From: a virus
Virus record (IMG/VR): IMGVR_UViG_3300043331_000510
Span: 1 to 43,434 of that record
Direction: 5' to 3' (one strand)
Length of the DNA: 43,434 nt
Shown here: positions 1 through 43,434 of the stretch, one piece after another
Numbering within the stretch: the stretch's first letter is position 1
Layout of the letters: the number at the start of each line of letters is the position of its first letter
The notes under the pieces: generated by a model
Seen by the model: the letters and a program-made list of their open reading frames with translations, nothing else
Told to the model about the DNA's origin: nothing
The model's database searches: none
Made by a program: the position numbers and the translations under genes

Positions 1-21
1 CATATCCACCGGCGCTACCGA
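1..21. repeat. Terminal direct repeat, left copy
   Basis: The first 21 bases are identical to the last 21 bases of the window (43414-43434). This is the signature of a circular assembly graph or of a terminally redundant phage genome. Merging the copies leaves about 43,413 bp and keeps the tail spike reading frame in phase (830 codons including stop), which supports a true join rather than a chance match. Confidence 0.93.
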
Positions 22-1984
22 CTTGATTACTAAGAATCTGCAATCCTTGATTATCTAATGCAACAAGATTGGGATGCGGGCCGTCGGCTCCAGTAAAGTT
101 TTCAGTTATTGGATTAGACGCAAGGAAGCCTGGATCAGTTGGAAATGTTCCACCACCTGTACCACCACCACATGCTGATGGGATCGTTCCTAACGCAGTT
201 TCTATTTCTCCCTTAACACTAACTGTTCTGCGAACAGGAAATGTATATGGCGTTCCGTTGGAGTTACGGCAATTAGTTCCTGCCGCAGCATCACAACGAA
301 TCTGTGCGAATGTATATCCATCACCATAACGCCCCGCGGCCGCTGTGGCAGCAGCAATACGATCTTCCATTGGCCACGGGAACAATGGAGTTGTTCCTGT
401 GACTCCATATGCAGTCATTGTATGAATACCCGATTGTGTATCAGTCGTATTAATACGTGTACCATTTTTCACAGAAGATAGACTAAATGCGTTAGCAGTT
501 AGCCCGGTCGGATGCACGAAGTATGTATTAGTTGCCTCTGTTAGAAGCCCACCAGGAAGTGTACCAGTAGTTTTAAGACGAACCATTTGGTGTGCTTCTA
601 GCCCATGACTATTCCACGTTACGACACCTGGGGACGCAATAGTAATTGTAACAGTTGCCGATTTATCTTCGGTACGAAAGCACATCCGCGCGCCGGTATT
701 GGATGTATTTTGCCATGGATCTTGTACCGCAGCAAGAGACGTTCCAGTAGAATGTCCTGTTACTTCACTGCCGGTTCCAGCATTTGTCCAGTCAGAATGG
801 ACGCGATAGCCAGGGCCTTGTGTAAAACCGCTACCTGCTGGTAAACTGCCCGTGATCGATGTCAAACGACGAATGCGATTTTGTTCAACGGGTATAGTAG
901 CATCCTGCGTTGTTCCAGGCGCATTGTTGGGTGTTCTAGCTAGACCAAACGCATGGACTTGATTGAAATCGGCATTAGTAGGTGCGATAGCTGCAATAAC
1001 ATCCTTGTGATCGAAGCTAGACATGCCATTACCACGGAATACCGTAGAAACCTGACCACCGTTTGTCTCGCTTCGCGCTAAAGTAGGAATATGGTCGGTG
1101 GCTTTAAAATATGCTATACAACCAATACAACGAATGTTATTGTGCTTCGGTACAGTCGTATCCTCAACCCGATCGACGCTGATGATGCCATGAAAACCAC
1201 ATATCTCAAAATTAGTCTTGGTCTCGACTGGTGCAGCGCAAATGTATGTATGCGGTGTTGCCTCATTGGAAGTATATGTTGCTATAGCGTTTTCCCAAAT
1301 GGACTCACGACCATGATAAGCCATTGAAATACTATGACTTAAAGATTGATGGCCATGACCGTCCATCCAGACACGACGAAAGACGTTACGTTTCCCACCA
1401 TTCTGAATCGTCTTCCTGCCAACACCAAAACCACAGATGTCTTCGAATGTTTGATTTGTTCCACCAACGTTCCAAGGCATAGCGTTGGTATTGAATTGTG
1501 TATCCCATGCGCAAATACGTCTATAGGTAATAAAATTACCACGGGCATTTACAACAGATCCATTGCTAGAACCTGTAGCACCACTATTACGCGCATTAAA
1601 TCCTTCAAACACTAAATGGTTATTACCACTACTTATAAGTAGTGGCTCTCGTGCAAACTCACCATCGATGGTTACGGCTCCATCATTAATTGCGCGGACA
1701 GTTACTGGAAGTGCGAATGTACCGGAGAAAGTTGACGGCGGGAAGATTCTATAATTCGCACCTTTAAATACACCATCCATCAAACATAAAGTCTTACCTG
1801 GCATCTGGGCCACCGGCAGAATGGTCCAAAACTTGTTAATAGAAAATGGTGTTGACGTTGTCAAACCATTATTGGCGTCTGAACCTGTAGGCGATGGAGC
1901 AGCATAGTAATCACATGGTGCCTGTTGTGCAGACGCTACACCGATGCTAACTAGAACTAGGACTAGCGATAGAAGAAATTGCAT
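1..1984 (-). CDS. Secreted-type tail spike with beta-helix domain, 5' part (continues at 43413-42908)
   Basis: N-terminal 661 codons of an approximately 829-residue protein that crosses the window join. The ATG at 1984 follows GGGAG at 7 nt. It begins with a classical signal peptide (MQFLLSLVLVLVSIGVASA, then QQAP). Next comes a parallel beta-helix / pectate-lyase-like domain: the start YYAAPSPTGSDANNGL is the usual opening of such polysaccharide-acting spikes, followed by repeated short strands and NG/GG turns to about residue 430. The role inferred is binding or cleaving host surface polysaccharide at the tail tip. It overlaps the upstream exported-protein gene by 22 bp and lies in the late operon between tail genes. 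A Sec leader on a spike is odd, because virions assemble in the cytoplasm. No catalytic residues can be assigned with certainty, so depolymerase activity is an inference. Confidence 0.8.
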   Translation of the reverse strand, partial: MQFLLSLVLVLVSIGVASAQQAPCDYYAAPSPTGSDANNGLTTSTPFSINKFWTILPVAQMPGKTLCLMDGVFKGANYRIFPPSTFSGTFALPVTVRAINDGAVTIDGEFAREPLLISSGNNHLVFEGFNARNSGATGSSNGSVVNARGNFITYRRICAWDTQFNTNAMPWNVGGTNQTFEDICGFGVGRKTIQNGGKRNVFRRVWMDGHGHQSLSHSISMAYHGRESIWENAIATYTSNEATPHTYICAAPVETKTNFEICGFHGIISVDRVEDTTVPKHNNIRCIGCIAYFKATDHIPTLARSETNGGQVSTVFRGNGMSSFDHKDVIAAIAPTNADFNQVHAFGLARTPNNAPGTTQDATIPVEQNRIRRLTSITGSLPAGSGFTQGPGYRVHSDWTNAGTGSEVTGHSTGTSLAAVQDPWQNTSNTGARMCFRTEDKSATVTITIASPGVVTWNSHGLEAHQMVRLKTTGTLPGGLLTEATNTYFVHPTGLTANAFSLSSVKNGTRINTTDTQSGIHTMTAYGVTGTTPLFPWPMEDRIAAATAAAGRYGDGYTFAQIRCDAAAGTNCRNSNGTPYTFPVRRTVSVKGEIETALGTIPSACGGGTGGGTFPTDPGFLASNPITENFTGADGPHPNLVALDNQGLQILSNQVGSAGGY

Positions 1985-2955
1985 ATGATATCTCCCGATG
2001 CGACAGCGTCAGTGTCATTGTCAGCAAAACCAGTTGTTAGTCGACTTCCCATCGCTGTAGCGAATGCAACACCTTCTGCTGGAAAGTTTGGGCTATGACC
2101 ACCGCCAGCAGTATTGCCAGGAATAATGAACTTCATATATACGGTACTTCCTGATGTTGGTGCTGCAAGTTCATAAAGTTTGAGATATCGTACCGCCGCA
2201 TTGATATTGCTACACGAGAATCCATATAAAATTCCGGCGCTAGCTTTAATCTGATTCTGATCTTGATTAGCGGCGCCCGTCGCTGGATAGTAATCAACAA
2301 GTGTACCATTTTCCGGACTAATAACATAAGCCGCACCAGTAGTCGGATCACACCGTAGTGGCGCCTGATTGCCTTCTGTCCATGACGGATTAGAAGCAGT
2401 AACTTTACACGGAATAGTGGCGTGCTTATTTGATGCATTAGATGAATTATCCGCATGGACACCAGCACCAATCCAAGGACTAGTTTGCTGTGTGACACCA
2501 ATATCGTTACTGACGCTTACCGAGCCACCAACCGTGGCCGAACCACCACCGCCATGGATACTAACATACATGACAATATTAGCTGTTCCGGAGATAGTAT
2601 CGTCACCTGTTACGCGCAGATGTGTAACAGGCTTCGTTAAAGCCCAATGCCCATTAACATTAGTTGTAGATCCAACAACAGACCCGTTAACTGAGCCTAG
2701 CTCTAATGGGAAGAAGCTAACCTTACCATCGATAGAACCCCAGAACTTTAATGGACCAGTCCAAGAGCCGGTAACTTGAACAAGACCATTGGAAGCACCT
2801 TGTGTCGATAACTCGATACAAGCACCTGGCGTACAGCTACCATCTGTAGCTGTCTCCTCTGCGGTAATATTGCCTTTGACGCTGGCAATTTGTGCTTCTG
2901 CTGTTGTTGCGACAAGAAGCAGAAGGAAGACGATAAGACTAAACAGTCGCGTCAT
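1963..2955 (-). CDS. Exported, probable virion-associated beta-rich protein
   Basis: A 330-residue protein. The ATG at 2955 is preceded by GGAG at 7 nt, so I prefer it to an upstream in-frame start at 3072 that would overlap two genes. It opens with a strong signal peptide (MTRLFSLIVFLLLLVATT, then AEAQ, a good AxA-type cleavage site). The rest is rich in Gly, Ser, Thr and Val with few charges, four or more cysteines (GSCTPGAC pair, IPCKV, LRCDP, FSCSN), and looks like beta-sandwich or fibre material. The family is not recognised. Placement directly upstream of the signal-peptide spike, overlapping it by 22 bp, suggests the two act together at the cell surface or tail tip. Confidence 0.75.
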   Translation of the reverse strand: MTRLFSLIVFLLLLVATTAEAQIASVKGNITAEETATDGSCTPGACIELSTQGASNGLVQVTGSWTGPLKFWGSIDGKVSFFPLELGSVNGSVVGSTTNVNGHWALTKPVTHLRVTGDDTISGTANIVMYVSIHGGGGSATVGGSVSVSNDIGVTQQTSPWIGAGVHADNSSNASNKHATIPCKVTASNPSWTEGNQAPLRCDPTTGAAYVISPENGTLVDYYPATGAANQDQNQIKASAGILYGFSCSNINAAVRYLKLYELAAPTSGSTVYMKFIIPGNTAGGGHSPNFPAEGVAFATAMGSRLTTGFADNDTDAVASGDIICNFFYR

Positions 2956-3130
2956 CTGTCGTCTCCACCCATTCACCATAGGCCGGGTTGGTTGGGGACA
3001 TCTTCCGCTGGAAGCGGACGATGATCGCTCCGCTAAAGTTGCGCGCGGCATGGGCTTGGAACCATGTGCCATCTTCCATCTTGGCGCGTGCTCTGATCTC
3101 AGCGGCTTCCATTGTTGCGAACGCAGCCAT
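2939..3130 (-). CDS. Small hypothetical protein in tail module
   Basis: A 63-residue protein beginning at the ATG at 3130, with AGGAGG 4-5 nt upstream, one of the clearest ribosome sites in the operon. Its stop overlaps the start of the next exported-protein gene by 17 bp. The sequence has an Ala-rich helical start and a basic, aromatic C-terminal half (WFQAH, VRFQRKM, YGEWVE). No family is recognised. Strong SD and tight spacing make it a real gene, and a small structural or chaperone role for the neighbouring exported proteins is only inference. Confidence 0.7.
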   Translation of the reverse strand: MAAFATMEAAEIRARAKMEDGTWFQAHAARNFSGAIIVRFQRKMSPTNPAYGEWVETTDDATV

Positions 3131-3144
3131 GTAGCCTCCTATTT

Positions 3145-3597
3145 TCAGTCCAGGCCATGTTCTCGCTTGAAGGCCTCGAACGCTTCCTTGACCTTCGTGT
3201 ATTCCTCACGCTTCTCCGCGATGCCCTTGTCGAGTTCAGCGTTCTCCTTCTCGACTTCGGCTTTCTTCGTGGCGAGCTTCTGGACGGCTTCGTGAGTCTC
3301 GACCGCGAGCTTCTCGGCCTCGTCACGAATGACCTTGAGACGCTCTTCCTTTTCTTGTCGCAGTCGTTCGACTTCCTTGTTGCTGTTGCTCCGTTCCGTC
3401 TCCACCTTCTGATGAAGCTCGTCCACCGTGGCGCGCTTGGAGACGATCTCCGCTTCGACAGCGGCAAGATCGCCACGCGCCCGCTTGAGGGCCTGGATGA
3501 CCTCGCCGACGTGGACGAGCGCACCCAACTCACTTGTGAGTTGTCGAACGCGAAGCTGCATACTGTCCAGGACACCTAGAACTTGTGCGTCATCCAT
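3145..3597 (-). CDS. Coiled-coil protein
   Basis: A 150-residue, highly charged alpha-helical protein with heptad-type Glu/Lys/Leu patterning from about residue 30 to the end (KRARGDLAAVEAEIVSKR, then long EKL/EEK stretches). ATG 3597 overlaps the upstream TGA (TGATG), and the GTG three bases earlier is less likely. There is no signal peptide or membrane segment, so it is not an obvious spanin. In podovirus tail modules such proteins are fibre rods, chaperones or assembly rulers. The function here is unknown. The DNA is GC-richer than its neighbours, with C/G-ending codons. Confidence 0.75.
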   Translation of the reverse strand: MDDAQVLGVLDSMQLRVRQLTSELGALVHVGEVIQALKRARGDLAAVEAEIVSKRATVDELHQKVETERSNSNKEVERLRQEKEERLKVIRDEAEKLAVETHEAVQKLATKKAEVEKENAELDKGIAEKREEYTKVKEAFEAFKREHGLD

Positions 3598-3989
3598 CAC
3601 GGCGCCTCCGTTCTGTCTTTGTAGAACGTCCTGCGGATATTATCCGCTATGGAGTCGCAATAGAGATCGCAGAATGGGCTGCCTTGATTAGGGTCCTCCC
3701 AAGCACCACGTCCAAATTTTGATACACCACGTTCTCTCCACCATGCCATCGGGCTCCATCTTCCAAATATGGAGGATGATTTGATGCGTTCGCCGAACCA
3801 ATGATTAGATTCGTCAAATGTGATTGGATCTCCTGCGTAGGTCTTGTGCGTTCGGAAATGCACATCATGCTCATAACAAGCATCGAGATAAAAATCAGGA
3901 ACCCACGAACAACCGTCACTACCAAGATCAATCGCCAGCTTCCGTATATGTTCACGATATGCCGATGTCCATTCTGGTAGTTGGATCAC
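3597..3989 (-). CDS. Phospholipase A2-like (CxxHD) protein
   Basis: A 130-residue protein. Residues 24-48 hold a secretory phospholipase A2-like signature: SDGCSWVPD, then DACYEHDVHFRTH, giving the CxxHD core (Cys38, His41, Asp42), where His is the general base and Asp the calcium ligand in true PLA2 enzymes. The C-terminal half is Trp-rich with two more cysteines (FCDLYC). GTG start 3989 overlaps the preceding TGA (GTGA). Similar HD-motif proteins occur in tail modules of podoviruses as I recall, but no exact family can be named. It could disturb membranes during entry or lysis, or be a catalytically silent structural relative. The canonical calcium-loop glycines are not evident. Confidence 0.6.
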   Translation of the reverse strand: MIQLPEWTSAYREHIRKLAIDLGSDGCSWVPDFYLDACYEHDVHFRTHKTYAGDPITFDESNHWFGERIKSSSIFGRWSPMAWWRERGVSKFGRGAWEDPNQGSPFCDLYCDSIADNIRRTFYKDRTEAP

Positions 3990-4147
3990 TTCGTTGACAA
4001 GAGCTTCACCTCAGTCTTGGCAACTGCGATGCCAATAATCGAATCATGTTGCTGTTGTGTTATGACACCTTTTGCTACAGCTTCCGTAAGCACTTGTTCA
4101 ATCGGCTTGACTGGCTTCGTGGATGATGTACGGGCGGGGCTATTCAT
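3986..4147 (-). CDS. Small hypothetical protein, 53 aa
   Basis: The ATG at 4147 overlaps the stop of the tail-fibre gene (ATGAATAG), and its TGA at 3988-3986 overlaps the GTG start of the PLA2-like gene. It is therefore wedged in frame between two genes with coupled translation at both ends. The protein is a basic, Ser/Thr/Pro N-terminus followed by a helix (residues 17-50, IEQVLTEAVAKGVITQQQHD). No family is recognised. Without it there would be a 150-bp gap in an otherwise gapless operon. Confidence 0.65.
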   Translation of the reverse strand: MNSPARTSSTKPVKPIEQVLTEAVAKGVITQQQHDSIIGIAVAKTEVKLLSTK

Positions 4148-5639
4148 CGATAGCCTCGTCGTACCATCCTCTATCTGCGATCATCAGCTTTGTTGAGCCG
4201 TCGGTTGCAGATACGCGACTCCGAATAGTGCCTGTTGTGGAGACCGGAAGCATCATCGCTTGGGCAGCGAATGTGTTTTGTGCTCCTGCACGCAACGTGT
4301 TTAATGGTGATGCAGTTGAAGAAGGCGCAAGGTCAACAGCTGCGACTGGACTAATATAAGCACCAACGGCGCTACTGGCGTGGTTTCCAACCATCACATT
4401 GATAAGAGCTTGTACATGGCTTAGGCCGGTAATGACTGCAAGTGTATGAACAACGGCGTTGGTGTTAGCGGGATTAGTGTCAATCGTTAAGACAGGAGTC
4501 TTGCGAATGAAATAACGTCCGACTTGTGTGATTGGAACAATCACACCACCTTCACGACGGAACGAAAAGATACGACGCTTCTTCGTGCCGCCATCAGGCA
4601 CTGTAGGCGCAAGGCTTTGCTCTGCAAAGATATCGTCAGCACCACCGCTACGACGGAAAGCGTAGCAGTGCCAGACACCGTCTGCAAGTGCGCCGACGCG
4701 CATTCCAGCCCCTGTGCCTGCCGCCCATGCCGCATCTATTTGCTTAGTCATGGCGCCCGGCGCTAACAAGACTCTGTTAGCGGCTAATGCGTCATCACTA
4801 ATACATTCACCTGCTCCAATATCAATGTCATTAGTCGCGTCAACGCCGTTGTTAGCAAACTTCATGCCCCATAGATAACCACGCGACGCAGTCGATGAAA
4901 TAGTGAGAGCACCACCAGCGCCACCATCAACAATACTAATACCGACGCCTGCTGTAATAACACGTTCTACGGTTAGCTCACCGTGGGCTGCAAGAACGAT
5001 AAATTGCGCGCTGTTAGGTGCAGCACTAATCTTCCCACGACCCGCTGAGTTATTAGTTAACTCAATAGCATTCAGCAGGTCCTGAATTGTCGCAGCCGCG
5101 ACACCTGTACCACCTTTGCCAATACTTACAGGGTCAGGCAGCGTGCCAGCGAGAGCCATCACGGCCCACTTGATCCTATTCGCTGCGTTGTCCCAATATG
5201 CAAACTTTCCATCAACCGTTGACCCAACATCGTCAATATCAATGTCTTTCTTAAGAGATTTCTTGCCAAACTTGATAGCTCTGCCAAGAGCCTCTCGCAG
5301 CATCTGGCTGACAAAGCCCGCCTTTTCAAAGTCCTTCTGAATTCTTAATGAGGGGAAATCTTCACCAGACTGATAAACTGACGTGACTGAGACAGGTTGC
5401 TTCCGCATGATTGCCAATGGCTTGCCATTTGCAACCGCGACGGTTGTGGTGATAGTACCACCACCATCAACACCCGCACCTGTTACGGTGTAGTCTACAT
5501 CAAGCACCAATGTAACACCATCAGCAATAACTTCAAGCTCAGTCTTGTCCCAAATCTTGAAGCCATAGGCCCACGGACCTAGTGTGCTACCATCACCAAC
5601 ATGGTTGTTGCGACCGTCGTGGTCGGGTAGACCGCTCAC
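4140..5639 (-). CDS. Tail fibre protein with T7 gp17-like N-terminus
   Basis: A 499-residue protein. Residues about 20-150 resemble the T7 gp17 N-terminal tail-attachment domain: YGFKIWDKTELEVI, then VLDVDYTVTGAG, then LAIMRKQPVSVTSVYQSGEDFP, which is the usual strand/turn succession, followed by helix-forming residues up to FGKKSLKKD. The remainder is Gly/Ala/Thr-rich beta material typical of a fibre shaft and receptor-binding tip. GTG start 5639 has CGGAGG 6 nt upstream and overlaps the previous TGA. It anchors to the tail tube (gp11/gp12-like proteins at 37.5-40.4 kb). The late operon also encodes a beta-helix spike, so the virion may carry two receptor-interacting proteins. Confidence 0.85.
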   Translation of the reverse strand: MSGLPDHDGRNNHVGDGSTLGPWAYGFKIWDKTELEVIADGVTLVLDVDYTVTGAGVDGGGTITTTVAVANGKPLAIMRKQPVSVTSVYQSGEDFPSLRIQKDFEKAGFVSQMLREALGRAIKFGKKSLKKDIDIDDVGSTVDGKFAYWDNAANRIKWAVMALAGTLPDPVSIGKGGTGVAAATIQDLLNAIELTNNSAGRGKISAAPNSAQFIVLAAHGELTVERVITAGVGISIVDGGAGGALTISSTASRGYLWGMKFANNGVDATNDIDIGAGECISDDALAANRVLLAPGAMTKQIDAAWAAGTGAGMRVGALADGVWHCYAFRRSGGADDIFAEQSLAPTVPDGGTKKRRIFSFRREGGVIVPITQVGRYFIRKTPVLTIDTNPANTNAVVHTLAVITGLSHVQALINVMVGNHASSAVGAYISPVAAVDLAPSSTASPLNTLRAGAQNTFAAQAMMLPVSTTGTIRSRVSATDGSTKLMIADRGWYDEAIDE

Positions 5640-6262
5640 TCAAGTCCTCCGAAGAATCTTTGTGTCCAACCACTCATACTACGGACGCGCATCTGGAATT
5701 TTGGTAGTCTTATCATTTCGTCGATGAGCATCTTACCGGCGTCTTTGCCGCTATAGTCAAAGCCATCGCCGCGGGGCGCACCTTCAAAGAATCGTGGCCT
5801 TTGCTCGCCGGGGATGCCACATAAGACAATAGGATCGCAATCCATGATCCAGGCAATCTGCATTGCAAAGTAACCACTTAGATACATGAGTGGACGAAGC
5901 CCATCCCACCCATAATCAACCCACGGCCTTTTACACTCCCCGTGGATCTTCGGCTCCGTCGGCTTTGGGTGTAGCCAACGAACTTGCTTCCAAGCGGGCA
6001 TGTGATCCACATGTAGAGACACCCAATGATCCACATGTGGAAGGTACATCCCAATGTCGTTTACAGCGAACACTAGACTACCTTTCAGCAGGTGAAGAGC
6101 GGTCGAAAGCTCCTCGAAAACGCCAGAAGCAGAACCAACGACGACCGCTGGACGGCCTCGTCCGGAGGCAATCAGACTTTCGACATTGCCGGCGCCCGCA
6201 TAGCCAGCCGCCTGCCAAGTCGAGCCTGCTGTCCCCATAGAGGCCGCCCAACGTTCGGTCAT
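5636..6262 (-). CDS. DUF115/MptE-like Rossmann protein
   Basis: A 208-residue protein from ATG 6262, four bases after the previous TAA. The core RPAVVVGSASGVFEEL, then SLVFAVNDIGMYLP, then VDHWVSLHVDHMP is a Rossmann-type nucleotide-sugar or phosphokinase-like pattern. It is seen in DUF115 / 6-hydroxymethylpterin pyrophosphokinase MptE-like proteins and in small phage relatives placed near capsid and tail genes. GEQRPRFFEGAPRGDGFDYSG may form the C-terminal part of the pocket. The start is soft: an upstream extension is open to 6346 but would overlap the decoration gene. With the glycosyltransferase and FkbM genes it makes three possible surface-modifying genes in the virion operon. The substrate is unknown. 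Confidence 0.55.
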   Translation of the reverse strand: MTERWAASMGTAGSTWQAAGYAGAGNVESLIASGRGRPAVVVGSASGVFEELSTALHLLKGSLVFAVNDIGMYLPHVDHWVSLHVDHMPAWKQVRWLHPKPTEPKIHGECKRPWVDYGWDGLRPLMYLSGYFAMQIAWIMDCDPIVLCGIPGEQRPRFFEGAPRGDGFDYSGKDAGKMLIDEMIRLPKFQMRVRSMSGWTQRFFGGLE

Positions 6263-6263
6263 G

Positions 6264-6833
6264 TTACGGACCCGCCGACTCGATGACCCAGAAGCCGCCC
6301 TTGATGGTCTTGCCGACGGTCGGATTGGCCACCTTGTAGGTGCCAAAGACCGTCGTCACGCCAGTCGTGCGGTAGTTCTGGCCAGTGTGAGGGAGAATGT
6401 TGGTCTTGGGGTTGTCTGTCGCCGTTGGACCACCTGTGGCTGTGTACGACTCCGTGGCGAGCATGTAGCGGTCGTCGTCGCCCGAGTCACCAAGCTGGAA
6501 CGTACCGTTGGCGCCCGCCGACGCCCACAGGTTCTCCATGCTGATCGAAAGACCGATGACCATGCACTTCGCCGGCAGCACGCAGAGATTGATCCTGTCG
6601 TGAACGCCGGCGCTGGCGCCGCCGGTCTCACCAGAGACGATCGTATGCTCGAAGGGGATGAACACAGGACGACCGCCCCCATCGAGTACGTCGGTGATGT
6701 ACTTCTTGACGTGCAGGTTGCTGTACTTCGTCGAGTCGCGAGTCGTCGCCATGCCGAGCCCAAATGGCAAGAACATGAGGACGAACGCGAGAACCTCGAA
6801 CAGCCGTGTGAGGAGGTCTGTGTAGTTCTCCAA
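6264..6833 (-). CDS. Probable head decoration / minor capsid protein with hydrophobic N-terminus
   Basis: The gene follows the capsid gene by 9 bases. The TTG at 6833 has AGGAGG about 6 nt upstream, overlapping the capsid stop. The first ATG (6752, MATTRDSTKYSN) has no ribosome site, so I choose TTG, giving 189 residues. That choice puts a hydrophobic stretch (residues 8-26, LTRLFEVLAFVLMFLPFG) in front of a soluble beta-rich body (residues 28-189). Position, length, GC-rich high-expression codon use and Gly/Thr-rich strands suggest a capsid-cementing protein. The family is not recognised. If the ATG were used, the protein would be 162 residues without a leader. Confidence 0.6.
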   Translation of the reverse strand: MENYTDLLTRLFEVLAFVLMFLPFGLGMATTRDSTKYSNLHVKKYITDVLDGGGRPVFIPFEHTIVSGETGGASAGVHDRINLCVLPAKCMVIGLSISMENLWASAGANGTFQLGDSGDDDRYMLATESYTATGGPTATDNPKTNILPHTGQNYRTTGVTTVFGTYKVANPTVGKTIKGGFWVIESAGP

Positions 6834-6842
6834 CGCCCCCTC

Positions 6843-7946
6843 CTAGTTCTCGAGGACTTTGAGCTCGACGACACCAGCTTCCCACACGCGAACGGCGCCC
6901 TGCATCATGGGCTGCCGGATCTGGAGCGGGTTGGACTGGAGGTCGGGCCGGTTATTGATCTGTGGGTTGCTGATGGGTCGGCCGATGCTCAGACCCATAG
7001 CTCCCCGGTGGAAAGCGTATAGGAAACGGTCGGTGCCCGAGATCGGGAGCATCCGCTGGAGCACGTTCAGGCTTGGATCGATGACGTCCTGAACCATGAC
7101 CCAGAGGAAGCCTTCCCATTCGATCCCGTTCACCGTGCCGGTGTCGTGGATCTTGTGCTTGGTGAAGTCTGATGAAGAGGCCTGAGTGATGGCCAGGATA
7201 TCACGTTCCTGGCCCGGGCCATAGAGCATGACCCTCTGGTTGGCGCCAACAGGCACAGATGCCTTGGACATCAACTCGTTGGCGTTGATGATGAGGCTCA
7301 GTGCCGTCGCGACACCTGTCCCGATCTTGCGACTTGACGGCAGAGCCTGACTGCCATGGGTGATGAGGGCACCCGCACCCACAGCGGCTGTGGCGGCCAC
7401 GCCTCCGAGACCGTCGATGAGATGCTTGTCGGCGCGCCGGCCACAGGCCGCGACGATAGTCTGGAGGAACTTGTTGTTGGGGTTGACCATCATGCGGAGC
7501 GTATACTCGTCTGCCACCAGAACTGTGGCGTCGCTTGAGACGAGGGGACACGCCCGCCTGCTGGCCTCCGGGTTGAGGACCTTGGTAGGGCCGTAGGGCA
7601 CGATGACGTCGTTGGCGATGACGTTGCCTAGCCGTTCGTGATAGTCGATGGCCGCATGAACGTCGCGGTTGACCATCTCGGGAGCGATCAGACGCTCCAG
7701 CTGAGAGCCCATCTGCTGGTAGACCATGTGGATGGTGTCATGGAACTTTTGAATCCACCACTGTTCCAGATTGACCGTTCCACGCTGGTTGGCCACGAGA
7801 GGCCAGAACCACGTCGACGCGTCGTCGACCTTCTCCAAAAGGTCGAAGGCAGCCTTGCTTGCGATGTCTACGACGCTCGTGAGAGCGACGAGCACCGCCA
7901 GGGTGGTCGCTGCCGACCAACCCTTTAGCTTCGCTAGAAGCTTCAT
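6843..7946 (-). CDS. Major capsid protein
   Basis: A 367-residue protein with ATG 7946 and a very strong SD (AGGGAGGAG, 7 nt). It follows the scaffold and a small HTH gene. The segment around residues 130-200 (VLVADEYTLRMMVNP, then FLQTIVAACGRRADKHLIDGL, then VAATAAVGAG) matches the pattern of podovirus HK97-fold capsid proteins of the Bordetella BPP-1 type: D-x-M-x-DP-type linker, GRxxDxxIIDAL, and a Gly/Ala-rich A-domain loop. It forms the procapsid with the scaffold. Unusually, it begins with a basic n-region and about 18 hydrophobic residues (AATTLAVLVALTSVVDIA), then SKA, resembling a secretion signal or anchor. Codons are strongly C/G-ending, as expected for the most abundant phage protein. 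Confidence 0.8.
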   Translation of the reverse strand: MKLLAKLKGWSAATTLAVLVALTSVVDIASKAAFDLLEKVDDASTWFWPLVANQRGTVNLEQWWIQKFHDTIHMVYQQMGSQLERLIAPEMVNRDVHAAIDYHERLGNVIANDVIVPYGPTKVLNPEASRRACPLVSSDATVLVADEYTLRMMVNPNNKFLQTIVAACGRRADKHLIDGLGGVAATAAVGAGALITHGSQALPSSRKIGTGVATALSLIINANELMSKASVPVGANQRVMLYGPGQERDILAITQASSSDFTKHKIHDTGTVNGIEWEGFLWVMVQDVIDPSLNVLQRMLPISGTDRFLYAFHRGAMGLSIGRPISNPQINNRPDLQSNPLQIRQPMMQGAVRVWEAGVVELKVLEN

Positions 7947-8068
7947 GTTGAAACTCCTCCCTTTGACATGAGAGGAGAGGATGTCCCGCCCAATGCGGGG
8001 CCTCCTGGGCCTACGCCCATCGCAGTCGCTTCACATCCAGCCGGTTCTGGCGACACAGATTGTCCGGC
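7947..8068 (-). promoter_or_regulatory. Capsid gene leader with hairpin
   Basis: A 122-bp gap between the HTH gene and the capsid ATG, long for this operon. On the - strand it holds a GC-rich inverted repeat (CCCGC...GCGGG near 7990-8003) and then the strong SD. No convincing sigma70 promoter or terminator is visible. It could be a processing or stability element raising capsid mRNA, or a target for the small HTH protein encoded just upstream. The function is inferred from position only. Confidence 0.3.
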
Positions 8069-8263
8069 CTATCGCTCAGGCGTGTTCCTGTAGATTCTGT
8101 CGGCCACCTCGTGTGGCACACCCAGGCGCTTCGCCGCCTGTTCGACAGACACGCCCTGACGCTTCATGTTCCGTCCGTACTCCACGATCGTCGGATGATC
8201 CACGTCCACCCCGTTATACTTAGGCGACGTCGGATTGCTCACTTTCGTCTCTTCATCACTCAT
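8069..8263 (-). CDS. Small helix-turn-helix protein between scaffold and capsid
   Basis: A 64-residue protein from ATG 8263, SD AGGAGG at 6 nt, 10 bases after the scaffold stop. Residues about 37-61 (MKRQGVSVEQAAKRLGVPHE, then VADRIYR) form a clear helix-turn-helix of the resolvase/sigma-region-4 kind. It resembles the HTH at the operon head (13728-13895), sharing GVS-x-E-x-x-A-x-x-x-x-VP. The N-terminus is acidic and disordered. It is probably a DNA- or RNA-binding regulator of late genes, or a head-associated DNA-binding protein. Its position between scaffold and capsid is unusual for a regulator. Confidence 0.65.
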   Translation of the reverse strand: MSDEETKVSNPTSPKYNGVDVDHPTIVEYGRNMKRQGVSVEQAAKRLGVPHEVADRIYRNTPER

Positions 8264-8273
8264 GGCAGTCCTC

Positions 8274-9146
8274 CTACGACGTCCGGCCACTGACCGTCAC
8301 TCCGCCGATCTGGACCTTGGCCTCGCCAAAGGCCTTCTTGTAAAGCTCGTTGACCTTCTCGTGGGCCTTGGGGTCGCCACGCCAGTAGGCCTCGTGGTCG
8401 GGATGCGTCTTGTCGTTCATGATCTTCGTCAACTCGCCACGCGCTGTTTCACCGTCCACGTTGCCACCTCCCCCACCGCCACGTTGTGTCTGTTCGACCA
8501 GTGATGAGTCTTGCTCAATAAACGGCGCGAGCCGCATCATGATCCGCAGGAAACCCGAGTGGTTCCCGAGACCAGAAGTCTCGAGGAACTCAAGGTCCTC
8601 TTTGGATTGAATGACAAGAGGTGTAAACCTCTTGGCTTGTTCCATCCTGATGTCGAAGTCGTCCTTGAATTCATCCTTCAAGGCCTTCATGGCCTGGTCT
8701 TCTGACGTCTTGAAGTTCTTGAAGCTGGACGTCAGGTATTTGGCCTGGAGACCTAGAAGGTCTCCGACGGCGGCCTGAGGAATGTTGTGTTTGTGAAGAA
8801 CACCTCGGAACTCCTTGACAATCTCGTCGTTCCACGCGAGACCATCAGGGATCGTCTCCGGACGATCCACCTTGTAGTCCTCGGGCTTCGCCAATGGCTT
8901 CGTCAGAATGCCCGCTTCGTAGAGCTTAGGCATATGCTCCTGACGCCACTTCTCCCGTCCAACGTCATCTTTGACGTTAAGGGGAAGTCGACGACCGACC
9001 TCACTGTGAGACTCCCAGGCCTTCTTGACGAAGTGACCGAGGTCAGGAGAGGTCTTGACGAACTCATGGTCGCGTAGGGGCGTGAGCTTGCCGTCAACTT
9101 CGACGGTCACATCAGGAGCTAGCGACTCGAACCACTCACCCGGCAT
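8274..9146 (-). CDS. Capsid scaffolding protein
   Basis: A 290-residue protein starting at ATG 9146 (MPGEWFESLAPD), with GGAG exactly 6 nt upstream; the in-frame ATG at 9158 is the alternative. It is acidic and helical, with a GxxWxxSL-type N-terminus (WFESLAPDV) common in podovirus scaffolds, a long Lys/Glu helix-rich middle (about 50-200), a Gln/Gly-rich linker (TQRGGGGGG) and a basic helical C-terminus likely to dock on the capsid protein. The order portal, Bbp19-like, scaffold, HTH, capsid fits BPP-1-type head modules. Codon use is GC-rich like the capsid gene, as expected for high expression. Confidence 0.8.
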   Translation of the reverse strand: MPGEWFESLAPDVTVEVDGKLTPLRDHEFVKTSPDLGHFVKKAWESHSEVGRRLPLNVKDDVGREKWRQEHMPKLYEAGILTKPLAKPEDYKVDRPETIPDGLAWNDEIVKEFRGVLHKHNIPQAAVGDLLGLQAKYLTSSFKNFKTSEDQAMKALKDEFKDDFDIRMEQAKRFTPLVIQSKEDLEFLETSGLGNHSGFLRIMMRLAPFIEQDSSLVEQTQRGGGGGGNVDGETARGELTKIMNDKTHPDHEAYWRGDPKAHEKVNELYKKAFGEAKVQIGGVTVSGRTS

Positions 9147-9429
9147 GACTGACTCCATTATCCGCGGTTGCCTCAACAACATACTTCTGCGGGCTCACCG
9201 CGAGGTCGATTTGCTTAAGGATCTCGTGGACAGCGCTACGCCGACCATTGTGCGTTGCCATTTCAATGGGGTCGTTGCCCTCATAAACGGTGCAATAGAC
9301 GTTGTCCAGGAGATCCTGAATGACAACCTTTCCATAGATGGAATTGAAGCAGTGCATATAGGCGATGGGAACGCCCATCGGCTTTCTAATCCAAGCGCGT
9401 TCGAGCCATGACCAAACGGTGCTAAACAC
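9136..9429 (-). CDS. Bbp19-like head module protein
   Basis: A 97-residue protein. GTG 9429 has GGAG 6 nt upstream and lies 8 bases inside the portal gene end; an in-frame GTG at 9453 is a weaker option. The C-terminal half (YGKVVIQDLLDNVYC, then YEGNDPIEMATHNGRRSAVH, then EILKQID) matches the pattern of the Bbp19 family of small podovirus proteins (VLxDLxxFC, GNDPxxxAxxEGRRxVxxxIL), encoded between portal and scaffold. The exact role is unknown even in well-studied relatives. It overlaps the scaffold gene by 11 bp, so the two are translationally coupled. Confidence 0.75.
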   Translation of the reverse strand: MFSTVWSWLERAWIRKPMGVPIAYMHCFNSIYGKVVIQDLLDNVYCTVYEGNDPIEMATHNGRRSAVHEILKQIDLAVSPQKYVVEATADNGVSHAG

Positions 9430-11110
9430 GAGCGGCTCCGTTCTGTCGCCCACCCTGAACTTCGTTCAAAGTCTTAACTGCTGGCGCGGCGTTCTTTGCG
9501 ATCTCGGATACAGCTTGAGCATCGGCAAGCTGTAGCTCTTTCTGCTCCTGCTCCGCACGTGCCTCGCGCAACGTGGCAACTTGGGCCTCAGAACGACGCC
9601 ACTTGGCAGGTACGCCACGTGTATTCAGGATGCCTTTCATGGTGTCATCAGGCTCGACCCAATCAAGCATCTGCGGGAAGCGTTCCCATAGCGGAGCTGT
9701 GTCGTTAAGGGCGAACATGAGAGAGTCGGCGTCGCCGCTCCGCATCGCCCTAGCGATCGGATTGTCAAATTGAACAGCGATCTGTCCGCTTGTCTGTTCG
9801 ACAATTGGAGGAGGAGGCGGGAAGGCGCGCCCCCACCATAGAGTGTCCCAGATGATGTCTACTTCTGGATATAGCCACTCCCACTCTAACCGACCATAGA
9901 CTGGACCAATAAGTCTGAAGATAAGCTCAATCTTTCTGGCAAACTCCAGCGCGGTCATCTCACTCTTATGGATTTCCAATAATGCAAGGATCTGCTCTAC
10001 ATAGAAGATTTGTCTGATACTCTTACGAAGCTCTTCTTCTTTAATCTGGCTGACCTCTGGCTTGGAGCCCGTCTCCCAAGGCATGATGACATGTTGGATT
10101 GGCTTATTATGCGTGTTAACCGACACAGGGAATCCTGGCTTGACACCAATAGTCCCATGGACCGCATCATGTGCATGCATCATAGGCGGCCTGATCTTCA
10201 ATGCCCAATCTTCAAATCCCATCCTTTTTGCAGTATTAAGAGTCATCGAATCAGGGAATGCAAGATCGCCGCGACCACGACCATACGGGTCTGGCCCGGG
10301 AGTACGATGATACCGTGGGCTTGACCCGGGGAACATCCTATAACCGCTCTCGTACATAACTGTCTTGGTCTCGTGCTCAACCCAACACGATGCCCAGGGC
10401 ATTCCGCGGTATCCCGCACCTTGCTCGCTTCTAGCACGTGGGTAGATGGAATGAGTGACGTCGAAGACGTCGTCCGGGCGGCCCTCGTTGATAGCCTTAG
10501 TAACTTTTTCTGGAATACGCCCATCCTGCTTATTCCCCCAAGCGTCCACAATATTACGAGCAGACATTGTGAAATCACGCATTGCGGTGTCTACACGACC
10601 ATCTACGCCTTCAGCAATAAGGAACCTGCCGGTTCGTGATGCGGAGAAATGAAAGCCTCGGAAGCCCGGGATAACCCGGTTTGAGGGCTGAGGACGCTCC
10701 TCATTCATCGTGAAGCCTGTTCCAAAACCAATCCAATCTACGAGGCTTTCAGCCCCCTCAGCGTAGAATGAGCTTGCGCTCAGATGGCGCAGGGCGATAT
10801 CACGACACTCCTCCAGCCACTCATTTGTATCGTCATCATCTGCCAACTCTGGCATGGAGAAGCCTAGCCAACGCTGTGCAGGATTGATAATGTGACCTGC
10901 GATGAAATGTGCCGCAAGCTCAGCCGCCATCATCGTGGTGCTATCATATTGGTCACTATTTTGACTACTTCCAATAGGCAACGCTCCAGTGATTCCCTTG
11001 CGAGATGGCGCAAGGAGAGGAGCCATCCTGTCCCATTTCTGGTCGTGCCCGCTTCGCTGTTGAAGCAAAGCTTCACGACGCTTCATAATAACCGTGCCGT
11101 TAGCTGGCAT
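9422..11110 (-). CDS. Portal / head-tail connector protein (Bbp21, T7 gp8 type)
   Basis: A 562-residue protein from ATG 11110 (GTG 11116 possible). It starts with the typical MKRREALLQQRSGHDQKWDR helix, then LLAPSRKGITG, SDQYDSTTMMAAELAAHFIAG, and the wing segment DWIGFGTGFTMNEE. It has a collar-type portal middle with FPDSMTLNTAKRMGFEDWAL, a Pro-rich loop FPPPPPIVEQ and a helical, Gln/Ala-rich C-terminal barrel. These features place it in the podovirus head-tail connector family. It forms the dodecameric DNA channel that docks the terminase (encoded just upstream) and the tail-tube proteins. Length is usual for the family. Confidence 0.88.
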   Translation of the reverse strand: MPANGTVIMKRREALLQQRSGHDQKWDRMAPLLAPSRKGITGALPIGSSQNSDQYDSTTMMAAELAAHFIAGHIINPAQRWLGFSMPELADDDDTNEWLEECRDIALRHLSASSFYAEGAESLVDWIGFGTGFTMNEERPQPSNRVIPGFRGFHFSASRTGRFLIAEGVDGRVDTAMRDFTMSARNIVDAWGNKQDGRIPEKVTKAINEGRPDDVFDVTHSIYPRARSEQGAGYRGMPWASCWVEHETKTVMYESGYRMFPGSSPRYHRTPGPDPYGRGRGDLAFPDSMTLNTAKRMGFEDWALKIRPPMMHAHDAVHGTIGVKPGFPVSVNTHNKPIQHVIMPWETGSKPEVSQIKEEELRKSIRQIFYVEQILALLEIHKSEMTALEFARKIELIFRLIGPVYGRLEWEWLYPEVDIIWDTLWWGRAFPPPPPIVEQTSGQIAVQFDNPIARAMRSGDADSLMFALNDTAPLWERFPQMLDWVEPDDTMKGILNTRGVPAKWRRSEAQVATLREARAEQEQKELQLADAQAVSEIAKNAAPAVKTLNEVQGGRQNGAARV

Positions 11111-11252
11111 CGTCACTCTGTGGGTTCGGGCTTAGCCGTCCAAAGTCCTCACGACGTCTCTGTGTCTCCAATAAGCTAAGATAGTTAATGTCCAGCCAAC
11201 GCTCGACTGTGCGAGGACCACAGGCGCGTGGCGCGAAGGTCGTGTCAACCAT
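11100..11252 (-). CDS. Small hypothetical protein upstream of portal
   Basis: A 50-residue reading (ATG 11252) that ends 11 bp inside the portal start. An alternative TTG near 11288 would overlap the preceding stop and give about 62 residues, closing the gap. The sequence has RTVERWLDINYLSLLETQRR, a short amphipathic helix pair. No family is recognised. Small proteins at this point between large terminase and portal are common in podoviruses. It is kept because the operon otherwise has almost no gaps. Confidence 0.5.
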   Translation of the reverse strand: MVDTTFAPRACGPRTVERWLDINYLSLLETQRRREDFGRLSPNPQSDDAS

Positions 11253-11280
11253 CTCAGTCTGTGCCTTGGAGCGTGGCTTC

Positions 11281-11538
11281 TTAAGACCCAAAGGTCTTCG
11301 CCAATGCCTTGGTGTATGAATCATCAGTCATCATGCGCTTGGCCATTACCGTGCTCCTGTAGCCACGCGCCATCTGCCTCCGACGGAGGGCTTCCGCCTG
11401 TGCCTCCTGAACTTCTTTGTCTGTTTCCTTCGGAGGTTGTTTCGGTTCTGTCGGACGAGGTGGCGATGGTGATCCACCAAAGTGGCGCCTGAAGTCGGGC
11501 GCGCGGTTGTATCTGCCTCGGCATCCCTTAACCACCAT
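11281..11538 (-). CDS. Small head-module protein between terminase and portal
   Basis: An 85-residue protein. ATG 11538 overlaps the terminase stop by 11 bp. The N-terminal half is basic and Pro-rich (SPSPPRPTEPKQPP), the middle helical, and the end carries ARGYRSTVMAKRMM, similar to the RRRGxxSTIL tail of the small proteins found next to terminase in many podoviruses and siphoviruses. Its function in those phages is undefined. Position and motif make it a real head-module gene. Confidence 0.7.
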   Translation of the reverse strand: MVVKGCRGRYNRAPDFRRHFGGSPSPPRPTEPKQPPKETDKEVQEAQAEALRRRQMARGYRSTVMAKRMMTDDSYTKALAKTFGS

Positions 11539-12892
11539 AAGGAATCCTTGGGTCGAATGCGCTGTCTACTTTGACCTGGTCGCGCTCACGACCATAGAAC
11601 ATGCTGGTATTGAGGATAGGCTCCCAGCCGACTTCTGTCCCTGTTCTATAAGCATCAGCCGCGTGTGAATGTTCATCATGAATAGGCTTGGGCATGAAGA
11701 CACGCTTCTCTTCATCGTATTCAGCTTTGTACTTCTTGAGATGCTCAATGCCGATGGCACAGTTGACTTCGTCAAAATAGCTAGTGTAAAGGTCACGACG
11801 ACAATCCTGAATGCTTGTCCACACACTCGCCGTGCGCTTTTCCATCACATTAACATTCTTGAAATGGACCTCTTCGAGGTAATTGGCAGCGGCCCGTCCA
11901 TCCCAAGGTAGACAGATACGCCCAAATGAATAAGGTGTCTCTTCTCTTGCATAACGTGCAAAATCTTTGATTTCTTTCTGCTGCCACTCCTTGTATCTAA
12001 TGAACAACTTCTTGTTCATGAAAATCTGATAGAACCAGGCGGCCATGTGGTCACTGTGGCCAAGATCCAACACTACTCCCACAGGGAGTAGCGGATCATA
12101 TGGCACGCGGGTGATGCGGCCATCGGCGGCAGCCTGCATCATATGCTGACCATAAATAGTTCCATATTGGTATCCTTGGAATGCACAATAATATTCACGT
12201 TGGATATCCTGCTCGCTCTTCCCGTCTCGCCTTTCACCTTCAATAGCCTCAGGTGTAATGACTGGACCACCATTCTCGCCGACTGCGTCACGCCGTGTAT
12301 CGTCAACTGTGAGAACCTGGGAGAACCAACGCTCGGGGTCTGCTTGTGCGGTCTTGAGGAGCTTGTGAAACCAGTCGTCTTCGACATTCGGCGTGGAGAT
12401 GAAAGCTGCCCATCCACCGTTCTCTGCAAGGACGGGTGAAAGAACCTCCCACGCCTTTGGATTCATGAAGCCAGCTTCGCTATAGACTAACCCATAAGGG
12501 TTAGGACCGCGAAGCTTCTCAATCGCCTTCTCATCCTCGGCGCCCATGATCTGATATCGGGCGCCAGTTGTTGTGTGCGTAATGGACATCTCTGCCTCGT
12601 TCCGCAAGAACCCGAGTTCTTGGGGGAACATGTCAATCATGCGAGACTTCTTCCCGCTAGACTCTGTAATCATATTGTCCCATACGTCTCGACGTCCTTG
12701 GTTTAATGCGGGGAAGATGTGGAAATAGGTGGCGGGGTGTTCTAGCATGTCTTCAAAGATGATAGACATCCAATTGCGATCCTTACCGCCACGACGATGA
12801 ATCGCTTCGCAAAATCTCTTCCAACCGGCGCGCTTGGCCCGCCATGTCTTCATCTGATAACTACGACGACCGAAGAGTAGGCGCTCAGACAT
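11528..12892 (-). CDS. terL: Terminase large subunit
   Basis: A 454-residue packaging motor. ATG 12892 shares a base with the previous stop (TGATG), with GAGGAAG upstream. The ATPase half has a phage-type P-loop HRRGGKDRN at residues about 32-40, a Walker B-like YGLVYSEAGF (catalytic Glu follows) and a coupling motif AAFISTPN. The nuclease half has VVLDLGHSDH as first metal aspartate, LPWDGRAA in the middle, and DEHSHAADAYR with the final metal ligand. It cuts concatemers and translocates DNA through the portal. It cannot be assigned to a packaging type (cos, pac or direct repeat) from the sequence alone. Confidence 0.92.
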   Translation of the reverse strand: MSERLLFGRRSYQMKTWRAKRAGWKRFCEAIHRRGGKDRNWMSIIFEDMLEHPATYFHIFPALNQGRRDVWDNMITESSGKKSRMIDMFPQELGFLRNEAEMSITHTTTGARYQIMGAEDEKAIEKLRGPNPYGLVYSEAGFMNPKAWEVLSPVLAENGGWAAFISTPNVEDDWFHKLLKTAQADPERWFSQVLTVDDTRRDAVGENGGPVITPEAIEGERRDGKSEQDIQREYYCAFQGYQYGTIYGQHMMQAAADGRITRVPYDPLLPVGVVLDLGHSDHMAAWFYQIFMNKKLFIRYKEWQQKEIKDFARYAREETPYSFGRICLPWDGRAAANYLEEVHFKNVNVMEKRTASVWTSIQDCRRDLYTSYFDEVNCAIGIEHLKKYKAEYDEEKRVFMPKPIHDEHSHAADAYRTGTEVGWEPILNTSMFYGRERDQVKVDSAFDPRIPYGG

Positions 12893-13425
12893 CAATCCAC
12901 TTCCTCGTCACTGAGGATGCGGAATGCTTCGTCCGAAGGACGACGAGAGGTGGCCTTCTGCCGAACCGGCATGGCTAAAGAGGGCACGTCGATAACGACA
13001 GGGGCCACCTCTGTGTGATCCGCCTCGGGAGGCAGCTCCCCCACGGGAGCTATGTCGACGACGTCAGCTAAAGCATTGTCTTGCCCTCCTATGATGATGC
13101 GAACACCGCCATCAGCGCCTACCTCAACCCGCACCTCAGGTGGCATGGGTCTGAGGTCTTTCTCGCGGACATATAGGCCGCCGACGCTGAACACTTTGTC
13201 GATGGCGCCTTGGCGGGCGGCGTTGTCCGCAAGAGTCTTGGTATGCTTAATCTCACCTTTGTGAGTGATGAATTCAGTCTTAGTGGCATCTAGTTGTTCG
13301 TCTAGGCGGCGCCACGCTTTATTCATAATGTCGGCTGGCACAGCCACACGTTCCATTACCCTACGACGCACCGCGTCGGCTGACATTGTCATGGGGCGTT
13401 CGTTTAGAGCTAGCTTATCGCTCAT
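12892..13425 (-). CDS. Probable terminase small subunit
   Basis: A 177-residue protein from ATG 13425 (TTG 13431 is the other choice). It ends on the terminase large subunit start (TGATG). The N-terminal half is helical and basic (AVRRRVMERVAVPADIMNKA, then WRRLDEQLDATKTEFITHKG), and the C-terminal half is acidic, Pro/Val-rich and probably flexible, ending in a short acidic EEVD. That order is common in small terminase subunits, which recognise the genome and feed it to the large subunit. There is no diagnostic sequence motif, so the call rests on position and layout. The gene at 13415-13735 is the rival candidate. Confidence 0.6.
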   Translation of the reverse strand: MSDKLALNERPMTMSADAVRRRVMERVAVPADIMNKAWRRLDEQLDATKTEFITHKGEIKHTKTLADNAARQGAIDKVFSVGGLYVREKDLRPMPPEVRVEVGADGGVRIIIGGQDNALADVVDIAPVGELPPEADHTEVAPVVIDVPSLAMPVRQKATSRRPSDEAFRILSDEEVD

Positions 13426-13735
13426 TGGCAAAGAGGCTGGAGAAGGTTGTCACTTCGTCAATAGACGAACGCTTTGGCGGGCGGCCCGCCATACCCCTAC
13501 GTCCGGTGGGGTTACGCGCGGTATAGATGGTGGTCATCTCACGGATCTTGATGATCTCCGACTCCGTGAGGAAGCGGACTTGGAAGCCCCGACGCGCGAC
13601 GTGACGACCTCCAATACGCCGATATCGAGCAGGAAATTTGTCTTTGTGTAGGGCAAGGAAACTGTACAATGCCGCACGGGACGACATGGGAATAACCTCA
13701 ACCGCGGCCTCAATCGTCCACCATTGCTCAGGCAC
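13415..13735 (-). CDS. Winged-helix-like DNA-binding protein
   Basis: A 106-residue protein; GTG 13735 overlaps the upstream stop by 8 bp and is preceded by GAGG at 9 nt. Residues 5-60 (WWTIEAAVEVIPMSSRAALY, then LALHKDKFPARYRRIGGRHV) look like a MerR/excisionase-type winged HTH, where the first helix-turn-helix is followed by an Arg-rich wing. The C-terminus is basic (RNPTGRRGMAGRPPKR). It may be a regulator of the late operon or the DNA-recognising part of the terminase. The deduced fold is from pattern only. Confidence 0.6.
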   Translation of the reverse strand: MPEQWWTIEAAVEVIPMSSRAALYSFLALHKDKFPARYRRIGGRHVARRGFQVRFLTESEIIKIREMTTIYTARNPTGRRGMAGRPPKRSSIDEVTTFSSLFANER

Positions 13736-13895
13736 AACGTGCTACCTCAGCGCGTGCCATTGGTGATGCCAAGATGTTCTTCACAGCCGCCAGCGGCACA
13801 CTAGTTTGTCGTGCGATCTCTTCCAAACTGACGCCTTCCTTTGCCAGCTTGATGATGACTCGGTGGACCCCTGCCTTCATGGCAGCGGCTACCAT
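13728..13895 (-). CDS. Small helix-turn-helix protein, first gene of late operon
   Basis: A 55-residue reading from ATG 13895 (ATG 13880 is possible; neither has an SD). HTH at about residues 18-42: AKEGVSLEEIARQTSVPLAA, then VKNILAS. The 13895 start lies only a few bases downstream of the predicted transcription start, so translation may be nearly leaderless. It is similar in its HTH to the gene at 8069-8263. A repressor or activator acting on the palindromes just upstream (13900-13917, 13945-13969) is an attractive inference. Confidence 0.6.
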   Translation of the reverse strand: MVAAAMKAGVHRVIIKLAKEGVSLEEIARQTSVPLAAVKNILASPMARAEVARCA

Positions 13896-13938
13896 ACTAT
13901 ATACCAGAGGGTATATGAAATAAATTTCACACAGTAAA
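13896..13938 (-). promoter_or_regulatory. Candidate late (leftward) promoter overlapping a palindrome
   Basis: On the - strand, TTTACT and TATACC are separated by 17 bases, a fair sigma70 match (two mismatches in each hexamer). The -10 lies inside an inverted repeat ATATACC-AGAG-GGTATAT (13900-13917), so a dimeric regulator bound there would block the polymerase. The predicted start is about 13903, just ahead of the first late gene. This is the only convincing start signal found for the late operon. Confidence 0.5.
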
Positions 13939-13944
13939 AGCCTT

Positions 13945-13969
13945 AAGTATCGCATACTTAGTTAAGTAT
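13945..13969. promoter_or_regulatory. Operator-like palindrome cluster, site O1
   Basis: AAGTAT-CGC-ATACTT (13945-13959) overlaps TACTTA-GT-TAAGTA (13955-13968). The same two palindrome types recur at 15150-15171 and 15315-15332. The position, just upstream of the late promoter on the - strand, suggests a shared regulator controls both control regions. The extended match to the third site reads CGCRTACTTAGTTAAGTA. Confidence 0.6.
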
Positions 13970-14155
13970 CAGCCCGACGGCGGCCCACCTTCCTTAGTCA
14001 TAGGCTCCCATAGTCGACACTGCTTCAGCAGGTGAAAGAATGTCAACTTTGCTTTAGCAATGACACTAATTTTTAATCCAAAATATTTTATAAAACCAAC
14101 TGGAAGGCAGGGCAAATCTCATGCCAAGTCCTCGTGAAAACCCCCCTACCCCCGG

Positions 14156-14190
14156 TCAACATAAATCAACCTAAATCAACATAAATCAAC
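14156..14190. repeat. Tandem 10-bp repeats (iteron-like)
   Basis: Three head-to-tail 10-mers of the form MTAAATCAAC (14161-14190), preceded by a partial TCAAC (14156-14160). They are followed at once by AT-rich DNA with a palindrome (14193-14211). Iterons beside AT-rich DNA are typical of replication initiation sites or multimeric regulator sites. There is no gene here (about 500 bp between 13,896 and 14,413). Confidence 0.7.
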
Positions 14191-14192
14191 CA

Positions 14193-14211
14193 TTTACTTT
14201 AGTAAAGTAAA
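14193..14211. promoter_or_regulatory. 19-bp perfect palindrome
   Basis: TTTACTTTAGTAAAGTAAA is a perfect odd-centred inverted repeat directly after the three 10-bp repeats. A related half site follows (GAAGTAAAG near 14224-14232). It is a likely protein-binding site, distinct in sequence from the TACTTA-NN-TAAGTA sites. Confidence 0.55.
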
Positions 14212-14239
14212 CTATTTAGTTTATGAAGTAAAGCATCGG

Positions 14240-14269
14240 CCTGTCTAGACAATAGGATGTCTATACAGG
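14240..14269. repeat. 12-bp inverted repeat with 6-base loop
   Basis: CCTGTCTAGACA (14240-14251) and TGTCTATACAGG (14258-14269) pair with one mismatch around ATAGGA. There is no T-tract, so it is not a terminator. It is a possible operator or cruciform in the intergenic control region. Confidence 0.55.
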
Positions 14270-14296
14270 TTGACCAGGGCGCGCGCCGCCCGGTAG

Positions 14297-14322
14297 GGCC
14301 AGGGCGTGGCCATTCTTTTTTC
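14297..14322 (+). terminator. Possible short intrinsic terminator / attenuator
   Basis: GGCCA-GGGCG-TGGCC followed by ATTCTTTTTT. The 5-bp GC-rich stem and T-tract would stop rightward transcripts entering from further left, insulating the promoter at 14323-14350 that begins right after it. Confidence 0.45.
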
Positions 14323-14350
14323 TTGTACCGCAGCCGCGCGATGGTAGTAT
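14323..14350 (+). promoter_or_regulatory. Candidate rightward early promoter P1
   Basis: TTGTAC, 16 bases, TAGTAT, with an expected start near 14357. The transcript would begin with a GGCGCC-ATGGG-GGCGCC hairpin (14360-14376), then AGGGAGAG and the ATG at 14414. The sequence GCGATGGTA around the -10 is shared with the second candidate at 15528-15557. Confidence 0.5.
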
Positions 14351-14359
14351 GCAGCTGTA

Positions 14360-14376
14360 GGCGCCATGGGGGCGCC
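14360..14376 (+). other. 5' leader hairpin
   Basis: Perfect GGCGCC / GGCGCC stem with a 5-base loop in the predicted leader of the 14414 gene. It may protect the mRNA 5' end or modulate translation. No T-tract follows. Confidence 0.45.
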
Positions 14377-14413
14377 GGTGCAGAGCACATTCGACACAGG
14401 TAGGGAGAGAGCG

Positions 14414-14953
14414 ATGCCAGGAACATTGAAGAGCAGAGAAGGCGCGGTCGGAACGTTTGCAACCATCGCGAAGTGGCAGATCGAACAGAACGGCCAGAAG
14501 GTCACACAGCAAAAGGAGGGGACGTATACAGGGCCCGCGATCAATCCCGATCGGGAGAACAACACGGGCGCGCTGGAGACGCTCCGCGCCTACTTCCAGT
14601 CGGTGATCACGACCGACGACGCCGCGGGTGCATTCTTCGACGCGTGGAACTACGGAGTCGATCTCAAGGCCAAGGCCAAGCTACGGCCGGCGGCTGGCGT
14701 CGACACTCCGTGGATCTCGCGCGACGGCGTGCGGATCAATCTCGGAACGGGCGAGCGGATCGGCAAGGACGGCAAGGCCATGGCGGCCCTGCCTCTCGAC
14801 AAGGTGATCTCGTTCGTGCAGCGCGCGCACGACGAGGCGGCCGACCTGGACCTGGAGCCGGCCGGCGCCGCTGTGGTCGGGCGGAAGATGCTCCTGGAGA
14901 GCGGAGTGGCCATCGAACGGAACGGCAAGCTGGTCGCCAAGCCGCAGAAGTAG
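14414..14953 (+). CDS. Monocistronic early protein of unknown function
   Basis: A 179-residue protein; ATG 14414 follows GGGAGAGAG. It is a single gene flanked by its own promoter and a strong terminator, unlike everything else here. Codons are strongly C/G-ending, comparable to the capsid genes, which suggests very high expression. The sequence is Lys/Ala/Asp-rich: a basic N-terminus (GTLKSREGAVGTFATIAKW), a helical middle (GALETLRAYFQSVITTDDAA), and an alternating strand/helix C-terminus with LLESGVAIERNGKLVAKPQK. I recognise no family. A host-takeover or abundant nucleic-acid-binding role is a guess from early position and predicted abundance. Confidence 0.8.
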   Translation: MPGTLKSREGAVGTFATIAKWQIEQNGQKVTQQKEGTYTGPAINPDRENNTGALETLRAYFQSVITTDDAAGAFFDAWNYGVDLKAKAKLRPAAGVDTPWISRDGVRINLGTGERIGKDGKAMAALPLDKVISFVQRAHDEAADLDLEPAGAAVVGRKMLLESGVAIERNGKLVAKPQK

Positions 14954-14968
14954 ACAAGTCGGCAGAGC

Positions 14969-15006
14969 ACCCCTGGCGGTCAGTACGACGCCAGGGGTTT
15001 TATTTT
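14969..15006 (+). terminator. Strong intrinsic terminator
   Basis: A perfect 10-bp stem ACCCCTGGCG / CGCCAGGGGT (14969-14978, 14989-14998), 10-base loop, then TTTATTTT. It lies 16 bases after the stop of the 14414 gene and makes it a separate transcription unit. Confidence 0.9.
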
Positions 15007-15033
15007 GCCCGCCGCCCGGACGGTTTGTATAGT
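15005..15033 (+). promoter_or_regulatory. Candidate rightward promoter P2
   Basis: TTGCCC, 17 bases, TATAGT, starting in the T-tract of the preceding terminator. It would transcribe the inverted-repeat element (15065-15426) towards the replication genes. A hairpin (TTAGGC-GTA-GCCTAG) lies just downstream of the predicted start. Confidence 0.45.
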
Positions 15034-15149
15034 GTGTCTACTTAGGCGTAGCCTAGACGCGTGATTTTCAGCACTCATGACATGTTGAACCCCCGTACAC
15101 TGGTGGTCACGTATGCGGCTAGGGCCGCAGAAACCCCAGTGTTTATGCT

Positions 15150-15171
15150 AAGTATTGCATACTTAACTAAG
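15150..15171. promoter_or_regulatory. Operator-like palindrome cluster, site O2
   Basis: AAGTAT-TGC-ATACTT (15150-15164) overlaps TACTTA-AC-TAAG (15160-15171), the same nested arrangement as at 13945-13968. It lies inside unit A of the inverted element. Confidence 0.6.
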
Positions 15172-15261
15172 GCTCCCCTCCCAGCGAGGCAGGGCTAGGC
15201 TGCTGAAAAGATGTCTATTCTAATATAAAATAATAATATATAATATTATATAAGACTAACC

Positions 15262-15273
15262 ATACTTAAGTAT
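15262..15273. promoter_or_regulatory. Core palindrome, site O3
   Basis: ATACTTAAGTAT, a perfect 12-bp palindrome at the edge of the AT-rich core, built from the same half site as O1, O2 and O4 but with no spacer. Confidence 0.5.
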
Positions 15274-15314
15274 TGACGACCTTTCAGCACGCCAGGGGTG
15301 TCCTGGCGGTAGGG

Positions 15315-15332
15315 CGTACTTAACTAAGTACG
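15315..15332. promoter_or_regulatory. Operator-like palindrome, site O4
   Basis: CGTACTTAACTAAGTACG, a perfect 8-bp half site on each side of AC. It lies in unit B and is followed by GCAAGTATGC, another related half site. Confidence 0.6.
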
Positions 15333-15527
15333 CGCAAGTATGCGCGGTGTATGGTGTTTCCCGCCGGGCGGGAACCATACGTGACCACTCCTGTACGCGG
15401 GTTGGCGTAGACATGTGTGCTGAAAATAGGGCGTCGCCTAAGGCGTTTTCAGACATATGTAAGGACAGGTGCTTAAGCACACACTAGCGGTAGTGGTCTA
15501 GTGTCACATAACCCCTACATCTAGTGC

Positions 15528-15557
15528 TTGCACTTGGGCTGGCAGCGATGGTACGGT
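15528..15557 (+). promoter_or_regulatory. Candidate promoter P3 of the replication operon
   Basis: TTGCAC, 18 bases, TACGGT, ending about 40 bases before the ATG at 15597. The -10 is poor, but the context GCGATGGTA is shared with P1 (14323-14350), so both may answer the same form of host polymerase or activator. Confidence 0.35.
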
Positions 15558-15596
15558 AGGGGTTGTGAGAGATTTAGACAGAAAGGAGTAATAGAC

Positions 15597-16229
15597 ATGA
15601 AGCAAGAACCCACCGACAACGCTTCACCTGTTGAAAGCCTGTCGATAGTAGGTGCCAGTGGCATCGTGTGGCAGCCCACCGACAGGTTCCTGGAGAGCTT
15701 GCGAACTGAGCAAGGACGAGGTGGCTGCCAAATCTGTCGTGAAGAGATAGTAGGCGAGGACGCCCGTTACTACGAGCACACCGAACGTCACACCTACTAC
15801 GTAGCAGACAAGATCAAGACCAGTGAACGTCAAGTCGCCATTCGGCGTCATTTCATCCTGAAGCATCAGCAGGGTTCTATTAAGCACTCGCGCGTGGCAC
15901 TAGACGAGCCGGCCAAGGTCATTCCTCTTCCAACGTCACCACAAGTAGTGAAAGAGCCTGCGACAGCAGAGCTTGAAGCCCAAGTTGACGAACTCCAGCG
16001 TCATGTGATCTACATGGAGCGCGAGCTAGTCCTAGCGCGTCATGCTCTAGAACGCCTGTGGAAGCAAGTCGACATCAAGGCACAGGCGGCGTTTGCGGTT
16101 CTACCGAAGGCAAAGCCAACGTCGTTGCCAAAGGCAAAGCAGACAGCCAAAGGCCGCAAGATTCGGCATACCGTTGACAATATTAGTCGCGCAAGCTGGA
16201 ACATACTGTTCGATGAAGAGGAGGATTAA
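15597..16229 (+). CDS. Hypothetical protein with CxxC finger and coiled coil, first gene of replication operon
   Basis: A 210-residue protein. ATG 15597 has AAAGGAG at about 9 nt. Residues about 41-80 hold GGCQICREEIVGEDARYYEH, then HFILKHQQ, with two Cys and several His spaced as in a zinc-finger-like module. Residues about 120-160 (AELEAQVDELQRHVIYMERE) form a coiled coil. The C-terminus is basic (LPKAKPTSLPKAKQTAKGRK). No family is recognised. A DNA-binding early regulator or replication-organising protein would fit the zinc-like element, the coil and the basic tail. Confidence 0.75.
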   Translation: MKQEPTDNASPVESLSIVGASGIVWQPTDRFLESLRTEQGRGGCQICREEIVGEDARYYEHTERHTYYVADKIKTSERQVAIRRHFILKHQQGSIKHSRVALDEPAKVIPLPTSPQVVKEPATAELEAQVDELQRHVIYMERELVLARHALERLWKQVDIKAQAAFAVLPKAKPTSLPKAKQTAKGRKIRHTVDNISRASWNILFDEEED

Positions 16230-16232
16230 ACA

Positions 16233-16367
16233 TTGGAATGCACGTGCGGTCATCAGCTTAGCGCCCATGACAAATTCACACTCGACCAAGATGGATGGAT
16301 CGACACACATCCATGCGACGTATGTGAATGCCTTGATTTCTACCCCGCAGAACAGGAGGTACATTAA
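16233..16367 (+). CDS. Small zinc-ribbon-like protein, 44 aa
   Basis: TTG 16233 with GAGGAGG about 9 nt upstream; ends 3 bases before the SNF2 gene and contains its ribosome site. The protein has MECTCGHQLSAHDKF (CxC...H) and HPCDVCECLDF (CxxCxC), a compact metal-binding layout. It is too short to classify. It may act with the helicase gene that follows, which also carries a zinc finger. Confidence 0.6.
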   Translation: MECTCGHQLSAHDKFTLDQDGWIDTHPCDVCECLDFYPAEQEVH

Positions 16368-16370
16368 GCA

Positions 16371-18071
16371 ATGACACCTAGCATCGCGACCAGTCCAGAC
16401 GACCTCAAAGGTAAGCTGTATCATCCCGAAGACGAAGACTACCTCGGTTTCCAATACGGCGGCATCTTCGAGCTTATCTGCCGTGGCAACGTACTGTTGG
16501 CAGACGAGATGGGATGCGGCAAGACCATCCAGCTTATCGGCTACATCAACGCTACGTTTAGGGACGTAGAGGCGACCAAAGGTCGTCACATGAAGGTGTT
16601 GGTGATTTGTCCCAACAACCTTCGGTTGAATTGGCTCAATGAGCTTGACAGATGGCTTGACCCGGCCTTCGGCAGAGACTTTGAACAATGCACCACGTCC
16701 GCCTTTTTTGAGGCGGATATCGTCGTGTCGTCGTTCGAAGGCCTCACGAAGTGGCATCGTCAGCTTGCAAAGCTGCCATGGGATCTCATCGCAGTTGACG
16801 AGGCACACGCCTTCAAGAATCGCTCCGCAAAGCGGACACGCGCGCTGTATTACTTGACGTCAGTGCCAGAAGCGGCCCTCAACGACGAGGACGCAGACCT
16901 CGCAGAGCTTGAGCGGGCTTTCGCCATCAAGACCAAGCGCGTGATGATGACTGGCACGCCCATTCCCAACTTCCCAATCGAGTTATTTCCACTCATCCAT
17001 TGGCTCGATCCAAAGCAATGGCCATCAGCAGTCGCGTTCAAGAAACGCTATAGTCCATACAAGAACTATAGTTATAACTTGGACGAGCTACAGAAACTTC
17101 TGAGGCAGGGCAAAACGACCCAAGTGGGAATAGAAGAAAAGGTCGAGATGGAAGATGCAGGCACTTCAGACTTTGAGTGCAGGCACTGTGGCGAGTCTTT
17201 TGGACTCGAAGAGTCCGCACGCAACCACGCCAAGGCCAATATTGGTCACTATGTTCGACGTGACCATGGCTTCGTCGCCAAGAAACACACTAAGGCGATC
17301 TTAGCGCCTGGCATGGGCATCATGATCCGCCGCTTGAAGCGTGAAGTTCTCCCAGAACTTCCGAAGAAGCGCCGTCAGATTATTGAACTGCCAGCAGAGG
17401 GAGAACTGCTGGAGATCGTCCTAGAAGAGAAAAAGCTGTGGGAGAAACACGCGAACCTACAGAAAGCCATCGACAAGGCTCTCGACGAGCTTGAGGGTGT
17501 GCAACGCGTGACGGAACGTGAGGTTGACTTTGAGGCGGTCATCGAGTCCCTACGGGCCGAAAACCGCTATGCCTTTGAAGAGATTGCTCTCATCCGTCAT
17601 CGCCTTGCTCAGGCGAAATGCCCCTACGTGTGTGACCACATCGAAGAGGTCCTAGAGAACAAGGACAAGCTGGTGGTCTTCGCCCACCACAGAGACGTCA
17701 TAGAAGCGATCTTCGAGCGCTTCCACGACCGCGCCGTCTTCGTCTACGGTGGCATGGACATCGGTGAGGTCTACAAGCGTAAGGATCGGTTCTGGAACGA
17801 TCGACAGGTTGACCTGCTCATTGGCAGCATCAAGATGACAGGCACGGGTCTCAACTTACAAGTTGCCAGCAACATCGTGTTCGCAGAAGCTGACTGGGTC
17901 CCTGGAACCATCACACAGGCTGAGGATCGTTGTCATCGCATCGGCCAGGACAGCAAGCTATTAATACAGCATCTCGTAGCAGAGAACAGCATGGACGCCT
18001 ATATGATGAAGAAGGTTATTAGAAAACAGAGAGACATACAGATGGCCCTTGATAGGCCGGGGAAAGGATAG
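16371..18071 (+). CDS. SNF2-family DNA helicase/translocase with C2H2-type finger
   Basis: A 566-residue two-lobe SF2 ATPase. ATG 16371 is preceded by AGGAGG. Motif I LLADEMGCGKT (42-52), motif II DEAH (143-146), motif III MTGTP (193-197). The second lobe has KLVVFAHH, GTGLNLQVASNIVFAEADWVPG, and motif VI QAEDRCHRIGQ. Residues 268-293 carry an inserted FECRHCGESF...H...H, a C2H2 zinc finger (C270, C273, H286, H293) between the lobes. It probably remodels protein-DNA or recombination intermediates during replication. Phage SNF2 enzymes are common; the classical finger inside one is not. First enzyme of the replication operon. Confidence 0.92.
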   Translation: MTPSIATSPDDLKGKLYHPEDEDYLGFQYGGIFELICRGNVLLADEMGCGKTIQLIGYINATFRDVEATKGRHMKVLVICPNNLRLNWLNELDRWLDPAFGRDFEQCTTSAFFEADIVVSSFEGLTKWHRQLAKLPWDLIAVDEAHAFKNRSAKRTRALYYLTSVPEAALNDEDADLAELERAFAIKTKRVMMTGTPIPNFPIELFPLIHWLDPKQWPSAVAFKKRYSPYKNYSYNLDELQKLLRQGKTTQVGIEEKVEMEDAGTSDFECRHCGESFGLEESARNHAKANIGHYVRRDHGFVAKKHTKAILAPGMGIMIRRLKREVLPELPKKRRQIIELPAEGELLEIVLEEKKLWEKHANLQKAIDKALDELEGVQRVTEREVDFEAVIESLRAENRYAFEEIALIRHRLAQAKCPYVCDHIEEVLENKDKLVVFAHHRDVIEAIFERFHDRAVFVYGGMDIGEVYKRKDRFWNDRQVDLLIGSIKMTGTGLNLQVASNIVFAEADWVPGTITQAEDRCHRIGQDSKLLIQHLVAENSMDAYMMKKVIRKQRDIQMALDRPGKG

Positions 18072-18075
18072 GACA

Positions 18076-18339
18076 ATGCCAACCATTCGTTCGATCATTC
18101 AGACCTGCGATCAATTTCCACAGCTTAGGCTCGAGTCGCCAAACAGAGAAGCTTTGATAAAAGAGCTTCTCAGAATGGCGCCAGCATCCGAGACGTCCGC
18201 GGAGACAATGCTCCGTGGCATGAGTGATAAGGCGCTCATGACGTTCGCGGCGATTCTGACGTGTGACGACATCGACGTGCCCACCGCCTACCTCTGTTTC
18301 CTCGGCGGTTACACGATGCGGCACGAGGAGGTATCGTGA
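18076..18339 (+). CDS. Hypothetical protein, 87 aa
   Basis: Start ATG 18076 follows AAAGGATAGG. All-helical, with SIIQTCDQFPQLRLES, then ALIKELLRMAPASETSAETM and FAAILTCDDIDVPTAY. No motif is recognised. The TGA at 18337-18339 overlaps the next ATG (TGATG), so it is coupled to the following small gene. It lies between the SNF2 helicase and the NYN gene. Confidence 0.65.
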   Translation: MPTIRSIIQTCDQFPQLRLESPNREALIKELLRMAPASETSAETMLRGMSDKALMTFAAILTCDDIDVPTAYLCFLGGYTMRHEEVS

Positions 18340-18497
18340 TGACACACTCAGACAACATGCACAAGCCGACCTCAGAGATGATGCAGCACATACTCGAAGT
18401 CGAGAAGTGGGACATGGTCCGTAAGCTTCGTGCGCGCGGCGTTGATGTTCAGGAGAGTGACTTCGTGTTCATATACAAGGATGGCAAGTCAGCATGA
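18339..18497 (+). CDS. Small hypothetical protein, 52 aa
   Basis: ATG 18339 overlaps the previous TGA, SD GAGGAGG upstream; the TGA at 18495-18497 overlaps the NYN ATG at 18494 (ATGA). It is a helix-rich peptide (EMMQHILEVEKWDMVRKLRA) ending in VQESDFVFIYKDG. Overlap on both sides supports translation. Function unknown. Confidence 0.6.
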   Translation: MTHSDNMHKPTSEMMQHILEVEKWDMVRKLRARGVDVQESDFVFIYKDGKSA

Positions 18498-19243
18498 GAC
18501 TAGCAATCTTCATCGACGGCTCCAACTTCTACGCCAGCCTTCGTCGTTTTGACAGTGATGTTGTCATTGACTACGACAAGCTGGCTGTGTGGATCGCACA
18601 GCGCACGGCTGGCCAAGGTCATGTCACGCTTGTCGGCGTTCACTACTTCTATGGCGTCGGCACTAACACATTTGATACCACGAATAAGTTCTTAGACGGG
18701 TTAGAAACCCGAGCCGGCTACTTCGTCCATCGCACTCGCAGAGTGCAACGGCATGGTGAGTGCCAACGATGCGGGAACCGATACCATTACAACATCGAAA
18801 AGCAGAATGACGTCGCCTTGACTGTGACGATGCTCCAAATGGCGGCAGGCAGTCGTTTTGACGCCTGTGTGCTACTCAGTGGCGACGAGGACTTCGTCCC
18901 TGTTATCCAAGCCATCAATGGCTTCGGCCAACAGACGTGGATTGCTACGTGGGGCGCCGAACTGTCCGACGCTCTCCGGCGCGTGGCCTATGGCCACATG
19001 AATCTCAGACAGTCATTAAGCTTTGTGACGAAGCACAGGCGAGAAGGAAGGAGGAGTAGTATGACGGAGACAATGGCATATCAGGTCGACGAGAAGAACT
19101 ACCATCAGGCGTGTGTGCCTGATGGCGAGGGTGGCGTCCAGGTCGCGCTCGAAGGCGACGAAGCAAGCGAAGCTTGCGCGGGCTGCGAGGGTCCGTTGAA
19201 CGAGGCTGCTGCGACGGCGGACGACGAAGAGGCGGCCTGCTGA
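18494..19243 (+). CDS. NYN-domain (LabA/DUF88 PIN-like) nuclease
   Basis: A 249-residue protein. Opens with LAIFIDGSNFY (Asp8), then EKQNDVALTVTMLQMA (Asp106) and VLLSGDEDFVPVIQAI (Asp131, Asp133): the acidic cluster of NYN/PIN-like metal-dependent RNases. A CxxC (C90, C93, GECQRCGNRYH) is inserted just before the second acidic motif. The C-terminus beyond about residue 170 is acidic with CAGCEG and a final Cys, perhaps a second metal site. Likely role: RNA turnover or tRNA/mRNA cleavage in the infected cell. It overlaps both neighbours by 1-4 bases. The target is unknown. Confidence 0.85.
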   Translation: MRLAIFIDGSNFYASLRRFDSDVVIDYDKLAVWIAQRTAGQGHVTLVGVHYFYGVGTNTFDTTNKFLDGLETRAGYFVHRTRRVQRHGECQRCGNRYHYNIEKQNDVALTVTMLQMAAGSRFDACVLLSGDEDFVPVIQAINGFGQQTWIATWGAELSDALRRVAYGHMNLRQSLSFVTKHRREGRRSSMTETMAYQVDEKNYHQACVPDGEGGVQVALEGDEASEACAGCEGPLNEAAATADDEEAAC

Positions 19244-19464
19244 TGAGTCAAGAAGGTGGGGAGCCAAGAAAACTCCCCACCTTCGACATCGTTGTCATTG
19301 AAGATCAACAATTCAAGACAGCTGATGGCATATTCATCAATGCGACGATGCGCATGAAGGTAGGAGATGGAGACTGGGACATCATTGGCATCATGCCAGG
19401 GTTGGATATTGAACAATTCGCTTGCTTGCAGATCGTCTGCGAGCTTGCACGGAGGGCGCATTGA
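19243..19464 (+). CDS. Hypothetical protein, 73 aa
   Basis: ATG 19243 shares a base with the NYN stop. Compact alpha/beta sequence (LPTFDIVVIEDQQFKTADGI, then MRMKVGDGDWDIIGIMPGLD, then FACLQIVCELARRAH). Its TGA at 19462-19464 overlaps the TTG of the next gene. No family is recognised. Confidence 0.6.
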   Translation: MSQEGGEPRKLPTFDIVVIEDQQFKTADGIFINATMRMKVGDGDWDIIGIMPGLDIEQFACLQIVCELARRAH

Positions 19465-19628
19465 CACTAAGACAATTTCGCAGACAATTAGATCGCATTC
19501 TAATGGAGACAGGCCAAGAAACGATGCCGATTCGCATATTATCAAGCGACGATCAAAGGCTTAAAATAATAAGGCGTGTTCGATTTATTGAACAAACAGG
19601 CGCAGTTGTTATTGAGATTGTAGAATAA
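19461..19628 (+). CDS. Small basic hypothetical protein, 55 aa
   Basis: TTG 19461 overlaps the preceding TGA (TTGA) and its TAA overlaps the next ATG (TAATG), so the reading is fixed on both sides. Basic helix TLRQFRRQLDRILMETGQE, then two strands RVRFIEQTGAVVIEIVE. A longer upstream start at 19422 would overlap 42 bp and lacks a ribosome site. Confidence 0.55.
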   Translation: MTLRQFRRQLDRILMETGQETMPIRILSSDDQRLKIIRRVRFIEQTGAVVIEIVE

Positions 19629-19810
19629 TGGACCCCAAACATATTCTCATGCGCCTTGGTCTTCGTTATCTCGCCGACTATGGTGATAGAATCCTGGTCC
19701 ACAAGTCAAGCTTGTTCGCCGAAGGCGAGCTTGACAAGCTTATTCGTAAGACGAAAGTCTTACAGCATCCTACTGCTGATAACTATCTGTGGATATGGGT
19801 GGAGAAATGA
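19628..19810 (+). CDS. Small hypothetical protein, 60 aa
   Basis: ATG 19628 overlaps the previous TAA. LRYLADYGDRILVHKSSLF and a Trp-rich end (YLWIWVEK). Stops inside the next ATG (ATGA at 19807-19810). No family is recognised. Confidence 0.55.
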   Translation: MDPKHILMRLGLRYLADYGDRILVHKSSLFAEGELDKLIRKTKVLQHPTADNYLWIWVEK

Positions 19811-20220
19811 TTGATCCTATTGAAATTAAGCAAGCCTACGCTCCGGGCACCAGTGCCCATGATATGATCCATACTTTGTGTGATGAGATCATGGTCCTCC
19901 GGCGTCGTGCCCGCTTGCACTTGCTATCACCCAATATGGTCCTGAAGCGTCATGTAGAAGTTATTGGCTTCGCCAAGGATAGACCTAATGACTATTGGTC
20001 TTTCACAGATATTATGGCACATATCAAGATGCGTCGTGGTACGCTTTACGCGATTCTGGCGCGTCTGCGCAGCCTCGGATACATTGACAGGACAGACAAA
20101 GCCTTCCAGAGCAAGCATTGGTACGCAACTGACAAGTTGAGGACTACGTCAACCGACAAGGTTGTCGAAGACTACGAAATGTATATGCTAGTCAGACTCA
20201 GTGTGAGGGACCTCAAATGA
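19807..20220 (+). CDS. Winged-helix DNA-binding protein (PadR/MarR-like)
   Basis: A 137-residue protein from ATG 19807. Residues about 62-100 (YWSFTDIMAHIKMRRGTLYA, then ILARLRSLGYIDRTD) form a typical winged HTH with the TLYAILARLxxxGYI recognition helix of PadR-type regulators. Preceded by a helical segment with an Arg-rich patch (LRRRARLHL). A candidate for the protein that binds the repeated palindromes at 13.9 and 15.1-15.3 kb, though nothing in the sequence proves that pairing. Confidence 0.7.
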   Translation: MIDPIEIKQAYAPGTSAHDMIHTLCDEIMVLRRRARLHLLSPNMVLKRHVEVIGFAKDRPNDYWSFTDIMAHIKMRRGTLYAILARLRSLGYIDRTDKAFQSKHWYATDKLRTTSTDKVVEDYEMYMLVRLSVRDLK

Positions 20221-20423
20221 ACTATGCCGAGGTGTCCGCCAAGGGTCTTACGCATGACAGCCTTGGAAACCCACTTGTGGCGTGGTGTCCATACGATTAC
20301 TGCAAAATGGAACATCCTCACTTTCACTCCATGATTATTTGTACTATTTGTGGTAAAGAGACCCGCACTTGCGCGCACGGATTTCATCATAAACTAGGCC
20401 TTGCTGGAAGCTTTAATATATGA
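20217..20423 (+). CDS. Cys/His-rich small protein, 68 aa
   Basis: ATG 20217 overlaps the previous TGA. Cysteines and histidines (WCPYDYCKMEHPHFH, IICTICGKETRTCAHGFHHK) have zinc-ribbon spacing: CxxxxC, H...H, CxxC, C...H. Likely metal-binding. No function is assigned. Confidence 0.6.
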   Translation: MNYAEVSAKGLTHDSLGNPLVAWCPYDYCKMEHPHFHSMIICTICGKETRTCAHGFHHKLGLAGSFNI

Positions 20424-20453
20424 CAACCCTTCACGCGCTGAAAGGGCGTCAAG

Positions 20454-20669
20454 ATGCCACAAGTTGACACTTGTAAAGACGTTAACATCTTGGTCAAGGA
20501 TCTGCCAAAGCGTACTAAGTTGATCTTGGATACGCTTGCGACGCTTCAGAGTAAGAAAGTCTGGGAGATCACTAGGCTAGCTCTTGAAGAGTATGCAAAT
20601 AAGCACAAAGATGAGATCCCTGATCTCGCCAAGGTCCTGGCGCTTGGCGGAGTGGAGAAGAAGAAGTGA
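20454..20669 (+). CDS. Ribbon-helix-helix-like protein
   Basis: A 71-residue protein. VNILVKDLPKRTKLILDTLA, then KKVWEITRLALEEYANKHKD matches the strand-helix-helix layout of Arc/MetJ-type DNA-binding proteins or small antitoxin-like regulators. It is one of the few genes in this operon preceded by a gap (30 bp) with a weak ribosome site. Another candidate regulator of the palindromes. Confidence 0.55.
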   Translation: MPQVDTCKDVNILVKDLPKRTKLILDTLATLQSKKVWEITRLALEEYANKHKDEIPDLAKVLALGGVEKKK

Positions 20670-20935
20670 ACGACGACGACATTCTAACAGATCAAACAGC
20701 TCTCACAGAGCTGTCCTACGAGGAACTCGTCGCGCGTCTAGCCAAGCTACGTGATAGACGGAACAAGGCGGCGAACGCACCAAGGAGCACGCCAGGGGCG
20801 ACACCAAAGAAACGTGTCAAGTCTGTTAAGGACACGTCTCGTGTCGCTAGTGATGCCGCCTGGGACGATCTCCTAGGAGACGGCGAAGCCGAGCAGAGCG
20901 CCAGCGACATGCTGGATGATATGACAAAAGAATGA
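20666..20935 (+). CDS. Acidic/basic low-complexity protein, 89 aa
   Basis: GTG 20666 overlaps the previous TGA (GTGA). Short helix ELSYEELVARLAKLRDRRNK, then Lys/Ser/Pro-rich linker (TPGATPKKRVKSVKDTSR), then acidic end with LLGDGEAEQSASDM. Probably an adaptor that binds DNA or a partner; no family is recognised. Confidence 0.6.
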   Translation: MNDDDILTDQTALTELSYEELVARLAKLRDRRNKAANAPRSTPGATPKKRVKSVKDTSRVASDAAWDDLLGDGEAEQSASDMLDDMTKE

Positions 20936-21078
20936 TTATGTATCAAGAATATATATTTACACTCGTCGACGTTATTGAAGGATATGGTTTTCATCTGTGG
21001 TATTCGCACACACGAGCGCCCATCGGTACATACCATCACTGGCTCCTAGAAAGGATTAGAAATGGATACCAAGACTGA
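20932..21078 (+). CDS. Small hypothetical protein, 48 aa
   Basis: ATG 20932 overlaps the upstream stop (ATGA), and the reading ends 17 bp inside the nuclease gene. Aromatic/His-rich (GYGFHLWYSHTRAP, then GTYHHWLLERIRNGYQD). It fills what would otherwise be a 126-bp gap; the overlaps support translation. Unknown role. Confidence 0.55.
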   Translation: MIMYQEYIFTLVDVIEGYGFHLWYSHTRAPIGTYHHWLLERIRNGYQD

Positions 21079-22075
21079 CGTTATTTTCGTCGATCATAGC
21101 ATCCTCTCCACCGGCGTCTGTGGGGAGAAGCAACGCTTACAGTATATTGAACACCTCGTCCCTATTGGCGAGTCCACGCCATTAGTGTTCGGTAGCGCGT
21201 GGCACGCCGCGGTCGCCTATCTCTATACGCATTCTCAAGTCAAGCTTGACGAAAAGATTGCTGGTGCTCAGCGGGCATTCCTAGACTACCTGAAAGAGAA
21301 CGCACCATCGGCTCTGCCGATTGCAAGTGATCTAAGTGATCGAAATGAGAAGAGAACGGTAGAACGTGGCTTCGCCATGATCGACGCATACGCGAGGAAG
21401 TGGGCACATAACGACATCTATTGGAGTGACATTGTCAATTCAGAAGGCGAGCCATTCGTTGAAATAGGTTTCAGTATATACTTCATGGATTGGCACGGAG
21501 TGCCAGTCATGTTCGTAGGTAAGATCGACAGGATACGCAAATATCGGATAGATGGCATGGCCTACAATTGGGAGACCAAGACAACATCATGGGGAGTCAA
21601 AAGATATGCTGAGACCGTTCGCCCTAATCACCAGTATACCGGGTACACATGGGCGTCTAAAGAGTTATTATCATTAGAACTCGCGGGTAACATGCTTGAC
21701 GCTGCATTCGTCAGTGATCGAAAGATCGGTGGAAAATTTCCAACGGGCGTAGACCCAGAAAATGACTTTGGTAGATATGAAACAAGAAGGTCACCGACTG
21801 ACGTCGATGAATTCTTGTACGATCTCAAGCTCGCCACGACCAATTATCTGACACTACGGGACAAGCTCCAAAGCGGTGAGCTACGCAGAGCGCACAGGCA
21901 GACGGCGGCCTGCACCATGTACGGCGGCTGTTACTACCGTGAGGCCTGTGGCAGTAACCTCAATCCTGCCATCATGAGGAATAAATATACCGTGAAACGG
22001 TGGCATCCGTGGGAGAATGACCAGAAGCCTAAGAAAATCTTGGAGAAAAAGCATGAGAGTCAGGGTCAAGCATAG
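21062..22075 (+). CDS. Cas4/RecB-like PD-(D/E)XK exonuclease with Fe-S cluster
   Basis: A 337-residue nuclease. PD-(D/E)XK pattern: His48 (GSAWHAAV), Asp156 (VGKIDRI), Glu171 and Lys173 (NWETKTT), then Gln191/Tyr195 (NHQYTGY), as in the RecB/Cas4 group. Four cysteines at 20, 284, 290 and 296 (GVCGEK; ACTMYGGCYYREACG) fit the Cas4/AddB-type Fe-S clasp. It sits two small genes before a Sak4-like recombinase and its partner protein, giving a resect-and-anneal recombination module. ATG 21062 is preceded by GGATTAGA. Phage versions probably resect DNA ends for recombination-dependent replication. Confidence 0.88.
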   Translation: MDTKTDVIFVDHSILSTGVCGEKQRLQYIEHLVPIGESTPLVFGSAWHAAVAYLYTHSQVKLDEKIAGAQRAFLDYLKENAPSALPIASDLSDRNEKRTVERGFAMIDAYARKWAHNDIYWSDIVNSEGEPFVEIGFSIYFMDWHGVPVMFVGKIDRIRKYRIDGMAYNWETKTTSWGVKRYAETVRPNHQYTGYTWASKELLSLELAGNMLDAAFVSDRKIGGKFPTGVDPENDFGRYETRRSPTDVDEFLYDLKLATTNYLTLRDKLQSGELRRAHRQTAACTMYGGCYYREACGSNLNPAIMRNKYTVKRWHPWENDQKPKKILEKKHESQGQA

Positions 22076-22259
22076 CATCAATCCGCCATTGGTGACGTTG
22101 CTTCCTGACGGACACCTCCGTGAACCTATACATATGTATGAATACAAGGAGGTGCTAGAGCTAGCCGTTGAGTTATGCGAAGCCATAAAAGTATTCCGTG
22201 ACAATAAGTTGATAAACCACTATCTCATAAAGGAGATCCTCGGTGAAAAGCTTGACTGA
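22053..22259 (+). CDS. Hypothetical protein, 68 aa
   Basis: ATG 22053, 23 bp inside the nuclease gene, gives MRVRVKHSINPPLVTLLPDG. The body is one amphipathic helix (YKEVLELAVELCEAIKVFRD). It ends 17 bp inside the following small membrane-protein gene. No family is recognised. Confidence 0.55.
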   Translation: MRVRVKHSINPPLVTLLPDGHLREPIHMYEYKEVLELAVELCEAIKVFRDNKLINHYLIKEILGEKLD

Positions 22260-22341
22260 CTTCGGCCGATTCATCGTCACGATGATTGCATGTGGTCTCA
22301 TCCTTCTACTAGTCCTACTAGCAGCGCCGATGGTGCGGTGA
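22243..22341 (+). CDS. Small single-span membrane protein, 32 aa
   Basis: GTG 22243 with AGGAG 7 nt upstream. The sequence is a short polar start (MKSLTDFGRF), then a hydrophobic helix (IVTMIACGLILLLVLLAAP), then MVR. Its TGA shares a base with the Sak4 ATG at 22341. A 32-residue membrane peptide in a replication operon could be a host-membrane effector, holin-like or anchoring peptide; nothing more can be said. Confidence 0.55.
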   Translation: MKSLTDFGRFIVTMIACGLILLLVLLAAPMVR

Positions 22342-23252
22342 TGGCTATCATAGCAATCATGGGACCGGGTGGCGCAGGTAAGACTGAGATGGCGGGACTG
22401 ACGTCTCCTAGGACGCCAGTCCACTTCATCGACATTGACCGAAAGATCAGGTCGACCTCACGGTTGCACAAGGCTATTGCAGCGGGACAAATAACCTATA
22501 GAGAGGTTGGCGAGTCGATCATTGAGGGCAACCTCAACAGTCGTCTTAGCGCCCTGATCCAGAGCTACGACAACCCTGATAAAGAGATACAACAGGCGAC
22601 ACGACCTCCTGCGGGCTGGAGTAACTTTGCAAACTACGTTGGCCAGATGGAAACCGATGTCATCGCACAAAACGCCAAGACTATTGTCCTCGATAGCGCC
22701 ACACAGCTACAACCGCACCTTCGGGCGCACATCCAGTTCCAAAACAAGAAGTCGAAATACGTCTTCGACGACTGGGCCATCTGGCAACAGATGTGGATGG
22801 AAACAATCTCCGCGATCATCGACTACTGCTTGACGTGTCAGAAATGTAAGAAGATCCATCAGCTTGGCACAGAGTACGACCACGAGAATGATGACAAAGA
22901 CTTTATCATGATCCTTCACGAGCGTGTTTCAGAGAAGCCGACGTCCAGCACACGCAAAGTGACGATCACGTTAAATAAAGGTGTTCGTCAACGTTCATAC
23001 GTTGGGGATCTTGATGTCCTGATCGCGGGCTCCATCGACGGTGCATTCGGCCTGAACTTCGGAACATTTTTCACCGACGTATACGCTCTGCGCGTGGCAC
23101 TTGTTGGGGATACTCCCAAGTGGATTTGCAGAGTCCTTCCCGACGGTCAACGCGACCTACGCTGTAGCTTCGACGTAAAAGGTCAGGCGGAGTGGGTGCC
23201 TGACTTTCGCCAGATTCGCGGGCTGGCGTCACGAGTAGACCCACTAAAATAA
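22341..23252 (+). CDS. Sak4-like RecA-fold single-strand annealing ATPase
   Basis: A 303-residue protein from ATG 22341 (MAIIAIMGPGGAGKTEMAG). Walker A at residues 8-15, FIDIDRKIR in the first switch region, TIVLDSATQL as Walker B. CLTCQKCKKIH adds a Cys cluster. The compact RecA-like core with no linker to a primase or helicase matches phage Sak4 proteins, which promote annealing with an SSB-like partner. The next gene (23265-23687) is the right kind of partner, and the nuclease at 21062 completes the module. Confidence 0.8.
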   Translation: MAIIAIMGPGGAGKTEMAGLTSPRTPVHFIDIDRKIRSTSRLHKAIAAGQITYREVGESIIEGNLNSRLSALIQSYDNPDKEIQQATRPPAGWSNFANYVGQMETDVIAQNAKTIVLDSATQLQPHLRAHIQFQNKKSKYVFDDWAIWQQMWMETISAIIDYCLTCQKCKKIHQLGTEYDHENDDKDFIMILHERVSEKPTSSTRKVTITLNKGVRQRSYVGDLDVLIAGSIDGAFGLNFGTFFTDVYALRVALVGDTPKWICRVLPDGQRDLRCSFDVKGQAEWVPDFRQIRGLASRVDPLK

Positions 23253-23264
23253 AAGGAGGGCAAG

Positions 23265-23687
23265 ATGCCCAAGATTCCGACCAACATGAGCGCGATCCCC
23301 AGTGAAGTGCCAGACCTCGATGAGAGCATCCCGTATCACGTCGTCTGCCGCGCGGCCAAGTGGGCCGTCGACGACAACGGCCAGATCAAGACCGACGTCA
23401 ACGGCCACTACTTCATCAGCGGCATGGAGCTGGAGGTGCTGGAGCCCGAGCAGTTTCGCGGCCGACGCATCTTCGAGAACTACCTGCCAGTCTCCAATGG
23501 CAAGGCCGAGGACGCGACCGACAGCAACATCGTGCGGACGAAGCGCGCGATGCTCGTCTTCAAGGTCCAGGAGGACCCGGATGGGCTGGACGCCGTCGAG
23601 TTCGTCGGCAAGGAAGGTGACGTGACGGCGGTCAACGAGATGTACCAGGGACGGAAGAACCCGAAGGTTGCGGAGTTTCTGCTCTAG
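23265..23687 (+). CDS. Probable ssDNA-binding partner of Sak4 (DUF669-like)
   Basis: A 140-residue protein; SD GGAGGG, ATG 23265, 12 bases after Sak4. Beta-rich with YHVVCRAAKWAVDDNGQIKT, YFISGMELEVLEPEQFRGRR, IFENYLPVSNG: an OB-like single-strand-binding pattern similar to DUF669 proteins that accompany Sak4 in phages. Codons are very GC-ending compared with neighbours, like the capsid genes, implying abundance, as expected for an SSB. I cannot confirm the family without a profile search. Confidence 0.65.
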   Translation: MPKIPTNMSAIPSEVPDLDESIPYHVVCRAAKWAVDDNGQIKTDVNGHYFISGMELEVLEPEQFRGRRIFENYLPVSNGKAEDATDSNIVRTKRAMLVFKVQEDPDGLDAVEFVGKEGDVTAVNEMYQGRKNPKVAEFLL

Positions 23688-23697
23688 GTCGACGTCC

Positions 23698-23823
23698 ATG
23701 CGAGATAGAGAATCGCCGAATACTCCGCCTAGGACGTTATGCGGATGGGGAATAGATACCCCTAAGCTACTCCGCTCACGCTTTGGCGAAGCAGACTTGC
23801 GTACTGCCGCATGGATCTTTTAA
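23698..23823 (+). CDS. Possible small protein, 41 aa
   Basis: ATG 23698 to TAA 23823 between the SSB-like and methyltransferase genes. Lacks a clear ribosome site; ends 9 bp before the next ATG and contains its SD. Sequence NTPPRTLCGWGIDTPKLL, then FGEADLRTAAW. It may be coding, or this 145-bp gap may be leader DNA. Confidence 0.35.
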   Translation: MRDRESPNTPPRTLCGWGIDTPKLLRSRFGEADLRTAAWIF

Positions 23824-23832
23824 GGAGCCCAC

Positions 23833-25158
23833 ATGACAACGCAACCTGAGACCGTGGAGATCGAGATTGAAAAGATCATTATCGCCGCAGACCGCCAGAG
23901 GACAGAAGACGATGAGGACAAGCTTGCCGAACTTGTCGAAAGCATTAAGAACAACGGCCTTATCAATCCCATTGTTATCGACAGAGAACATAAGCTTATT
24001 GCTGGATTTAGACGCATACAAGCGTATAAGAGACTCGATCAACAGAAGATCAGAGCGACATATTTTGAAAGCCTTGAAGCCCTCGACCAGAAGATCATCG
24101 AATTCGACGAGAATGACAAACGCAAAGACCTCACATGGCAGGAGCGCGCCCGTGCAATCAAAGAAATCTTCGATCTCCAAAAAGCAAAAGCCCAAGCAAC
24201 AAGTCCAGAAAGATGGACTGCGTCCGACACAGCTCGTAGCCTCGGGGTCAGCGTGGGCAAAGTCTCAGAGGACCTTAGTCTTGCGGATGCTCTGGGCAAT
24301 GAAAGAGTCGCCGGGCGTCCAAGCCGTAGAGGTGCTCTCGACACACTTAAGCGGGAAAGGGAGCTTGAACTTGTGCGGGAGATTGCGCGTCGACGGGCCG
24401 CTGGAATTGGAATTCCAACTGGCTTGGTATCCACGACCTTCACGTCTGGCGTCGTCTACCACGCCGACTGTCGAACAGTCCTTGCCGGAATGGCGGAAGA
24501 AAGTGTAGACTTGGTGATAATGGACCCGCCGTGGGGCATTGACTTTAACAACGCAGCCCAATGGACAAAAAAATGGATAGCGAGCTACGACGATTCGGCG
24601 AATGCAGTCAAAGCGATGCTGACGGAATTGGTGCCTCAATTACACCGGGTTCTAAAGGTCGGCGGGCACATATACTCATTCTTTCCGATTCAGGAACCTC
24701 AGTGGTGGGGCGAATTGTTCATGTCTGCAGGATTTGCCATCAGACAGAGGCCATTGATCTGGTTCAAGAGTGGCCAGCCGGGGATTACAGACGTCTACAC
24801 AAGTTTCCTGCCGTGCTACGAATCGATCCTATGGGGCTACAAACCTGGCCCGGAGAACACAAGGAGACTGTTCGCCCGTCCGATACCGGAAGCACAGGGA
24901 TGGCCACGCCAGGCGGGCCTGTGGCACGAGAACGAGAAGCCCGTCGAGATGTTGGACAAGTGGATGGAAGCGAGCAGCGAGATCAATGAGGTTGTGTTAG
25001 ACCCATTTGGAGGCGGCGGGTCGACGGCCGCTTCGGCGTTTGGCCTTGGTAGGTACTTCATAACGAGTGAGGTCGACGACCTTAACTACGCCAAGCTGTG
25101 TCAACGGATCAAGACGTTGGAGGAGAGGAAGGAGGAACAAAACAATGCCGACGTGTAA
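23833..25158 (+). CDS. ParB-domain / DNA adenine or cytosine-N4 methyltransferase fusion
   Basis: A 441-residue two-part protein with SD AAGGAG. Residues 1-155: ParB N-terminal nuclease-like fold (NGLINPIVIDREHKLIAGFR, with GFRR at 58-61) and HTH (SDTARSLGVSVGKVSEDL). Residues 205-430: beta-class amino methyltransferase with motif IV DPPW (231-234) first and the AdoMet motif I (LDPFGGGGSTAASAF) near the C-terminus. Linker rich in Arg. It probably modifies phage DNA at an unknown site to evade restriction, the ParB part steering it to DNA. Fusion of these modules is known in other phages. Confidence 0.9.
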   Translation: MTTQPETVEIEIEKIIIAADRQRTEDDEDKLAELVESIKNNGLINPIVIDREHKLIAGFRRIQAYKRLDQQKIRATYFESLEALDQKIIEFDENDKRKDLTWQERARAIKEIFDLQKAKAQATSPERWTASDTARSLGVSVGKVSEDLSLADALGNERVAGRPSRRGALDTLKRERELELVREIARRRAAGIGIPTGLVSTTFTSGVVYHADCRTVLAGMAEESVDLVIMDPPWGIDFNNAAQWTKKWIASYDDSANAVKAMLTELVPQLHRVLKVGGHIYSFFPIQEPQWWGELFMSAGFAIRQRPLIWFKSGQPGITDVYTSFLPCYESILWGYKPGPENTRRLFARPIPEAQGWPRQAGLWHENEKPVEMLDKWMEASSEINEVVLDPFGGGGSTAASAFGLGRYFITSEVDDLNYAKLCQRIKTLEERKEEQNNADV

Positions 25159-25327
25159 AGAATGTCAACAGAAATTCGACGAAGAAAGTGAAGGTACAGT
25201 CGTCGAAACTGTAGCTGACGATCCAGAGGCTGATTTTCCTGACCCGCCAGCATATATGGTTCATATTGCCTGCTACGCAAAATTGCATAACGAGATAATC
25301 AAGCGTATAGGCGATTTGTACGAATAA
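25145..25327 (+). CDS. Small zinc-finger-like protein, 60 aa
   Basis: ATG 25145 overlaps the methyltransferase end by 14 bp, with GGAGG upstream; TAA overlaps the polymerase ATG (TAATG). PTCKECQQKFDEES (CxxC) and HIACYAKLHNE (C...H) could bind one zinc. It precedes the polymerase gene directly. Function unknown. Confidence 0.55.
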   Translation: MPTCKECQQKFDEESEGTVVETVADDPEADFPDPPAYMVHIACYAKLHNEIIKRIGDLYE

Positions 25328-27003
25328 TGCCAGTCATAGCATCAGGTCCTAAACAATGTAAGATAATGTTCGTCGGCATGGGACCCGCCCAAGAGGAGGT
25401 TCGGACAGGTGTACCGTTTATGGGACCCGCGGGCATGGTATTCAACAAAAGTCTCAAAAAGCTTGGCGTCTCCCGTTCGGACGTATACGTTACGAACGTT
25501 CACGATGAGTTTCTGGCGCCAGGGACATCACTGTTCAGTCTCCCTTCTGAGAAACTCACACGTAGTGTGCAGCGTCTCGCGGCTGAGATTAAGTCGGTTC
25601 AACCAAACGTGGTTGTTCCGATGGGAGACGAGCCTCTTCACTTCATTACTGGACTTAGCGGTATCACCAAATGGCGTGGCAGTATCGTGCCGTCTACACT
25701 TGTGCCGGGCGTTAAGTGTGTCCCAAGCATCCACACGGCCTGGATCATCAGAGGAATGTGGAAGTGGGAGCCAGTCTTCACACACATAGATATTAAGAGG
25801 GCGCTAGATAACATTGACTACCCTGAAATCAGATTGCCAAAGCAAGAGGCGATTACTGGTCCGTCTTATAACACGGTCCTTGATTACATACACGAATGCG
25901 AACAACACGAAGAACTCGTATTCGACTATGAGATTTTCGATTACGAGAATCATTTGGGACAAGTCAGCTGTGTCGGTATTGGACATAAGCCAGAACAGGC
26001 ACTCACTATACCGTTTACGAAGCATGGAAATCATATGCACTACTGGACACTTGAGCAAGAAGCTAACATTTGGTTACGTCTGGCGCATCTATTACAGAAT
26101 CCCAACATTAAGAAATCGAATCAACACCTAGCATTTGAATGGATATATTCCTGGGCACATAAGATGTATCCAGCAAATCCTTGGATCTGCACAATGGAGC
26201 TTCATCAGTCTTTATATCCTGACTGGGGGCAAACCGAAGATGTCTTCCAAAGCCGACGTAAGAATATGGACGAACCAGGACATGGCCTTGCTTTTATCGT
26301 ATCACATTATGGTGATGGAATTAACTATTATAAAGATGATGGACGAAAATGGATACCTTCCTATGGAGATCATAAGTTTTGGGAGTATTGCGCCAAAGAC
26401 GTCATGTCGACATTCTACTGTAAAAATAAGATGTATGAAGAAGCAGTAGAGAACAACCAATGGGACATCTACGTAGGATGGAACCAACGACCATTCCTTC
26501 ACAAACTTCGGAATGAGTGGCATGGTTATGCGGTCAATACTGGACTACGTGAAGAAGTCGGCAAAGAACTTGTGAAAGAAATTGACGCCCTGCAGAAGCA
26601 AATCAACGAGCGCGTGGGTTATGAACTCAATGTCAATAGTTCTAAGCAGATGCAGGATTATCTTTACAAGCGTATGCAATACACGCCTAAGACCAAGGTT
26701 GTCTATAACAAGAAGAAAGGTATCCGTGAGAGACGGATAACGAGTGATAAAATCGCTCTGCGAGAGCTACAGGCGAAGCATCAGGACGAAGTCCTGTTTT
26801 GGGTAGATGAACTTCGAGCCAAGCGCGACTTGAAGGGTGATATTGTGGATCAGAGGCTAGGTCCGAGTGGCCGAATGCACACGCATTTTGGTATCACTGA
26901 TACCAATAGATGGACCAGCGGCAAGAGTATTATAGGCGTGGGAACGAATATGCAAAACGTCCCGGTTAAGGGAATAGCCAGACGGCTATTCACGGCGGAC
27001 TAA
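25327..27003 (+). CDS. polA: Split DNA polymerase I, N-terminal half (UDG-like, 3'-5' exonuclease, thumb)
   Basis: A 558-residue protein. Residues 1-165: family-4 uracil-DNA-glycosylase-like (FVGMGPAQEEVRTGVPFMGP, with H136 in VPSIHTAW) but without the CxxC pair of true Fe-S UDGs. Residues about 195-380: 3'-5' exonuclease (Asp200-x-Glu202 in FDYEIF; NQHLAFEW; YCAKDVM). Residues 395-558: thumb and first palm part, ending RRLFTAD and a stop exactly where motif A should follow. The missing palm and fingers are encoded at 27621. The next ATG abuts the TAA. The two halves must assemble in trans for activity. ATG 25327 shares a base with the previous stop. Confidence 0.9.
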   Translation: MPVIASGPKQCKIMFVGMGPAQEEVRTGVPFMGPAGMVFNKSLKKLGVSRSDVYVTNVHDEFLAPGTSLFSLPSEKLTRSVQRLAAEIKSVQPNVVVPMGDEPLHFITGLSGITKWRGSIVPSTLVPGVKCVPSIHTAWIIRGMWKWEPVFTHIDIKRALDNIDYPEIRLPKQEAITGPSYNTVLDYIHECEQHEELVFDYEIFDYENHLGQVSCVGIGHKPEQALTIPFTKHGNHMHYWTLEQEANIWLRLAHLLQNPNIKKSNQHLAFEWIYSWAHKMYPANPWICTMELHQSLYPDWGQTEDVFQSRRKNMDEPGHGLAFIVSHYGDGINYYKDDGRKWIPSYGDHKFWEYCAKDVMSTFYCKNKMYEEAVENNQWDIYVGWNQRPFLHKLRNEWHGYAVNTGLREEVGKELVKEIDALQKQINERVGYELNVNSSKQMQDYLYKRMQYTPKTKVVYNKKKGIRERRITSDKIALRELQAKHQDEVLFWVDELRAKRDLKGDIVDQRLGPSGRMHTHFGITDTNRWTSGKSIIGVGTNMQNVPVKGIARRLFTAD

Positions 27004-27315
27004 ATGCCAGAGGCCGACCGCGTGACGAGACTCGTTGAGGAGTGGCGGAGGTTGCTGGAGAGCGTCGCCAAAGCACCGTGGGTGTTGCGGGAGCCGAATC
27101 GCGAAGAACGCGAGGAGTCTTGGGACATCTACTGTTCCAGCGAAACGTGGCCCGGATTCAACGACCTGTCGATGATGCCCGAGCGCGAAGGCCGTCTCAT
27201 CGTCTGGATGCGCAACCACGCGGAGGAGATCATCGCCGCGCTGGAGAGCCAACAGCGGGGGAGCGGGAGAAATGATGCCAAAAGAACTGCTTTTAGACGT
27301 TATTCTAAAAGTTAA
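27004..27315 (+). CDS. Insert gene 1 inside split polymerase
   Basis: A 103-residue protein; ATG directly follows the polA-N stop. It is GC-rich compared with its flanks, Arg/Glu/Trp-rich and helical (VTRLVEEWRRLLESVAKAPW, then REGRLIVWMRNHAEEIIAAL). No endonuclease, intein or family motif is visible. Codon use unlike its neighbours suggests recent arrival. Confidence 0.6.
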   Translation: MPEADRVTRLVEEWRRLLESVAKAPWVLREPNREEREESWDIYCSSETWPGFNDLSMMPEREGRLIVWMRNHAEEIIAALESQQRGSGRNDAKRTAFRRYSKS

Positions 27316-27442
27316 CGCTTTGATGAGAGCAAACGCGATTAAGCTTGTGTGCATAGGATGTGGTAAAGAGGCCACCCAAATATGCTTCCGTTGTCAGCAA
27401 TGTGATGAATGTCACAAGGGGTTTAGGTTTCCATGTCATTGA
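27272..27442 (+). CDS. Insert gene 2: small zinc-ribbon protein, 56 aa
   Basis: ATG 27272 (or ATG 27275) with GGGAG upstream, inside the end of gene 1. The C-terminal half VCIGCGKEATQICFRCQQCD, then ECHKGFRFPCH, carries three CxxC-type pairs plus CH, a dense two-zinc ribbon. Stop overlaps the next ATG by 10 bp. It could help hold the split polymerase together, but that is speculation. Confidence 0.55.
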   Translation: MMPKELLLDVILKVNALMRANAIKLVCIGCGKEATQICFRCQQCDECHKGFRFPCH

Positions 27443-27624
27443 TTGACGATGTCATTGCGGATTTTCGTAAGTTTATTGCCGAACACGGAACTGAGCCTGC
27501 ATATATTTCAGTGTCACCTGAGGTTTACGAAAGGCTTAAAGCCGAGTTTGGTCAACTAATGGAAATTAAAGATGAGTTGAAATTTAGCAAATTCATGGGG
27601 CTTGAGATTCGCGTAAGAGAATGA
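27433..27624 (+). CDS. Insert gene 3: small protein, 63 aa
   Basis: ATG 27433 overlaps the zinc-ribbon stop; TGA at 27622-27624 overlaps the polA-C ATG (ATGA). Short helices (DDVIADFRKFIAEHGTEP, YERLKAEFGQLMEIKDEL) and ends GLEIRVRE. No family is recognised. Confidence 0.55.
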   Translation: MSLIDDVIADFRKFIAEHGTEPAYISVSPEVYERLKAEFGQLMEIKDELKFSKFMGLEIRVRE

Positions 27625-28481
27625 AGAAAAAAGTCTGGATAATGTGTGACTACAGCCAAGCGGAGATACGCGTGGCCGCCTGGAAAGGTCCCATTCCAGC
27701 CATGAAGACGTGGTTTCAGCGAGGTGAGGACATCCATATAAATGTGGCACGTTTGATTGGCAAGGTGGTGCATGAGGCTAAAGTAGACATGCCATTCATC
27801 AAGGGTTCAAGAGAGATGCTATGGAGGCGTAAGCCACCGGAGGAACTAAATGCAGATGACAAAACAGATAACGAGAATGAGCGAGATTTATCCAAACGAA
27901 CAGTACACGCTAACACTAACGGAATGTGGAAGAATCGCTTCGCACTTATTACAGGTCTTCCCGTGCCAATTGCAGGCATTGTTCAAGACACATATCATGG
28001 GCTATTCCCTGAGATACGTGGCAATTATCACAAGGGTATCCAAAACGAGGTACTCAGTAATGGTGGCACGTTGGTCAATCCGTGGGGGTGGCCACGCACC
28101 TTCTATAAAATCAACCCGTTTACGGGTACATACGATGAAGACGAGTTGCGAGTCATGTACGCGTGGTATCCTCAGTCGACTATTGGTATGCTTACGGTTA
28201 AAGCGTGGACTGAGATGTGTTCGATCTTTGAGGGAATCTACACTCCAAGACTTTGGAAACCGAGTGAGATCGTTAGACTCGGCCTTGACTGTCGACTACA
28301 AGTTCATGATCTGGTCGGAGTCTCATGCGAAGATGATCCCGTTGCCATTAGGGAGACAGCAACACAAATGAAGAAGTGTGGCGAGATACCAATGGTCATC
28401 AATAACGAAGAGTTGATAGTACCAATGGACTTTAAGGTGGGACCATCATGGGGAGAGATGAAGAAGTACGTGCTACAATGA
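27621..28481 (+). CDS. polA: Split DNA polymerase I, C-terminal half (palm and fingers)
   Basis: A 286-residue protein. Motif A IMCDYSQAEIRV (D10) is at the very start, motif B RDLSKRTVHANTNGM at 88-102, motif C LQVHDLV at 226-232 (D230). It supplies both catalytic aspartates and the nucleotide-binding helix missing from the 25327 gene. ATG 27621 overlaps the stop of insert gene 3. Oddities: in the fingers helix the position of the conserved Tyr before Gly is Asn100, and the residue after HD in motif C is Leu rather than Glu. Whether these reduce activity is unknown. Its TGA overlaps the next ATG. Confidence 0.9.
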   Translation: MKKKVWIMCDYSQAEIRVAAWKGPIPAMKTWFQRGEDIHINVARLIGKVVHEAKVDMPFIKGSREMLWRRKPPEELNADDKTDNENERDLSKRTVHANTNGMWKNRFALITGLPVPIAGIVQDTYHGLFPEIRGNYHKGIQNEVLSNGGTLVNPWGWPRTFYKINPFTGTYDEDELRVMYAWYPQSTIGMLTVKAWTEMCSIFEGIYTPRLWKPSEIVRLGLDCRLQVHDLVGVSCEDDPVAIRETATQMKKCGEIPMVINNEELIVPMDFKVGPSWGEMKKYVLQ

Positions 28482-28810
28482 GACGCGTGATCGTCGAATC
28501 GCCATATGCCGGTGATGTTCCTATGAACATCGCATATGCAAAACTATGTGTACGTGATTGCTTGTTACGAGGAGAGGCACCTATTGCAAGTCATTTATTA
28601 TATACGCAAGATGGCATTCTAAAGGATGATGTTCCAGAAGAGCGAAAGCTTGGCATCGACGCTGGGCTAGAATGGGGTGTTATGGCAGAAGCAACCGTAG
28701 TCTACACAGATCGTGGCATCTCCAATGGAATGCGATATGGCATTGCACACGCGCTTAAGCATGGGAGACCTATAGAGTATAGGTCTTTAGCGAGTCTTGG
28801 CAGAGCGTAA
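28478..28810 (+). CDS. DUF7768/DUF4406-like nucleoside deoxyribosyltransferase-fold protein
   Basis: A 110-residue protein from ATG 28478 (ATGA overlap). VIVESPYAGDVPMNIAYAKL, then APIASHLLYTQ, then GIDAGLEWGVMAEATVVYTD follow the pattern of small phage proteins with a nucleoside 2-deoxyribosyltransferase-like fold: SPYxGDxxxNIxxA, PxASHLLY, G...GxxW. Possibly nucleotide salvage or base handling alongside the polymerase. Catalytic residues are not certain. It overlaps the helicase start by 14 bp. Confidence 0.7.
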   Translation: MRRVIVESPYAGDVPMNIAYAKLCVRDCLLRGEAPIASHLLYTQDGILKDDVPEERKLGIDAGLEWGVMAEATVVYTDRGISNGMRYGIAHALKHGRPIEYRSLASLGRA

Positions 28811-30008
28811 GTGCGATGGCTGGCTAGAGACGTATCTTAGGTACACCGCGAATCAGGAGCCGACTGACAAGCTTAATTTTTGGGTCGGCGTCACTGTCTT
28901 AAGCGCGGCCCTTAAGCGACAGGTCTGGATGAAGCGGGTTCGCTATCTTCTCTATCCCAACATTTACGTCTTTATCATCGCTGATAGTGGTGAGGCTCGT
29001 AAGAGTCAGGCCATGACTACAGGCATGAAGCTCCTGAAAGATAGCGACAATGATATATTCTATCTAAGTGGCACCATGACCCCCGAGGGCGTCGTGAAGC
29101 ATATGAACCGGCAGAAGAATGAGGTCTGGACCACTGATAATGGACACAAGATACGCAATAGGATAGACAGCCATGTGGTCATACACATGGACGAAATGGC
29201 GGAGTCCTTCGGCTATGACAAGCTCAGAGCGTCCAAATTTACGATTCTCCTTACTAAGATATACAACGCGGGCGATGAGCAGACTCATACAATTGCTAGC
29301 GACGATCAGGTTACTCTTAAGAATCTCTATCCCGTTGTTCTCGGGGGTAGTGATCCTAATAATCTTAAAGTGTTGCCTGAGGATGCCATCGCCGGCCTCA
29401 TCGGCCGTTCCATCTTTGTCGCGGAGAAAGGCATTAAGAGAGCTATCTCGTGGGAAGACGAAGATGAAAGTAAAATAGCTGACAAGCTATATGGTGATCT
29501 TAAGCATGACTTAAGCTTAATAAGTCAACTACAGGGTGAGATTATAGTACCACCTGATGCAAAGAAATTTTTTGATGAATGGTACATTGAGTTGGGAAAG
29601 CGAAACATAACAGACCCGCGCACGCGGCGGTTCCGGGCACGATGCCATGACACCATGCTCAAGCTAGCGACCGTGCTAAGCGTCAGTGAAAGCGACGCCA
29701 AAGAATGTCACATTCGGCATATGAGAAAGGCTATAGAACATATTGAGATGCAGATGGATGAGTTCGCTAATATGCAAGAGTGGGCAGCTACGTCTGAGTA
29801 TGCCCAGAGACGGGCTATGTTCCTCGACTTCCTACGACGTCAGGGTGGCGCCGGCTTACGAAGGCAAATGATGACTTATCTAAAGATAAGTGTTGAAGAA
29901 ATAGCTGTGTTGGAAGCCTCGCTAGAGGCTGAACATGCGTTGGATCTGACCGTGGCAGGCCGCGAGGTCTTCTACAAGCTCGACAAGAAACTACTACAAA
30001 ATAAATGA
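28797..30008 (+). CDS. DUF3987-type replicative helicase
   Basis: A 403-residue protein from TTG 28797, coupled to the upstream gene; no in-frame ATG nearby. P-loop-like FIIADSGEARKSQA (61-72; note ARKS in place of GKT, usual for DUF3987), Walker B VVIHMDEM, sensor region PVVLGGSDPNN. The N-terminal segment DKLNFWVGVTVLSAALKRQV is the family hallmark. It probably unwinds DNA for the split polymerase. No TOPRIM or archaeo-eukaryotic primase domain is fused or nearby. The C-terminus (RRQMMTYLKISVEEIAVLEA) is a small winged helix. Confidence 0.85.
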   Translation: MAERKCDGWLETYLRYTANQEPTDKLNFWVGVTVLSAALKRQVWMKRVRYLLYPNIYVFIIADSGEARKSQAMTTGMKLLKDSDNDIFYLSGTMTPEGVVKHMNRQKNEVWTTDNGHKIRNRIDSHVVIHMDEMAESFGYDKLRASKFTILLTKIYNAGDEQTHTIASDDQVTLKNLYPVVLGGSDPNNLKVLPEDAIAGLIGRSIFVAEKGIKRAISWEDEDESKIADKLYGDLKHDLSLISQLQGEIIVPPDAKKFFDEWYIELGKRNITDPRTRRFRARCHDTMLKLATVLSVSESDAKECHIRHMRKAIEHIEMQMDEFANMQEWAATSEYAQRRAMFLDFLRRQGGAGLRRQMMTYLKISVEEIAVLEASLEAEHALDLTVAGREVFYKLDKKLLQNK

Positions 30009-30277
30009 AGATCGTCAACCTACGCAATGCTAATTGTAAAATTCTAATTGACCGTCGTAGTATCTATGGCAATCCATTTCGTATCGGACAACATGGAGAT
30101 CGATCACAGGTTATCATGCGCTACAGAGAATATTTCTATGACCGTATTGCTAAAGACGAAAAGTTTCTACGAGCGGTGCTTGATCTAAGATACTATGAAA
30201 CGTGGGGTTGTTGGTGCAAACCAGAACCATGTCACGGTGACGTTATACGCGAGTTTCTCCAACTAGTAGTCGAATGA
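30005..30277 (+). CDS. DUF4326 protein
   Basis: A 90-residue protein; ATGA overlap with the helicase. Contains IYGNPFRIG and the signature WGCWCKPEPCHGDVI of DUF4326, a family frequent in phages and of unknown function, probably metal-binding through the Cys/His cluster. Last gene of the rightward operon; its 3' end overlaps the convergent endolysin gene by 35 bp. Confidence 0.85.
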   Translation: MKIVNLRNANCKILIDRRSIYGNPFRIGQHGDRSQVIMRYREYFYDRIAKDEKFLRAVLDLRYYETWGCWCKPEPCHGDVIREFLQLVVE

Positions 30278-30686
30278 GGTCCTTGTTAAATGGCAAATAA
30301 ATTCCTGCTTCGTTTCGCCACCATCTCTTTCCTAGACGAGGATGGTCACGACCTAGCCGTCTTAAATCTAAGTGCAACCCTGGAGTTTTCCAATAAGGGT
30401 AAAGACCAAGTCCATTCCACGGGAATCTCTCAGCAAACAACCACTGATCGAGCAAAGACCATCCTTGAAAGTGTAGGTCGACGCCTGTCGCAAACTCTCT
30501 GGTGGTGGTGTAATGAGAGGATTCGGGCTCATGATCTGAGTCGTCCCATGCCACATGGATTATTACAGGAACCCCCGCTGCCGATCTCATTTCATCGGCT
30601 AATACTATCACGTCCCAAAGGACCTTGTCAGGGTCCTTCCGCCACTCCTGACGCCTGAACCATTTTATGGTTCCCCAATCTCTCAT
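30243..30686 (-). CDS. Endolysin, peptidase M15 family
   Basis: A 147-residue protein; ATG 30686 overlaps the upstream stop (ATGA). Zinc-peptidase pattern: SSHYTTTREFATGVDLH (His58, Asp70) and GLHLDLR (His105, Asp107), as in D-Ala-D-Ala carboxypeptidase / L-Ala-D-Glu endopeptidases of family M15. The WNGLGLYPYW lead-in to the last ligand is typical of phage versions. No signal peptide. It cleaves peptide stems of peptidoglycan at lysis. Last gene of the late operon. Confidence 0.85.
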   Translation of the reverse strand: MRDWGTIKWFRRQEWRKDPDKVLWDVIVLADEMRSAAGVPVIIHVAWDDSDHEPESSHYTTTREFATGVDLHFQGWSLLDQWLFAERFPWNGLGLYPYWKTPGLHLDLRRLGRDHPRLGKRWWRNEAGIYLPFNKDLIRLLVGETRV

Positions 30687-30967
30687 GGACGCAGTCTTTC
30701 AATCTCATCTCTAAGATGCGCCACGCGCTCTTCTAGCTTCGCCAATCTGTCGTGCGCAACGGCTGTTGTTATATTATGGTCATCCCGCCACTTATGCCAC
30801 GACCTATCAATATCTTCTACCGATTTTTCCAAATTTGCAATCTGTGTGCGCATGACACCGTAACCGTTACCACCACGCGCTTCTCTTTGCTTATCGAATG
30901 CCATCCGACCAACCCATCCGAGAACCGTTGTCACAAGTGCCAAGACGATTGCCTCCAAGAAGGTCAC
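30683..30967 (-). CDS. Holin / spanin-like membrane coiled-coil protein
   Basis: A 94-residue protein with one N-terminal hydrophobic helix (AIVLALVTTVLGWVG, 6-20), then basic residues and a long coiled coil (AKLEERVAHLRDEIERL). Placed directly before the endolysin. The layout fits a class III-like holin, hemolysin XhlA-like protein or an inner-membrane spanin. No outer-membrane lipoprotein partner with a lipobox was found. Confidence 0.65.
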   Translation of the reverse strand: MTFLEAIVLALVTTVLGWVGRMAFDKQREARGGNGYGVMRTQIANLEKSVEDIDRSWHKWRDDHNITTAVAHDRLAKLEERVAHLRDEIERLRP

Positions 30968-33900
30968 GGTTGGATAGTTATTCTCCGATTTTGTCTCAGC
31001 GGATGATCCACTGGCAATCGTTCTAGCATAGATCCACGACGCTGACCTTCAACAGCGCGCCGTAGCTCAGGCTCCTCATTGAATAGACGTGTTTGAGCCT
31101 TTAGCTTGAATTCTAGCCAAACACGATGCAACATATCCTTCTTAGTGACGTCACTCTGCCTTCTATACTGAGCACTTGTGACCATGGCGTCCAGCGCGCC
31201 AGTAAGCTTTTGCCCCGCGGCATTCGTGACTTCTTGGGTCATCAAGACTTCCCAGCGGTCGAGTTCTCTCGCCGTAAGGCGCACGCCTGGCAGCTCCGGG
31301 CGTTGAGTCATACCAATGTCGTATTCACGATGCTGGCCAATCCACTCATCTAGTCTATCTATACCTGAGCCAATGCCGATTTCGTGCAAACGACGAATCT
31401 CTTTTGCCCACTCTGCGGGCTGTTCCGGTCGCGTGCGAAATGGATTAAATGGCCACACATCATCAAGCATCGGCTCGCCTGTGAACATATTTCTTTCAAT
31501 CTTAATGTCCTCTGACATCCCAGGGAAGCCTCTCTTATACTCCTGTAGAAGCATATCAAACTCTTGACGGGCGGTGCTCCATATAGTCTTGTCCTTGTCA
31601 AACTGTTGGTCCGCAATGACCCGTCTGCGTGCAGGGTCGCCACCCTGTTCAATTTCTCGCAAGATCGCAGGATTGAACATAGCTAGACGTCGTCTGACAT
31701 ACTCTAACGACTTGCCATAGCGAACGTCATCTCGTCCATTCTTCAATACATCTAGAACCTCACTGACTGCTTGCAGATAAATGTTAGAGTCGATAGCTTC
31801 AACCTCTGCCAGTGTCGCTGCCAACACGAGGCGTACCGCGTCCGGCTCTTTGAGCTTAGGCACGACCTTAGCAAGATTGGCACCTGTAGCGATCAATGTC
31901 GTGAGAGGCTCCATGCCAGCGTAGGAGCGATACTTCTGTGATAGTGGGTCCCAGAACGACCGTGGCGGTAGCCCAGCTGCCTCAAGCGCCCTGATCTCTT
32001 TAGGATCTGTAGGTGGGCTACCTGTAATAAGACCATTCATGGCTGCGTACATGAAAGAACCAATCACAAGTAGTCCGCTAGCGAGACGAGCCTCTGCGAC
32101 CGCACGCTGCGTGCCACCAGCAGACATCTCCTTATGAAAGCTTCTCGCCAATGCATTCAGCCCTGGAGTATACTCTGCACCGACTTCAAGAAGTCGAATT
32201 GGGGTACGTACAAACGTACCCACCGTCATACGATATGCAAGATTGGCCCATGGGTCCGCAGGACCTTGTTGTAGAGCTTGCATCAGACGACCTTCAAATT
32301 GCTGAGTGAAGGTCATGTGATCTGCGAAATCCTTGACGCGCTGTAGCCGTTCCAGCGGTAATTGGCTGTAGTCATTTGAAACTTCACCCACGCGCGACCA
32401 ATACTTGCCCGTGCGGCCCTCTGTCTGTGCGATATATTCCATCGCTTCCCAATTGGCTGCCATTTTTCGGAAGATATATTTTGACATGCCATCTGTTCTA
32501 ACGAGAACGCCAGGCCCTGCGTTAGCAGCATTGGCCAACCATTGTAGACCACGACCTATCATAGGCAGGGAAGACTCATGACTCATATCACTGAGGGCTT
32601 CGAAGCCGCGCGCTGTGACCTCAGCATGTGTCGCGCCCATGCGCTCTGCTTGTTCGTCTAGCAGACGCCATGCTTGCTTGTAGTCATCCGCATGTCTAAT
32701 CAATCTAATTTGATCTGTGACAGCTTCCCATATAGAAATGAAAGCACGGGGCGCCTCACCGATCATTGGACGATTCGGTTCCCAAAACTTCATACTCGCA
32801 ATAGACCTATCAATCGCCGAGATTGGCATCATGGCACTTGTGCCAAGCCCGTTCTTGACGAGAGCCTCGCCACTGAGGATTGCACCATACATGGCCTGAC
32901 TGAGTGCCTCAGGCACGGCATAGTATAATCTTGTAAAGAGTGATATTTGTTGATTTCTCTTTAAACCTGTAATCAGATTAGCGAGCGTAGACTCAGGCGT
33001 GGCCGGGTCCCACTCCCTAGCTAATCTAGTTAGCTCTCTCTGTGAGTCAGCGACACGAGACTCAATGCCCCGCCCGGCCGCCCTTCGTCCGCCTTCACTC
33101 GCCTCACCGATGGCGACTCCAACTGATCTAGCAATCGCCATCGCCTCCTTTAGCTCACCTGGTACAATACTCTCCCCTCGCTTCATCTTCTTCGCAATGT
33201 CGAAGACTTGCTGGACTGCCTGAGTCTCAATATGACGAGCCTGCCTAAACTCGGCATTGGTGTACGGCTCAAATAAAGGATCACGGTTTAGAATATTCTC
33301 AACAGTCATGTTGCCCGATGTTGGCTTCTTAACGCTAGGCTGAGGTGGTGGTGGCTTATAACCCGGTATCACAGGGTTAGATTCGTCTAGAATCCTTGGC
33401 GATGTTGAGCGAAGCTTCTCGACAAGCGTCTTAGCCATACGAGGACCAAAGACTCCTAGTCCGAGTCCCGCCATTGCGTAAGCGATACGTTCTTCCGGTG
33501 TATCGCCTTGTGTACCGCCTATAGCAGCGCCCACGGCCGCCCTAGCGGCCACAGAGAGCGCGTCCATGCCTACGAACCCGGCCTCGCCAGCTGCGCCGCT
33601 CCTAGCGCCTCCTAGGCCGCCCTGACGCGGTGCCTTTGTGGCACTAGTCGGCTTCTCTTTGACTGGTCCAAATATCTTCCTTTCCTCGACGTTTAACTCT
33701 TCAACGATTTCTCTGAACGTCTCCTCCGCCGTCTTAACCGCCTTCTCAAAATCATTTCCTAACTCTTTATAATAACTCTCCACGTCAGCGTCTGTCTTAG
33801 TTCGTTCAACAGGCTTTGCCTGTGACGAACTTTCAGCAGGAGAAGGCTTGTCGCCTGGGGCTTCTTTCGAGGCCTTAGCACCACCTCCTCTAAGCTCCTC

Positions 33901-34752
33901 ACTTATCACTTGCAAACGCGCAGCGATAGCCTCAGGAGTCATAGCAGGATCACTATGACCACCGGGCGGGACTCTGTTTTGTCGTGGCGGCAAAGCTAGA
34001 CGCTGTTGTAACAACAAGGGCTCGTTGACAATGGATGGACGCGGCGCACTTTCTGCAACGCCCTCGGCAAACGCCGTCCCTAGCTTTGGCTCACTGATTG
34101 ATGGATCAACGATCCTACCTATCCTACGCTGTAGGACGTGTTGCGCCTTAATACCAGGATAGAATGTTCCAATGAGTCCAAATAGCTCTGCATATGTCAT
34201 AGGCTTGCTGAATTCTTCTGACAGCATTTCTCGCCGTTTTGGATCACCCAACGCTTCGCGAAACTTTGGGTCTAACAACATTGGAATGCTTAGAACACTA
34301 TGAATACCGAAAGCAACATTGCCTGGGACAGCAATACTACCTTCGCCACCAGGAGTGTAAACCTCGATCGCACGACGGATCGAGTCACCAATACCCATTG
34401 GTAGTGCAGCTAAGAATGACAGACCACCAAGGATGCTCTCACCCATCCCCGACAAGACCTCACCTGCTAACTCCGTATGTCCAACCTTGTTCCAATCCTT
34501 GACGTTGTTACCAACGGAACGGTACAGACCATTGACGAAGTGTTGATATCCTGCCTTTCCAGTCTCAACCGTTGTCTCGACGCCTGTCGCTAGGACACCT
34601 TTCTCTTGTTTCTTTGACTCCTGTGGCGTCTCTACTGCCTCCTCTGGTGCGGCAAAATTTTGCGATCCTGCTTTCTCAATAAACGCATCCAAGCTTCGTC
34701 TGTTACTTTCAGTAAGATATTGACGGAAACCAGACTCCAAAGGACCAGCCAT
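30964..34752 (-). CDS. Large internal virion / DNA ejection protein (T7 gp16 position)
   Basis: A 1262-residue protein; ATG 34752 overlaps the previous TAA. Mostly helical, with Pro/Lys-rich spacers (to about 380) and Gly/Ala-rich hydrophobic segments (AARAAVGAAIGG near 400; LLVIGSFMYAAMNGLITG near 910) that could insert into membrane during ejection. No transglycosylase domain is visible, unlike T7 gp16. Layout matches the third and largest internal protein of podovirus ejectosomes. Similar regions are common in uncultured podoviruses, but no precise family can be named. Confidence 0.7.
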   Translation of the reverse strand: MAGPLESGFRQYLTESNRRSLDAFIEKAGSQNFAAPEEAVETPQESKKQEKGVLATGVETTVETGKAGYQHFVNGLYRSVGNNVKDWNKVGHTELAGEVLSGMGESILGGLSFLAALPMGIGDSIRRAIEVYTPGGEGSIAVPGNVAFGIHSVLSIPMLLDPKFREALGDPKRREMLSEEFSKPMTYAELFGLIGTFYPGIKAQHVLQRRIGRIVDPSISEPKLGTAFAEGVAESAPRPSIVNEPLLLQQRLALPPRQNRVPPGGHSDPAMTPEAIAARLQVISEELRGGGAKASKEAPGDKPSPAESSSQAKPVERTKTDADVESYYKELGNDFEKAVKTAEETFREIVEELNVEERKIFGPVKEKPTSATKAPRQGGLGGARSGAAGEAGFVGMDALSVAARAAVGAAIGGTQGDTPEERIAYAMAGLGLGVFGPRMAKTLVEKLRSTSPRILDESNPVIPGYKPPPPQPSVKKPTSGNMTVENILNRDPLFEPYTNAEFRQARHIETQAVQQVFDIAKKMKRGESIVPGELKEAMAIARSVGVAIGEASEGGRRAAGRGIESRVADSQRELTRLAREWDPATPESTLANLITGLKRNQQISLFTRLYYAVPEALSQAMYGAILSGEALVKNGLGTSAMMPISAIDRSIASMKFWEPNRPMIGEAPRAFISIWEAVTDQIRLIRHADDYKQAWRLLDEQAERMGATHAEVTARGFEALSDMSHESSLPMIGRGLQWLANAANAGPGVLVRTDGMSKYIFRKMAANWEAMEYIAQTEGRTGKYWSRVGEVSNDYSQLPLERLQRVKDFADHMTFTQQFEGRLMQALQQGPADPWANLAYRMTVGTFVRTPIRLLEVGAEYTPGLNALARSFHKEMSAGGTQRAVAEARLASGLLVIGSFMYAAMNGLITGSPPTDPKEIRALEAAGLPPRSFWDPLSQKYRSYAGMEPLTTLIATGANLAKVVPKLKEPDAVRLVLAATLAEVEAIDSNIYLQAVSEVLDVLKNGRDDVRYGKSLEYVRRRLAMFNPAILREIEQGGDPARRRVIADQQFDKDKTIWSTARQEFDMLLQEYKRGFPGMSEDIKIERNMFTGEPMLDDVWPFNPFRTRPEQPAEWAKEIRRLHEIGIGSGIDRLDEWIGQHREYDIGMTQRPELPGVRLTARELDRWEVLMTQEVTNAAGQKLTGALDAMVTSAQYRRQSDVTKKDMLHRVWLEFKLKAQTRLFNEEPELRRAVEGQRRGSMLERLPVDHPLRQNRRITIQP

Positions 34753-36395
34753 TAGCGTCGTCCTCTCGTCGGAGTTTGCATCTTTTGTAGTCTCATCATC
34801 TCACTCTGGATGACGCTAATCTCTTGCATGATCCTAGCCTGATTATAATATTCATCATCACCAATCCTGCCTCTAATCTCCTTTAACTCATTCGCAGTCT
34901 TCGCCTTTAATTGACCTTGAAGGAACATGAGGCGTGTCTGCGCACGCATCTGAACATGCGGAATGAGATTGGCTACAACTTCGCGTTGCACGAGCAGAGC
35001 GTCCTCTCCGCCTTCACCAAGATGATGCGCGCGCCTCTGTATTTCCTCACGTGCCTGCATCACCGCCTCAGCGGCGATACCGTCGAAGTCTAACGACAGG
35101 CCACCTGTCGTGCGGAATGCTTGATCCACATTAGACATGGCTTGCTGGAATCTGTTACTAACGATCTCCCGCACCCTTGTTTCATCCCGTGTTCTTGCAG
35201 TCTCTGCTTTGTCTTCTGCTCTATGCTTATCCGAGCGCGCGGTGCTCCGCCGGGCGTCAATCTGTGACTGTAAATGATTAGCCCAGACCTGATGTTTCTG
35301 ATCCCCGATAAGTTTCTTACCTTGTAGAATATTCAGTCTGTCAAGCGTAGCTTGAGGATCGAGATTAGGATTGTAGACTAGCGGCTGAAAAGCGTGCTCA
35401 GTCGCTGGGTCACCATCGTTGAAGTCACGATCAATCATCTTCTCAAACTGCACAAGTTTTTCACTTGTGAGATAGTCACGCCACTCTTCTAGATATTCTC
35501 TAGTTCTGTTTTCTGGGTATAGCACAAACATTCGCTCAACACTCTCGCGGTGATTAGTTAATGCTTGCTTAAGAGCCGCCTGTGCCGCAATCAACTTGCT
35601 GTCACGTTCTTTCATCGCTCTGTCGATAATAGTAGCACGCGCCAGTGGTGGTACGTCTACGAATGAATTTGTCTCATTCTCCATCTTCAACAACAGATCA
35701 GGGTCATCCTTTCCAATGATGGTCATCCAATCCGTCTGAGCCTTCACATTGAAATCTTGACGTCTTTTCTCCGCCTCCACAGGCGTTATCGTGCCATCCT
35801 TCTCCGCCTTATCAACAAGACCATGATACTTGTTAATGAACTCGTTGCGTTCAGCAGCGTTAGAAGCGCGTGCCGCTTCAAAGCTTAGGACAGCCGCAGA
35901 CTTATCGAGCTTGGCAACCTGTGCTTGTCCATAAAGCTCGATGCCGCGATATCTTGCATCAGCGATTAAAGCTGGTGCTTTACTTTCAGCGTAGACACCA
36001 AACATCGTTTTAGCTTCTTTTGACAATCCAAGTGCGACGCCTTCGCGGATAATCTTCTCCTCTTTAATAAAATATTGTCCATACGCCCCCGGGTCATTCC
36101 TGAACGTCTCCAATAGCTCAGGTGTTGTAATCATCTTATTATGTAAATCTTTGATTTGTCCGATATATGTTCCTTCAGCAATAGCAACGTCATTGGCATC
36201 ACGCTGTTGGTTAAGCTTGCCAACGATAGACGCAATCTGTTGGAGCGATGACTGAACAGACCTACCTGCTTGCTGTGTGATCTCGCCTGCGATATTCGGA
36301 CGATCTGCGATAGCGCCATACATGCCTGCACTACCCCTTGTGGGATAGTCACCGCCTGCCGTGACGCGTGGGATCTGCGGCACTAGCTGTACCAC
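34752..36395 (-). CDS. Internal virion protein (T7 gp15 position)
   Basis: A 547-residue helical, Gln/Glu/Arg-rich protein with coiled coils (DANDVAIAEGTYIGQIKDLH, then RHRAEDK-type stretches). GTG 36395 opens the frame; GTG 36383, overlapping the previous TAG and with AGGAAGG about 11 nt upstream, is an equally good start. Between the small internal protein and the largest one, so a core-stack or ejection protein is likely. Confidence 0.7.
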   Translation of the reverse strand: MVQLVPQIPRVTAGGDYPTRGSAGMYGAIADRPNIAGEITQQAGRSVQSSLQQIASIVGKLNQQRDANDVAIAEGTYIGQIKDLHNKMITTPELLETFRNDPGAYGQYFIKEEKIIREGVALGLSKEAKTMFGVYAESKAPALIADARYRGIELYGQAQVAKLDKSAAVLSFEAARASNAAERNEFINKYHGLVDKAEKDGTITPVEAEKRRQDFNVKAQTDWMTIIGKDDPDLLLKMENETNSFVDVPPLARATIIDRAMKERDSKLIAAQAALKQALTNHRESVERMFVLYPENRTREYLEEWRDYLTSEKLVQFEKMIDRDFNDGDPATEHAFQPLVYNPNLDPQATLDRLNILQGKKLIGDQKHQVWANHLQSQIDARRSTARSDKHRAEDKAETARTRDETRVREIVSNRFQQAMSNVDQAFRTTGGLSLDFDGIAAEAVMQAREEIQRRAHHLGEGGEDALLVQREVVANLIPHVQMRAQTRLMFLQGQLKAKTANELKEIRGRIGDDEYYNQARIMQEISVIQSEMMRLQKMQTPTRGRR

Positions 36396-36937
36396 CTTCC
36401 TACGACGCTAGAAGTCTGCTTTGGTTGGGCGGGTGGCTTACCACCCTGATAACCTTTGATACCATAGTATGTGCTAATGCCAGCACTAGCACCACTCGAT
36501 ACTGCTTGCAATGTTCCACCTGCAATAATCCATGGAATCTGGGCGCGTGCCGAACGTGACTGGAATGAATAGAGCCGCCCGGCAAAGCTATGTCTCTGCG
36601 CCTCTTGTGATCCTAACGCACGTATGCGTAAGGCCTCAATTTCTGATTGTCTAACAGTATCTAACATATTAAAAAGTGGTGATCCGCTAGATGGATCAAC
36701 ACCACTTGCTGCGTATATTGCAAGTTGTTGACCCTGTATCAGACGAAGCTCACGGCGACGCTGACGTTCCTCGAAGGCTGCGCCTTCAAGCGCATTCTTC
36801 TCATCGACTCTTGCTTGTCTTCTCTGCGCTTTAGCAACGTCACTTTGATACTCTGCTTGTTGGACACCTTGATATGTGGCGATACTCGCGCTAGCGACTG
36901 CCACGACAGCTGCCGCAATTGCTGCGTATTCAGCCAT
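36383..36937 (-). CDS. Internal virion protein (T7 gp14 position)
   Basis: A 184-residue protein; ATG 36937 overlaps the GNAT-like gene by 8 bp. Ala-rich N-terminus (AAIAAAVVAVASASIATYQG) that could form a membrane helix, followed by RRELRLIQGQQLAIYAASGV and the SGSPLF...Q-rich pattern seen in podovirus gp14-like proteins (AASGVDPSSGSPL). C-terminus Gly/Pro-rich. Likely the smallest ejection protein that forms the outer-membrane channel. Confidence 0.75.
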   Translation of the reverse strand: MAEYAAIAAAVVAVASASIATYQGVQQAEYQSDVAKAQRRQARVDEKNALEGAAFEERQRRRELRLIQGQQLAIYAASGVDPSSGSPLFNMLDTVRQSEIEALRIRALGSQEAQRHSFAGRLYSFQSRSARAQIPWIIAGGTLQAVSSGASAGISTYYGIKGYQGGKPPAQPKQTSSVVGRWYS

Positions 36938-37367
36938 TTACCATCTCGTATCTGATTACGTCTTTTTTGTCAATGGTATAACATTGTGCTTTGCCATTCT
37001 CAGGCTTAAAGCCTAGACGCAGCGCCCATTTGCAATTGATCTCAGATTCTTCCAACGCTACCAATTCAACTCTGTGTAGGGCGAAGGCCCTAATAGTGTC
37101 CTTTAGGACTCGTCGTGTGATTCTTGTAAGCCACACAGGAAAATCTGTTGTTAATTCTTTGGTATAATAAGACCATGCCATACCAACCCCCGGCCATATA
37201 ATCTGGATGCCAGAGCATCCAATGACCCTATCATTAATGACAGCAGTAAAGGCAGGGCCTTTAATCTGTTTAATATAAGCAGTCTCCGCGCTTTCGATAG
37301 CGTCACCATCCCGCCCCTCGAAAGCGAGTAGATGCCATGCCTCAAATGGGATTAAATCTGGGACCAT
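36930..37367 (-). CDS. GNAT-like protein of the tail/internal virion module
   Basis: A 145-residue protein; ATG 37367 with GGAGGG 7 nt upstream. FTAVINDRVIGCSGIQIIWP, then helical turn and INCKWALRLGFKPENGK matches the C-terminal half of GNAT acetyltransferases (ALxxGF). GNAT-like proteins sit at this spot (T7 gp13 region) in many podoviruses. The acetyl-CoA pyrophosphate loop is not clear, so a structural role is possible. Confidence 0.65.
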   Translation of the reverse strand: MVPDLIPFEAWHLLAFEGRDGDAIESAETAYIKQIKGPAFTAVINDRVIGCSGIQIIWPGVGMAWSYYTKELTTDFPVWLTRITRRVLKDTIRAFALHRVELVALEESEINCKWALRLGFKPENGKAQCYTIDKKDVIRYEMVNG

Positions 37368-37519
37368 CCACCACCCTCCTCAACAATCTTAAGCGCCTCC
37401 TCTTTTGTCGACGCGATGCCTGTTAGAATTTGATCTGTGTAGATTTCATACATATTATCATATGTATAGACCCAACCAATCTTACGCTTCTGCCATCGTC
37501 TTTTAACTGTGGTCGCCAA
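37352..37519 (-). CDS. Small basic protein downstream of tail tube B
   Basis: TTG 37519 has GGGGAGG 6 nt upstream, placed inside the end of the gp12-like gene; this beats the TTG at 37543. Gives 55 residues: KRRWQKRKIGWVYTYDNMYE, then ASTKEEALKIVEEGGGWSQI. No family is recognised. Confidence 0.6.
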   Translation of the reverse strand: MATTVKRRWQKRKIGWVYTYDNMYEIYTDQILTGIASTKEEALKIVEEGGGWSQI

Positions 37520-39758
37520 ATTGCACCTCCCCAAAGATTCCAAGCACCGTCATTGGGAATGGCTTGTCACGTTTGACTGTGACAAAACCGTCAGTATCAA
37601 TAACTCCGGGTGGCGTCACTTTGACGTCACCTGTATATAGCTTAAGCTGTCCGAGCTTAGGCGGCGGATATTGGATCGGCTCACCATTGATGGTGCCGCC
37701 CATACTCTTATAAAGACGTAGCCAAAGGTCTTTCCACTGTCTTGGCAATCCTTCGGTCATGACGCCTTCAATCGCCGGGCGCATAGTTTGCAACGTACTT
37801 TCAAACATCAGCCCTGCCTCTGCGTGACTGGTGGCAGGCTCATCCAATGTCACCTGTCCATCCACCACGACTTTCGTTCCGCGGAACGCTCCATCTGTGA
37901 CAATGCCTACCGTCTTGCCTTCTAGATGTCCTAGATTTGTCAATATTGATGTTGGCGTGCTGAATGAGTACACTGTGGCACAGTCTAGCTCAACACTTTT
38001 CCACTCTCGTGCGCTTAACTCGCTTGCATCTTCATCAAAGACCTCAATGAATGTGCCTGTGCTTCTCTCCACAATGACCCAAACCTGGTCATTCTTAGGC
38101 GCAGCTTGTGGTATCACACCCACGGATTTGTAAAATCCGTCGGTCTTGTATCTGGTAAACCCAATGACATTTTCCTTTGGATTAAATGTGAGCGTTGCGA
38201 TCTCCCCATCTTCTCTTATGTAGAAGATACGTGGATCGGGTCTTTTTGCGAATCCCACTGGTCCAAGCTTAATGCCTGTCTCACCTGTAATATGATCTGC
38301 GATTCCTGTAAGCTCTGCGACGTCTTGGCCATCCTCGTTTATGTTGTATCCAATAACAAAAATTCTCTTACGCGAGCGGTCTACAAAGATGATACGTTTT
38401 CCTGCTACAACAGGCTGAATATGTGCAGAACCTTCGGTTCCAATATGATCGATCAATGGTACCGTATCGCCACCGAGTGGTGCATCAGTCTTTCCACTTC
38501 TGACATTCATTTCAGCCCCTGCCGATCCCATAAACAACTCAACATTATCTGCCATCCATTCGATCCTACTAAGTTGTCGGTGTGCAACAGTAGTAGCAAT
38601 GGCGTTGTTAGCTTTGATACCGACACCATAGTTTTCAAAGTTGTCAGAACTAGACAGCCAGAAATCGGTAAGCTGTGCTAACGTGGCAGCTTGACCAAGA
38701 CGACCTTGAAGAAATTCAATAGTCCGAGGAAAGCCATGGACAGCAGACCACGAACTATCTTCGAGAGTCCACGCACCGCCGGGTGCCTGGACTGGGTCAG
38801 CGTCTTCGCTTCCCTCAAGCACGACAACAATGCGTCCAATCAAACTCTGAGAGTTTGTCCTTGTTGTTATCTCAATAACACCACCATATATATGAATAAA
38901 CTTACCAACGACATTTGCACGAAAAGCTGGTGCAGCTGCTGTTAGATTAACATTGCGTCCAACAGGTTCCTTGTTATCAACATCTAATCCTGTTAATGGT
39001 GACAGTTTCAAGAGCCACGATCCCGCGGGAATCGGCGCCACGCTGATAAAATCATCAATAATCGTGCAACGGACATGGTCGTTCGGTGACGCATTATCAC
39101 CCGCGGAGGCACCAAAAGATGTGATACGTGCGCGTGCGTTTCCATGTATGATAATACGTCCAACATCAGCTTCATAAAAGACTGCGTTGCTCGCAGTAAA
39201 CAATATATTTGTGCCTGTGATCGCCGCAGGCGTCAGTGTAGCTGTGCCGCCTGAGATATCTTCGTCCTTCTCAAAGGACGGCGGTGGGTCAAAATCTAAT
39301 GGAATGATTGACCAATCATCGTCTGCGATGCGTACAAGCTTCTGCTGTTGCAGCGTAGGCTGGACCATATACATTACATCGACTGATTGCGTATAGTGAA
39401 TGTCGCGCAGTAAAGCTTGTGTATATGGCGTAGCCAGCTCGATGGGGTTGCCCGCCTCCTCAATCCTAGTCTTGTCAGGTTTGTAGAACCTCATATAACC
39501 ATCACCAACCTCAATCATTCTTGCATTATCAACGTCAGGCTCAAAACCAATGAGTATCGTATCGCGATCTGCGTGCTTAACAGTAGCAATCTTACGTGTA
39601 CCTGGGCGACTCTTAACACCACCTTGACGTATGATATCCCAATTCTCAAGGACACGGCCACCTTCAAAGAAGGCAGCGAGGTCTGGACGACATTCGATCT
39701 TAGGTGTTAGCTCACCCTTGCTAAGATTTGTTATAAGACGCCGAAAGATTGCGCCCAC
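37503..39758 (-). CDS. Tail tubular protein B (T7 gp12-like)
   Basis: A 751-residue protein; GTG 39758 overlaps the previous TAG. Typical N-terminus NLSKGELTPKIECRPDLAAF, then WDIIRQGGVKSRPGTRK and LIGFEPDVDNARMIEVGDG. Later PRTIEFLQGRLGQAATLAQL and WLSSSDNFENY are strongly family-like. Forms the nozzle of the short tail below gp11. Length is usual. Confidence 0.92.
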   Translation of the reverse strand: MGAIFRRLITNLSKGELTPKIECRPDLAAFFEGGRVLENWDIIRQGGVKSRPGTRKIATVKHADRDTILIGFEPDVDNARMIEVGDGYMRFYKPDKTRIEEAGNPIELATPYTQALLRDIHYTQSVDVMYMVQPTLQQQKLVRIADDDWSIIPLDFDPPPSFEKDEDISGGTATLTPAAITGTNILFTASNAVFYEADVGRIIIHGNARARITSFGASAGDNASPNDHVRCTIIDDFISVAPIPAGSWLLKLSPLTGLDVDNKEPVGRNVNLTAAAPAFRANVVGKFIHIYGGVIEITTRTNSQSLIGRIVVVLEGSEDADPVQAPGGAWTLEDSSWSAVHGFPRTIEFLQGRLGQAATLAQLTDFWLSSSDNFENYGVGIKANNAIATTVAHRQLSRIEWMADNVELFMGSAGAEMNVRSGKTDAPLGGDTVPLIDHIGTEGSAHIQPVVAGKRIIFVDRSRKRIFVIGYNINEDGQDVAELTGIADHITGETGIKLGPVGFAKRPDPRIFYIREDGEIATLTFNPKENVIGFTRYKTDGFYKSVGVIPQAAPKNDQVWVIVERSTGTFIEVFDEDASELSAREWKSVELDCATVYSFSTPTSILTNLGHLEGKTVGIVTDGAFRGTKVVVDGQVTLDEPATSHAEAGLMFESTLQTMRPAIEGVMTEGLPRQWKDLWLRLYKSMGGTINGEPIQYPPPKLGQLKLYTGDVKVTPPGVIDTDGFVTVKRDKPFPMTVLGIFGEVQFGDHS

Positions 39759-40375
39759 TAACGCCTAACTCGCGTCAAATCATCCGTTAAGAATGGGTGT
39801 TGACTACCTTCTTGACTGTCAATAGCAGCGCCAAGTGGCATTAGTAAGCCAATCGCCTCCTGAATCTTAGCGACCGCCTTCTGCCAGTCCTTATTGATAG
39901 CTGCTGCAAGCTTGCCGGCAAGCCAGACTTCTAAAGTCTGGTGAAAAAGAGGCGACCATATCGTCGGATTGTCAACATCTTTGGTAAATAAGATAGAAGC
40001 TTGACCGTAGTTGGTCAAAAGGCTACGTCCTTCAATTCGATGATACGAAGTCATGCCTATTGGATACTCACTCCAGTTAATCGCCAGTGGTTCGGCCGCT
40101 GTTGCAGGGTTGGCGCCATAAAATTGCTTAACTTTGATGACATACTCTGGAAGAGTATAAGAGAATGCGAAGCCGAAGGCAGGCGTCGTAGCAGAAACGC
40201 CTAATTTCATGCGATCTTCTGCAAAATTCCAATCGTATAACGATAACAGGGCGCGTCGTAGCGGAACATAGTATGTTTTGCACCAATTTGCATTTTGTGT
40301 TCCATCATCGATGCCCCCAATTGGACCTGCACCAATCTGACCAAGCGCGCCGTTGAGGAATTCAGCTTCTGTCAT
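39758..40375 (-). CDS. Tail tubular protein A (T7 gp11-like)
   Basis: A 205-residue protein; ATG 40375 overlaps the FkbM stop (TAATG). FLNGALGQIGAGPIGGIDDG, then RRALLSLYDWNFAEDRMKL, then ASILFTKDVDNPTIWSPLF, and a helical LAGKLAAAINKDWQKA match gp11 adaptor proteins, which link portal and nozzle. Length is right. Confidence 0.9.
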   Translation of the reverse strand: MTEAEFLNGALGQIGAGPIGGIDDGTQNANWCKTYYVPLRRALLSLYDWNFAEDRMKLGVSATTPAFGFAFSYTLPEYVIKVKQFYGANPATAAEPLAINWSEYPIGMTSYHRIEGRSLLTNYGQASILFTKDVDNPTIWSPLFHQTLEVWLAGKLAAAINKDWQKAVAKIQEAIGLLMPLGAAIDSQEGSQHPFLTDDLTRVRR

Positions 40376-41013
40376 TATCTTTCCCCCGGCACAAAGATGT
40401 TATCTCGATTGATACGACTATGAAATCTGTAACCCATGAATTCCATGACGCCTGTTGACCATCCTTCTGGATATCCATATGCCTCACTAAGTCCTTTATC
40501 CTCAATCATGACCACAGGTCTATGTGTTAAGATCGTATTAGCTGCGCCAGCGATAGCATATGGTTCAAAACCCTCGATATCGAGTTGGATAAGATCACAA
40601 GCGGCTAACGCTAGCTCGTCAATTTTGCTAATACGAATGCTGCCGTCAGGCTTTGTTAAGATGCGTGCCGCTCCCATGTTACGTCGGCCTTCTGGATAAT
40701 CCATTCCAGCACGCCCGCCGTCACCTACTGCGGTTGCGATGCAAAAAATGTTATTAACATTGCGTGTGTTTTGTGCAAGACATTCAAAATTGTCAGGGTC
40801 AGCTTCAAATGTAAAGACGCTTCCAAAGAATTTTGCAAGGTGCAATGGCCACTGTCCACAATTCCCGCCCGCCTGGACCACGACGTCGTGTTTCTTACAT
40901 AATTTGATCGCTTCGTCTGCATCCTTTATTTGTCCAAAAGTAACACTTGCACAGTCAACATCATCCTCAGGCCACATAAGTCCGTTGACGTACTTAAATC
41001 TTCCAGTGCTCAT
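40375..41013 (-). CDS. FkbM-family methyltransferase
   Basis: A 212-residue protein; ATG 41013 lies 20 bp inside the glycosyltransferase gene with AGAAGG upstream. AdoMet-binding VVVQAGGNCGQWPLHLAKFF, then FTFEADPDNFECLAQN (acidic end of strand 2) and IQLDIEGFEPYAIAGAANTI are hallmark FkbM motifs, as is the GD-rich loop. FkbM proteins O-methylate sugars and some phages carry them. With the glycosyltransferase next door it may modify a glycan on the virion or on the host surface. Confidence 0.85.
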   Translation of the reverse strand: MSTGRFKYVNGLMWPEDDVDCASVTFGQIKDADEAIKLCKKHDVVVQAGGNCGQWPLHLAKFFGSVFTFEADPDNFECLAQNTRNVNNIFCIATAVGDGGRAGMDYPEGRRNMGAARILTKPDGSIRISKIDELALAACDLIQLDIEGFEPYAIAGAANTILTHRPVVMIEDKGLSEAYGYPEGWSTGVMEFMGYRFHSRINRDNIFVPGER

Positions 41014-41596
41014 GGACCCAGCCTTCTGTAAAGGTGTGTGGCTTTGGATCACCATGGAAACATACGAGAGAATAACGACGGGGACCTTTTTCTAATTCAT
41101 TAGCCTTATAAGAGCCAATGACGTCAGGCGCAATATCTTGCCATAAGTCAGCATTAGGAAGCTTCTGTGTAATCCAGTCTTGATCCCCATGCATCTGATG
41201 CATATATTCAGGCTTGAAGTCGCGGAAGACGTGACGGCCGAAGGCCGGCGCAATGCTCATGACTGAGCTGTTGTAACCAGGCGCCCACCAGTCTTTTATA
41301 ATCGCAAAGCTACCACGATATGTTAATAATTTGTCAATACTGCCAACGATGACCGTGTCTAAGTCAATGTATAGAATCTGATCAATTGAGTTTGTGTAGA
41401 ACAAGTGTAACTTGGCCCACCATCCCGGATAACGATTGTTAAATTTCAACGTTCGCACATTAACACCTTCGGTGTTATCGGTCATGCAAATAAAATTATA
41501 TGGAACAGTCGTATGTCGTTTGACCATCGCCGCAAGTACGTTCACGTACTCAGGGTCATATTTAGTACCGACCTTGATACAGACGATCTTAGTCAA
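40994..41596 (-). CDS. Glycosyltransferase (GT8/GT-A-like)
   Basis: A 200-residue protein; TTG 41596 has AGGGGAGGA about 6 nt upstream, overlapping the previous TAA. KIVCIKVGTKYDPEYVNVLA, then YNFICMTDN, WWAKLHLFYT and the metal-binding DxD in ILYIDLDTVIVGSIDK are GT-A signatures; HGDQDWITQKLP and SLVCFHGDPKPH follow. The substrate is unknown. Its place between exported proteins and tail genes is unusual for a DNA-modifying glucosyltransferase, so protein or surface glycosylation is more plausible. Confidence 0.82.
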   Translation of the reverse strand: MTKIVCIKVGTKYDPEYVNVLAAMVKRHTTVPYNFICMTDNTEGVNVRTLKFNNRYPGWWAKLHLFYTNSIDQILYIDLDTVIVGSIDKLLTYRGSFAIIKDWWAPGYNSSVMSIAPAFGRHVFRDFKPEYMHQMHGDQDWITQKLPNADLWQDIAPDVIGSYKANELEKGPRRYSLVCFHGDPKPHTFTEGWVHEHWKI

Positions 41597-42911
41597 TCAT
41601 TCCTCCCCTACCGAAACCACAACCGATACAACGCTGAGATGTTACAACAGCCGGACCTATTGCCCAATACCAAAAGAACGATTGAGAAGGATCAGCATCA
41701 GACATAATATATATAATACCGTCCGAACCCCAACCACCATTTTTGACAGTCATACTTCCCTCGATTGCATCGCTAGTAGAAATATTCGCTAATACATTAT
41801 CAAATTCGATTGCAGTAGCAGTTTCGGATGCTGCTACATTATCTTCTGATAATATCGCCATTGCAAGCTGATTAGAATCACTAGTAGCTGCTCCTATAGA
41901 AAATTCAGTATGCGCTTGTTGTGTGTCCGCAGTTGATGCAGAAGTTAGATGTGACAGTACCATCACACCGCTAGGTGTAAAACCAAAACCACTAGTAACA
42001 ATATCGGTTGATGTATTGGTTTGTGTTAACGAATTTCCAATTTTGAATTGCGGCCCTTTGAGTGCAAGATAGTAAACAGGACGTCCTGTTGTAGGAGCTT
42101 CGATTACATTGAATGTAAATCCATCTGAATCAAAAGCGGTAACTGATCCGCGTGCATGCGGACCTGCTGGTGCTGTCCAACCTGCCCAAGACTCTCCTGT
42201 TAATGAATACCTATTTGAATCACTTGGAGTAACATTATCATCTAAACTAAAGCTTGTAACAGCATTTGTTGGCCCGGCACGCGTTGCAGCACCTAAGCTA
42301 AAACCAACATTTGCACTATTTCCATTTTCAGCATTAGAAATTGTTGCATCAATTAATAATACAAAATCGGCTTCAAAACCTACGCCAGTAACTGTAACGT
42401 CACCTGTGCTAGTGCCTGTATTAAATGTTCCTATAGCAATATTGGTGAGATCGCTCCCACCGTAAGCACAGTAACCAATACGATAATCAGCAGAAAATGC
42501 ATCATCAATAGTAGCAGTAAAACCATCTGTATCCATTGCTACATCGGCAAGGCCATCTATACCTGCGGCGCTGAATATAGCAATAGCCGCATCATTACGA
42601 CGTGTATTAGCCGTTGCTGTTGGATTAGAAGCATCATTCTCAGCAGCAGTAATAGATCGTCGTGTAGTTGCCGACGTTGCAAAGCCAATACCAGGGCGAA
42701 TTGCCGCTCCACCAACAGCATCTGTTGCATTCGTTCTACCATTCCAGAAGAAGATAACTAATGATGGCTGGAACGACGGAGAAATATTAACTTCAACAGT
42801 TGAGGTAGCAGCTTGTGTAGTGATACCGAAATTGCCGCAAGCTACCTGCAGATCGGCATTAGCAACACCGAATGATAATAGAATAATTAATACGGCTAAT
42901 AGCAATTTCAT
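41589..42911 (-). CDS. Exported protein with three beta-sandwich repeats
   Basis: A 440-residue protein. ATG 42911 overlaps the spike stop (ATGA) with TGGAG upstream. Signal peptide MKLLLAVLIILLSFGVANA, then three related domains at about 28-155, 160-286 and 288-420. Each has FxPxxVxxF/L, then GFATSATTRR / GFSLGAATRAG / EFSIGAATSDS, then a D-x-D-G-F or AIEF strand, then a Y/W-x-A-x-G/K closing strand. The end has RCIGCGFGRGG. It is probably a surface- or glycan-binding accessory protein working with the adjoining spike. No named family. Confidence 0.75.
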   Translation of the reverse strand: MKLLLAVLIILLSFGVANADLQVACGNFGITTQAATSTVEVNISPSFQPSLVIFFWNGRTNATDAVGGAAIRPGIGFATSATTRRSITAAENDASNPTATANTRRNDAAIAIFSAAGIDGLADVAMDTDGFTATIDDAFSADYRIGYCAYGGSDLTNIAIGTFNTGTSTGDVTVTGVGFEADFVLLIDATISNAENGNSANVGFSLGAATRAGPTNAVTSFSLDDNVTPSDSNRYSLTGESWAGWTAPAGPHARGSVTAFDSDGFTFNVIEAPTTGRPVYYLALKGPQFKIGNSLTQTNTSTDIVTSGFGFTPSGVMVLSHLTSASTADTQQAHTEFSIGAATSDSNQLAMAILSEDNVAASETATAIEFDNVLANISTSDAIEGSMTVKNGGWGSDGIIYIMSDADPSQSFFWYWAIGPAVVTSQRCIGCGFGRGGMID

Positions 42912-43434
42912 CGAACGCGTCTCCACGGCTTGCTAGCAGTCGGAGGTGGCGGCGGGGGTGGTTCTGTGATGGCGTTGCCACTAAGATTACCGAAACGCAA
43001 ATCGTCCATGCGCCCGGCGTCAGCCGTTGCCAAACCAACATAACCGGATGATGGAGGTGACGTTAGAGAAGCTTGTCCAATTTTGTAACATGTCCCGTTG
43101 CTAACACGACAATAAACTAATGTGGCTAGTCCGTCGTCGTAGCGACCACCAAACTTATCTCCAGTCGCAATATCCCAAGTTAGATTAACAGGCGCCAATG
43201 GCTCTGAATATATATTGTTAATGCGCTGTGAAATTCGGCATGTGTCGTTATCAGCACCGGCATTACGACCGCAAGCGAAGAAATAATAGTTTTGAGTATC
43301 AGTCCCTAAGAAACGAACTTGATACCATGAACCTCCTTCGGCGACTAACGCTGTGATAGTGACAGAAGCCTCTACTTCTTGTTCAGGGACTTCAATTACA
43401 TGTCGCGAGGCATCATATCCACCGGCGCTACCGA
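42908..43434 (-). CDS. Secreted-type tail spike, 3' part (LamG-like domain and Pro-rich end)
   Basis: Continuation of the spike gene that starts at 1984; the reading frame passes through the 21-bp terminal overlap. Residues about 650-810 form a concanavalin/laminin-G-like jelly roll (YQVRFLGTDTQNYYFFACGR, then VNLTWDIATGDKFGG, LVYCRVSNGTCYKI, SSGYVGLATADAGRMDDLRF). A run of eight prolines and a basic end (KPWRRVR) close the protein. Carbohydrate-binding is likely. TGA 42910-42908 overlaps the next ATG. Confidence 0.8.
   Translation of the reverse strand, partial: GSAGGYDASRHVIEVPEQEVEASVTITALVAEGGSWYQVRFLGTDTQNYYFFACGRNAGADNDTCRISQRINNIYSEPLAPVNLTWDIATGDKFGGRYDDGLATLVYCRVSNGTCYKIGQASLTSPPSSGYVGLATADAGRMDDLRFGNLSGNAITEPPPPPPPTASKPWRRVR
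43414..43434. repeat. Terminal direct repeat, right copy
   Basis: Identical over 21 bases to positions 1-21, so the last 21 bases of the window duplicate the first 21. Confidence 0.93.

Follow-up and report, generated by a model that had tools for sequence, protein, structure and literature searches.

Adjacent genes for adhesin-like proteins with predicted Sec signal peptides in the structural module of an uncultured podovirus

Three adjacent genes of an uncultured podovirus (a short-tailed phage with a circular genome) encode proteins that look like phage adhesins, judged by their homology to adhesin-type proteins of tailed phages, and that open with predicted Sec signal peptides. The first-pass annotation had described them as virion-type proteins with genuine export signals, and export indeed looks real, since the signal peptides begin at supported starts, the phage homologues lack them, signal-peptide genes recur in the structural modules of two more phages (L004 and G001), and the pattern is rare elsewhere. 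Assembly of tailed phages is described as cytoplasmic. The reading that we put forward, in what is close to an even call, is that adhesin-type phage proteins have gained Sec signal peptides at the level of their genes, undergo export and processing, fold outside the cytoplasm and join the particles at lysis.

Genome context

The window, that is, the whole stretch of 43,434 nucleotides that was analysed (IMGVR_UViG_3300043331_000510), carries an exact 21-bp terminal repeat and is read as a 43,413-bp circle. Followed along the minus strand, the order is a terminase-like gene (11528-12895, matching phage terminases), a portal-like gene (9422-11116, which we take to be one from its place in the order), the capsid gene (6843-7946, PF19821), a tail fibre gene with a T7-type N-terminal anchor and without a signal peptide (4140-5639, PHROG 1640 and others), the three signal-peptide genes, a glycosyltransferase-like gene (40994-41596, PF01501 below its cut-off at E 0.002), an FkbM-type methyltransferase gene (40375-41055, PF05050 above cut-off at E 1.5e-6), the tube genes and the internal virion protein genes. 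The tube genes comprise one in the tail tube A position, assigned by order (39758-40375), and that of tail tube protein B (37503-39758, PHROG 376, E 2e-133), which serves as the downstream anchor of the module. Relatives of tube protein B occur in HTVC010P, Carin1, BcepC6B and BPP-1 (24-32% identity among the matches listed). Scans of IMG/VR with the 330-aa, 440-aa and capsid proteins confirmed no close relative. The glycosyltransferase-like and methyltransferase genes (40375-41596, minus strand) adjoin the signal-peptide genes and share an operon with them; their products might modify the adhesins or host glycans.

Start sites and predicted signal peptides

All three signal-peptide genes lie on the minus strand. 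That of the 330-aa protein (1963-2955 including the stop) starts with the ATG at 2955, which follows a Shine-Dalgarno GGAG (2963-2966) by 7 nt, and the N-terminus reads MTRLFSLIVFLLLLVATTAEA up to the predicted cut, with Q as the next residue (signal peptide residues 1-21, 2893-2955; score 17.6). The 829-aa spike-like protein starts with the ATG at 1984, again 7 nt from a GGAG (1992-1995), and reads MQFLLSLVLVLVSIGVASA before the predicted cut and Q after it (residues 1-19, 1928-1984; score 16.3). Its first part (residues 1-661) occupies 1-1984 and its last part 42908-43434, the frame staying open through the 21-bp contig join as far as the stop at 42908. The 440-aa protein (41589-42911 including the stop) starts with the ATG at 42911, 9 nt from a GGAG (42921-42924), and reads MKLLLAVLIILLSFGVANA before the predicted cut and D after it (residues 1-19, 42855-42911; score 17.9); its start overlaps the stop of the spike gene as ATGA. 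The three starts are well supported, given GGAG at 7, 7 and 9 nt and the ATGA overlap, and the objection that true starts lie downstream of the hydrophobic stretches therefore fails. The earlier placement of the genes also holds: they are consecutive around the genome join, adjacent and overlapping, with the spike crossing the join, and they belong to a tail module in the sense of position, flanked by the T7-fibre-like gene (4140-5639) on one side and the tail tube genes (37503-40375) on the other.

Signal peptides were scored with a home-made heuristic (core hydrophobicity, n-region charge and A-x-A cut site) and not with SignalP; for reference, it gives 16.4 for E. coli OmpA, 15.0 for MBP and 11.0 for LacY, a membrane protein without a signal peptide. 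When every frame of 60 aa or more was scanned on either strand of the window, with a score of 14 and a four-base Shine-Dalgarno match required, these three frames alone passed, in agreement with the first-pass annotation, which had all of them open with signal peptides. Shuffling of the first 30 residues reached the observed score in 0 (330-aa), 0 (spike) and 2 (440-aa) of 3000 trials, and simple arithmetic for three random hits in ~50 genes puts the adjacency of all three by chance at ~48 in 19,600. A-x-A cut motifs stand directly after hydrophobic cores of 13-14 residues in each protein, inside the range for Sec and signal peptidase I (a core of 7-14 residues and an A-x-A-type cut at residue 15-35). 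The n-regions of the 330- and 440-aa proteins are positive (R, K); that of the spike holds neither Lys nor Arg and is a weak point. The tail fibre gave no match with the same heuristic. In the capsid protein (6843-7946, minus strand), ~58 residues precede the family match, and a hydrophobic stretch scores 13.2, below the signal-peptide cut-off.

The mature window proteins hold 26 Cys in 1540 residues (6, 16 and 4), as compared to 12 in 4843 in ten other virion-type proteins of the window (Fisher p 9e-9). An excess is also seen in L004 (8 in the 336 residues of the mature signal-peptide protein vs 24 in 3051; p 0.011), and the difference is not significant in G001 (27 in 2011 vs 24 in 2470; p 0.26), where three of the six signal-peptide proteins have odd counts. 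A homologue without a signal peptide, the 886-aa protein of L010, is rich in cysteine too (14), the L006 adhesin genes without signal peptides hold 13 in 2142 residues, and the 440-aa protein keeps just one of the seven cysteines of the aligned L010 domain, with three others of its own. For the window proteins, the cysteine content fits disulfide folding and is no proof of it.

Relatives of the mature proteins

The spike and the 440-aa protein have a common relative in a Manatee Spring podovirus (L010). This protein, of 886 aa, begins MTTYYIAPS, lacks a signal peptide and starts straight with a beta-helix-like part, with no anchor ahead of it (DUF1565 at E 1.2e-6; beta-helix models only below their cut-offs). 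Residues 22-422 of the 440-aa protein match its residues 462-861 (30% identity; E 3e-35 when the pair is aligned, 2e-20 when the collection is searched), and residues 26-161 of the spike match its residues 4-146 (28%, pairwise E 1e-4). The two domains of this single protein thus have their counterparts in two neighbouring genes of the window, both of which carry a signal peptide. Farther along, a segment of the spike (residues 441-525) matches tail proteins of rhizobial phages (up to 51%), and the C-terminal third of the 330-aa protein matches gp004c of Caulobacter phage S2B and gp046 of Caulobacter phage KSC (34-36%), both without signal peptides as annotated. In the 440-aa protein, the spike and a 168-aa protein of G001 (see below), homology to proteins without signal peptides begins just past the predicted cuts.

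Pfam and PHROG searches of the three window proteins gave no family at E 0.01, with only chance-level matches at E 10 for the 440-aa protein, and among their matches there was no virion anchor domain, no lysozyme or amidase domain and no short spanin architecture, the proteins having 330-829 aa; Pfam likewise gave no outer-membrane beta-barrel. Nothing convincing emerged from PDB sequence searches with the three proteins and the 168-aa protein of G001, and single-sequence AlphaFold2 models of the spike and the 440-aa protein (mean pLDDT 30.9 and 32.3) are too low in confidence to read a fold. Alignments of the spike C-terminus with a Manatee Spring protein and of the 330-aa protein with the L004 signal-peptide protein were not significant, and a genome-contig search with the 440-aa family alignment confirmed no relative. 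Alignment prompts the idea that an Ig-like domain may be common to the 330-aa protein, the 121-aa protein of G001 and small proteins of L004 and L006. In MW202742, a Manatee Spring phage (L006, 1977-5737), several proteins of the adhesin module have a short basic tail at the end (RRRKD, RRRRD), possibly an attachment tag; the window spike ends in KPWRRVR.

Recurrence and rarity

L003 and L004, the two IMG/VR matches obtained with the window tube protein B, carry one signal-peptide protein (score 17.6), encoded in the slot that the signal-peptide genes occupy in the window; the fibre and tube genes follow next. Together with L214, they are counted as one virus, since this protein is 100% identical among them (in L214 over its 169 residues). 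No relative was confirmed in a genome-contig search with the L004 tube protein B, and tblastn of the L004 signal-peptide protein and of a 244-aa protein of G001 against phages gave no match.

A longer run is found in G001 (IMGVR_UViG_3300021090_000069, identical to L061), where six consecutive signal-peptide genes, for proteins of 121, 463, 244, 680, 168 and 472 aa in this order, follow the tube and internal-virion-like genes. The 121-, 680-, 168- and 472-aa proteins score at least 14.7, each with a Shine-Dalgarno match; the 463-aa gene, which starts with TTG, scores 13.6 and has a weak Shine-Dalgarno, is a borderline case, and no Shine-Dalgarno match precedes the 244-aa gene. Domains are recognizable in the 680-aa protein (fn3 and CBM9), and residues 255-451 of the 472-aa protein have repeats in common with MW202742 (36.5%). 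The 168-aa protein matches PHROG 644 (unknown function; E 4e-9) and is 55% identical to a protein of MW202742 without a signal peptide. In a global alignment, the start Met of this homologue falls on residue 26, the last predicted signal-peptide residue, and the signal peptide of the G001 protein thus appears as an N-terminal addition. The single Cys of the homologue is replaced, and two new ones stand ~20 residues apart, a pattern that an oxidising compartment would favour. A further match of this protein, in cyanophage Pam1, was rejected as evidence for a 'needle head', because the annotation assigns it to the adjacent hypothetical gene, Pam1_09. With the tube protein of G001 as query, a viral scan recovered only the query itself.

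Elsewhere, the pattern is rare. A scan for tube protein B gave 120 loci among the matches listed, 109 of them after 11 without a tube frame were dropped, and among these a signal-peptide score of at least 13.5 occurred in a single locus, L061 (924 same-strand frames of at least 150 aa); in 82 of the 109, the sequence upstream of the tube frame extends for 2.5 kb or more, and many loci are short, so that signal-peptide genes farther away would be missed. None of 78 further loci had a signal-peptide match (646 frames; L003 and the L004 duplicate L134 left out). A scan of 15 annotated phage loci, covering 1325 frames of 100 aa or more from both strands, gave ten matches, none of them in an adhesin run: the annotated SAR endolysin and i-spanin of Caulobacter phage KSC, frames in L224 and L226 that resemble lipoproteins, a protein of 211 aa that precedes the terminase in Pelagibacter phage Baldr, a 363-aa protein away from the structural genes in L228, and four minus-strand frames that run against the structural genes or lie outside them. 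The signal-peptide-like Baldr protein (L009, 658-1293, plus strand) lies just before the terminase region.

Competing explanations

The main rival holds that the proteins are exported and never enter the virion, acting instead as glycan-binding or glycan-cutting factors in the periplasm, at the surface or outside the cell, for example by loosening capsule, masking receptors or excluding other phages. We regard this as a genuine possibility, although not a probable one. Every step shown, including the signal-peptide evidence, is common to such secreted factors and to docking on particles; moreover, no known anchor domain was matched by the three window proteins in Pfam or PHROG, their L010 relative begins with its beta-helix-like part, and a conventional fibre without a signal peptide is already encoded. 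Against this, the relatives sit in structural regions of phages, G001 is predicted to export a small protein of the general phage family PHROG 644 as well, and lysis would free adhesins even if they had no signal peptide. We know of no secreted role for PHROG 644.

The hydrophobic N-termini could alternatively stay uncleaved as membrane or virion anchors, to which the missing positive n-region of the spike would lend itself; this is unlikely in view of the A-x-A motifs directly after the 13-14-residue cores in all three proteins, and of homology to proteins without signal peptides that starts, in the 168-aa protein of G001 as in the spike and the 440-aa protein, just past the predicted cuts. 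Still less probable are passenger genes of the lambda Lom kind, that is, genes for outer-membrane or surface proteins of infected cells that sit among tail genes. Lom provides a precedent, being a signal-peptide-bearing protein encoded between the tail spike and fibre genes of lambda, as described in PMC12309495, and resembles the window genes in this respect. However, Lom is an outer-membrane barrel and no barrel family was matched in Pfam by the window proteins; the relatives found are phage proteins without signal peptides, and no integrase was noticed among the window genes read by eye. An artefact of wrong starts or a mis-joined contig, finally, seems very improbable: the spike gene does span the contig join, but Shine-Dalgarno sequences precede all three starts, the join repeat is exact with the frame open through it, and two of the three signal-peptide genes lie away from it.

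A possible route to the particle

Folding outside the cytoplasm followed by attachment to particles at lysis is favoured over secretion alone or membrane-linked assembly, the alternatives raised in the first-pass annotation, between which the sequence evidence does not discriminate. From established knowledge of Sec, the adhesins would pass SecYEG and their signal peptides would be cut by signal peptidase I. They would then fold, with disulfides, outside the cytoplasm, with heads and tails being built inside, until lysis mixes both pools and the exported adhesins could dock on particles beside the conventional, non-exported fibre. Points in favour of docking, the weakest step, are that the signal-peptide genes sit in structural modules and that G001 would export an entire module, of which a small general phage protein is part. 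More tentatively, several podovirus lineages may have moved adhesin modules to Sec, giving a split-compartment assembly of a tailed phage in which capsid and tail would arise in the cytoplasm, the host-binding parts would fold in the oxidising envelope, and lysis would first bring the two together. The recurrence of such signal peptides in two other phages suggests that the cell envelope is where some phages make their host-binding parts. Should adhesins indeed leave the cytoplasm first, lysis would count among the assembly steps and the host functions Sec and Dsb among the phage assembly factors, and disulfide-stabilised receptor-binding proteins would become possible; such phages could be recognised in genomes by a simple marker, a run of signal-peptide genes within the structural module.

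The individual parts have precedents. In filamentous phages, pIII and other coat and adhesin proteins of the virion have a Sec signal peptide and disulfides, as we read the window proteins; these phages assemble in the membrane without lysis, whereas the window virus, a dsDNA phage with a tail, has cytoplasmic capsid genes. SAR endolysins and spanins are also phage proteins that use Sec, and the same heuristic picks them up in phage KSC; there, however, they are short lysis proteins (114 and 162 aa), in contrast to the adhesin-like window proteins of 330-829 aa. The beta-helix spike and adhesin modules of Manatee Spring podoviruses MW202725 and MW202742 have adhesin-type domains homologous to those of the window and G001, yet lack signal peptides, and the 886-aa two-domain protein is split in the window into two signal-peptide genes. 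Phage adhesins, phage use of Sec and Lom among lambda tail genes (PMC12309495) are known. As far as searched, runs of signal-peptide-bearing adhesin genes in tailed phages are undescribed, no description having been found in open-licence PMC articles.

Other genes of the window

On the plus strand, DNA polymerase A comes in two pieces, encoded by separate genes between which two small frames intervene (25327-28481): the first (25327-27003) comprises UDG, exonuclease and the polymerase start, and the second (27621-28481) a later polymerase part, as compared to a single 826-aa gene in a Desulfofustis phage relative. Just before them, 23833-25158 (plus strand) reads, by eye from its translation, as a fusion of a DNA methyltransferase with a ParB-like domain.

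Follow-up and report, generated by a model that had tools for sequence, protein, structure and literature searches.

To our knowledge, the replication origins of most uncultured phages are unknown. In HSV oriS, inverted protein-binding boxes flank an AT-rich spacer, an arm hairpin is present, and the origin-binding protein UL9 is an SF2 helicase (PMC12543377). The lambda origin contains an AT-rich region of about 40 bp that is opened beside repeated initiator sites built of inverted repeats (PMC5043065). Iteron origins, including the PLE RepA origin, R6K, and P1, combine replicon-specific repeats with an AT or poly-A stretch and adjoin replication genes (PMC7145576, PMC5043065). The primary origin of phage T7 is located near the early end of its 40-kb genome and is started by transcription (PMC8472574).

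The locus described here, a long imperfect dyad in an uncultured podophage, is in our judgment probably the primary replication origin of this phage. This reading follows from its AT-rich core, mirrored replicon-specific sites, and adjoining replication genes, a layout in common with lambda, plasmids, and HSV oriS. As in iteron or AT-type origins, several copies of short replicon-specific sites stand beside a predicted AT-rich unwinding element. As in oriS, inverted boxes flank an AT-rich spacer; UL9 is an SF2 helicase, and a gene for an SF2-type (SNF2) helicase lies downstream of the element here. The arms are about 180 bp long, however, in contrast to the short boxes of oriS, and the likeness claimed is one of layout. 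Whereas the lambda sites lie inside gene O beside the AT region, those found here are noncoding and mirrored across the core, and no lambda-type O-like initiator was found among the proteins scanned. Likewise, the iteron origins of phage satellites and plasmids mostly carry direct repeats, unlike this long dyad. The resemblance to T7 extends to the virion proteins, a PolA-type polymerase, and the early-end position of the predicted origin. A phage RNA polymerase, by which a T7-type origin would be recognized, was not matched in PHROG or Pfam scans of about 30 proteins, a set that took in part of the small ORFs, and we know of no such dyad in T7.

Genomic setting

The window, meaning the whole stretch of DNA analyzed, is a virus record 43,434 bases long whose two ends share a 21-base repeat. 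A 667-codon open frame crosses the joined ends, which together with the repeat indicates a circular assembly of 43,413 bp. The genome is that of a podophage with T7-like virion proteins, namely a head-tail connector, tail proteins, an internal virion protein, and the terminase large subunit (PHROG/Pfam). Searches with stretches of the window found no DNA-level relatives in 50,697 phage records. The dyad occupies noncoding DNA of the early region, with the leftward terminase genes on one side and the replication operon on the other (Table 1). This operon encodes a SNF2-type helicase, an NYN protein (18494-19243), an exonuclease, a Sak4-like protein, a ParB-like domain fused to a DNA methyltransferase (23833-25158), a split polymerase, and a DUF3987 primase. 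The polymerase belongs to family A and is divided over two ORFs (25327-27003 and 27621-28481), as it is in close relatives. The N-terminal part of the first ORF looks UDG-like and is apparently related to a UDG-annotated record.

The protein encoded upstream of the dyad has no recognisable fold; its structure model is modest (pLDDT 75) and gave no structural match. The gene ends in a terminator-like hairpin that is missed by the terminator scan because its loop exceeds the length allowed. As an explanation of the dyad itself, terminators account for less than an origin does, since they need neither an AT core nor a 400-bp dyad.

Table 1. Coordinates of the dyad, its parts, and the neighboring features in the window.
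Feature	Position	Strand	Basis
Terminase large subunit	11528-12895	-	T7-like virion set
Operator-like sequence as in the dyad, divergent region upstream of terminase operon	13944-13969	none	RTACTTA half-sites
Upstream gene, conserved neighbor of the element in five lineages	14414-14953	+	Comparison of relatives
Terminator-like hairpin ending the upstream gene	14969-15006	+	10-bp perfect stem (14969-14978/14989-14998), then T-rich TTTTATTTT
Whole imperfect dyad (predicted origin)	15041-15442	none	Gapped arms 15041-15221 / 15269-15442, 113/172 columns paired
Unit A, 145 bp	15065-15209	+	Bounded by TTTTCAGCA...TGCTGAAAA; ssDNA fold z -2.6
TGCTGAAA motif 1, candidate initiator site	15066-15073	-	Motif count
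Operator-like site TAAGTAT-TGC-ATACTTA-AC-TAAG, unit A	15149-15171	none	RTACTTA half-sites
TGCTGAAA motif 2, candidate initiator site	15201-15208	+	Motif count
AT-rich core, predicted DNA-unwinding element	15210-15281	none	Base composition
Central palindrome TATATAATATTATATA	15237-15252	none	Dyad center 15245.5
Palindrome ATACTTAAGTAT, right edge of core	15262-15273	none	Sequence
Unit B, 145 bp, inverted relative to unit A	15282-15426	-	ssDNA fold z -6.0
TGCTGAAA motif 3, candidate initiator site	15282-15289	-	Motif count
Operator-like site GTACTTA-AC-TAAGTAC, unit B	15316-15331	none	RTACTTA half-sites
TGCTGAAA motif 4, candidate initiator site	15418-15425	+	Motif count
Early promoter region of replication operon, CCCCTACATCTwGyGCTTG	15511-15556	+	Common to relatives
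First gene of replication operon	15597-16229	+	No Pfam/PHROG match
Replication operon	15.6 to 30.7 kb	rightward	PHROG/Pfam protein scans
SNF2-type SF2 helicase	16371-18071	+	PHROG 62, E 5e-83

GC skew, which is confounded by gene direction, gives a mixed picture. Its minimum is close to the dyad in three genomes, at distances of 1.05 kb (window), 1.85 kb (MW202554.1), and 0.5 kb (MF497422.1); with the same confounding, the dyad of MW202489.1 is close to the skew maximum and the minimum of one further genome is distant from the dyad. In the window, the minimum is nearer to the divergent region at 14.12-14.24 kb than to the dyad, and the origin might be placed there, with the 15.2-kb dyad as an accessory. 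This region contains tandem TCAACATAAA repeats (14156-14190), the spot that ranks second in the genome for AT content (AT 0.80 at 14173), and a CATGCCAAGTC...AAAACCCCC sequence conserved across lineages. The block nevertheless lies in a bidirectional promoter region, which would suffice to explain its conservation, and the window shows no dyad or mirrored sites there; we regard an origin in this region as decidedly unlikely.

Symmetry and structure of the dyad

The dyad is the outlier of its genome. When, at each point of the window, the 200 bases to its left were aligned with the 200 to its right, the score reached 38.5 at 15244, compared with 15.5 at the runner-up place. None of 2000 dinucleotide shuffles came near the gapped dyad score of 39.5 (maximum 17), and the arms retain a score of 35.5 when the core is left out (shuffle maximum 16). 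Without gaps, the inverted arms pair at 45 of 60 positions (15056-15115 / 15376-15435); this is the best inverted match within 420 bp anywhere in the genome, the best elsewhere being 34/60. The symmetry extends from about 15029 to 15462 (aligned part 15041-15442), beyond the limits given in the original prediction. Most descriptive elements of that prediction were reproduced. The 40 of 52 matching bases of the outer arms were found at 15064-15115 / 15376-15427 (39/52 with a one-base shift). The two units are of equal length, and both are bounded by TTTCAGCA...TGCTGAAA, the CAGCAC/GTGCTG-type ends that had been described. Each has its GC hairpin (15116-15131 and 15355-15377) and its TACTTA-NN-TAAG palindrome (15160-15171 and 15317-15330). 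The core had been called AT-rich; its 60-mer at 15217-15276 is 87% AT, the highest of any 60-mer in the genome. A hairpin-telomere resolution site of the N15 type was rejected as an identity for the dyad, given that no protelomerase match was obtained among the proteins scanned, the arms are only 75% complementary, and the center is 16 bp of AT.

One proposed feature did not survive. Compensating differences between units A and B had been put forward, yet the two hairpins sit a few alignment columns apart and the ATACTTA stems are in different registers, so the same pairs are not being compared. Of 30 predicted pairs in the unit alignment, 7 show double changes, and only two sequences are compared. 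The closing stem TTTCAGCA/TGCTGAAA is invariant and the other helices of A and B are out of register; covariation between the units was therefore rejected, the sequences being too few and the helices misaligned. Comparison between phages thus supports conservation of structure over sequence in the overall architecture; compensatory base-pair change between the two units is not supported.

The units differ in how well they fold. The ssDNA fold of unit A is modest, with 3 of 200 shuffles folding equally well, and unit B is strongly structured both as ssDNA (Table 1) and as RNA (z -6.3). A fold z of -9.0 was obtained for the whole 442-base strand, a value that is mainly a restatement of the dyad. 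The good fold of unit B and the inverted ends of the units could point to twin structured RNAs, one of the options first raised, or to a miniature transposon pair. Rfam covariance models, however, gave no match at the gathering score or at E <= 1, and the units lack a promoter/terminator pair. No other copies of them were found in the genome. Neither sequence nor fold is common to relatives, which keep the dyad and AT core instead. If the units were RNA genes, a loss of both sequence and fold with mirror symmetry retained would not be expected, so this reading explains less, and we consider RNA genes or transposons most improbable.

Repeated sites and a predicted initiation mechanism

Short motifs are concentrated within the arms. 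The element contains 4 of the 7 genome copies of TGCTGAAA and 4 of the 9 copies of ATACTTA. RTACTTA half-sites are likewise clustered: 9 of 12 in the genome fall in 13944-13969 and 15149-15331. Because ATACTTA sites occur at both the divergent region and the dyad, one phage protein may act at both. The TAAGTAT-YGC-ATACTTA arrangement (7-bp stem, 3-nt loop), which occurs twice in the genome, was considered as an N4-type promoter hairpin and rejected, as the large virion protein matches an internal virion protein family rather than an RNA polymerase.

These half-sites raise the question of transcription control, with the arms serving as operator arrays at which a phage regulator would act, placed between the early genes and the replication operon. 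Their presence upstream of the terminase operon and the promoter-like block downstream of the dyad are consistent with such a role, and for the switch suggested in the original prediction the operator-like repeats are the one positive sign. Transcription control would, however, leave the 400-bp dyad, the extreme AT core, and the conserved layout unexplained, and the TGCTGAAA ends are absent from the 13.95-kb site. As an account of the whole element it is very unlikely.

A replication origin, also among the options first named, is favored by the architecture, the place, and the recurrence in relatives. Under the origin reading, the AT-rich core would be the strand-opening element and the two inverted units would be arms with mirrored sites, TGCTGAAA at the four unit ends and ATACTTA half-sites inside. 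A phage initiator may bind both arms, bend or twist the DNA, and melt the core; arm hairpins extruded in supercoiled or single-stranded DNA may keep it open. The helicase, primase, and PolA encoded just downstream could then start forks in both directions. No DnaA box is present in the window's element, and no initiator family was recognized among the proteins scanned (PHROG/Pfam, and a structure search of the upstream gene's protein).

Recurrence of the layout in relatives

The original prediction depended on conservation in relatives, and the layout recurs in a close relative and in several distant ones. Close relatives were found through polymerase and portal scans; genome-contig scans gave no relative, and the 30 viral contigs matched by an exact DNA pattern of the unit start were not counted as such. 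One close relative, present in several assemblies, has 49-57% identity in key proteins. Its contig L073 spans the corresponding place, with hairpin units at 5989-6070 and 6127-6216 around a core at 6078-6123 that consists of TTTATATTTATA and 29 A; the arms are 32 nt and match at 88%. The sequence is unrelated to that of the window, but layout and position, between the conserved terminase-side gene and the helicase operon, are identical.

In three further assemblies of this relative, the contigs stop within the element. Such stops could mark a DNA packaging or end-forming site, at which terminase or a structure-specific nuclease cuts the hairpin-rich dyad to give T7-type linear ends. In T7-type genomes, the ends lie between the terminase and early genes, which is where the element sits, and the virion genes are T7-like. 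However, L073 runs straight across the element, and one broken contig ends in poly-G and one in poly-A, as a sequencing or assembly block would give. The read-through and the homopolymer runs weaken the breaks as evidence of genome ends; the stops are probably due to hairpins and homopolymers blocking sequencing or assembly. In addition, we know of no pac or terminal-repeat layout in which a dyad carrying mirrored repeats encloses an AT core. A packaging site is thus unlikely.

Further genomes also bear on the origin reading. In two more relatives, L157 and L173, inverted GC-rich arms enclose an AT core, and this element is placed between the conserved gene and the divergent promoter region. 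L157 shows only a weak dyad in the scan and carries TGACAGTGTCA four times, two per side of the core; L173 has an outlier dyad of 22.5 in the early region. Among public genomes with a related polymerase (21-28% identity), the top early-region dyads score 47 in MW202554.1, 38.5 in MW202489.1, and 33 in MW202622.1, followed by leading dyads of 30.5 in OP947158.1, 23 in PP438425.1, and 21 in MF497422.1. Two relatives are cultured phages: Microcystis phage Mel-JY34, whose dyad is at about 44.20 kb, and Vibrio phage VS-ABTNL-3, whose dyad is at about 40.74 kb. Most of the cores are AT-rich, the core of MW202622.1 being an exception and OP947158.1 being AT-rich throughout its genome; arm sequences are unrelated between phages. 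The element is not universal among relatives, no such dyad being found in Kuura, ctfzr933, G003, or G008.

As a control, for which a helicase scan had supplied many other phages, the dyad scan was run on 132 other viral loci (1.53 Mb). Only one dyad scored at least 30, that of L108 (45.5), where the gene order is the same as in the window: TerL (minus), dyad, then SNF2 helicase, exonuclease, and PolA (plus). At 4899-5190, L108 has nine CTGACAC repeats that flank an AT core and reverse their orientation across it, a very regular and origin-like arrangement. Each of the five clearest cases has a short lineage-specific motif in at least four copies that mirror one another across the core. The arms hold GTACACTCA 4/4, TGACAGTGTCA 4/4, GCCATTTCC 4/4, and CTGACAC 9/11 of the copies, and these repeats are iteron-like. 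The relatives were scanned after the hypothesis was formed and thresholds were set by eye, so the comparison provides strong support rather than a blind test.

It is possible, and we suggest it tentatively, that these elements represent a class of phage origin not described so far and widespread among podophages of 40-45 kb that have a UDG-type PolA. Its long dyad would keep its architecture while the sequence turns over wholly, driven by an initiator that might be the SNF2-type helicase acting in a UL9-like manner. Origin architecture would then be conserved despite rapid sequence turnover, and the herpesvirus system of origin and SF2 helicase might have a parallel in bacterial viruses. Since the scan picks one outlier spot per genome beside replication genes, origin and initiator are directly testable in this group.

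Several smaller observations concern the same regions. The noncoding block of CATGCCAAGTC then AAAACCCCC, in variant forms, lies at 14120-14150 in the window and at about 4117 in L073, 4548 in L067, and 35724 in L188. L157 and L173 have the reverse complement of its 5' part at about 950 and 877, and MW202554.1 matches more weakly; a promoter, packaging, or origin element are candidate roles. Tandem repeats of TCAACATAAA and ATAAAGTAAACCATTTACTTT occupy 14156-14236 of the divergent region, at the second-highest AT spot. The contig ends within the hairpin element of the close relative are a poly-G run and a poly-A run (L060 10072-10099 / L058 1-23), the A run also being present in L073; these ends resemble an artefact of sequencing or assembly where the DNA is structured. 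Where its relatives have the dyad, L062 (contig 3300031576_000165) has, at 366-437, a run made up purely of (GA)n, roughly 36-38 units long. The run is flanked by TGGCATGATTCTGGC and GCAAGATTCATGCCA, the latter nearly repeating GCAAGATGCATGCCAGAAAA of the divergent region of the same phage.
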